DNA from: SAR202 cluster bacterium Io17-Chloro-G7
GTDB taxonomy: Bacteria > Chloroflexota > Dehalococcoidia > UBA3495
DNA length: 34,032 nucleotides
Direction of reading: 5' to 3'
Assembly: GCA_002817055.1 (NCBI GenBank)
Contig: MUCU01000070.1
Location: forward strand, 1-34,032
Shown here: one piece after another, positions 1-34,032 of the stretch
How positions within the stretch are numbered: position 1 is the first letter of the stretch
How the letters are laid out: the number at the start of each line of letters is the position of its first letter
The notes under the pieces: generated by a model
The model's database searches: none
Seen by the model: only the letters and a program-made list of their open reading frames with translations
What the model was told of the DNA's origin: nothing
Program-made: the position numbers and the translations under genes

Positions 1-873
1 ACAGGTCTGCCCGTGGTCGGCTACCTCCCGCGCCGGGAAGAATTCGTTCAGCCGGAGCGCCACTTGGGCCTCATCCCCACTGTGGAAGGCACGGTGGCCA
101 ACCTTTGGTACGACGCAATCGCCAACCAAGTGGAGGAAACCTTCGACCTAGACCGCATCATTCAGATTGCGTCAACCTGTAACCCTCCTCCTGCTCAAGC
201 AGAAGCATATCCCTTGGAGAACCATCCGAAGAAGGCGCGCATTGCCATCGCCCAAGATAAAGCCTTCAGTTTCTATTACCAAGACTCTTTGGACCTATTG
301 GAGGCTTGGGGCGCCGAGCTAATCCCCTTCAGTCCTTTGGAAGACCAACAACTGCCCGCTGGCGCAGGCGGCATATATATCGGCGGCGGTTTCCCGGAAA
401 TGTTCGCCGCCCAATTGGCGGACAACGCTCCCATGCTGACGTCGATACGGGACGCTGTGGACCGTGGAGTTCCCGTGTACGGCGAGTGCGGCGGTCTGAT
501 GTACTTGGGCCGGAGCCTCTCGGACCTGGAAGGGAACCAGCATCCCATGGTAGGCGCAATTCCGGCGGTCTCCGCTATGTCCGACAAGCGTCTGGTCTTG
601 GGGTACCGCGAAGTGGAATCGCGCGTCGACAATCCTCTCATGGGGCGAGGACAACGAGTCCGGGCCCATGAGTTCCACTGGTCCACCTTGGAAGATGCGC
701 CCAGCGACCAAGAGTCCGTATATAGAGTTGTGGATCAAGAAAACCGGCCCGACGGCTTCCACGTCGGAAGCGTCTGGGCTTCCTACGTCCATATTCACTT
801 GGGTAGCGACCCATCATTGGCCAAGCGGTTCGTTGACACTTGCTCGGTTGGCTTCAACGCCGTCCCCAAGTGA
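1..873 (+). CDS. cbiA: Cobyrinic acid a,c-diamide synthase, C-terminal part (partial)
   Basis: This enzyme amidates the a and c side chains of cobyrinic acid using glutamine and ATP. The frame is open from base 1, so the N-terminal ATP-binding domain lies outside the window; the GTG at 13 is internal. What remains is the end of the synthetase domain, with the family-typical GYLPR and ERHLGL segments, followed by a class I glutamine amidotransferase domain. The nucleophile is the Cys of GECGG (codon 487-489), preceded by a GGGFPE segment. The conserved C-terminal His lies in the YVHIHLG segment (codon 790-792). It is followed by cobO, which fits late cobalamin synthesis. Hydrogenobyrinate (CobB-type) specificity cannot be excluded from this fragment, but no aerobic-pathway genes are visible. 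Confidence 0.93.
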   Translation, partial: TGLPVVGYLPRREEFVQPERHLGLIPTVEGTVANLWYDAIANQVEETFDLDRIIQIASTCNPPPAQAEAYPLENHPKKARIAIAQDKAFSFYYQDSLDLLEAWGAELIPFSPLEDQQLPAGAGGIYIGGGFPEMFAAQLADNAPMLTSIRDAVDRGVPVYGECGGLMYLGRSLSDLEGNQHPMVGAIPAVSAMSDKRLVLGYREVESRVDNPLMGRGQRVRAHEFHWSTLEDAPSDQESVYRVVDQENRPDGFHVGSVWASYVHIHLGSDPSLAKRFVDTCSVGFNAVPK

Positions 874-946
874 CGGTTAACCTAGTCGTTCTTGAGTCAG
901 ACCGTTTTATTAACGCCGGATCATCGGCGGTTAGATAGGAGTCACA

Positions 947-1549
947 ATGAGCACTGGAGAGCAGCCAGCCCAGTCGCAAACACCGGAAGCAAATCAAGAA
1001 CCAGGACCTCAATCGGTCCAAGGCCCACGTATCAATGTGGGTCTGGTTATCGTCAATACGGGCAACGGCAAAGGGAAGACCACCGCTGCATTGGGGGTGG
1101 CGCTACGGGCATGGGGCCGAGGCCTGAAGGTAATCGTTCTCCAATTTATCAAGCACTCCACCGCCAACTTTGGCGAGCAACGCGCTGCTCAGAAGATGGG
1201 TATTGAAATGCGTGCTATGGGCGACGGTTTTACCTGGCGCTCCCAAGATTTGGACAAGACGGCTGATTTGGCCGTGGCCCACTGGGAGGACTGCAAAGAA
1301 ATCATCGCTTCCGGCGAGTATGACGTTATCGTCCTCGACGAGTTCACCTACCCCATGCATTACGGTTGGGTTGACACCAACGAAGTGATTGAGGTGCTGA
1401 AAAACCGGCCTGAAATGCAGCACATAATCATCACCGGGCGCCACGCCCCCGAGGCGTTGGTGGAGTACGCTGACTTGGTCAGCGAAATCCAGGTGGTCAA
1501 GCACCCCTATCAGAAAGGAATAAAAGCCCAGCCGGGCATCGAGTTTTAG
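947..1549 (+). CDS. cobO: Cob(I)yrinic acid a,c-diamide adenosyltransferase
   Basis: CobO/BtuR transfers the 5'-deoxyadenosyl group of ATP to the reduced corrinoid, forming the cobalt-carbon bond. The 200-residue product has the family's P-loop, TGNGKGKTT, at residues 38-46, an LDEFTYP segment around the middle, and the conserved TGRHAP and C-terminal [11 protein letters not shown] segments. The length is normal for the family. The ATG start is preceded by AGGAG with good spacing (about 936-940). The first 28 residues are Gln/Pro/Ser-rich and probably disordered. It lies 73 bp after cbiA and matches its product, so the two genes are probably one operon. Confidence 0.96.
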
Positions 1550-1593
1550 TGGGGTAAGTCATCTTAGCTCATTAGGGATTCCTGGGAATCACA

Positions 1594-2229
1594 ATGGAAC
1601 AGCTTGAATTTGAAAAAGTCTGGCAACTGCTTCACCAGCTAAAAGGGCAGATCGTCTTTATGCCTAATAGGGGGAAGCCCAACAAAATCGGGTCATTTGG
1701 ACCCAAGGGTATGACAAGAAAGCATCTGCGGCCGGGCGCTGATTTGGATAATGCTTCGGACGAAGACTGGATTACAGCTAGCTTAGTACCAAAGAGAGCA
1801 TTCGAAAATTGGTGGAAACGCCTAGTTCGGGAGGGTACATCGGAACAGAATTACGAATGGGGGATCGCGGTCGCGTGTCTGGCAAGGGTTCAAGGTCTTG
1901 GGGTTACTATAACGAAGGAGAAGAATCCGTTAACGCTTTCACTTGCTATTGGGTCTGAAGCGCTCTTTACCGCTACGGACGAAGATAATAATATGTGGGA
2001 GTTCGGCGACCCGGAACGAATCGTCGTCGACCCCAATATTTGTAGCGGGAACCCCACGATCCGTGGGACACGCATTATGGTCAGCAATATTCTAGGCATG
2101 TTCTCTGGCGGTTATTCCATCAACCGGGTGCTCAAAGCCTACCCTGAACTCTTTCGCCTGGACGTAATCTCTGCTTTGGAATATTCCAGTTGGGTGGTTG
2201 ACAGAGAGAAGGTGGTTGCCCCACGCTGA
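1594..2229 (+). CDS. DUF433-domain antitoxin (VapB45-like) with unrecognised N-terminus
   Basis: The C-terminal part (about residues 134-205) is a DUF433 domain: it contains the typical DPNICSGNPTIRGTRI segment and a helical end. DUF433 proteins paired with DUF5615 PIN-like proteins form VapBC45-like toxin-antitoxin pairs, and the next gene is exactly such a partner, overlapping this one by about 32 bp. The first about 130 residues are not recognised. They contain no obvious MerR or ribbon-helix-helix motif and include a stretch with conserved-looking Trp residues (about 62-73 and 90). The DNA is visibly more A/T-rich in places than the flanking cob genes, which fits horizontal acquisition. 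The antitoxin role is inferred from the domain pair. Confidence 0.75.
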   Translation: MEQLEFEKVWQLLHQLKGQIVFMPNRGKPNKIGSFGPKGMTRKHLRPGADLDNASDEDWITASLVPKRAFENWWKRLVREGTSEQNYEWGIAVACLARVQGLGVTITKEKNPLTLSLAIGSEALFTATDEDNNMWEFGDPERIVVDPNICSGNPTIRGTRIMVSNILGMFSGGYSINRVLKAYPELFRLDVISALEYSSWVVDREKVVAPR

Positions 2230-2626
2230 AATCTCGCCCGGTCTCGGGGTTCTGTTGGACCAAAATGTCCCCTTAGCGGTGGCAGCTTGGCTCAGAAGAC
2301 GTCAGTCAAAGTGGAATGTTTTCCACATTTTGGAGTTGGGGCTTGACGGCTGTACTGATCGTGAAGCGTTCGATTGGGCGCAGGCTAATCGGTGCGTCAT
2401 AATAACCTTCGATAATGATTTTGCCGACCGGCGTAGCTTTGCATCGCTCGAAAACTATGGAATCATTCTGCTGAGAGTCAGACCCACCACATCCGAGGAA
2501 GCACAGGGGGCTTTACGCAGGCTATTCGACCAGACCGAAGAGAAAGACCTTCAATGCTGTCTTGTGATTGTGGCCCGGTCGAGAATCCGCATTCGCCCTA
2601 GGACGGTTCAAGAGTTTGGTAGTTAA
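2198..2626 (+). CDS. DUF5615 PIN-like toxin (VapC45-like)
   Basis: The product resembles DUF5615 proteins, a PIN-fold group of predicted RNases acting as toxins. Visible acidic residues fit the PIN-like active site: Asp in LLDQNVP near the N-terminus, Glu/Asp in TDREAFDWA, and the acidic ITFDNDFAD segment. The reading frame opens with TTG at 2198 inside the antitoxin gene, but the family normally begins just before LLDQN, so TTG 2216 is also possible. The overlap implies translational coupling with the antitoxin. It ends 11 bp before cobT, so the pair sits inside the cobalamin operon. The toxic activity is inferred from the family and not shown by sequence. Confidence 0.75.
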   Translation: MTERRWLPHAEISPGLGVLLDQNVPLAVAAWLRRRQSKWNVFHILELGLDGCTDREAFDWAQANRCVIITFDNDFADRRSFASLENYGIILLRVRPTTSEEAQGALRRLFDQTEEKDLQCCLVIVARSRIRIRPRTVQEFGS

Positions 2627-2637
2627 GGGGTTGCTAA

Positions 2638-3732
2638 ATGACCCTATCCCAGTTGATCGACCAGACCATCGGCCAAATTTCCCCCCTAGACGAGCAGGCC
2701 ATGGCCGACGCCCGAGACCGGCAGGATACTTTGACCAAGCCGCTGGGTAGCTTGGGCCGCCTGGAAGAGTTGTCCGTGACCTTGGCCGGTATTTTCGGGG
2801 AATCCATCCCTAAAATTCGCCGCAAGACAGTCATTCTGGCCGCTGCGGACCATGGCGTGGTTGCGGAAGGCGTCAGCGCCTATCCTCAAGAAGTTACCCC
2901 CGCTATGGTAATGAATTTCCTGGCTGGCGGCGCAGCCATCAATGTGCTAGCGCGGCACGGGGGAGCCGAAGTTGTGGTCTTGGACGCTGGAGTGGCCGCC
3001 GACCTACCGCCAAACCCGGCCTTGCGTGCCGTGAAAGTCGCCAAGGGAACGGCCAACATAGCGGTGGGGCCAGCGATGTCTCGAGAGCAAGCCGTCCAGT
3101 GTCTGGAAACGGGAATCAAGACCGCTCAGGGACTGATTGAAGGCGGCACCGACCTAATTGCCTGCGGCGATATGGGCATCGGCAACACCACACCTTCCAG
3201 CGCCATCACTGCGGTTACTACCGGGGCCGATCCTTCGGTTACCACCGGTCGCGGCACCGGAATTGAGGATGAAGCCCTAGCCCATAAGATACAGGTGGTG
3301 CGCCGGGCGATTGATGTCAACAAGCCCGACGCCAAAAACGGTCTGGATGTTCTAGGTAAGGTGGGCGGCTTTGAAATCGGAGTCTTGGCCGGGGCAATGC
3401 TGGGCTGCGCCTCCCGGCGGCGTCCGGTGGTGGTTGACGGGTTTATTTCCGGGGCGGCTGCTCTAATAGCTTGGTCTCTGGCCCCCGGCGCAAGCCAATA
3501 CTTCTTTGCCTCGCACAAGTCCGTGGAGCCTGGCCATCAAATCGGCCTCGAAGCCATGGGTCTGACTCCATTGCTGGATATGGGTATGCGATTGGGAGAG
3601 GGAACCGGAGCTACCCTGGCCATGCACATCATCGAAGCGGCGGCAAAATGCTTGGCGGAAATGGCCACCTTCGCCGAAGCGTCGGTCTCCGAAAGATCGG
3701 ATAGCCAGGTAAACGCCGATGGCGAGGCTTAG
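2638..3732 (+). CDS. cobT: Nicotinate-nucleotide-dimethylbenzimidazole phosphoribosyltransferase
   Basis: CobT makes alpha-ribazole 5'-phosphate from nicotinate mononucleotide and a lower-ligand base such as 5,6-dimethylbenzimidazole. The 364-residue length is typical. Recognisable segments in order are the N-terminal KPLGSLG loop, AADHGV, EGVSAYPQEVT, the CGDMGIGNTT loop that binds substrate, and the C-terminal LGEGTGA in which Glu321 is the likely catalytic base. The ATG start follows the PIN-like gene by 11 bp. The next gene, cobS, uses the product, so the two steps are linked. The last about 20 residues are polar and poorly conserved in appearance. Confidence 0.97.
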   Translation: MTLSQLIDQTIGQISPLDEQAMADARDRQDTLTKPLGSLGRLEELSVTLAGIFGESIPKIRRKTVILAAADHGVVAEGVSAYPQEVTPAMVMNFLAGGAAINVLARHGGAEVVVLDAGVAADLPPNPALRAVKVAKGTANIAVGPAMSREQAVQCLETGIKTAQGLIEGGTDLIACGDMGIGNTTPSSAITAVTTGADPSVTTGRGTGIEDEALAHKIQVVRRAIDVNKPDAKNGLDVLGKVGGFEIGVLAGAMLGCASRRRPVVVDGFISGAAALIAWSLAPGASQYFFASHKSVEPGHQIGLEAMGLTPLLDMGMRLGEGTGATLAMHIIEAAAKCLAEMATFAEASVSERSDSQVNADGEA

Positions 3733-3755
3733 GTCTGATATCACTGCTGAGTTCG

Positions 3756-4583
3756 TTGCTGGCGGCCCTTACTTTTCTGACTGTATTCCCCATCTCCATC
3801 ATCCCTGGGGCCAAGCAATGGACTCCAACCCGGCAAGAACTAAGTAACTCCCGAGCTTATTACCCGGCAGTCGGCCTTTTGCTCGGCCTAATGCTGGTGA
3901 GCCTAGAGCGATGTTGCTCGGAAGTATTTCCGGATTACCTTTCAGCCGCCGTCCTGCTGGTGTCATTGATCGTCGTGAACCGGGGCCTCCATCTGGACGG
4001 TCTTATGGATACCTGCGACGGCATCTTCGGCGGCTTCACCCCCGAGCGGCGCTTAGAGATCATGCGCGACTCCCAAGTGGGCGCTTTTGGCGTCGCCGGG
4101 GCTGCCGGGGTATTGATCTTGAAATACGGTGCCCTGGTTTCGCTATTGGGGTTATCCGGCTCTGGGGTTCCAGACTCTGGGATTCAGTGGCCGCTGCTGA
4201 TTTTCCCCATGCTCTCCCGTTGGTCCATGGTTGTCGCTTTAGGCGCTTTCCCGTACGTGAGGAGTCAGGGTCTGGGTTCGCCCTTTCATCAAAGCGGGAA
4301 ACTCCGGCAAGGCGGGATTCTCTGGCCGACAGCGGCAGCGGGAATAACCGCCATCGCCGCATCTGTTCTGCTGGGGAGCATCGCCGGAGTTGGTATGCTG
4401 GTCGGCGCTTCATTAATTGCATGGGTGTTGGGCAGGAGTGTGGCCGCCAAGTTGGGGGGCTTGACTGGGGATAGCTACGGCGCAATCAACGAAGTGACCG
4501 AAATGTTAGCCTTGATGGCAGTGGTTGCCATAGCATCCCACGGTTGGGTGGAACCATTAACCAGCTTCCTGGACTTAACATAA
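3756..4583 (+). CDS. cobS: Adenosylcobinamide-GDP ribazoletransferase (cobalamin synthase)
   Basis: CobS joins adenosylcobinamide-GDP to alpha-ribazole(-phosphate), completing cobalamin in the membrane. The product is hydrophobic with several membrane spans and has the family signature LDGLMDTCDGIFGG followed by ERRLEIMRDSQVGAFG, whose acidic residues bind metal. Its length of about 275 residues is normal. The start is uncertain: the frame has no ATG or GTG after the upstream stop at 3702-3704, so TTG 3756 (or a CTG just upstream) is used, and no clear Shine-Dalgarno sequence is visible. It probably relies on translation coming from cobT, which ends 23 bp upstream. Confidence 0.94.
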   Translation: MLAALTFLTVFPISIIPGAKQWTPTRQELSNSRAYYPAVGLLLGLMLVSLERCCSEVFPDYLSAAVLLVSLIVVNRGLHLDGLMDTCDGIFGGFTPERRLEIMRDSQVGAFGVAGAAGVLILKYGALVSLLGLSGSGVPDSGIQWPLLIFPMLSRWSMVVALGAFPYVRSQGLGSPFHQSGKLRQGGILWPTAAAGITAIAASVLLGSIAGVGMLVGASLIAWVLGRSVAAKLGGLTGDSYGAINEVTEMLALMAVVAIASHGWVEPLTSFLDLT

Positions 4584-4640
4584 CACTGGGATGTGGGCCT
4601 GTGTCCGATTGCCGCAGGGATTCTCACGGAGGTACGGTTC

Positions 4641-7013
4641 ATGGCAGTGACTGAACAGCCATCGGGTCCATTGGCTGGTCTGCAAGTCTTGGATTTAACT
4701 CGCGGTATGCCCGGCGCTCTTGCCACCATGCTGTTGTCCGATTATGGCGCCGACGTGATAAAGGTAGAGCATCCCGCTGGCAATCCCTTGGAGCAGGACC
4801 CCGCATACCGAGTTTGGAATCGGAGCAAGAGAAGCGTGGCAGTTGACTTAAAGCAGCTCAGCGGATTGGCGGCGTTTCAGGATCTAGCCAGACAAGCGGA
4901 TGTAATCCTGGAGTCATTTCGTCCCGGTGTGGCTGAGCGTTTGGGCGTTGGTTACGCTCAGGTGAGTGGTGTCAACCCCCAAGTCGTCTATTGTTCTATT
5001 ACAGCCTACGGTCCCACAGGCCCTTGGGCGCAGCGACACGGGTACGAGAGCCTTGTCGCCGCCGCCTCGGGCATCATGACCGAGCAGGTTGGCGTGAGCG
5101 AGGGCCGCCCGATGTTTTGCTCCATACCTTTGGTCTCTCTGGGAACATCTACCCTGGCGTTGCAGGGCATACTTGCGGTCCTGCATGTTCGGAATGTTAG
5201 TGGGGTTGGCCAAAGGGTTGAGACCAGCATGTATCAGGGGTCCGTGGCCATACGAGCTCCCATGATGCCCATCGTCGATAACCTGACCTCACTGTCGATG
5301 AACAATATTCAACCCCAAGGCGGGTTGCCTGCCTACCGGATGTACCCTTGCGCCGATGATAGGTGGGTGCACATTGGGTGCTTGAGCAGGGAGTTTTGGG
5401 ACAAGCTGGCGGTTGCGTTGGATGTGATGGACTTGGCCATTCAACCCGAGTTTGCTGCTGCGCCAACAGGGTGGACCAACCACCAAGATCGGGAACTGGC
5501 GATTGAGTTGATCGGTCAACGTCTCCGAGAGCATCCTCGCAGCCACTGGCTTGAGGTTTTGGAGGCTGCGGATGTGCCTGTGGCCCCTGTGCTGACAACC
5601 CAGGAATATATGGACCTTCCTCAAGTGCGGCACAACGGTCTGGTGAGCGAGGTGAACGACCCGGTGTTGGGGGAGATGGAGCAAGTGGGTTTGGTCTTGG
5701 GGTTTTCCGAGACGCCGGGCAAGGTTAAGGCACCGGCGCCGTTGCGGACCCAAATTAGTGGCGAAGAACAGGCAGTATGTTTCCAAAAATATCCCGAATT
5801 GAAAAGACGCGGTTCTCAAGCAAACGCGCCAGGACATCCCTTGGATGGGATAAAGGTGTTGGACTTTTCTTCGCTTATCGCCGGACCCCTGGGTCCGATG
5901 GTCCTTTCGGACTTGGGCGCCGATGTAGTCAAGGTCGAGCCAATCAGTGGGGAATTGGCGAGGAGTCTGCCCTTTTTGCTCCTTGCCGGTAATCGGGGCA
6001 AGAGAGGCATCGCCATCGACATGAAAGCTCCTCAAATCAAGGAAGTCCTCACCCGCTTGCTAAAGTCCTGCGACGTTGTTGTGCACAACATGCGGGTGGG
6101 AGTGGCGGAGCGACTGGGCATAGGCTACGAGGCGGTCCGCAAACTCCGGCCAGACGTCATCTACCTCCACAGCAGCGGCTACGGACCCACCGGGCCCGAA
6201 AGCCTAAAGCCTGGATTCGACCCGTTGTTCCAGTCCATGTCCGGAATCACAGCCAGGCAAGGGGCTGGCGCTCACCATCCCGTCTTCCTCAGGACACCGG
6301 TGTGCGACGATACCAACGGAATGCTGCTCGCCGTGGCGGCTCTGATGGCCATTTACCACCGGGACCGTACGGGCCAAGGGCAAAAAGTCGACTTGAGCCT
6401 TCTTAATACCGGCGCATTCGCCAACTCCGGGCACTTCATGCGGTATTCAGGCAGCCCCGGGCGTCCCTTGGCCGACGAAGGACTGCTTGGCATGAGCGCC
6501 GTCAAACGTATCTATCCCACCGCCGAGGGCTGGATTTTGCTCGCATGTCACCAACCCGAAGAATGGGACCGGCTCAAGAAGTGCTTGGGCTGGTTGGGTG
6601 ACCAATACCAATTTGACGAAGCAAATGCCATGCACCCGTGGGACGACGAACTTTGCCTCGAATTGGCCCAAGAGTTTAGTCAGCGCCCGGCGGTGGAATG
6701 GGAGGAAATGCTGATCCCTGCGGGGGTGCCCTGCGTAAAGGTTGCGGAAAGCAATCTAGAAGGGTTCTACGATAACCCTCAAGCCCAGGAAATGAACATG
6801 GTCGACTATCAAGATCACCCGGAGTACAGCAATTTGCGCCAAGTGGGTGTGCAAGTCACCTTCTCTCTGACTGGGTCGGCGGTTAAACCAGCCGCACCGT
6901 TGATCGGACAGCATAACCTCGAAATCCTGACGGAGTTGGGGTTTAGCCAACAGGAAATCTCCAATATGCAAGCCGCTGGTTGTATTTCTGCTGGCCCGTC
7001 AATTCAGGCATGA
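4641..7013 (+). CDS. Tandem CaiB/BaiF (class III) CoA-transferase, two fused domains
   Basis: Class III CoA-transferases move CoA between carboxylic acids through an aspartyl-CoA thioester. This 790-residue protein contains two full family domains, about residues 8-385 and 405-780. Each begins with a LxGLQVLDLT or LDGIKVLDFS type strand and a LSDxGADVxKVE segment, and each has a GxGQxV turn. The chosen ATG at 4641 has GGAGG about 8 bases upstream; the GTG at 4593 would add 16 unlikely residues. Aligned to YfdW/formyl-CoA transferase, the catalytic Asp is kept in the second domain (Asp556 in CDDTNG) but is Ser166 in the first (PLVSLG). The substrate is unknown. It lies between cobS and cbiB, but no cobalamin step needs such an enzyme, so a cobalamin role is doubtful. 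Confidence 0.93.
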   Translation: MAVTEQPSGPLAGLQVLDLTRGMPGALATMLLSDYGADVIKVEHPAGNPLEQDPAYRVWNRSKRSVAVDLKQLSGLAAFQDLARQADVILESFRPGVAERLGVGYAQVSGVNPQVVYCSITAYGPTGPWAQRHGYESLVAAASGIMTEQVGVSEGRPMFCSIPLVSLGTSTLALQGILAVLHVRNVSGVGQRVETSMYQGSVAIRAPMMPIVDNLTSLSMNNIQPQGGLPAYRMYPCADDRWVHIGCLSREFWDKLAVALDVMDLAIQPEFAAAPTGWTNHQDRELAIELIGQRLREHPRSHWLEVLEAADVPVAPVLTTQEYMDLPQVRHNGLVSEVNDPVLGEMEQVGLVLGFSETPGKVKAPAPLRTQISGEEQAVCFQKYPELKRRGSQANAPGHPLDGIKVLDFSSLIAGPLGPMVLSDLGADVVKVEPISGELARSLPFLLLAGNRGKRGIAIDMKAPQIKEVLTRLLKSCDVVVHNMRVGVAERLGIGYEAVRKLRPDVIYLHSSGYGPTGPESLKPGFDPLFQSMSGITARQGAGAHHPVFLRTPVCDDTNGMLLAVAALMAIYHRDRTGQGQKVDLSLLNTGAFANSGHFMRYSGSPGRPLADEGLLGMSAVKRIYPTAEGWILLACHQPEEWDRLKKCLGWLGDQYQFDEANAMHPWDDELCLELAQEFSQRPAVEWEEMLIPAGVPCVKVAESNLEGFYDNPQAQEMNMVDYQDHPEYSNLRQVGVQVTFSLTGSAVKPAAPLIGQHNLEILTELGFSQQEISNMQAAGCISAGPSIQA

Positions 7014-7093
7014 AACCCACGGCTCTTGGCATGAATCACGCGACGAAACTCAGACTGTCGGCCCGCGCCCGGGGCGGAGCGGCGTTGTAGCTC

Positions 7094-8035
7094 ATGCTGG
7101 ACAGTACCGACGATCTGGCGGTTTTGGCGTTGGCCGTGGTGATTGACTTGGCCCTGGGAGAGGCGCCAGCCAGGTTTCATCCGACGGTTTGGATGGGCCG
7201 CAGTGTGGATTTTGCCCAGAAACTAGCGCCCAGAACGGGCCCGGGCGCATTGATGGCCGGGCTAGCCATAGCCATTGTGCTCCCGGCTTTCTGGGCGGCC
7301 GGTGCTTTTTTCGCCGCAAAGCTGCTTCATGACGCGCACCAAGTGGCCTATATCATCGTCGGGGCAATACTCCTCAAATCCACCTTCGCACTCAAAATGC
7401 TCCACGAAGCAGCGGCGGAAGTGCGCCAACCTTTGGCCGACGGCGATGTCGAGCAGGCCAGGTTGGGTTTGCGCTCACTGGTGAGCCGGGACCCTTCCGC
7501 GCTAACTCCGGAGCAGACGGCGGCGGCAACGGTCGAGTCGGTCTCGGAAAACATCGCCGACAGCATTGGCGGACCCTGGCTATTCTTCGCCCTCTTCGGC
7601 CTGCCTGGCGCATTTGCCTACCGGGCCATCAATACGCTGGATAGCATGATTGGGTATCATGGGGAGTACGAACTATTGGGCAAGGCATCGGCCCGGTTGG
7701 ATGACTTGATCAACCTGGTTCCGGCGCGGATGTCCGGGCTGTATCTGGTGCTGGCCAGCGCTTTATTGCCCGGCCAACGGGTCGCAGGTGCCTGGCGCAT
7801 AATGTGGCGGCACCACAACCGCACCGAAAGCCCAAACGCCGGGTGGACCATGAGCGGTATGGCGGGGGCTTTGGGGGTGGAACTGGAGAAGGTGGGACAT
7901 TATCGTCTGGGTGAAAATACCCGTCCCGTGGCAGTCGAGGATATTACCCAGGCCATAAGGTCGATGTACGTGGTAGCGGTATTTGCCTTGGCAACCGCCT
8001 TGGCTCTGGTCTATGGTAGAAGCCTACTATTTTGA
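7094..8035 (+). CDS. cbiB: Adenosylcobinamide-phosphate synthase (membrane)
   Basis: CbiB/CobD attaches aminopropanol (or its phosphate) to adenosylcobyric acid. The 313-residue product matches the family in length and has its hallmark segments: LALGEAPARFHPTVWMG near the N-terminus, TVESVSENIADS, AYRAINTLDSMIGY with a KASARLDDLINLVPAR continuation, and NAGWTMSGMAGAL. Several hydrophobic stretches indicate an integral membrane protein. The ATG at 7094 lies 80 bp after the CoA-transferase. The following PLP enzyme probably supplies the aminopropanol phosphate, so the pair forms a functional unit. Confidence 0.95.
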   Translation: MLDSTDDLAVLALAVVIDLALGEAPARFHPTVWMGRSVDFAQKLAPRTGPGALMAGLAIAIVLPAFWAAGAFFAAKLLHDAHQVAYIIVGAILLKSTFALKMLHEAAAEVRQPLADGDVEQARLGLRSLVSRDPSALTPEQTAAATVESVSENIADSIGGPWLFFALFGLPGAFAYRAINTLDSMIGYHGEYELLGKASARLDDLINLVPARMSGLYLVLASALLPGQRVAGAWRIMWRHHNRTESPNAGWTMSGMAGALGVELEKVGHYRLGENTRPVAVEDITQAIRSMYVVAVFALATALALVYGRSLLF

Positions 8036-8140
8036 CCACAACGTCTTTTCGACTGTCCGAGGAGCCTGCCCGACCAATCAGGGTTTCCCAACAATCAGTC
8101 GGCGGACAAGGTTATGAGAATCCAACAATGAAATTCCAAC

Positions 8141-9271
8141 ATGGATAACGCCGGAAATTCTTCGCCTGTTCGCCCAACCCACGGTGGAGCGAAACCCGCC
8201 GAGCTACGAGCATTGGGCTTAAAGCCTGAGGATGTACTGGATTTCAGCGCCAGTGTCAGCCCCATCGGGGCTCCGATAGGTGTGTGGGAGGCGCTAAATC
8301 GGGTCAATCTCGCAGCCTATCCAGACCCCCAATGTTTGTTGCTTCGAGAAGCTCTATCCGGACATCTATCCGGCAATCAATCCGATATTGTTGAAACCGG
8401 ACATATTCCGCCCAGCCGTATCCTGGTTGGTAACGGTTCCACCGAGATAATCCACCTTTTGGCTAGGGCCTACCTTTCGCCTTCCCGACCCGAGATCGCC
8501 AACACTGCTCTCATCTTGACCCCGACTTACGGTGAGTACGCGGGTGCTTGTGGACTTATGGGGGCCTCTATCAAGTGCTTGAACGGCCTTGATCAGCCCG
8601 ACTTCAAGTGGGACCTGAAACTTGCTGCCAAGAGAATATCTCAAGAGAAGCCGAGTCTGATATTTCTTTGTAACCCCAACAACCCCACCGGCGTTTTCCT
8701 GGGACAACAAGAAGTCTCAGCCTTGGCTCAGGCTGTTGGGGAGGCTGGAGGTCTGTTGGTGGTGGATGAAGCCTATTTGTCCTTCGTCGACGAACCCTGG
8801 GATTCATTGCCACTTACAGACCGTGAACCAGTGATTCTGGTTCGCTCCATGACCAAAGACTACGGCCTAACGGCCCTGCGCCTCGGCTACTCCGTGGCCT
8901 CGGAAGAAGTGACCACGAAGCTGGCGGCGCTACAGCCCGACTGGAGCGTCAATGGCTTTTCCCAAGCCGCCGGATTGGCCGCTTTGGCCGACACCGGTTA
9001 CCTGGAACGGGCCCGCTGGGCTGTGAGTGAAGCAAAGGAGTTCCTGGCTACAAAGTTGACCGCGCTGGGATTCCATGTGCCGCCCGCTTCCGCCAATTTC
9101 CTGCTGGTTAAGGTGGGAGATGCCGCATCTTGGCGGGACAAGCTCCTGGGCCAAGGCTTGGTGGTGCGAGACTGTACTTCCTTCGGCTTGCCTGAATACC
9201 TCCGGCTGGGAATCCGCTCATTGCCCGATTGCCAGAGGTTGGTAGAGGTGATGACCCGGATAGCCCAATAA
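8141..9271 (+). CDS. cobD: Threonine-phosphate decarboxylase-like PLP enzyme (CobD/HisC family)
   Basis: This is a fold-type I aminotransferase-family protein of 376 residues. The N-terminal HGG...DFSASVSPIG segment is typical of CobD/CobC, which makes aminopropanol phosphate from threonine phosphate; HisC proteins usually lack it. The PLP-binding Lys is Lys239 in SMTKDYGLTALRLGY. The CNPNNPTG loop and the VVDEAYLSF segment that holds the cofactor-contacting Asp are present, as is a C-terminal Arg in LRLGIRS. Placement next to cbiB supports the cobalamin role. Histidinol-phosphate aminotransferase activity is the main alternative, since the two groups are close in sequence. Confidence 0.87.
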   Translation: MDNAGNSSPVRPTHGGAKPAELRALGLKPEDVLDFSASVSPIGAPIGVWEALNRVNLAAYPDPQCLLLREALSGHLSGNQSDIVETGHIPPSRILVGNGSTEIIHLLARAYLSPSRPEIANTALILTPTYGEYAGACGLMGASIKCLNGLDQPDFKWDLKLAAKRISQEKPSLIFLCNPNNPTGVFLGQQEVSALAQAVGEAGGLLVVDEAYLSFVDEPWDSLPLTDREPVILVRSMTKDYGLTALRLGYSVASEEVTTKLAALQPDWSVNGFSQAAGLAALADTGYLERARWAVSEAKEFLATKLTALGFHVPPASANFLLVKVGDAASWRDKLLGQGLVVRDCTSFGLPEYLRLGIRSLPDCQRLVEVMTRIAQ

Positions 9272-9344
9272 ATCTAGAGTTAAATCAATAATGTTTCAAG
9301 CTGGCTGGCGGGCTTCCAGCGGCCGATAGGGGAGGCATCTCCGC

Positions 9345-9373
9345 TTGCTGTTTCACCCCATCCTAGTTAGAAT
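9345..9373 (+). promoter_or_regulatory. Candidate sigma70-type promoter for the PPOX-family gene
   Basis: A TTGCTG hexamer (9345-9350) is separated by 17 bases from TAGAAT (9368-9373), which matches the -10 consensus at five of six positions; the -35 matches at three. Transcription would begin near 9380, with AAGGAG just ahead of the ATG at 9403. This would separate the PPOX gene from the cobalamin block. No start site is proven. Confidence 0.45.
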
Positions 9374-9402
9374 GGATTCCATCCAATGCCTAAGGAGTCG
9401 CC

Positions 9403-9969
9403 ATGGCTACGGTTGACAAGACGACCATCGGGAACCGCTTAGCGGAGACCTTTGGACTCCCCAAAGACACCACTGCCGCCAAAGTTATACCCTACATGAC
9501 TGAGTACGTTCAAGAGTTTATTAACAACGCTCCCTTCGCGGTTATGGCCACCAGCGACGCCCAAGGCCAGGCCGATGCGTCACCCAAAGGCGGAAAACCC
9601 GGCTTTGTTCGGGTGATTGACGATCGTCACTTGCTTTTCCCGGATGTGGCGGGTAACAAGCTTTTCCAGTCTTATCAGAATGTTGAAGACAACCCCAGTA
9701 TAGGCCTCTTGTTCATGATTCCCGGTGTGAACGACACTGTGCGAGTCAACGGGAACGTAACTATTGTCGATAAAGATGAATTGGACCGCCGCAACATTGA
9801 GCTGTCCCTCTACGAATATGACGACAATTCCAAGCACATTCAAGGGATGCTCATCGAGGTTGTGGAATCTTACCCTCATTGCCCCAGAGCTTTCAAGTTT
9901 TCCAACATTTGGGATGCGGAAGAAATAAAGGCCAATCAGGCAAATCGACCGATTCGTGAGCGGGGCTAA
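9403..9969 (+). CDS. Pyridoxamine 5'-phosphate oxidase-family FMN-binding protein
   Basis: The 188-residue protein has the split-barrel flavin-binding pattern of the PPOX superfamily: FAVMATSDAQGQADASPKGG, then a VIDDRHLLFPDVAGNK segment and an IGLLFMIPGVNDTVRVNG strand pair. It resembles the MSMEG_1061-type subgroup, whose members bind FMN or F420 and whose substrates are mostly unknown, rather than PdxH itself. The C-terminal HCPRAFKFSNIWD segment, with its conserved-looking Cys and His, is typical of that subgroup. AAGGAG precedes the ATG with good spacing. It is probably transcribed alone. Confidence 0.85.
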   Translation: MATVDKTTIGNRLAETFGLPKDTTAAKVIPYMTEYVQEFINNAPFAVMATSDAQGQADASPKGGKPGFVRVIDDRHLLFPDVAGNKLFQSYQNVEDNPSIGLLFMIPGVNDTVRVNGNVTIVDKDELDRRNIELSLYEYDDNSKHIQGMLIEVVESYPHCPRAFKFSNIWDAEEIKANQANRPIRERG

Positions 9970-10267
9970 GACCCTTCGAGCAAGAAAAAGGGAGCGGCTC
10001 TGGAAGAGCTACCGGACCGGGAGCTAACGACTTCCAATAGAGTCCACCCGCTGCTACGGCCCATCGGCGCGGTAAGGCAACTGGCAGGAGGTGCCCGCTG
10101 GGCTGCGGCATTTTTGGAGCAGAATGCCCACCGGGGCTCGCTGTAAGCAGTGCTACGTTCCGTTCTTGGGTCCTCTGTGCTTGCCTTTTCGCCTCATTCA
10201 GTTAAGACCCTCTCGTAAGAATCCGAATCTGTGCACCGTTTGATACGAGTTTGCGCCCCCGGGAGGG
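9970..10267 (+). pseudogene. Decayed N-terminal part of the downstream nucleotide cyclase (CxxC...CxxC region)
   Basis: No intact gene fits here, but the cyclase frame reads as protein upstream of its first usable start. From 10124 it gives MPTGARCKQCYVPF, and from 10202 it gives LRPSRKNPNLCTV, then TGA at 10241-10243, then YEFAPPGG leading straight into the cyclase core. From memory, cyclases of this group carry an N-terminal RCK-x-C-x2-PF ... NP-x2-C-x2-C-YEF motif, so the TGA falls on the fourth Cys. Further stops in the same frame lie at 10025 and 10073, and an ERLWKSYRTG stretch before the first resembles the usual family start. The likeliest reading is nonsense decay. UGA decoded as an amino acid is a less likely alternative. 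Confidence 0.6.
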
Positions 10268-10849
10268 GTGATAGCCCAGATTTCGGTGATGTTTGTCGAT
10301 GTGCGCGGCTTCACCGCCCTGTCCGAGAAATTCCAGCCAACCACCGTGGTAGCCAGGCTGAACCGATTTTACGCCGTGGCCGCTCGGTCGGCGTTTGCCC
10401 TGGATGGCACATTGGATAAAATGGTGGGAGACGAAGTGATGGCTTTTTTCGGAGCCCCATTTCGTCCGGAAGATCACGCCGCCCGAGCGGTCCAAGCGGC
10501 GCTGGAAATCGTCTCCCGGACCCAGTCTCCTGCAGATGGTGGTGAGGGACTGCCCGTGGGTGGTGGCGTAGCTACCGGTGAGGTGTTCATGGGAAACGTG
10601 GGTGAAGGGGAGTTCCGCGACTTCACTGTGATCGGCGACACGGTTAACACCGCCGCCAGGCTACAAGCGTTGGCGGGTCCAGGTGAAGTGTTGGTTACCG
10701 ACGATACCTACCATGCCGTGTCCGCCAAATTCAGCTCAAATGAAGAACGGACACTGGAACTGAAAGGAAAAGAAGCACCCTTGATCGCCCACGTGTTAAG
10801 AACCGAAGCCCAGCAAGCCAAAACGGGTCGCGCCGGGGGCACTTCCTAA
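10268..10849 (+). CDS. Class III adenylate/guanylate cyclase catalytic domain
   Basis: The intact frame encodes a 193-residue class III nucleotide cyclase domain that makes cAMP or cGMP. All catalytic positions are visible: metal-binding Asp11 (FVDVRGF) and Asp55 (GDEVMAFFG), the base-selecting pair Lys51 and Asp118 (RDFTVIGD), and the transition-state pair Asn127 and Arg131 (VNTAARLQ). The Lys/Asp pair favours ATP. The GTG at 10268 follows a GGGAGG stretch almost directly and is the only ordinary start after the TGA at 10241. The protein has no sensor domain, and the upstream DNA looks like its lost N-terminus. The core may still fold and dimerise. Confidence 0.85.
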   Translation: MIAQISVMFVDVRGFTALSEKFQPTTVVARLNRFYAVAARSAFALDGTLDKMVGDEVMAFFGAPFRPEDHAARAVQAALEIVSRTQSPADGGEGLPVGGGVATGEVFMGNVGEGEFRDFTVIGDTVNTAARLQALAGPGEVLVTDDTYHAVSAKFSSNEERTLELKGKEAPLIAHVLRTEAQQAKTGRAGGTS

Positions 10850-10892
10850 CACAACTAAGAGCAACCGCTTCTACAAAAAAGAAACCTAAAAG

Positions 10893-10913
10893 CCCCCCTT
10901 TCGTAAAGGGGGG
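10893..10913. repeat. Perfect 9-bp inverted repeat, possible terminator or dispersed element
   Basis: CCCCCCTTT (10893-10901) and AAAGGGGGG (10905-10913) pair perfectly around a three-base loop. No T run follows on the + strand, so it is not a standard intrinsic terminator for the cyclase gene. On the - strand it is followed by a short T-rich stretch. Such C6T3/A3G6 palindromes are often seen as scattered intergenic elements in bacterial genomes. Only one copy is in this window. Confidence 0.6.
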
Positions 10914-10988
10914 TTGGGTGGATTTCCCTGTCCCAAAACCCGTCTAATCCTGGAAGTTACCTGGCGAAACATTGAGGTGAACTAGCTG

Positions 10989-13685
10989 ATGACAAAAATA
11001 TCCTTTGAAAAGATGACCCTCTCCAACGGGCTGGACGTGATATTGCACCAAGACCACACCATACCGGTGGCGGCGGTCAACGTCTGGTACCACGTCGGCT
11101 CCAAGGATGAGGAAATGGGCCGCACCGGTTTTGCCCACCTCTTCGAGCATGTAATGTTCGAAGGCTCCGAAAATCACAACAGCAGTTTCTTTGAACCCCT
11201 ACAGAAGGCGGGCGCCAATCTTAACGGCTCCACCACTCCGGACCGGACCAACTACTGGGAGGATGTCCCTTCAAACTATCTGGAGCTTGCGTTGTGGCTG
11301 GAAGCGGATAGGATGGGATATTTGTTGGGTGCGTTAGACCAGCAGCGCTTTGACGTTCAACGCGACGTGGTGAAAAATGAGAGGCGTCAGTCCTACGAAA
11401 ATCGTCCCTACGGCATGGCCCAATGGCATATCCACGAAGCCCTGTACCCGCTGCCTCACCCTTACCATTGGATGACCATCGGCTCTCAGGAAGACTTGGA
11501 CGCAGCCAGCTTGGACGATATCAAGGACTTTTTCCGTCGCTACTATGCGCCGTCCAATGCCAGTCTGGCCATCGCTGGGGACTTTCAGCGTGACCAAGCC
11601 GTCGAGTTGGTTAACCGCTACTTCGGTGATCTGCCTCCAGGCCCGGCATTGACCCGCAAAGGCAGGCTAGATTCCCCCTTGGCTGGCCGAGTGGAACTGG
11701 AAATTCGGGACAGAGTGTCATTGCCGCGGGTCTATGTTTCCTGGCCCACACCTCCCGATTTTAGCCAAGATGACGCTCCGTTAGAATTGTTGCAGGCCGT
11801 GCTGTCGGACGGGATTAGTTCCCGTTTGCACCGGAGCCTAGTCTACGAACAGCAGGTAGCTCAAAGTGCGTCGATCATGTATCACCCTGGGGAATCAGCT
11901 GGCCAATTCACCGCCCAAGTAACCGCTGCGCCGGGTCATACGCTGGAGGAGGCGGAGGCCGCACTTGATTCCGAGATCGAACGCTTGAGGGTTGAACCGC
12001 CGACCGAGGAAGAAATTGCCAGAGTGAAGAACCGGTTGGAAGCTAGCCACTACCGCCAGTTAGCCAGGGTCGGTGGATTCGGCGGTCGGGCCGATCATCT
12101 GAATCACTTTAACGTATTTGCCAACGATCCTGACTTAATCAATACCAGCCTCGATCGGTACATGGCGGTACAGGGGGAAGACATTCTCCGGGTTAGCGAG
12201 GCGACGTTGGACCACCGGCAGGTCCGCCTAAAAGTTCTGCCAGAGCAGAGTTTACAACAATCTTCGACGGTGGCTCTGGATCGCACTCTGATACCCCAAC
12301 CCGGAAGTGAGCCGTCGTTCACGCCACCGATTCCCCGGCGCCAGCGTTTGGACAACGGTCTGGAAATTGCGGTGGTCGAGCAGCCGGGTATGCCCTTGGT
12401 GGCTTTCGGCTTGATGCTGGACGGTGGCGCTATGGCCGATCCCCAGGACTTGCCGGGGCTGGCCAGCTTTACCTCTCAAATGCTTGCCGAAGGCACAACC
12501 AGCCGCTCCAGCCTGGAGTTAGCCGCGGATTTTGAGTTTATAGGCTCCAGGCTATCCACGGACGCACGCCGGGAATTCACCTTGCTTGCAACCGAGACAT
12601 TATCCAAGCACTGGCCGACGGCTCTGGGAATCATGGCCGAAATGCTACAACACCCCACATTCCCTGATCATGAACTGGAGCGGGTGCGCCGGGAATTGCT
12701 GACCGACATGAAGCGGGGTAAGGACGATCCCACTTTTGTTGCCGAAATAATCACACCCGGTTTAGTCTTCAGTAAAGATTCGGGCTACGGCCACCCAATC
12801 CACGGGACAGAGTCGGCGATTGCGTCTCTCACCAGAGACGATGTGGTCCGGCAATTCAATGAAGCTTATGGTCCGGAAGGGTCTACCCTGTTGGTTGCTG
12901 GCGACGTGACCTTGGAAGAAGTGGTCAGGCAAGCCCAAGAAGCCTTGGGTGGCTGGACTGCCGATGCAGCGGTTAGGCCGAGCGCTAATGGTAAAGGGAG
13001 CGTTGTTCAGGCTTCAAGCGGTGCTCAGGATTCAGTGAAGGCCGAAAAAGCGACGACGATTTTCTTGGTGGATAAACCGGGCGCTGCCCAGTCCGTGATT
13101 CGCGCTCTCCAAACAACTATACCCAGACACCACCCCGATTATTTTGGCCTGTTGCTGCTGAACTACTCTTTCGGCGGCCAATTCTCGGCCCGGCTGAACC
13201 AAAACCTACGGCAGGACAAGGGATACAGCTACGGGTACAATTCCGGCATCCAATGGCAGCAAGGCACATCGCTGTTGTCGGCTGGCGGCAGTGTCCAAAC
13301 CGCCGTTACCAAGGAGTCGGTGGTGGAGACCTTGCGAGAGTTCAACGACGTTCATTCCACGCGACCCATCACCGAAGAGGAGTTGGAAACGGCTAAAGCG
13401 GGCATTCTCCAGAGCTACCCCGCCAGTTTCGAGAGACCAAGTCAGGTGATCAACCAATTGCTGCAACTGACCCTGTTCGATTTACCTGACGAGTATTTCC
13501 AGTCCGTGCGTCCCAATATAGAAGCGGTCTCTCTGGGAGACGTCCACCGCATCGGAAGAGACTTAGTCGAGCCCGATGGGCTTTCCATACTGGTTGTAGG
13601 GGACCGGGAAGTTATCGAGCCGGGATTGCGGGAACTGGAGTTACCCGTAGTGTTGTTGACCGACGACGGCGCAGAAGTTGTCTAA
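10989..13685 (+). CDS. M16 family zinc peptidase, two-lobed single chain
   Basis: This insulinase/processing-peptidase-family protein has 898 residues, with two M16 units in one chain (about 1-430 and 450-890). The inverted zinc motif HLFEH is at residues 50-54, with Glu131 as the third ligand about 77 residues later; both are in the first half. The second half (start LDNGLEIAVVEQPGMP) lacks HxxEH and keeps the substrate-binding pattern, including the KGYSYGYNSG segment. No signal peptide is evident at the ATG, so it may act in the cytoplasm; some family members are exported without an obvious signal. It stands alone between the 10893 hairpin and the convergent htrA gene. Confidence 0.95.
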   Translation: MTKISFEKMTLSNGLDVILHQDHTIPVAAVNVWYHVGSKDEEMGRTGFAHLFEHVMFEGSENHNSSFFEPLQKAGANLNGSTTPDRTNYWEDVPSNYLELALWLEADRMGYLLGALDQQRFDVQRDVVKNERRQSYENRPYGMAQWHIHEALYPLPHPYHWMTIGSQEDLDAASLDDIKDFFRRYYAPSNASLAIAGDFQRDQAVELVNRYFGDLPPGPALTRKGRLDSPLAGRVELEIRDRVSLPRVYVSWPTPPDFSQDDAPLELLQAVLSDGISSRLHRSLVYEQQVAQSASIMYHPGESAGQFTAQVTAAPGHTLEEAEAALDSEIERLRVEPPTEEEIARVKNRLEASHYRQLARVGGFGGRADHLNHFNVFANDPDLINTSLDRYMAVQGEDILRVSEATLDHRQVRLKVLPEQSLQQSSTVALDRTLIPQPGSEPSFTPPIPRRQRLDNGLEIAVVEQPGMPLVAFGLMLDGGAMADPQDLPGLASFTSQMLAEGTTSRSSLELAADFEFIGSRLSTDARREFTLLATETLSKHWPTALGIMAEMLQHPTFPDHELERVRRELLTDMKRGKDDPTFVAEIITPGLVFSKDSGYGHPIHGTESAIASLTRDDVVRQFNEAYGPEGSTLLVAGDVTLEEVVRQAQEALGGWTADAAVRPSANGKGSVVQASSGAQDSVKAEKATTIFLVDKPGAAQSVIRALQTTIPRHHPDYFGLLLLNYSFGGQFSARLNQNLRQDKGYSYGYNSGIQWQQGTSLLSAGGSVQTAVTKESVVETLREFNDVHSTRPITEEELETAKAGILQSYPASFERPSQVINQLLQLTLFDLPDEYFQSVRPNIEAVSLGDVHRIGRDLVEPDGLSILVVGDREVIEPGLRELELPVVLLTDDGAEVV

Positions 13686-13799
13686 GGAATTTAGCTCAAG
13701 AACTCCTAAACGATAATCATCCATCTTCAATAAAATACGGTTCTTCAACAAGATATGGAAGGGTGGACGCAGTGCCAGATCCGGATGTGATCACCCCGT

Positions 13800-13915
13800 A
13801 AGGAGCGCAGAATAGTTCGCGGTGAGCCCTTCGGCACGGCTCAAGATGGGCCTGTCGAATCATCCTTTCGCGAGATGACCCTTCGACTGGCTCAGGGCGA
13901 CCGGTGCGCTTGGAG
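13800..13915. repeat. Dispersed-repeat-like sequence with partial inverted symmetry
   Basis: The gap between the convergent M16 and htrA genes (13686-13965) holds no gene that I can see. Within it are the words GTGAGCCCTTCGGCACGGCT, CTGTCGAATCAT and CCCTTCGACTGGCTCAGGG. These resemble the widely scattered intergenic palindromic repeats built from CCCTTCGAC..GCTCAGGG and GTGAGCCTGTCGAA motifs. There is one such cluster in the window, so family membership rests on recognition only. Confidence 0.5.
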
Positions 13916-13965
13916 ATAGCCGGCCACGTCGTTTTTCTTGTTTAACTGCGACAAAACGTTTATGC

Positions 13966-15294
13966 CTAACGCCGAGGCCGTTCTCCTAACTCCAATGTGA
14001 CTAATTCGTTACCTTCGTCGCGGAATATTTCGATATCAATATCCTGGCCGGCGCGGAATTCCTGCTTGAGCAGCCGGGTCAGGTCGGAAACTGTGGCTAG
14101 CTTGTGACCGTCGGCGGAGACAATAATGTCTCCCGGTCGGATACCCGCTTGGTCAGCGGGGCCGTCGACGATGGTGTCCTGAATCACCACTCCTTCCCTG
14201 ATGGGCAACCCCACCTCGGCGGCAAGCTCGGGGATTAAATCGGCCAGGAATACCCCCATCCAAGCCCACCGGACGTAACCAAGCTCGACCAATTGTTGAG
14301 CCACCTGTGAGGCTGTGTCCACGCCAATGGCGAACCCAATTCCTTGAACAGCGCTGCCGGAGGCTGACAAGCGTTGCACTGCGGTATTGATTCCCACAAG
14401 CGAGCCCCGAAGGTCGATCAACGGACCTCCACTGTTTCCGGGGTTGATTACCGTGTCGGTCTGAATAAGGTCGTACAGGGTCACTCCGGGCGTTGATTCA
14501 ATGGACCGGCCCAACGCCGATACTACTCCCACCGTCACTGTGGGACCGCCGGGCAGCGCTAGTGCGTTGCCAATGGCGATAACCCAGTCGCCAACCCGCA
14601 GGACCCGATCCTCTGTCTCGTCCAGGCGCAGCGCCATATAACCCTCACCGGAGATACGTAGCACCGCCAGATCGGAAAGAATATCGGCGCCAATCACTTC
14701 TGCTTGAAACTGGCGACCATCGTCGAGAGTTACGGTAATTTCGTTCGAACCGGAGATGACATGGTTGTTGGTGAGCACCAAGCCTTGGGAATCGAAAATC
14801 ACGCCCGTACCGCTGCCGAACCTTGATGATGGGCCGAAGAAATTCCGGGTGACTATTTCGGCAACGATAGAAACAACCGCAGGGCGCGCCTTTTCCACGG
14901 TGTCCGCAATGTTGGGGGGTTGCAGCGTAACTAGCGGCGTGGGCGGCATCGGACTTTGGGTGGGAGCCAGCGTCGCAGACGGCGTACTTGTAGGTTGAGG
15001 CGTTGCGGTCGGTGCCATAGAAGGAGACGGTCGGGTGGGTGACGGGGTTGGTTCGACCGAGGCAGGGCGTTGGGTAGGCGGCGCGGTAGTTGTGGGCTCA
15101 GCCGTTGGCGGCGGGGTCGGCGTCGGCGTAACCGCAACGGTCGGAACCTCTGCCGGAGCTACAGTGGCAGTGGGTTCGGTCCCATTACAAGCGAAAAGGG
15201 CCAGAGAAATAATAGCCACTCCAGCCAGCAAGCGAATCTTCCCCACCTTACACGGTTTCCAGCCGAAACCCTCCTTCCAGTCCAGCAACCTCAT
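13966..15294 (-). CDS. htrA: HtrA/DegP-type serine protease lipoprotein with PDZ domain
   Basis: The 442-residue protein begins with a signal sequence ending in the lipobox LFAC (Cys36), so it is probably lipid-anchored outside the membrane. A Thr/Pro/Ala-rich low-complexity linker covers about residues 38-126. The S1C protease domain follows with a complete triad: His178 (TNNHVIS), Asp208 (LSDLAVL) and Ser288 (NPGNSGGPL). One PDZ domain ends the protein (about 335-435), with the GPADQAGIRPGDII segment. Its role would be quality control of exported proteins. The start codon overlaps the rph stop as ATGA, so it is translationally coupled to rph. Confidence 0.95.
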   Translation of the reverse strand: MRLLDWKEGFGWKPCKVGKIRLLAGVAIISLALFACNGTEPTATVAPAEVPTVAVTPTPTPPPTAEPTTTAPPTQRPASVEPTPSPTRPSPSMAPTATPQPTSTPSATLAPTQSPMPPTPLVTLQPPNIADTVEKARPAVVSIVAEIVTRNFFGPSSRFGSGTGVIFDSQGLVLTNNHVISGSNEITVTLDDGRQFQAEVIGADILSDLAVLRISGEGYMALRLDETEDRVLRVGDWVIAIGNALALPGGPTVTVGVVSALGRSIESTPGVTLYDLIQTDTVINPGNSGGPLIDLRGSLVGINTAVQRLSASGSAVQGIGFAIGVDTASQVAQQLVELGYVRWAWMGVFLADLIPELAAEVGLPIREGVVIQDTIVDGPADQAGIRPGDIIVSADGHKLATVSDLTRLLKQEFRAGQDIDIEIFRDEGNELVTLELGERPRR

Positions 15295-16088
15295 AGTCTT
15301 AGAATAGCCTCACGTTGGGCGCGGAAGAGGGGCTCTACGCCTAATGCTGCCAAGGAGAGCACTTGGTCCACACTCTGCCTAGGGAATGGTTCGGCTTCGG
15401 AAGCTCCTTGTAGTTCTACTACCTCGCCCCGGTCAGTCATTACCACGTTAAAATCCGCTTGGGCTTGAAAATCTTCTTGATAGCACAAATCCAGCAGACA
15501 GCCATCGCCAATGATGCCCACGCTAACGGCTGCCACAGCGCTCCGCAACGGCAGGCGAGACAGCACCCGCTGATTTACCAGCATGTTCAAGGCCTGGTAC
15601 AGGGCCACGTAGGCCCCGGTAATAGATGCTGTTCGGGTCCCTCCGTCAGCTTCCAGAACGTCACAATCAATCTGGACGGTGCGCTCTCCCAAAGAATCCA
15701 AATCGGTCACCGCTCGCAGCGCCCGACCGATGAGCCGTTGAATCTCTTGGGAACGCCCGCTGGGCCGACCGGAATCTCGGTCCCGGGAATTGCGGGTGCT
15801 GGTGGACCGGGGCAGCATGTCGTACTCGGCGGTTACCCACCCCTTGCCTTGACCCCGCATAAACTGAGGCACCCGTTCCTCGAGGGACGCTGCGCAGAGC
15901 ACCTTGGTGGCCCCCATTTCAATCAAAGCCGACCCTTCGGCGAATTTCTGGTAACCGGGTGTAATAATAGTAGACCTGGTCTCGTCCCATTTTCGCCCGT
16001 CGACTCTTTGCAAAACCTTCTCTTCTCCCGTTTTATTGATTGCCCGCCAAAACTCCGCATTACCAAGGGACTTTGCAAAAACGAGCAA
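15291..16088 (-). CDS. rph: Ribonuclease PH
   Basis: RNase PH trims the 3' ends of tRNA precursors by phosphorolysis. The core is typical: VDGRKWDETRS, then EGSALIEMGATKVLCAASLE, WVTAEYDMLPRST, RDRDSGRPSGRSQEIQRLIGRALRA and DCDVLEADGGTRTASITGAY. It includes the phosphate- and RNA-binding Arg residues. Known enzymes start at about the VDGR segment, giving about 240 residues. The frame continues upstream to a TTG at 16088, adding about 28 residues with no family resemblance, and no ATG or GTG exists between, so the start is uncertain (TTG 16013 is another choice). It follows comEC by about 100 bp. Confidence 0.95.
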   Translation of the reverse strand: MLVFAKSLGNAEFWRAINKTGEEKVLQRVDGRKWDETRSTIITPGYQKFAEGSALIEMGATKVLCAASLEERVPQFMRGQGKGWVTAEYDMLPRSTSTRNSRDRDSGRPSGRSQEIQRLIGRALRAVTDLDSLGERTVQIDCDVLEADGGTRTASITGAYVALYQALNMLVNQRVLSRLPLRSAVAAVSVGIIGDGCLLDLCYQEDFQAQADFNVVMTDRGEVVELQGASEAEPFPRQSVDQVLSLAALGVEPLFRAQREAILRL

Positions 16089-16134
16089 AAGTCTTGATAA
16101 ATCCGACCCCTATTATGATAGCTGACTCGCGCCC

Positions 16135-16162
16135 AGTATACATGACCTGAGAGGGGATCCAA
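16135..16162 (-). promoter_or_regulatory. Candidate promoter for rph-htrA
   Basis: Reading the - strand, TTGGAT (16162-16157) is followed after 16 bases by TATACT (16140-16135). The two hexamers match the sigma70 consensus at four and five positions. It lies between the comEC stop and the rph start, so it could transcribe rph and htrA apart from the competence genes. Prediction only. Confidence 0.4.
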
Positions 16163-16189
16163 GGACAAGCCTACCCGGCGCATTTCCCT

Positions 16190-18657
16190 TCACCTGGCCG
16201 CTATGACCCAAAGGGAGCGACCGTCGCTTATGAACTCTACGGTTCCGTCTTGGTCCGTACGGAAAATGGCATTTGCACCGACGGCCTCCGCCAGCCTATC
16301 CAGAATTTCCGGTCTTGGGTGGCCGAACCGGTTGGTTGCGCCCACCGGTATCACCGCAACCGAAGGATCCCCCCCGCCAAAAATCGAGGGGTGGTCGATG
16401 TAAGACTGCCGTGATGGGCCACCTTCAAAACGGCACTGTTTATTTTTGGAGAGCTGCGTAATAGCCTGTTTTCGGCCTCTGATTCAATGTCCGATGCCAG
16501 CAAAAAACTCACGTCGTCGTATACCAGCCTGAGTACCACTGCATGGTTGTTCCGACTTCCTAGATTGGCTTGGGCCGACGGATTAAATACCTGCAAGCTA
16601 ACCCCGGACTCAAGTAAAACCTGCTGCCCGGCCTCTGCTGGAATTTCCATTGGATCCTCCCGGTCAAGCATGCTACGCCACTGAGGGTACATGGCGCTTT
16701 GGATACTCTGGGGGTTTTCTGGGCTAAATAACACCGAAGCCACGTCATAGCGGTCCAGCACCTCAAGCAGTCCCCGGCTATGGTCCGAGTCCAAGTGTGT
16801 GAGTACCACCATGTCCAGGCTGCGGTCTCCCTTAGGCAGGTGCCTTGCCAGTGCGGAAGTAGCGCTTTCAGCACCAGGGCCGCCGTCCACCAGAATTTGC
16901 TTACCCTCAGGCGTGACGATCAAGACGCTGTCGCCTTGGCCCACATCGAAGAAATACACGTGCAGTTTCCCATCGACCCCCGCGAAAATGCGCGTCCAGA
17001 TAAATACAGCGACTACGACGAAGGCAATAGCAACGGAAAAGTTGGGCAGAGCTGTACTGCTAACTCCAGACCGACCGGCTCCGGGTTCCGTTGGTTGTTT
17101 TAACAGCGTGCCCGCAAGTGAACCTTGGGGTAACCGGTAGGCAAAGCCCGTTCTTAGAAGAAGCAAGGCTCCAATGATCAAAAACCAGGCCCATACAAGC
17201 CAGCTGCCTATCCACCCGCCGGAAACCGCCAAGGCGGGGAAACGGGATACCAGTTCCAACAAATAAGATAATGGCAGCCAGGTGATCCAACCGAATATCT
17301 GGGCAATGGCCGGGTGGAACAACCCGCCCAAAGATGTGGCCAGGGTCCCCAGCAGTATGAAAGGCAAAGCGGGCAACGCCAAGGCCGTGGCTAAGATACC
17401 TAAGATTGGAATGCGATCGAAATTGAAACCCACCAATGGCCAAGTCGCCATAGTCGCGCCCAAAGAAACTATAAATGACGCTGCTGTCCATCTCAGGATA
17501 AAGCCCAACCAATGGCTTCCCTGGAACGGTTTGGCTGCGGTCCAGCCTGCGATGGCTGCGCCTACCCTTTCCTGCAAGCGTAGGACCATCGCAATGCCCG
17601 CCATGGCGCCGAAGCTCAATTGGAAGGAGATTTGTTGCAGCACTTGAGGGCTGTGGGCCGTCATTGCGGCAGCGCTCAAGGCTAATGCGGGAAGGATTCC
17701 CCGAGGTCGACCAAGAACTACAGCGACCAAAAACACTGTGCCCATGATAGCGGCCCGGATTGCCGATGGAGGGGCTCCGCTTATTAGCACGTAGAACCAG
17801 ATTAAAGCAAAAGGAAATATTAAATAGGCGTTCCAGCGCTTGCCCAAGATACCGGCCCCCAAGGTCAAAGCAATTAACATTACTGAGCCGACGTGCAGGC
17901 CCGATATGGCTAACAGGTGCGACGTGCCGGTGGAACGGAACTCTTCTACAAGATCGGACGGCAACCGGCCCCGCTTACCTAAGAACAGAGCTTGAGCAAT
18001 TGCGGATTGCGGGTCCGGAAGAGCGTCTACCAGGTTCTCAGACATACGTCCCCGCAGATCAAACACTCGGCCACGCCAGCCTCCTGCTTTCTCGGCGCTC
18101 GGTGCGGTTAGCACAGCGTTTCGAGAGTAAATTACGCCTGAAATCCCTTGGTTGGCCAAATACGCCGGGTAATCGAATTCGGCCAAGGCGCGAGGGGTGC
18201 TCGCCAAGCCTTCAATCAAGAGGTGATCGCCGTAGCGGAAATAAGGTGGCTCCCGCCTCAAAGCCTGCGTAGGGGATGGCTGCGCATAAACCAGTAGCTT
18301 GGATGAGAAGGGCTGATCGCCGACACCTAGATCGATGACCTCTGATTCGATAACCAGTTTGATGAATTGCCCGGTGGCTTCAGGGTCATTTACGACGGTT
18401 CCACGAACAGTCACTGTTTGGTTGTCCGGGGTTGCCAGGGACGGCGCCGGGCTATCGTTGAATTCGGCTCTTACAATAGCTACAAGAACGACGACAGCCA
18501 GCACCACAGGCCAAAGCGGCCAGCGGTGAATGCGGCTAAAAATACCTGCGCTAAGCGCCGCCAATAGCAGGAGGCTTAGCGGTAGCAAAGCAGGGTCCAA
18601 CCGGAGAGCGACGAAAGCCCCGGCCAACCAAGCTGCTGCAAAAAGTCCCAGCTTCAT
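16190..18657 (-). CDS. comEC: ComEC/Rec2 DNA-uptake channel, frameshifted near the C-terminus
   Basis: ComEC forms the inner-membrane channel for transforming DNA. The frame from ATG 18657 encodes an N-terminal membrane part and DUF4131-like region, the Competence domain with its multiple helices and HLLAISGLHVG motif, and a metallo-beta-lactamase-like domain with HLDSDH (residues 621-626). The frame ends at 16351 right after KVAHHGSLTSTTPRFLAGG. The expected C-terminus (DPSVAVIPVGATNRFGHP, then about 40 more residues) continues in the next frame to a stop at 16190-16192. One extra G in the G7 tract at 16369-16375 would restore a normal 822-residue protein. Either the assembly lost a base, or the gene is slippery or recently broken. 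Confidence 0.9.
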
Positions 18658-18796
18658 CTACCCCTCCGGCTCCGGGTTGCCGCCTAGAGCCTCTGTCGTG
18701 ACATTATTGAAGCGACCTTCGAGGGCTCGGCCCATCTTCTGGCGTGTTCAGAGGCTATCGACTCTCTGCGGCGGCTTTAACGTTGATGTTGCATGA

Positions 18797-18811
18797 AAGG
18801 TTGTTAACCTT
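18797..18811 (-). terminator. Short hairpin just after comEA, weak terminator candidate
   Basis: AAGGTT and AACCTT form a perfect 6-bp stem with a three-base loop, starting four bases after the comEA stop on the - strand. No clear T run follows, so it may only weaken read-through into comEC. The rest of the 158-bp gap up to the comEC start shows nothing else. Confidence 0.3.
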
Positions 18812-18815
18812 AGTT

Positions 18816-19559
18816 TCAGGCTGTTGCCAATTCCCGTATCGCCTCATAGGTGGCTGGGCCGATGCCGGAGACGTTGGTTATTTCCTCCACAGAATGGAAC
18901 CCGCCGTTTTTCTCCCGGTAGCTGACGACGGCGGCGGCCCGGACTTGGCCGATATTGGGCAGCGTTTCCAAAAGCTCAACGCTTGCTGTGTTGAGGTCTA
19001 TCAGACCATCACAAATCCCCAACGCAACCGTACCCGTTGTTTGATTGTCTTGGAAGCCAGTGGTGGCATCGGCTGAGGGCAACGACTCACCCAACCGGGG
19101 AATGTGGTAATGACCTTCATCCTGGACTCGCAAAGCCAAATTCACGGATTCCTTTTGAGCGTCGATAGTGGCGCCACCGGCGGCGGTAATGGCATCGGAG
19201 ACACGGTCTCCCGGTGGCAGCGCATATACCCCGGGATTAACCACCGCTCCGGTTACATACACTTTCATCTCTTGGGGAAGGGCGGTGGCGGCCCGGTTGC
19301 TTGCGTTTAGAGAGTTGGGAGTCGGCGTGCTGGTTGACAGCAGCACCTGGATGGGAGCGTTGTCGTCACTGCGCAAGAAAAGGACCACCGCTCCCAAAAT
19401 AAGGGAGGCGACCACTGCCCCGGTAATTCCCGCAGCCAGGGTCCGAATGTTCAATAATGAAGAATCGCCACGGTCGGCGACCCCGGATTTTCTTCCTCCA
19501 TCGGGGAGGTCAATACCGTTCGGGGTTGGGCCCCTATCCCTTTGCTCATCATTGGCCAT
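18816..19559 (-). CDS. comEA: ComEA-like DNA-binding competence protein
   Basis: ComEA binds incoming double-stranded DNA at the cell surface and passes it to ComEC. The 247-residue protein has a short cytoplasmic N-terminus, one membrane helix (about residues 42-68), a low-complexity Thr/Ser/Pro stretch, an SLBB domain (about 97-158, from MKVYVTGAVVNPGVY), and a C-terminal pair of helix-hairpin-helix motifs (about 183-245: DLNTASVELLETLPNIG and ITNVSGIG). This domain order is that of known ComEA proteins. ATG 19559 is used. It is the first gene of the - strand run comEA-comEC-rph-htrA and is divergent from ilvE. Confidence 0.93.
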   Translation of the reverse strand: MANDEQRDRGPTPNGIDLPDGGRKSGVADRGDSSLLNIRTLAAGITGAVVASLILGAVVLFLRSDDNAPIQVLLSTSTPTPNSLNASNRAATALPQEMKVYVTGAVVNPGVYALPPGDRVSDAITAAGGATIDAQKESVNLALRVQDEGHYHIPRLGESLPSADATTGFQDNQTTGTVALGICDGLIDLNTASVELLETLPNIGQVRAAAVVSYREKNGGFHSVEEITNVSGIGPATYEAIRELATA

Positions 19560-19597
19560 GGTGCATTCTCGGGCTAAAACCGCGTTGATATCGTGCC

Positions 19598-19626
19598 TTG
19601 TGTCCCAAGGGCAGTCCGATTATAAT
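19598..19626 (+). promoter_or_regulatory. Sigma70-type promoter for ilvE
   Basis: TTGTGT (19598-19603), a 17-base spacer, and a perfect TATAAT (19621-19626) lie 32 bases before the GTG start of ilvE. The AT-rich centre AATTATAATTTA is nearly symmetrical, so the same site could also serve the divergent comEA gene on the other strand. Confidence 0.6.
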
Positions 19627-19658
19627 TTAGCCCAGTTTCTAGCGGAAGAGGTTATATC

Positions 19659-20624
19659 GTGGCAAATTCCCATAATTCTTCAAGCCCCCAAAACGAGTTA
19701 CAAGCCTTCTTCAAAGGAAAGGTAGTTCCCATCAGTGAAGCCAAAGTGAGCGTGATGACCCACGCTTTGCATTACGGCACAGGAGTATTCGAGGGCATCA
19801 GGGGCAACTGGAACGATGAAAAGGGAACGGTATTTATCTTTCGGTTGCGCGAGCATTACGACCGGCTAATCAGAGGGTGCCGGATGCTCATGCTCGACAT
19901 TCCATACACCGCAGAGCAGTTGTGCGACATCACGGTGGATTTGGTTGAACGGAACGAACACAGAGAAGATATTTACATTCGACCGTTGGCTTACAAGAGC
20001 GCCGAAAAGGTGGCTAACCTGAAGCTTCAGGACTTGGAAAGCGACTTTACCCTAATTACGGTTCCCTTTGGAAATTACCTGGGGTCCGATGTCCTACGCT
20101 GCTGCACATCTTCTTGGCGGCGCACCGACGACACTATGATCCCTACCCGCATCAAGAGCAGCGGGAATTACGTAAACAGCATATTGGCCAAGACTGAAGC
20201 TACCTTGGCCGGGTTCGACGAAGCGATTCTTCTGAACCATCTTGGACAGGCATGCGAGGGTTCGGGAGAAAATCTTTTCGTCGTATCAGGGGGCAAACTG
20301 GTGACACCCCGCCTGGAGGATAGCTCTTTGCCGGGCATCACCAGGGAGACCATCCTACATATTGCGCAGAGCGAGTTGGGGATGGAAATTGAGGAAAGGG
20401 GCATCGACCGCAGCGAACTCTACCTATGTGAAGAAATTTTCCTCACCGGCACAGCAGCGCACCTGACACCGGTGGTGCAGTTAGATAGCAGGCCGATTGC
20501 GGACGGCAATCCCGGACCCGTTGCGATGCAATTGCAGAAGATGTACTTCGATATCGTATTCGGCAGAAACCCCAAGTTCCTTCATTGGTGCACTGCCGCG
20601 GTTCCGCGGTTGGTGACCGCCTAG
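19659..20624 (+). CDS. ilvE: Branched-chain amino acid aminotransferase
   Basis: IlvE performs the last step of Leu, Ile and Val synthesis, or the first of their breakdown, by PLP-dependent amino transfer from glutamate. The 321-residue fold-type IV protein has the HALHYGTGVFEGIRG segment that holds substrate residues, the PLP Lys at Lys166 in IKSSGNYVNS, the EGSGENLF motif, and the SLPGITRETIL and LTGTAAHLTPV segments. The length is slightly above the usual of about 305. The start is GTG at 19659 after AGAGG. D-amino-acid or aminodeoxychorismate activity is less likely given the EGIRG pattern. Confidence 0.94.
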   Translation: MANSHNSSSPQNELQAFFKGKVVPISEAKVSVMTHALHYGTGVFEGIRGNWNDEKGTVFIFRLREHYDRLIRGCRMLMLDIPYTAEQLCDITVDLVERNEHREDIYIRPLAYKSAEKVANLKLQDLESDFTLITVPFGNYLGSDVLRCCTSSWRRTDDTMIPTRIKSSGNYVNSILAKTEATLAGFDEAILLNHLGQACEGSGENLFVVSGGKLVTPRLEDSSLPGITRETILHIAQSELGMEIEERGIDRSELYLCEEIFLTGTAAHLTPVVQLDSRPIADGNPGPVAMQLQKMYFDIVFGRNPKFLHWCTAAVPRLVTA

Positions 20625-20732
20625 ACGAAATAATGGGTCCCGGCTAGGTAATCTAACCGCCACACTGGGGGCAGTTAGCGTCAACCTTGAGCCCGCCAAG
20701 ACTTGAGAATTCCTTGCAGGAGAAATTCCTCC

Positions 20733-21359
20733 GTGTCTTTGGACGGCCTTACTTGGTTCAGCCTCTTTCTTACCTCCTATTTAATTGGGGGTATTCCAAC
20801 TGCTTATCTGGTCACCCGCCTGCTGCTGGGCCAGGACATCCGAAACTTGGGTGACCGCAATGCTGGCGCTGCCAACGTTTTCCGAAATGTGAGCCCAAAA
20901 GCCGGGCTTGTGGTCGGTTTTGTCGACGTCCTGAAAGGCGCTGTTGCGGTGCTTTTGGTAGGCAGCCTGACCGATTCTACCGCCTTGGAGTTTATGGCCG
21001 GTATTGCCGTTTTGGCGGGTCATAATTGGCCCATTCACCTTAGGTTTCGGGGAGGCCGGGGTGCTGCCACGGCAATTGGGGTGTTACTGCCTACAGTGCC
21101 GGCGATCGCCATACCAGTGGGTGCGGTTACTCTAATAGTCTTGCGTGTTACCAAGAAAGCAACGGTTTCCCTAGCGGTTTTCCTGATTGCCGTCCCGGTG
21201 CTTGCTTGGCTCGCTGGTTTCTCGTACACAGTTGTTTCCTATGCGGTGGCAGTGCCAGTGCTTGTGGGTATTACCCACTACCTTAGCATTCGAGACCACG
21301 GGCACCACGGCGCCCTCGAATCAGAACAGGCCGACGAACGAGCGCTGCGCCAAGGTTAA
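20733..21359 (+). CDS. plsY: Acyl-phosphate:glycerol-3-phosphate acyltransferase
   Basis: PlsY makes lysophosphatidic acid from acyl phosphate and glycerol 3-phosphate, the first step of phospholipid synthesis. The protein of about 208 residues is an integral membrane protein with the family motifs GGIPTAYLVTR, LGDRNAGAANVFR (motif 1) and GHNWPIHLRFRGGRGAATAIG (motif 2). In motif 1 the usual SGN is DRN, so the Ser found in characterised PlsY is absent; this may mark a subfamily. GTG 20733 is preferred because AGGAG lies 10 bases upstream; a TTG at 20703 would add 10 residues. Its fatty-acid role fits the CoA enzymes in the window. Confidence 0.88.
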   Translation: MSLDGLTWFSLFLTSYLIGGIPTAYLVTRLLLGQDIRNLGDRNAGAANVFRNVSPKAGLVVGFVDVLKGAVAVLLVGSLTDSTALEFMAGIAVLAGHNWPIHLRFRGGRGAATAIGVLLPTVPAIAIPVGAVTLIVLRVTKKATVSLAVFLIAVPVLAWLAGFSYTVVSYAVAVPVLVGITHYLSIRDHGHHGALESEQADERALRQG

Positions 21360-21371
21360 CGGCGGTTGAGA

Positions 21372-21399
21372 GTCGGGATTTCCCCCGAGAATTCCCGAC
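21372..21399. repeat. Inverted repeat after plsY
   Basis: GTCGGGA (21372-21378) and TCCCGAC (21393-21399) form a 7-bp stem with a 14-base loop, 12 bases after the plsY stop. No T run follows. It may stabilise the 3' end of the plsY transcript or be a weak terminator. Confidence 0.3.
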
Positions 21400-21473
21400 G
21401 CAACGGATTTGACCCGCCGATGTTGGAGACCCGGATCAAAGTAGATTCCGTTTGACCATGCGTCCGTGTTGCC

Positions 21474-21487
21474 TTTTGCGCGCAAAA
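21474..21487. promoter_or_regulatory. Perfect 14-bp palindrome upstream of the membrane-protein gene
   Basis: TTTTGCGCGCAAAA is fully self-complementary and lies 31 bases before the TTG start of the next gene. Palindromes of this size often bind dimeric regulators. No regulator is known here, so an operator role is a guess. Confidence 0.3.
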
Positions 21488-21518
21488 ATCTGACGAACAT
21501 CCAGGGTTAGCTATCCCC

Positions 21519-21941
21519 TTGACCGGCTCATTTATTCTCGACTATTACCTCTTAGTTTTCTTTGCTTCCGTTGGTGTGTTCCAGGTCATTGGTGCGCTTC
21601 ATGGCTTTCGGGGCATGATGTTTTTCAACCACCGGTCCGCCTCAATTCTACTGGGGTTGGCGTTGCTGGCTGGCGCATTTACCTGGTTTTTCCTGTCAAC
21701 TCCCCGTAACGTTTCCGACAGTGCCTTGGGGCTTAACGGCAACGAGCAGTTTGCATATTTCTTTGCTGGTTTCGGCACCGGATTGGCCTTTACGTTGGTC
21801 GTGGCCTCGCTGCGCCAATGGAAGTTTGGGGCCGAACGCTCGACTTTGGCTACCGGATTGGACGCCCTGAGGGAAAGCAACTATTTTTGGGCTATTTACC
21901 GCTTGGCGCGCCGTTTCGGCGGTCCTTCAGCTCGGGATTAA
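21519..21941 (+). CDS. Small membrane protein, unknown function
   Basis: I do not recognise this 140-residue protein. It has about three hydrophobic segments (about residues 5-28, 40-62 and 80-102), with a short loop of GLNGNEQ type between the second and third, and a basic C-terminal tail ending RRFGGPSARD. The start is a TTG at 21519 without a strong Shine-Dalgarno sequence, and no ATG or GTG start near the N-terminus replaces it. The open frame, hydrophobic periodicity and codon use like its neighbours support a real gene. It lies between plsY and a PAP2-like gene, so a lipid or envelope role is possible but unproven. Confidence 0.6.
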   Translation: MTGSFILDYYLLVFFASVGVFQVIGALHGFRGMMFFNHRSASILLGLALLAGAFTWFFLSTPRNVSDSALGLNGNEQFAYFFAGFGTGLAFTLVVASLRQWKFGAERSTLATGLDALRESNYFWAIYRLARRFGGPSARD

Positions 21942-21983
21942 CCTGCTCATTGCGATGGAATTGGCCATTAGCTGCGGCCGGGA

Positions 21984-22589
21984 TTGGAGTGCCTTGGATT
22001 GGATGCGTTCCTACAACTAGATGCCGATATAGTCACTTGGCTCAATCAAGGGATAGGGCGAGTTTATCTGTTGGACCGAATAACCTATCTGGTGGTTAGC
22101 GATTACTTCGTCCCGCTAATGATGTGCTTCTGGGGGCTGGGGGTTTGGTTCCACGGCGAAAACTTGGCGGAGAGGATCAATAATCAAAAAGCCGTGTTGG
22201 CTGCCGCAATTTCTCTGGGATTCGCCAACCTGGCTGTATTGCTCACAAACCAGGCGGTTTTCCGGGAGAGGCCGATTACCCAATACGACTTGGTCAACCT
22301 GCTATATGCTCCCACGGATTCTTCTTTTCCTGCGAATCCGGCTACCGTGGCTTTCGCCTTTGCCACGGCGATTTGGTGGCGAAACCGCCGGGCCTCGGTG
22401 GTCCCATTCCTGCTTGCGGCCCTCTGGAGTGTCACTCGAGTTTACAATGGCTTGTTCTTTCCCAGTGACGTTATCGTGGGAGCGCTCATTGGCATAACCG
22501 TCGCTTGCATATTCACTTGGGGCTTGCGGATGATAGAGCCTATTCCCACCAGGGTTATCAGAGGAGCGCGGCTGCTCCACCTGGCGTGA
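21984..22589 (+). CDS. PAP2-fold membrane protein with altered catalytic motifs
   Basis: PAP2 phosphatases remove phosphate from lipids such as undecaprenyl pyrophosphate. This 201-residue membrane protein has the family fold, but the three motifs are changed. Motif 1 (K-x6-RP) reads N89...R96P97; motif 2 (PSGH) reads PANP at 116-119, losing the His; motif 3 (SR-x5-H-x3-D) reads TR at 151-152, with Phe158 for the nucleophilic His and Asp162 kept. It therefore looks non-catalytic by known rules, or belongs to a divergent group. The start is TTG 21984 or TTG 21999. It is 42 bp after the small membrane protein and is convergent with the helicase gene. Confidence 0.75.
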   Translation: MECLGLDAFLQLDADIVTWLNQGIGRVYLLDRITYLVVSDYFVPLMMCFWGLGVWFHGENLAERINNQKAVLAAAISLGFANLAVLLTNQAVFRERPITQYDLVNLLYAPTDSSFPANPATVAFAFATAIWWRNRRASVVPFLLAALWSVTRVYNGLFFPSDVIVGALIGITVACIFTWGLRMIEPIPTRVIRGARLLHLA

Positions 22590-22736
22590 TGCCTGGAACT
22601 ACCGTGTATCCGACCGGTTGTGACCATTTATTAACGGCTGGGAGCATATCAACAAGTTGCTTGCCTTGGGCCGTAAACATTTTGGGAGAACCCCTTCGGC
22701 TGCGAATCAGTCCAATGTTCCGGCCCAGCCCGCCGG

Positions 22737-25700
22737 TCATTGGTTGGAAGAGCCGTTTCCCTGCCCGTTGGAAACCAGCAACAAGTCGCCTTGCCGGGTA
22801 AGCGTATTATCGGTCACCATTTGGCTTATTAGGGGTTCAACCGTGCTGCGTATTTCGTTGTTGACCCTGCCGAAACCCAGCAGCTTCACCGCAGCGCCGG
22901 TAATGTCTTGGAAGGCTATGCCGTAAGACGCAGCTACAACCCGGCGCACTGCCATACACAACTCTTCAGGGCTGACGAGATCGATTTTCCGCGAGGACGC
23001 CGGCAACTCGCTCCGGTCCCGGAGAGTGGGTTCGGCCATGGTGGACCGCCACAGAAATTCCCCCTTACGCACGATATTGCCAGACCCCACGCCATTTTCT
23101 ATGGCCCGGTCAATGGCTTGCTGATATCGACGCACCCGGCGAATTCCGGCTGCGTCGGCGATACGGCGGGCCACCTCGGTCTCGTGTACCGGGCTTTCTT
23201 CGTCCACAACCTGCACCACCCACAAAGCCAATGTCGGGTCAGCTTCTATCGGGAAGGTGGTGTCCGCGATTGTGGCCTTCGGGGTCGCCAGCCGGTACTT
23301 GGCGATAGCGTCGCCATCCGGTACGGCGGCGACGCTATCGCGCTGGATGGGCGAAGAATCAAGGGCGCCGACCTGTTCGGTTGCCTTGCGGTCTTTGGAA
23401 GACTCTATGGCCGTAGCGGCCCTCTGGAGCTCTCTGTCTGGATTATTAAACCAGTCAGTGCTCCAAATGTGGTGCATTTGCCAACCAAGGCCGTCCAAAA
23501 CCTGCTCCCTCAAGCGGTCCCGGTCCCTTGATGACCTGGAATTGTGGTAGGTTTCCCCGTCCGTTTCTATGCCCATCAAGTAGCGGCCGGGTTGGACCGG
23601 GTCTACGATTGCCAGGTCTACCCAATGCCCGTCCGCGCCGACTTGCTGGCGGAGTTCGTAGCCCGACGCGGTCAGCGAGTGGGCTACAGCTCGTTCCAAA
23701 GAAGAGCCTGCTTCGGCGGTATGATCCGTAGTTTTTTCCGCATCTCCTGTTGCGGCATAAGCCAAGAAAGCCTTCAGTGCCGTGAGACCCGGAGAAGACG
23801 TGCGGCTAACGTCTATGTCCTCAGAGGATAGATTAGTGAATACCTCACAACGGCGGCGCGCCCTAGTAATCAACACGTTCAAGCGGCGCTCGCCGCCATC
23901 CCAATTCAATGGTCCGAAATTCATGGCCACGTTGCCGTCACCATCCCTGCCATATCCAATACTGATAAAAATTACGTCTCGCTCGTCACCTTGCACCGTC
24001 TCCAGGTTTTTGACGAAAAACGGTTCATCGGGGTGGGCGGCGAAAAAGCTTTCTTTGGAAGGGTCTCCTCTCCGGAACTTCTCCACAGCCTCTTGGATTG
24101 CTCGCATTTGGGCCACGCTGAATGCGGCGACCCCCAAGGTTAGATAAGGGAATTTTGAAGCGTGTTCCATGACGGCGGCGGCCACTGCCTCGGCCTCCAG
24201 CAGGTTTGTCCGGGTCGCTCCCCTATCGTAGACGGTGTCCGGCAGCAAGTTGCACTTGAGTCCTCCTTCCCTCCGCTCGGCATCGGGACTAGGGAAAACC
24301 ACCAAGCTATTATTGTAAAATTCCCGGTTGGAAACGGTTATCAGCGACTCGTGGCGGCTGCGGTAATGCCAGCGCAACACCCGGTCCGGAGCATTCTGGG
24401 CGGCGAATAATCCCAAGACGCTTTCAATGTCGGCGGTGCTGTTTTCCTTATCGTCTTCTCTGCCCTGGGTCATAGTGTCGAACAAACTGCTGGGCGGCAA
24501 CTGTTGGCTGTCTCCGACCACCACGGTCTGGCCAGCCCGGAGGATCGCGCCGAAAGCGTCCACCGGCTTCACTTGGCTGGCCTCGTCGAAAATGACCAGG
24601 TCAAACTTGAGGCTCCCCGGACTTATGTAGGTGGCAATGGATAGAGGGCTCATCATGAACACTGGCTTAATCGCTTGGACGGCGTTTCCGGCCCGGGCAA
24701 TCAGTTGTCTGATTGGGAGGTGTCGACTTCGCTTTTGAAATTCCCTCTTTAACACTGCCAACTGGCCGCCGCCGTCCTGCCTGGGCAAACCCTCCCAATG
24801 CGCCAGCGCCAGCCTAGACCGGTTGTGCTCCAAGGCCAAGGTGTCCAATTCCCGGAATTGCTGGATTAGCCGACCGTGGTTGACGCCGTCAAACCCCCGC
24901 AACGCCTCCCGCTCCGCCAGCGCTTTTTCCAAGATCGTCTCGAACCAAGCCAGCAAAAAAACGTCCATCAAATGAGAGACTGCTTTGTCCCAACTCTCCG
25001 CCAGCGGGAGGACAGCGTCCAAGCCGACATCTAAACAGGAATCCGAAATGTTGTTGAAGCCAACCATATCGTGAATTTCGTTTATTCGTCCGTCCCATAG
25101 CTCCAACGTAGACTGTTGGTCTGAGAAAGGCTGGTCTTCAAGACCTTGGCCGCTGGGATAGCGCTTGGTAATGTCCAAGTCCATCGCTTCAATAACTGCG
25201 TCCGCATTGCTCCGGTAAAGAGCGATGGCCTCCTCAAGGGCGGCGGACGATTCGATCAAGCCTTGGGTCGACCGCCCCTCGGCCAAGAATTCGACTATTT
25301 CTCCTGGCAGCGTGCCGGCATCCGCATCGTCCAAAAGCTGCCAAATCCAGTTGGCGCAATTGGCAAGCGTGTCCCAATCGGAGCTTTCACTATGCCACTT
25401 TGAGCCGAACACGCCCCCAAGCAGAGCATCGCCGGCCGATATGACTGGGTGCAATCGCTGCCCTTCGGCGACGGCGTCCAACATTTCTAACTGGGCAGCG
25501 AGTCCTGAAGGGGGAGCACCCTGGCACAACCCGGCTAAACGCTTCTTCGCCTCCCGGTAATCGGTAGAGAGCAAACGCCACGGTTGGCGCCCTTTGGTGT
25601 CCAAAAGCCATCGGAGACCGACCAGGTCTAATCCCCAAGAATCCGGCTTCAGAATGCTCTGGTATTGTGCCCGCAGTTTCGAGAATTTGCCGCCGGATTC

Positions 25701-28220
25701 CAGCAGAGAACGTATCTCTTCACGGTGGGTTCGCCATTCCCCGGCGTGCAATTCCAGACCGGCAAGGTCAGGCGCTTCCAAGACACGGCTCACAGCCACG
25801 ATTAACCGGTTGGCTTCGCTGATGTTGGAGGCGGCTGGCAACCTCATGGAGTCGGCCAATTGCTGCTCTGTTTTAATCACTGATTCCAAGGCGGCTCGAA
25901 CCGGAGGCAAAGCGCTTTTCAGGCGGTCCAGGTCCGAGGGCAGCATGATCCGGTGACGCGTCCCCCAAAACGGGTGCTCATGGGGCACGCCGATTATGGC
26001 CAACCGAGCTTGCAATTCCGCCACACGTGCCTGCCGGTTTCGGAAGTCGCCAGCCGACCATGTCTTCATCGAGAGTAGGTCCAGTTTTGGTAGTTGGACC
26101 CCCTCTGTGCGTTGTCGAAGCAACGCCAACTCGCCGTAGGCCACGTAGGGACTAATGCCTGTTTCATCCACCGGGGCGTTTATTTCCTCGCAATACAAAT
26201 TCAATCTTTCCCTCAGTGCGGTCAGCGCGTCCAGGTCCGCTTCAACCTGGCCCAACCTGGGACGCCCCAACTCGAGGGTTCTTTCGAGTTCATCCAGCAC
26301 AGTCTTCTTCGTGGTCTTATGGCTATGAAGCTCCAGACAGGTGTCGCCCAGCCCGATGCCGTCCAGACGTCGCTTGACCACCTCCAAGGCGGCCATCTTT
26401 TCCGACACAAATAGCACGGTGCGGCCATGGCCCAGCGCTTCCGCAATCATGTTGGTGATGGTCTGGGACTTGCCGGTGCCCGGCGGCCCTTGAACGATTA
26501 GGTTGCGGCCATCGTTCACGTCGACCAACACCAGAGTTTGGGAACTGTCGGCATCCACCACATGATGAACTTGGCTGGGCGGCAAGTACTGGTCCAAATG
26601 CTCGTCGTCGTTGATTGACGGGGCTGGTTCGCTGAAACCTTCGTGGAGCAGAGAGCCGATAATGGAATGTTCTTCAGGCTTGTCGCTGTCCGGCCATATC
26701 GCCGTATCCAAGTCCCTATACATCAAGAACTTGCTGAACGAGAAAAACCCCAAGACAATGCTGCCGGGATCCACCGACCACTCTGGAAATTCTTCAACTG
26801 ATTTCGCGATCGCCCTGAGATAGGCTACGATGTCCAAATCCTCTGTGTCGGGCAATTCAGGCAGTTCTACTCCAAACTCGTTTCGGAGCCTTTCCCGCAA
26901 CGAAAGGTTGTCTCCCGGTTCGTCACCGGTGTGACGCAATTGGAAGCGAGTCCTAACGTTTGTCCGGTCCAATGCCACCGGTACCAGCACCAAAGGGGCC
27001 CTTCTCCCTTCATCGTTGTCGCCTTCCCGCCAGGTCAGCATCCCCAAGGCTAGGAATAGGGTATTAACGCCCTGTTCCTGAATGAAAGTGTTGGCCAAGT
27101 AGTAGGTTGCCAGTAGCCTGGACTGTAGTTCTTGGGACGACGAGGAAGTTTGGAGCCTTGAATCGGTGTGCCGAGGGGCGAGACCGCCACTCGTTTCTTC
27201 CTCCGTTGGTTGTCCCAAGTTGTCGTCAATTTCCCCTCCCGCCTCTCTAAGTACCGATGGGACAAAGGATATAGCCTTCCCTTCTGCCGTTAGCTGGCGA
27301 TAGACTTCGCTGGGAACCTCGTCAACCATCTCCAGCCCTCTGGTGCGCAACAGGCGATAATTGAGCAGGGGGTTCCGCAGGCCCAAGTCAAGTAATTCTT
27401 TGCGGGCTGACTCCAAGCCGTTGCGAATGGCGGAAGCGGAAAGGGCGTGTGCCTCCTCGGCCTCCTCAAGGGCGCTAACTAGAGGCGCTAATTTAGCATT
27501 CTCAGAGTTCCCGGACAAGTAATTAACAATTCCGCTGTCTAGCAAGCCGCTTTCCACCTGCTTGTGTAAACCTCGCACCCATTGCGTCAGGTGGGCAATT
27601 GCTACCCAGTCCGACGCCGGACCGCTCCACTGGGGCCCGAACAACTCTTCTCCCAACGAACCGTATTGATTGATGGTCTCACGATAACGGCGTGCCTCAG
27701 CAACGGCGTCAATGAGTCTTAATCGTGTTTCCAGGTCTGAGGGACGCGGCGGATGAAATAAAACGGCCAGTTGTTTCTCGGCCTCACGGTAATTACCGGA
27801 TAACTTGCGGGTCAAACCTTCGCCTTTGGCGGCCAGGGTTTCACGCAGCCCTCGCAAGTCTTGTTCCCAAGCTTCAGGTACGATGTACCGATCAAATTCG
27901 CGGTGAACGCGTGTCAGGGCTGCTCCCGCGATGAGCAACGCGCCCAGTCCGTCTCTTTGGGTCTGCCATTGTTGAGAACCCAGGGCGACGCCGTGCAAGT
28001 CGGGTGCTTCCAGCGCCCGCTGTGCAGCCCGGCGCAATGCCTCCCGCTCCACTTGGCCTGTTGGCGTTGGCAGATTGAGGGCAGTGGCTAACTCTTGGGC
28101 CGCAAGTTCGAGGGTTACCAGTAACGGTTGTTTTTGTGCCATGGCGGTTGACAACCTGTGTCCAGACCGAGGGTTATTTGACATAAACGGTACCACACAG
28201 CCGTGTATTCGGCCATGCAA
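22737..28220 (-). CDS. Giant SF1 helicase with DUF4011, Vsr-like nuclease and DUF3320
   Basis: This 1827-residue protein combines, in order: an N-terminal helical unit (33-265); DUF4011 (about 268-480, with ELLDLGLRNPLLNYR); the SF1/Upf1-type helicase with Walker A GPPGTGKS (578-585); a second copy of the N-terminal unit (about 777-1010); Walker B DEAS (1212-1215) with VVGDSQQLPP; motif VI near 1445-1457 (RLNVLITRARRR); a Vsr/DUF559-like endonuclease (about 1500-1600) with acidic E1552-T-D-G-E1556; and DUF3320 (about 1655-1710). All helicase motifs look intact. The ATG at 28220 has AGGGGA 7 bases upstream. Such helicase-nuclease fusions are usually linked to defence or repair; here it stands alone, so a specific role is inference. 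Confidence 0.9.
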   Translation of the reverse strand: MHGRIHGCVVPFMSNNPRSGHRLSTAMAQKQPLLVTLELAAQELATALNLPTPTGQVEREALRRAAQRALEAPDLHGVALGSQQWQTQRDGLGALLIAGAALTRVHREFDRYIVPEAWEQDLRGLRETLAAKGEGLTRKLSGNYREAEKQLAVLFHPPRPSDLETRLRLIDAVAEARRYRETINQYGSLGEELFGPQWSGPASDWVAIAHLTQWVRGLHKQVESGLLDSGIVNYLSGNSENAKLAPLVSALEEAEEAHALSASAIRNGLESARKELLDLGLRNPLLNYRLLRTRGLEMVDEVPSEVYRQLTAEGKAISFVPSVLREAGGEIDDNLGQPTEEETSGGLAPRHTDSRLQTSSSSQELQSRLLATYYLANTFIQEQGVNTLFLALGMLTWREGDNDEGRRAPLVLVPVALDRTNVRTRFQLRHTGDEPGDNLSLRERLRNEFGVELPELPDTEDLDIVAYLRAIAKSVEEFPEWSVDPGSIVLGFFSFSKFLMYRDLDTAIWPDSDKPEEHSIIGSLLHEGFSEPAPSINDDEHLDQYLPPSQVHHVVDADSSQTLVLVDVNDGRNLIVQGPPGTGKSQTITNMIAEALGHGRTVLFVSEKMAALEVVKRRLDGIGLGDTCLELHSHKTTKKTVLDELERTLELGRPRLGQVEADLDALTALRERLNLYCEEINAPVDETGISPYVAYGELALLRQRTEGVQLPKLDLLSMKTWSAGDFRNRQARVAELQARLAIIGVPHEHPFWGTRHRIMLPSDLDRLKSALPPVRAALESVIKTEQQLADSMRLPAASNISEANRLIVAVSRVLEAPDLAGLELHAGEWRTHREEIRSLLESGGKFSKLRAQYQSILKPDSWGLDLVGLRWLLDTKGRQPWRLLSTDYREAKKRLAGLCQGAPPSGLAAQLEMLDAVAEGQRLHPVISAGDALLGGVFGSKWHSESSDWDTLANCANWIWQLLDDADAGTLPGEIVEFLAEGRSTQGLIESSAALEEAIALYRSNADAVIEAMDLDITKRYPSGQGLEDQPFSDQQSTLELWDGRINEIHDMVGFNNISDSCLDVGLDAVLPLAESWDKAVSHLMDVFLLAWFETILEKALAEREALRGFDGVNHGRLIQQFRELDTLALEHNRSRLALAHWEGLPRQDGGGQLAVLKREFQKRSRHLPIRQLIARAGNAVQAIKPVFMMSPLSIATYISPGSLKFDLVIFDEASQVKPVDAFGAILRAGQTVVVGDSQQLPPSSLFDTMTQGREDDKENSTADIESVLGLFAAQNAPDRVLRWHYRSRHESLITVSNREFYNNSLVVFPSPDAERREGGLKCNLLPDTVYDRGATRTNLLEAEAVAAAVMEHASKFPYLTLGVAAFSVAQMRAIQEAVEKFRRGDPSKESFFAAHPDEPFFVKNLETVQGDERDVIFISIGYGRDGDGNVAMNFGPLNWDGGERRLNVLITRARRRCEVFTNLSSEDIDVSRTSSPGLTALKAFLAYAATGDAEKTTDHTAEAGSSLERAVAHSLTASGYELRQQVGADGHWVDLAIVDPVQPGRYLMGIETDGETYHNSRSSRDRDRLREQVLDGLGWQMHHIWSTDWFNNPDRELQRAATAIESSKDRKATEQVGALDSSPIQRDSVAAVPDGDAIAKYRLATPKATIADTTFPIEADPTLALWVVQVVDEESPVHETEVARRIADAAGIRRVRRYQQAIDRAIENGVGSGNIVRKGEFLWRSTMAEPTLRDRSELPASSRKIDLVSPEELCMAVRRVVAASYGIAFQDITGAAVKLLGFGRVNNEIRSTVEPLISQMVTDNTLTRQGDLLLVSNGQGNGSSNQ

Positions 28221-28436
28221 TTTCCCCTAGCTCCAGGCATCTCCGGAACAAGCTTTCCTTTGTGCCTATGCTATACTCGACCCCGGTCGAAATTTTGGGT
28301 ATTCGAGTCGAAGTTCCCAGTGGAACCCAGCCCGGTAATTGCCCTTTGACCGGCAGAGTTGGACAATGACTCACCAAACCGGTGGCGCCGCTTTGATACC
28401 ACGGCAAGCAGCCGCCAGATTGCTTAGAAGGACCAC
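28221..28436. promoter_or_regulatory. Divergent intergenic region between the helicase and cupin genes
   Basis: This 216-bp gap must drive both genes. It has a TATACT box at 28272-28277 on the + strand but no good -35 at the right distance. Around it are inverted words: TCGACC/GGTCGA separated by two bases, and ACTCGA/TCGAGT flanking it more widely (about 28275-28310). These may be a regulator site. No gene is seen. Confidence 0.35.
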
Positions 28437-28772
28437 ATGGATGTATTTGAAATATCCGAGATTATTGCCCAGCGCCAGGCGATAGGAAAGCCATACCACG
28501 AGTTTTTCCGTACCGAAACCTTGAGTTTGGGCCTCTATGTTTTGACGGCAGGCGAGAAGGATCCCCAATCTCCTCATACAGAAGAAGAGGTCTACTATAT
28601 TCTGGAAGGCCAGGGCATGATCTGGGTTGCCGATGAAGACCGTCCCTTGACCGCTGGCTCGACGGTCTTTGTTGGGGTGGGCGTTGAACACCGGTTTCAT
28701 TCTATTACCCAGGACTTGAAAATGCTGGTATTCTGGGCCCCGCCTTGGCGGTCTCAAGCCCAGCCTAGCTAG
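28437..28772 (+). CDS. Single-domain cupin protein
   Basis: The 111-residue protein is a small cupin beta-barrel. The first cupin motif reads SPHTEEEVYYILEGQG and the second PLTAGSTVFVGVGVEHRFH, giving two His and one or two Glu that can bind a metal; the second His of the classic HxH pair is not present. Small cupins of this kind can be enzymes, sugar-binding or ligand-sensing proteins, so no reaction can be named. The ATG start is at 28437, following a GAAGGACC stretch. It is divergent from the helicase gene and stands before the acyl-CoA dehydrogenase gene with a gap of about 250 bp. Confidence 0.85.
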   Translation: MDVFEISEIIAQRQAIGKPYHEFFRTETLSLGLYVLTAGEKDPQSPHTEEEVYYILEGQGMIWVADEDRPLTAGSTVFVGVGVEHRFHSITQDLKMLVFWAPPWRSQAQPS

Positions 28773-29025
28773 TCAACCCAGTGTGTTCGCCTGAGGCTCT
28801 AGCTTGGGCAGACTCCGATTTCTTGACTGGTTAAACGCCCGGAATATAGACTTGAATGACATTGCGGCTAGGCTATTCTACCCAAGAAAGCACCATCCCA
28901 TGTGTACGTAACAACCATGTGCCGGGAAGATGACACCTATCAAATCAACCTTTTCCGCTCTGCCTAATCCTAAAATTCTTATGCTGACGGTTGACTGCTG
29001 AAAGCTATAAACAAAGGAGCCTCCT

Positions 29026-30192
29026 GTGACAACAGCAACCCCCGAAGAAGCCAGGACCCAGATCGTAAACATGGTGCGGGAGTTTGTCCGGCGTGACGTT
29101 GAGCCCGTAGCTGCTCAGTTGGACCGGGACGACGAGACGCCCCACGAGTTAATCAACACCATGAAGGAGTTGGGCCTGTTCGGCATCACGGTGCCGGAGG
29201 AATACGGCGGCTTAGGCTTGGACTACACCACCTTCGCCATGATTTTTGAGGAAATCAGCAAGGGGTTCATGAGCTTGAGCGGAGCCATAGGCACCCACCA
29301 TATCCTGACCTACGTGCTGACCCATTACGGGACCGACGAGCAGAAACAGCGCCTGCTGCCCGATCTTGCTTCGGGCCGCAAACGGGGCGGCCTGGCCCTC
29401 ACCGAACCGGAAGGTGGTACCGATGTGGCCAACCTCAAGACGACCGCCAAGAGGGACGGCGAGGAGTATGTCATCAACGGCACCAAGATGTTTATTACCA
29501 ACGGTCGCTACGGAGACGCCTTTTGCTTGTTGGCCCGCACCGACCCCAACGCCGACACGAAGCACAAGGGAATAAGCTGTTTCGTCGTGGAAAAAGGTAG
29601 CCCCGGCTTTCGCGTCGGCCGAGATTTGGACAAGATGGGGTATCGCGGCCTGGACACCTGCGAGCTGTTTTTTGAGGATTTCCACATCCCTGGAGAAAAC
29701 TTGGTGGGGGGAGAGGAAGGAGCAGGCTTTGGCCAGGTGATGAGCGGCTTGGAGACGGGGCGCATCAACGTTGCCGCCAGAGCGGTTGGCGTGGCCCAAG
29801 CTGCTTTCAACGCGGCCATCCGCTACTCTCAACAAAGAGAGACGTTCGGCGTGCCCATCTCCCAGCACCAGGCAATTCAATTAAAACTGGCGGACATGGC
29901 TACCAAGATACAGGCCGCCCGACTTTTGACCTACGATGCCGCCGCCAAGAAAGACCGGGGAGAGCGGGTGGACTTGGAGTCGGGGATGGCCAAGCTGTTC
30001 GCCAGCGAGATATGCCAGGAAGTAACGTTGGAAGCCATGCGCATCCACGGTGGAGCGGGTTTCATCAAAGATTCCCCGGTGGAACGATACTACCGGGACG
30101 CTCCTCTGATGATAATCGGCGAGGGCACCAACGAAATAATGCGCTTGGTCATAGCCCGGCAACTGCTGCGTCGACCCGAATATCAGACTTAG
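29026..30192 (+). CDS. Acyl-CoA dehydrogenase
   Basis: This flavoprotein oxidises acyl-CoA to trans-2-enoyl-CoA and passes electrons to an electron-transfer flavoprotein. The 388-residue length is typical. Visible segments are an N-terminal helical domain with VPEEYGGLGLDY, the middle domain with ALTEPEGGTD and FITNG, and the C-terminal domain with QQRETFGVPISQHQ. The likely catalytic base is Glu366 in GEGTNEIMR. GTG 29026 follows AAAGGAG with good spacing. It lies about 250 bp after the cupin gene; no function was found in that gap. It fits with the crotonase and the CaiB protein in acyl-CoA metabolism, though they are not in one operon. Confidence 0.95.
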   Translation: MTTATPEEARTQIVNMVREFVRRDVEPVAAQLDRDDETPHELINTMKELGLFGITVPEEYGGLGLDYTTFAMIFEEISKGFMSLSGAIGTHHILTYVLTHYGTDEQKQRLLPDLASGRKRGGLALTEPEGGTDVANLKTTAKRDGEEYVINGTKMFITNGRYGDAFCLLARTDPNADTKHKGISCFVVEKGSPGFRVGRDLDKMGYRGLDTCELFFEDFHIPGENLVGGEEGAGFGQVMSGLETGRINVAARAVGVAQAAFNAAIRYSQQRETFGVPISQHQAIQLKLADMATKIQAARLLTYDAAAKKDRGERVDLESGMAKLFASEICQEVTLEAMRIHGGAGFIKDSPVERYYRDAPLMIIGEGTNEIMRLVIARQLLRRPEYQT

Positions 30193-30356
30193 CGGATTGT
30201 AATCTGATATTCTCCGGCGCACCCTGCTTAGAGTGATTTTACCCTACCTGAACGCCATGGCCATGTTGGTAGGCTTGAAGATAATGACCATCGACCAATT
30301 TGTGGTCCTGTCTAAAGGGCATCTAGAAGCGTCATTTTTATCGGAGAGAAGCGGGT

Positions 30357-30713
30357 ATGGGGACTTTCAGCGTGTCCATCCAAATTGGCGATCTCGCTGG
30401 GCAGCATTTCGTTCAAGTTGAAGCTCTGGTTGACACCGGGTCAACTTATACTGTTTTACCCAAGGACATGCTGGAAGAGCTAGGGATCGACCAAAAAGGT
30501 CAGCGCAGCTTTGAATTAGGGGATGACCACCTAGTTGAATACCCGATAGGCTATGCCCGGCTGTGTTTGGGCGAAGACCAGACAATTGTATTGGTAGTGT
30601 TCGGTCCCGAAGGGGTCGCACCGTTATTGGGGGCCACGGCTTTGGAGCATCTGAGTGTGGCCGTCGACCCCATCCGCCAGATTCTAATCCCAGTCCCTGC
30701 GCTACTAAAGTGA
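30357..30713 (+). CDS. Retropepsin-like (clan AA) aspartic protease-fold protein
   Basis: The 118-residue protein has the single-domain retropepsin fold: ALVDTGSTYTVLP with the DTGS active-site motif near residues 25-28, and later PLLGATALEHL, matching the hydrophobic-hydrophobic-Gly motif. Bacterial relatives are usually homodimers and, unlike viral enzymes, most have no known substrate. The ATG is at 30357. In the 164-bp gap after the acyl-CoA dehydrogenase gene (30193-30356) I see no other gene with recognisable features. It is convergent with the crotonase gene. Confidence 0.8.
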   Translation: MGTFSVSIQIGDLAGQHFVQVEALVDTGSTYTVLPKDMLEELGIDQKGQRSFELGDDHLVEYPIGYARLCLGEDQTIVLVVFGPEGVAPLLGATALEHLSVAVDPIRQILIPVPALLK

Positions 30714-30888
30714 TCGACTGGCGCTGATGTCGGGATGAGACTCACAATAATGTCGTAATCCAACACGTGTGTCTCGCCGGGAACATCATGTCGAAACTCT
30801 GCTCACACGCGCGTTTTCAGGCCGCTTCGCCGAGCGAATATCCCCTAACTGTGCTTCGCAAGTCCTACCTTTGCTGTATTGTGCCGTT

Positions 30889-31665
30889 CTACCTCCCTTT
30901 CCACTGGGGCTTGCGCTTTTCGGCAAAGGCTTTTGGTCCTTCTTTGGAGTCCTCGGTGGTCAGCAGTGCGTCGTACATGTGGTAGGTTAGGGACGAAATG
31001 TCCTGCACGGACATGTTCTGGCCTCGGTAGGCCAGTTCTTTGAAGTACTGTACTGCCAGCGGAGCATTTTCGGCAATCTGCTCCGCCAGCGCCACTGCCT
31101 CGGACATTAGTTGGTCCCCTGGTACTACTTTGTTCAAGAATCCCATGTCGTAGGCCCGCTGGGCAGTTACCGGTTGGGCCGTGAAAACCAGTTCCAAGAC
31201 TGCCGAAAGGGGCATGGACTTGGGCAAAATTGTGCCGAAAGGAGGCAGGAGGCTCCACTTAGTTTCGGTGATGCCCAGCTTGGCATCCTCGGATGCCAGG
31301 CGTAGGTCGCACATTTGGGCAATGGACCAGCCTCCGGCTAACGCAAACCCGTTCACGGCCGCAATCAAGGGTTTCCAGGTTTGGGGCCACATGAATGGCC
31401 GGTCCGGGGACATGCTATGGAACGCCCGTGCCTGGACACCTTCGGCGTTGTCCGAAGCGCGCTCCTTCAGGTCACGGCCAGCGCAGAAAGCACGTCCGGC
31501 GCCAGTGATAATGGCCACGTAGGCATCCGGATCTTCGTCAAACCGGGTAATGGCCTTGGCCAACTCCTGGCGCAACTGTCGATTGATGGAGTTCAGAGCA
31601 TCAGGGCGGTTCATGGTCATGATTACTACGTTGTTTTGCTTTTCATAAAGAACGGTTTCAGCCAT
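30889..31665 (-). CDS. Enoyl-CoA hydratase/isomerase family protein
   Basis: This crotonase-fold enzyme of 258 residues acts on acyl-CoA thioesters. The oxyanion-hole segments GAGRAFCAGRDLKE and VNGFALAGGWSIAQMCD are present. In hydratases two Glu act as acid and base; here the first position is Ser114 (GGWSIA) and the second, Glu134 (GITETKW), is kept. One Glu is enough for isomerase-type members, so a simple hydratase role is less certain. The ATG at 31665 has an AGAGGAAAAAT stretch before it. It lies just downstream of the decayed hicA on the same strand. Confidence 0.9.
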   Translation of the reverse strand: MAETVLYEKQNNVVIMTMNRPDALNSINRQLRQELAKAITRFDEDPDAYVAIITGAGRAFCAGRDLKERASDNAEGVQARAFHSMSPDRPFMWPQTWKPLIAAVNGFALAGGWSIAQMCDLRLASEDAKLGITETKWSLLPPFGTILPKSMPLSAVLELVFTAQPVTAQRAYDMGFLNKVVPGDQLMSEAVALAEQIAENAPLAVQYFKELAYRGQNMSVQDISSLTYHMYDALLTTEDSKEGPKAFAEKRKPQWKGR

Positions 31666-31685
31666 ATTTTTCCTCTGCTTTTTGC

Positions 31686-31928
31686 TTAGCCTTCCAGAAT
31701 ATGCAGCCTACTGAGGTCTGTCGACGTCCAGCCAGGATGGGAGACCATAGCCTACAGAGTCCGGATGGGAAAAGAGTCATTGAGTCGATGATAAGACCCT
31801 ACTACCCGCCTCCCGTTGGGATGCCGGTATATCCGGTAACTGCCTCGCGTACGTACTAGGGTGAATCGGTCCCGTCTTGACGCTCTGATAAACCGACGAG
31901 CCGTGATACCTCTAGGTATCTGGATCAC
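31686..31928 (-). pseudogene. hicA: HicA-like mRNA interferase remnant (in-frame amber, catalytic His lost)
   Basis: On the - strand, GTG at 31928-31926 shares one base with the hicB stop and opens a frame that reads IPRGITARRFIRA, then RTRGSYRIYRHPNGRRVV and YHRLNDSFPIRTL. It meets TAG at 31754-31752 (codon 59) and then continues AMVSHPGWTSTDLSRL up to TAA at 31686, exactly as a normal HicA of about 80 residues should. Two changes disable it: the amber stop, and Tyr31 where HicA toxins have the catalytic His of GSH. HicA cuts mRNA, so loss of the toxin is expected to leave HicB without a partner. The recognition is strong because the frame, length and overlap all fit. Confidence 0.85.
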
Positions 31929-32182
31929 TAAATGTTAACGGCAACGGAGGGGGTGTCTCGTTCGATGACTCCATTCTCCGAGTCGACTGGAATAGAATTT
32001 GCAGCCTCAAGTAGGTCTTCTACGTAGAGTTCGACCGCCTCGTGGATGTTTACTAATGCTTCATCGTAGGTATGACCCCAGGTGTGGCATCCCTTCAATG
32101 CGGGGCAATAGGCGTGGTAGGCGTCTCGACCCTCTACGAAATTGTCTTCTTCGATGACCACACTAAAAATATAAGATTTCAT
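31928..32182 (-). CDS. hicB: HicB-family antitoxin (UPF0150)
   Basis: The 84-residue protein shows the HicB fold: MKSYIFSVVIEEDN, then AYCPALKGCHTWGHTYDEALVNIHEAVELYVEDL, the usual stretch that neutralises HicA. No separate DNA-binding domain is visible at the C-terminus. The start is ATG 32182, with GGGGATAG upstream; a TTG at 32215 would only add 11 residues. The order hicB-hicA with a one-base overlap is a known arrangement. As the hicA gene is broken, this antitoxin may be a leftover or may neutralise a HicA elsewhere in the genome. Confidence 0.9.
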   Translation of the reverse strand: MKSYIFSVVIEEDNFVEGRDAYHAYCPALKGCHTWGHTYDEALVNIHEAVELYVEDLLEAANSIPVDSENGVIERDTPSVAVNI

Positions 32183-32258
32183 TTGACTATCCCCATGCGC
32201 TTCGTCGGAACACAATTAAGATCAATCCTATCATTTAGTCGCTGGATGTTCAGGTCCG

Positions 32259-32594
32259 CTAGGCGTATTCGCCGAGGGGGATGCCGCCTATAACGTGGAT
32301 ATGCCCGTGGCTTTGGCTTTGCATACCATCGCGGCCAAAATTGGAGAGAATCCTAAATCCACTGGGAGCCAAGGACCAGCCCAAATCCACAGCCACTTCC
32401 CCTAACCGGTTCATCAGGCCGCTTCCCCACATTTCGCTCTGGGACACGTGTTCCTTCGGCATCACCAATAGCATTAAGGGCACCCAGGTCAGCCTGTTCA
32501 CGAATACGATAATTTCCTCGTCCAAGTACCTAACACGGGCGGGAGACTCGCCAGCGATTATCTGGCAAAATATGCAGTTTGGTCGGTTGCTCAA
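32259..32594 (-). CDS. HIT-domain nucleotide-binding protein
   Basis: The 111-residue protein belongs to the histidine-triad family (Hint/Fhit-like), which hydrolyses or transfers nucleotidyl groups. The N-terminal CIFCQIIAGESPA holds a CxxC pair, typical of a zinc-binding Hint subgroup. The triad HGHIHVIG near residues 95-102 has the three His of the HxHxHxx motif, the middle one being the likely nucleophile. The length and start (ATG 32594) are ordinary. A strong promoter is visible upstream. It ends about 77 bases before the hicB start on the same strand. Confidence 0.88.
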   Translation of the reverse strand: MSNRPNCIFCQIIAGESPARVRYLDEEIIVFVNRLTWVPLMLLVMPKEHVSQSEMWGSGLMNRLGEVAVDLGWSLAPSGFRILSNFGRDGMQSQSHGHIHVIGGIPLGEYA

Positions 32595-32642
32595 TAGATA
32601 TTACTCACTTGCTTGGCACACTGCTGGGTACATTGCTCTGTG

Positions 32643-32671
32643 AATATAATTGGCGCTAAATCCGCTGTCAA
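32643..32671 (-). promoter_or_regulatory. Near-consensus sigma70-type promoter for the HIT gene
   Basis: On the - strand a perfect TTGACA (32671-32666) is followed after exactly 17 bases by TATATT (32648-32643), five of six matches. Transcription would start near 32636, giving a leader of about 42 bases. It is the best promoter match in the window. The rest of the gap up to moaB (about 190 bp) holds nothing that I recognise. Confidence 0.65.
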
Positions 32672-32860
32672 TGGCGGAAGGGGCGGGTCAGGCTGACCCT
32701 CTGAATTCGCCGTGCCGGTGCTGTCGTTGCGGATCGTGTAGCCCTCTGAACGGAAAGGGCGTGAACGATGTCCTTGCGTTCCATTTGGGCGTGTTTAACT
32801 ACTAAACCGGAGGATACTCGCTGGAATTGGGGTATGGTATCATAGTCGTCGGAGGAAGCC

Positions 32861-33352
32861 ATGTTCGGATTGGGCATTTTGACCATTAGTACTTCGGGAG
32901 CGCAAGGCCAGCGGGTAGACACCAGCGGCCAAGCGATTAGGGAGTTGCTGGAGCAACAGGGCTATCAAGTAGTACGCTACGAAGTGGTTTCCGACGATAA
33001 GGACCTAATAGCCGAGCGATTGACCCAATGGGCGGACTCCGCCGATGTGGACCTGATTGTGACCACCGGCGGCACGGGATTGGGCCACCACGACGTCACA
33101 CCGGAGGCATGCTTGTCCATTATCGACAAGGAGGTACCCGGCTTGGCGGAGGCGATGCGGGCCAACACCTTGCAGTTCACTCCCATGGCCATGCTGAGCC
33201 GGTCTGTGGCGGGCATTCGCGGTCATACTCTGATTATTACCCTGCCGGGCAGCCCGAAAGGTGTCCGGGAGTGTTTGGATGTGGTCAACCCGGTGCTTCC
33301 CCACGCTTTGGAATTGTTGAAAACAGAATCGGTCAACGAGCACCCTCGCTGA
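32861..33352 (+). CDS. moaB: MoaB/Mog-type molybdopterin adenylyltransferase
   Basis: This enzyme adenylylates molybdopterin before metal insertion. The 163-residue product is of usual length and has the MPT-binding motif TTGGTGLGHHDVTPEA, a conserved DLIV strand ahead of it, and ITLPGSPKGVRECL near the C-terminus, which holds the second conserved loop. GGAGGAAGCC precedes the ATG at 32861 closely. No other molybdenum-cofactor gene is in the window. The product may equally be called MogA; the two are not separable from this sequence. Confidence 0.93.
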   Translation: MFGLGILTISTSGAQGQRVDTSGQAIRELLEQQGYQVVRYEVVSDDKDLIAERLTQWADSADVDLIVTTGGTGLGHHDVTPEACLSIIDKEVPGLAEAMRANTLQFTPMAMLSRSVAGIRGHTLIITLPGSPKGVRECLDVVNPVLPHALELLKTESVNEHPR

Positions 33353-33400
33353 CCGATGGTTCACCAGGCTCCAAGAACCGGAATTGCCTCAAGATGTTTC

Positions 33401-33434
33401 CCTGAAAATCGCGTTAGCCTGAAAATCGCGTTAG
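33401..33434. repeat. Two perfect tandem copies of a 17-bp unit
   Basis: CCTGAAAATCGCGTTAG occurs at 33401-33417 and again at 33418-33434 with no spacer. A degenerate third copy (ATTGAAAGCTGCGTA) follows at about 33435-33449. The block lies between moaB and the next gene, just before its start. It could be an operator series or a slippage-generated repeat. Confidence 0.8.
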
Positions 33435-33466
33435 ATTGAAAGCTGCGTAATTTGCGAGATTCCACC

Positions 33467-33862
33467 ATGAGCGAACAACCTTCCCAAGGTAACACTGTCT
33501 ACTGGCCCAGAATCAAAGAGATGCTAGATGACTTGATGGCGCGCTGGGAGGTCCGCCGAGGACGCAAGCCTCTTCCCGGCATCCACCGGTACTTTTGGGA
33601 TTCTCCGGAGCAACTGGCCAATGATGTCCTGTCTGGGCTTCGGGCCATAGAACCAGGCGTGCCAGCGCGGGAGACTGCTTTCGTCCGTTCCCTGGCGCGG
33701 AACATCGGCACCTGGGGAAAAATGCCACTTCGTGGCCCCTTTCTTTCGGATGATGAATTGGACGACCTGGTATCGTGGATTGACGCTGGTATGCCGGAAG
33801 GCCCGCCCGACTCGAGCGGCGGACAGACTACGACGGGGAGCGCCTCCGGAACGTCCGCCTAA
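33467..33862 (+). CDS. Hypothetical protein, small and soluble
   Basis: I do not recognise this 131-residue protein. ATG 33467 is chosen over TTG 33452 because it is a standard start. It has no signal peptide or membrane segment. Visible features are a Trp/Arg-rich N-terminal half (RWEVRRGRKPLPGIHRYFWD), an LSDDELDDLVSWIDAGMPEGPPD segment that recalls the helical turn found in cytochrome-like and planctomycete-type domains but has no CxxCH haem motif, and a Ser/Thr/Gly-rich tail. The function is unknown. Its codon use resembles the neighbours, which supports a real gene. Confidence 0.6.
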   Translation: MSEQPSQGNTVYWPRIKEMLDDLMARWEVRRGRKPLPGIHRYFWDSPEQLANDVLSGLRAIEPGVPARETAFVRSLARNIGTWGKMPLRGPFLSDDELDDLVSWIDAGMPEGPPDSSGGQTTTGSASGTSA

Positions 33863-33953
33863 CCTGTACGAAATTGCATTATCGGGGCCGACGACTGAGT
33901 GAATCCCGAGTCGATCCGAAACAATAGAGGGGTTAGCACAGGGCAATCGCGTC

Positions 33954-33982
33954 TTAATGGCAATTTGAAATTTGTATAAAAT
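33954..33982 (+). promoter_or_regulatory. Candidate promoter before the gene at the window end
   Basis: TTAATG (33954-33959), a 17-base spacer and TAAAAT (33977-33982) form a modest sigma70-type match in an AT-rich stretch. Transcription would start about 30 bases before the ATG at 34018. Confidence 0.35.
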
Positions 33983-34017
33983 AGTAGCCATCATGATGGA
34001 ATTGGGGAGGGGTAGTG

Positions 34018-34032
34018 ATGGTTGAGTCGACG
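34018..34032 (+). CDS. Start of a gene that runs out of the window
   Basis: An ATG at 34018 follows GGGGAGGGG about 5 bases upstream and opens a frame of five codons (MVEST) before the window ends. The product cannot be named. The promoter-like sequence ahead supports a true start. Confidence 0.4.

Follow-up and report, generated by a model that had tools for sequence, protein, structure and literature searches.

Why should a helicase carry the same domain twice, once inside its motor and once at its N-terminus? The question is raised by a gene in the window, the 34,032-nucleotide stretch analyzed here (contig MUCU01000070.1 of SAR202 cluster bacterium Io17-Chloro-G7). Judged from its sequence, the product joins a PDC-S37-like DUF4011 SF1 helicase to a Vsr-type nuclease on its C-terminal side (Table 1). 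Pfam finds the helicase domains AAA_11 and AAA_12, and the features of SF1 (Walker A, the DEAS form of motif II, and RecA2) are all there. The DUF3320 region is a winged helix-turn-helix according to the assignment in the available text of PMC3710099.

Translation probably begins at an internal ATG (residue 27), as inferred from close relatives, such as P0003 and P0006, in which the copy starts at residues 4-7. The gene caller that produced the database version of the protein (P0001) placed the start at codon 265, an ATT at 27426-27428 (-), so the N-terminal copy is missing from that entry.

Table 1. Features of the helicase-nuclease gene; residues are numbered from the TTG and coordinates are those of the window
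Feature	Residues	Coordinates	Strand	Basis or remark
Giant DUF4011 SF1 helicase-nuclease ORF		22737..28220	-	1827 uninterrupted codons; 1827 aa from TTG, 1801 aa from ATG 28142
N-terminal copy of head domain	27-268	27417..28142	-	Offset alignment, profile match, AlphaFold2; in 40/152 proteins
DUF4011 (PF13195)	275-445	26886..27398	-	Pfam, E 1.1e-37
Walker A of RecA1	578-585	26466..26489	-	Sequence motif
Outgoing helices of predicted arm	637-773	25902..26312	-	AlphaFold2 secondary structure; weak coiled-coil fold matches
Inserted (older) copy of head domain	774-1012	25185..25901	-	Offset alignment, profiles; domain in 62/80 genome loci listed
Returning helices of predicted arm	1013-1166	24723..25184	-	AlphaFold2 secondary structure
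Walker B / motif II (DEAS)	1212-1215	24576..24587	-	Sequence motif
RecA2 (AAA_12)	1276-1463	23832..24395	-	Pfam
MTES_1575 Vsr-type nuclease domain (PF18741)	1509-1605	23406..23696	-	107.5 bits, cut-off 38.2
DUF3320 (winged-helix region)	1659-1696	23133..23246	-	Pfam

Evidence for the duplication

The first-pass annotation had described a gapless repeat at a constant offset of 744 residues, with 67 identities counted in 185 positions. The repeat is there; the count is better given as 79 identities in the 233 positions (33.9%) that pair residues 33-265 with 777-1010. The best ungapped BLOSUM62 segment at this offset scores 350, compared with 42 at the runner-up offset and 54 for the best of 100 shuffles of the whole protein, and over these residues none of 1259 other offsets exceeds 34 identities. 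BLASTP returns 130 bits (E 5e-40), with 87 identities in 268 positions and 6 gap positions, these at the far end. When the 40 available N-terminal copies are set as a profile against the inserts of the same 40 proteins, hhalign returns a probability of 100 (E 1.6e-70, 243 columns), far above background: five column-shuffled controls reached no more than 0.16 and a reversed profile 2.25. The internal duplication is confirmed. The placement given in the annotation also holds: one copy precedes DUF4011 and, since Walker A starts at residue 578 and DEAS at 1212, the other sits between these two motifs.

Age and distribution of the copies

The distribution of the domain was examined in 152 family proteins. 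The sample began with the best 120 of 1497 homologues and 29 more from later searches, from which P0001 was dropped and to which the full protein of the window and three loci (L038, L039, and L048) were added. A domain search placed 83 of these proteins in class A, with one copy, 40 (that of the window included) in class B, with an N-terminal copy plus insert, and 29 in class C, where the domain is nested in itself. As the listing follows similarity to the window, and classes B and C were the targets of the later searches, the counts are not natural frequencies. The annotation had presented the two-copy architecture as unfamiliar among described members. It is common to 40 of the proteins examined, and the event behind it is old and not private to the window's gene.

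Every one of the 152 proteins has the insert. Of 80 genome loci spread over many phyla, 62 also show the domain among the matches listed, and four of the 62 have it nested (L038, L039, L048, and L046, the last split over two frames). No N-terminal copy was found in any of the 80 among the matches listed (ORFs of at least 400 aa). The insert is thus the older of the two, being in all of the proteins and most of the loci, whereas the N-terminal copy was seen in none of those loci. Five long DUF4011 relatives (L060, L061, L062, L068, and L072) have a homologous insert (hhalign 97.8 against N-terminal copies, 98.9 against class A inserts), but their longer N-terminus is unrelated to the N-terminal copy (hhalign at most 0.16). 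By eye, the N-terminal 300-400 residues of these five appear transglutaminase-like, with a conserved Cys and His.

Origin of the N-terminal copy

Then there is the question of how often the second copy arose. In a tree of 160 copies, all 40 N-terminal copies form one clade (SH-aLRT 96). The 13 included in a 43-row tree do the same (95/85), and in a thinner tree of 126 rows a branch with support 78 separates the nine N-terminal copies from the other rows. The branching order of the N-terminal copies broadly parallels that of the inserts from the same proteins, which fits a single old duplication followed by descent. On a core tree, built from the helicase and nuclease parts, the label B needs one change; the B clade itself has a support of only 8, and class B together with six class A rows a support of 98. 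The N-terminal copy probably arose once.

It does not follow that it arose within the gene that now carries it. The copy might have been captured by recombination from another family member, and two results would suit such a history: the placement of the N-terminal clade beside the inserts of its own proteins is not firm (support 45 in the 160-copy tree), and six class A inserts cluster in that tree with those of class B (four of the six were among the rows of the 43-row tree). Against capture, the N-terminal copies of the 126-row tree fall in one clade, of support 98, that also takes in the inserts of class B, those of close class A proteins, and the main nested group, and a joint clade of N-terminal copies, class B inserts, and close class A inserts is not rejected by the AU test on the 43-row tree (p 0.39). 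I consider capture unlikely. The donor was an insert of this subfamily, perhaps, though not provably, that of the same gene. The annotation's claim that the helicase copied its own insertion domain to its N-terminus thus stands as to direction, from insert to N-terminus, but the trees are compatible with a donor in this very gene or in a close relative.

Conservation and a basic patch

At 34 positions the same residue occupies at least 70% of N-terminal copies, of class B inserts, and of class A inserts. No fixed differences were found, in that no position is at least 80% conserved in both N-terminal copies and class B inserts with different residues. The 34 include a cluster around domain positions 91-118 (W91, L102, R111, L113, Y117, and R118), overlapping a patch, positions 102-126, that is strongly basic. 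The net charge of the patch has the same mean, +3.9, in N-terminal copies and in class B inserts, being positive in 39 of 40 and in 40 of 40, respectively; class A inserts average +5.2 (57 of 59 positive) and the inner class C copies +4.8 (20 of 21). Elsewhere the net charge of the domain averages -10 to -12.5. The positions shared with the inserts and the retention of the patch suggest that the N-terminal copy is probably functional.

Even so, both copies change quickly. Compared with 19 selected class B relatives, the protein of the window averages 48.5% identity in the N-terminal copy and 41.4% in the insert, as against 84.2% at the start of RecA1, and the two copies are the fastest-evolving of nine regions measured. 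Fast evolution of both would also fit loose constraint. Taking the duplication, the single N-terminal clade, and the conservation together, I regard this part of the account, read from sequence comparison, as very probably correct.

Domains nested within themselves

Copying of the domain to the N-terminus is not unique, for the domain is inserted into itself in other lineages. In class C proteins a whole copy stands between the first and the second half of another. P0127 goes further: its residues 522-1258 read half, half, whole, half, half, three layers in all, and the identity of the four pieces to the innermost copy is 59.6, 71.8, 63.8, and 49.2%, dropping outward. The halves are not always matched, P0044 being without one second half, and P0106 and P0128 having one second half beyond the number of first halves. 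Nested inserts were also seen in P0048, P0051, and P0055, which lie on contigs of megabase size, and this speaks against assembly error as the source of nesting. The additional material is evident in the spacing from Walker A to DEAS, which is 625-648 in class A (n=83), 627-639 in class B (n=40), and 862-1141 in class C (n=29).

Nesting likely had several independent origins. In the 126-row tree, outer and inner copies of one lineage cluster together in P0044/P0127 (support 100), L038/L039/L048/P0149 (98), P0124 (97), P0051 (97), and P0104 (80). P0106/P0128 differ in that their outer copies cluster with the inserts of class A. The main nested group has its inner and outer copies in separate clades, a pattern as after one older event. 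On the core tree, class C as a label needs 11 changes, gains or losses, at least nine of them forced by starred branches. Gene conversion could mimic independent origins. Three single-copy proteins (P0103, P0082, and P0096) were noticed in or beside the main nested clade, and P0103 looks like a nested form minus its inner copy.

In 27 of 29 rows the outermost first half breaks off at domain position 96-122 (model residue 97-123), a site within the short helices 97-126 that AlphaFold2 predicts for the N-terminal copy alone and that hold the conserved basic stretch. In 28 nested proteins scored, the patch of the inner copy averages +4.7 and is positive in all 28; the interrupted outer patch averages +0.6 and is still slightly positive in 15 of 28, the positions of the outer pieces being approximate. 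Nesting thus removes the patch only in part, since in P0127 a basic stretch persists on the second-half side of the outer layers.

A bolder reading, less likely than not, is that of a self-inserting head. The ends of the domain would be adjacent and its tip region would be able to take a whole copy, so that the arm grows like an extension ladder. Different lineages would independently have tuned the length of the arm (as many as three layers, the half-units being unequal in number in P0044, P0106, and P0128) and, through the N-terminal copy, the number of tips.

A predicted arm and its head

The terms arm and head come from structure prediction. AlphaFold2 models residues 27-1226 with a mean pLDDT of 80.5 and a pTM of 0.40 (model number is residue minus 26). 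The helices of the two copies are nearly alike when shifted by 744 residues (30-44/774-788, 63-83/807-827, 137-159/881-903, and 179-198/923-941), so prediction gives the two regions matching patterns of helices. Modeled alone, the N-terminal copy (residues 27-276) is almost entirely helix, at pLDDT 90.4 and pTM 0.79. Long predicted helices flank the insert on both sides, and model residues from about 610 to 1140 give weak fold matches to the hairpins of Rad50, SMC, MukB, JetC, chemoreceptors, and dynein stalks (best Foldseek E 0.014). The head domain alone matches nothing at E of 0.001 or below in PDB or BFVD. The predictions suggest a coiled-coil arm set in the first RecA domain, with the all-helical copy of about 240 residues as its head. 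I infer the position of the tip, the geometry of the arm, and contacts between copies from the order of helices and the weak fold matches (pTM 0.40).

By this weak fold similarity the predicted arm would work like those of SMC, Rad50, and JetC, as a long helical hairpin with a terminal part. Theirs are set in an ABC ATPase and that of the window's protein in an SF1 RecA domain, and the likeness seen is one of fold.

Known relatives and genomic context

Among the closest known families is PDC-S37, a candidate defence family of PADLOC (PDLC05009), a name not found in the literature searched. Residues 263-1814 of the window's protein match positions 4-1544 of its 1550-position model with 2009.5 bits, the model having no stated cut-off. 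As the match starts at residue 263, the N-terminal copy lies outside the best stretch. The model has the length of a single-copy protein, and the class A protein P0016 fits it from its residue 7.

Two anti-phage families are also similar. The window's protein scores 1545.5 bits against ProA (NCBIfam NF058533), above the cut-off of 1500, and NCBI's rule would assign it that name. Its best stretch starts at position 338 of the 1903 in the model, with a second stretch also counted; the single-copy P0016 starts at 351, and P0020, of class B, scores 1489, under the cut-off. With Hhe, a DUF4011 protein (NF042953 / PDLC02194), it has the helicase and nuclease core in common, at 985.2 bits (NCBIfam) and 751 bits (PADLOC). 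The first of these scores lies under the NCBIfam cut-off for Hhe, which is 2000.

The giant MTES_1575 proteins of Anantharaman et al. 2013 (PMC3710099), as the available text describes them, likewise combine winged helices with an SF1 helicase and a Vsr-type nuclease in a single polypeptide, but they additionally carry HEPN and a transglutaminase-like domain. Pfam lists no HEPN family in the window's protein at E up to 1, a search that divergent HEPNs can escape. The available portions of PMC3710099, PMC10250203, and PMC12409362 describe no internal duplication, and titles and abstract openings in a literature search on nested or duplicated domains offered no case of a domain nested within itself.

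In Pseudomonas aeruginosa, according to the available text of PMC10250203, a defence hotspot has a DUF4011 gene at its flank. In the window, Pfam assigns the 20 neighboring ORFs scanned to cobalamin synthesis, a trypsin-PDZ protease, a ComEC-like protein, helix-hairpin-helix, glycerol-3-phosphate acyltransferase, acyl-CoA dehydrogenase, and other housekeeping functions. No convincing defence neighbors were found, PADLOC giving only partial, generic-domain matches to two of the ten ORFs from 13966 on, and ARAGORN found no tRNA in the window. With such neighbors, the defence role of the gene rests on family resemblance, which makes it a candidate. Two other features of the neighborhood deserve mention. 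Within the cobalamin cluster (13-9271), the protein encoded at 4593-7013 (+) has two CoA-transferase family III matches, and at 16351-19559 (-) the ComEC-like gene adjoins an SLBB/helix-hairpin-helix gene, which is presumably ComEA-like.

A possible role for the second copy

I propose that the head is the end of a helical arm and that the basic patch is its distal tip, which would touch nucleic acid, the duplex either ahead of the motor or behind it. The N-terminal copy would be a second tip-bearing finger that, together with the arm, clamps DNA or its junctions. Before the nuclease cuts, the two tips might hold the duplex on either side of the motor or form a closed clamp around it, and the fingers, moved by ATP, could couple engagement of DNA to the nuclease. 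Nesting would copy the head into its own tip region, producing a longer arm that carries one intact tip outward. The DNA-contact mechanism, drawn from the patch and the predicted arm, I find plausible but slightly more doubtful than not. The explanation as a whole (a PDC-S37-like helicase with the head of its arm duplicated, tips that bear on nucleic acid, and nesting that lengthens the arm) seems to me evenly poised.

A different idea is that the head makes homotypic contacts. Arms of single-copy proteins would meet head to head, and the N-terminal copy would be a partner in cis, closing a ring within one molecule. Arm tips do join in several of the SMC, Rad50, JetC, and MukB proteins, whose arms are prominent among the weak fold matches, and a second similar head in the same chain is just what a cis pseudo-dimer needs. 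The AlphaFold2 models, at pTM 0.40, carry no information on contacts, and the strongly basic charge of the conserved patch is a poor fit with the pairing of like with like, and I think a cis ring decidedly unlikely.

Still less credence can be given to the N-terminal copy as a decoy, or an extra sensor surface, deployed against phage inhibitors and not a mechanical part. That both copies are the most divergent regions of the protein is what an arms race over them might leave, but the patch is conserved and the two copies are without fixed differences. A PHROG search with either copy matched no family, although an inhibitor need not resemble the copy. It is scarcely credible that the N-terminal copy persists as a neutral remnant, or that it goes untranslated with codon 265 as the real start, for while the gene caller chose that codon, six close class A relatives are without the copy in their database versions, and the N-terminal copy has the lowest GC3 of the nine regions (0.574), codon 265 is ATT, the copy occurs in 40 of 152 predicted proteins, it is more alike than the insert across the 19 chosen relatives, and its patch is positive in nearly all cases.

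Returning to the proposal of two tips on nucleic acid, its interest lies in the family. Giant DUF4011 helicase-nucleases, candidate enzymes of anti-phage defence, are widespread, and the portions of the literature available gave no account of their recognition of DNA. The patch, which single-copy inserts and the N-terminal copy conserve and which is weaker in interrupted outer copies, marks the part of these proteins that probably contacts the substrate. And repeated self-nesting of a protein domain, if true, would be an unusual mode of protein evolution.
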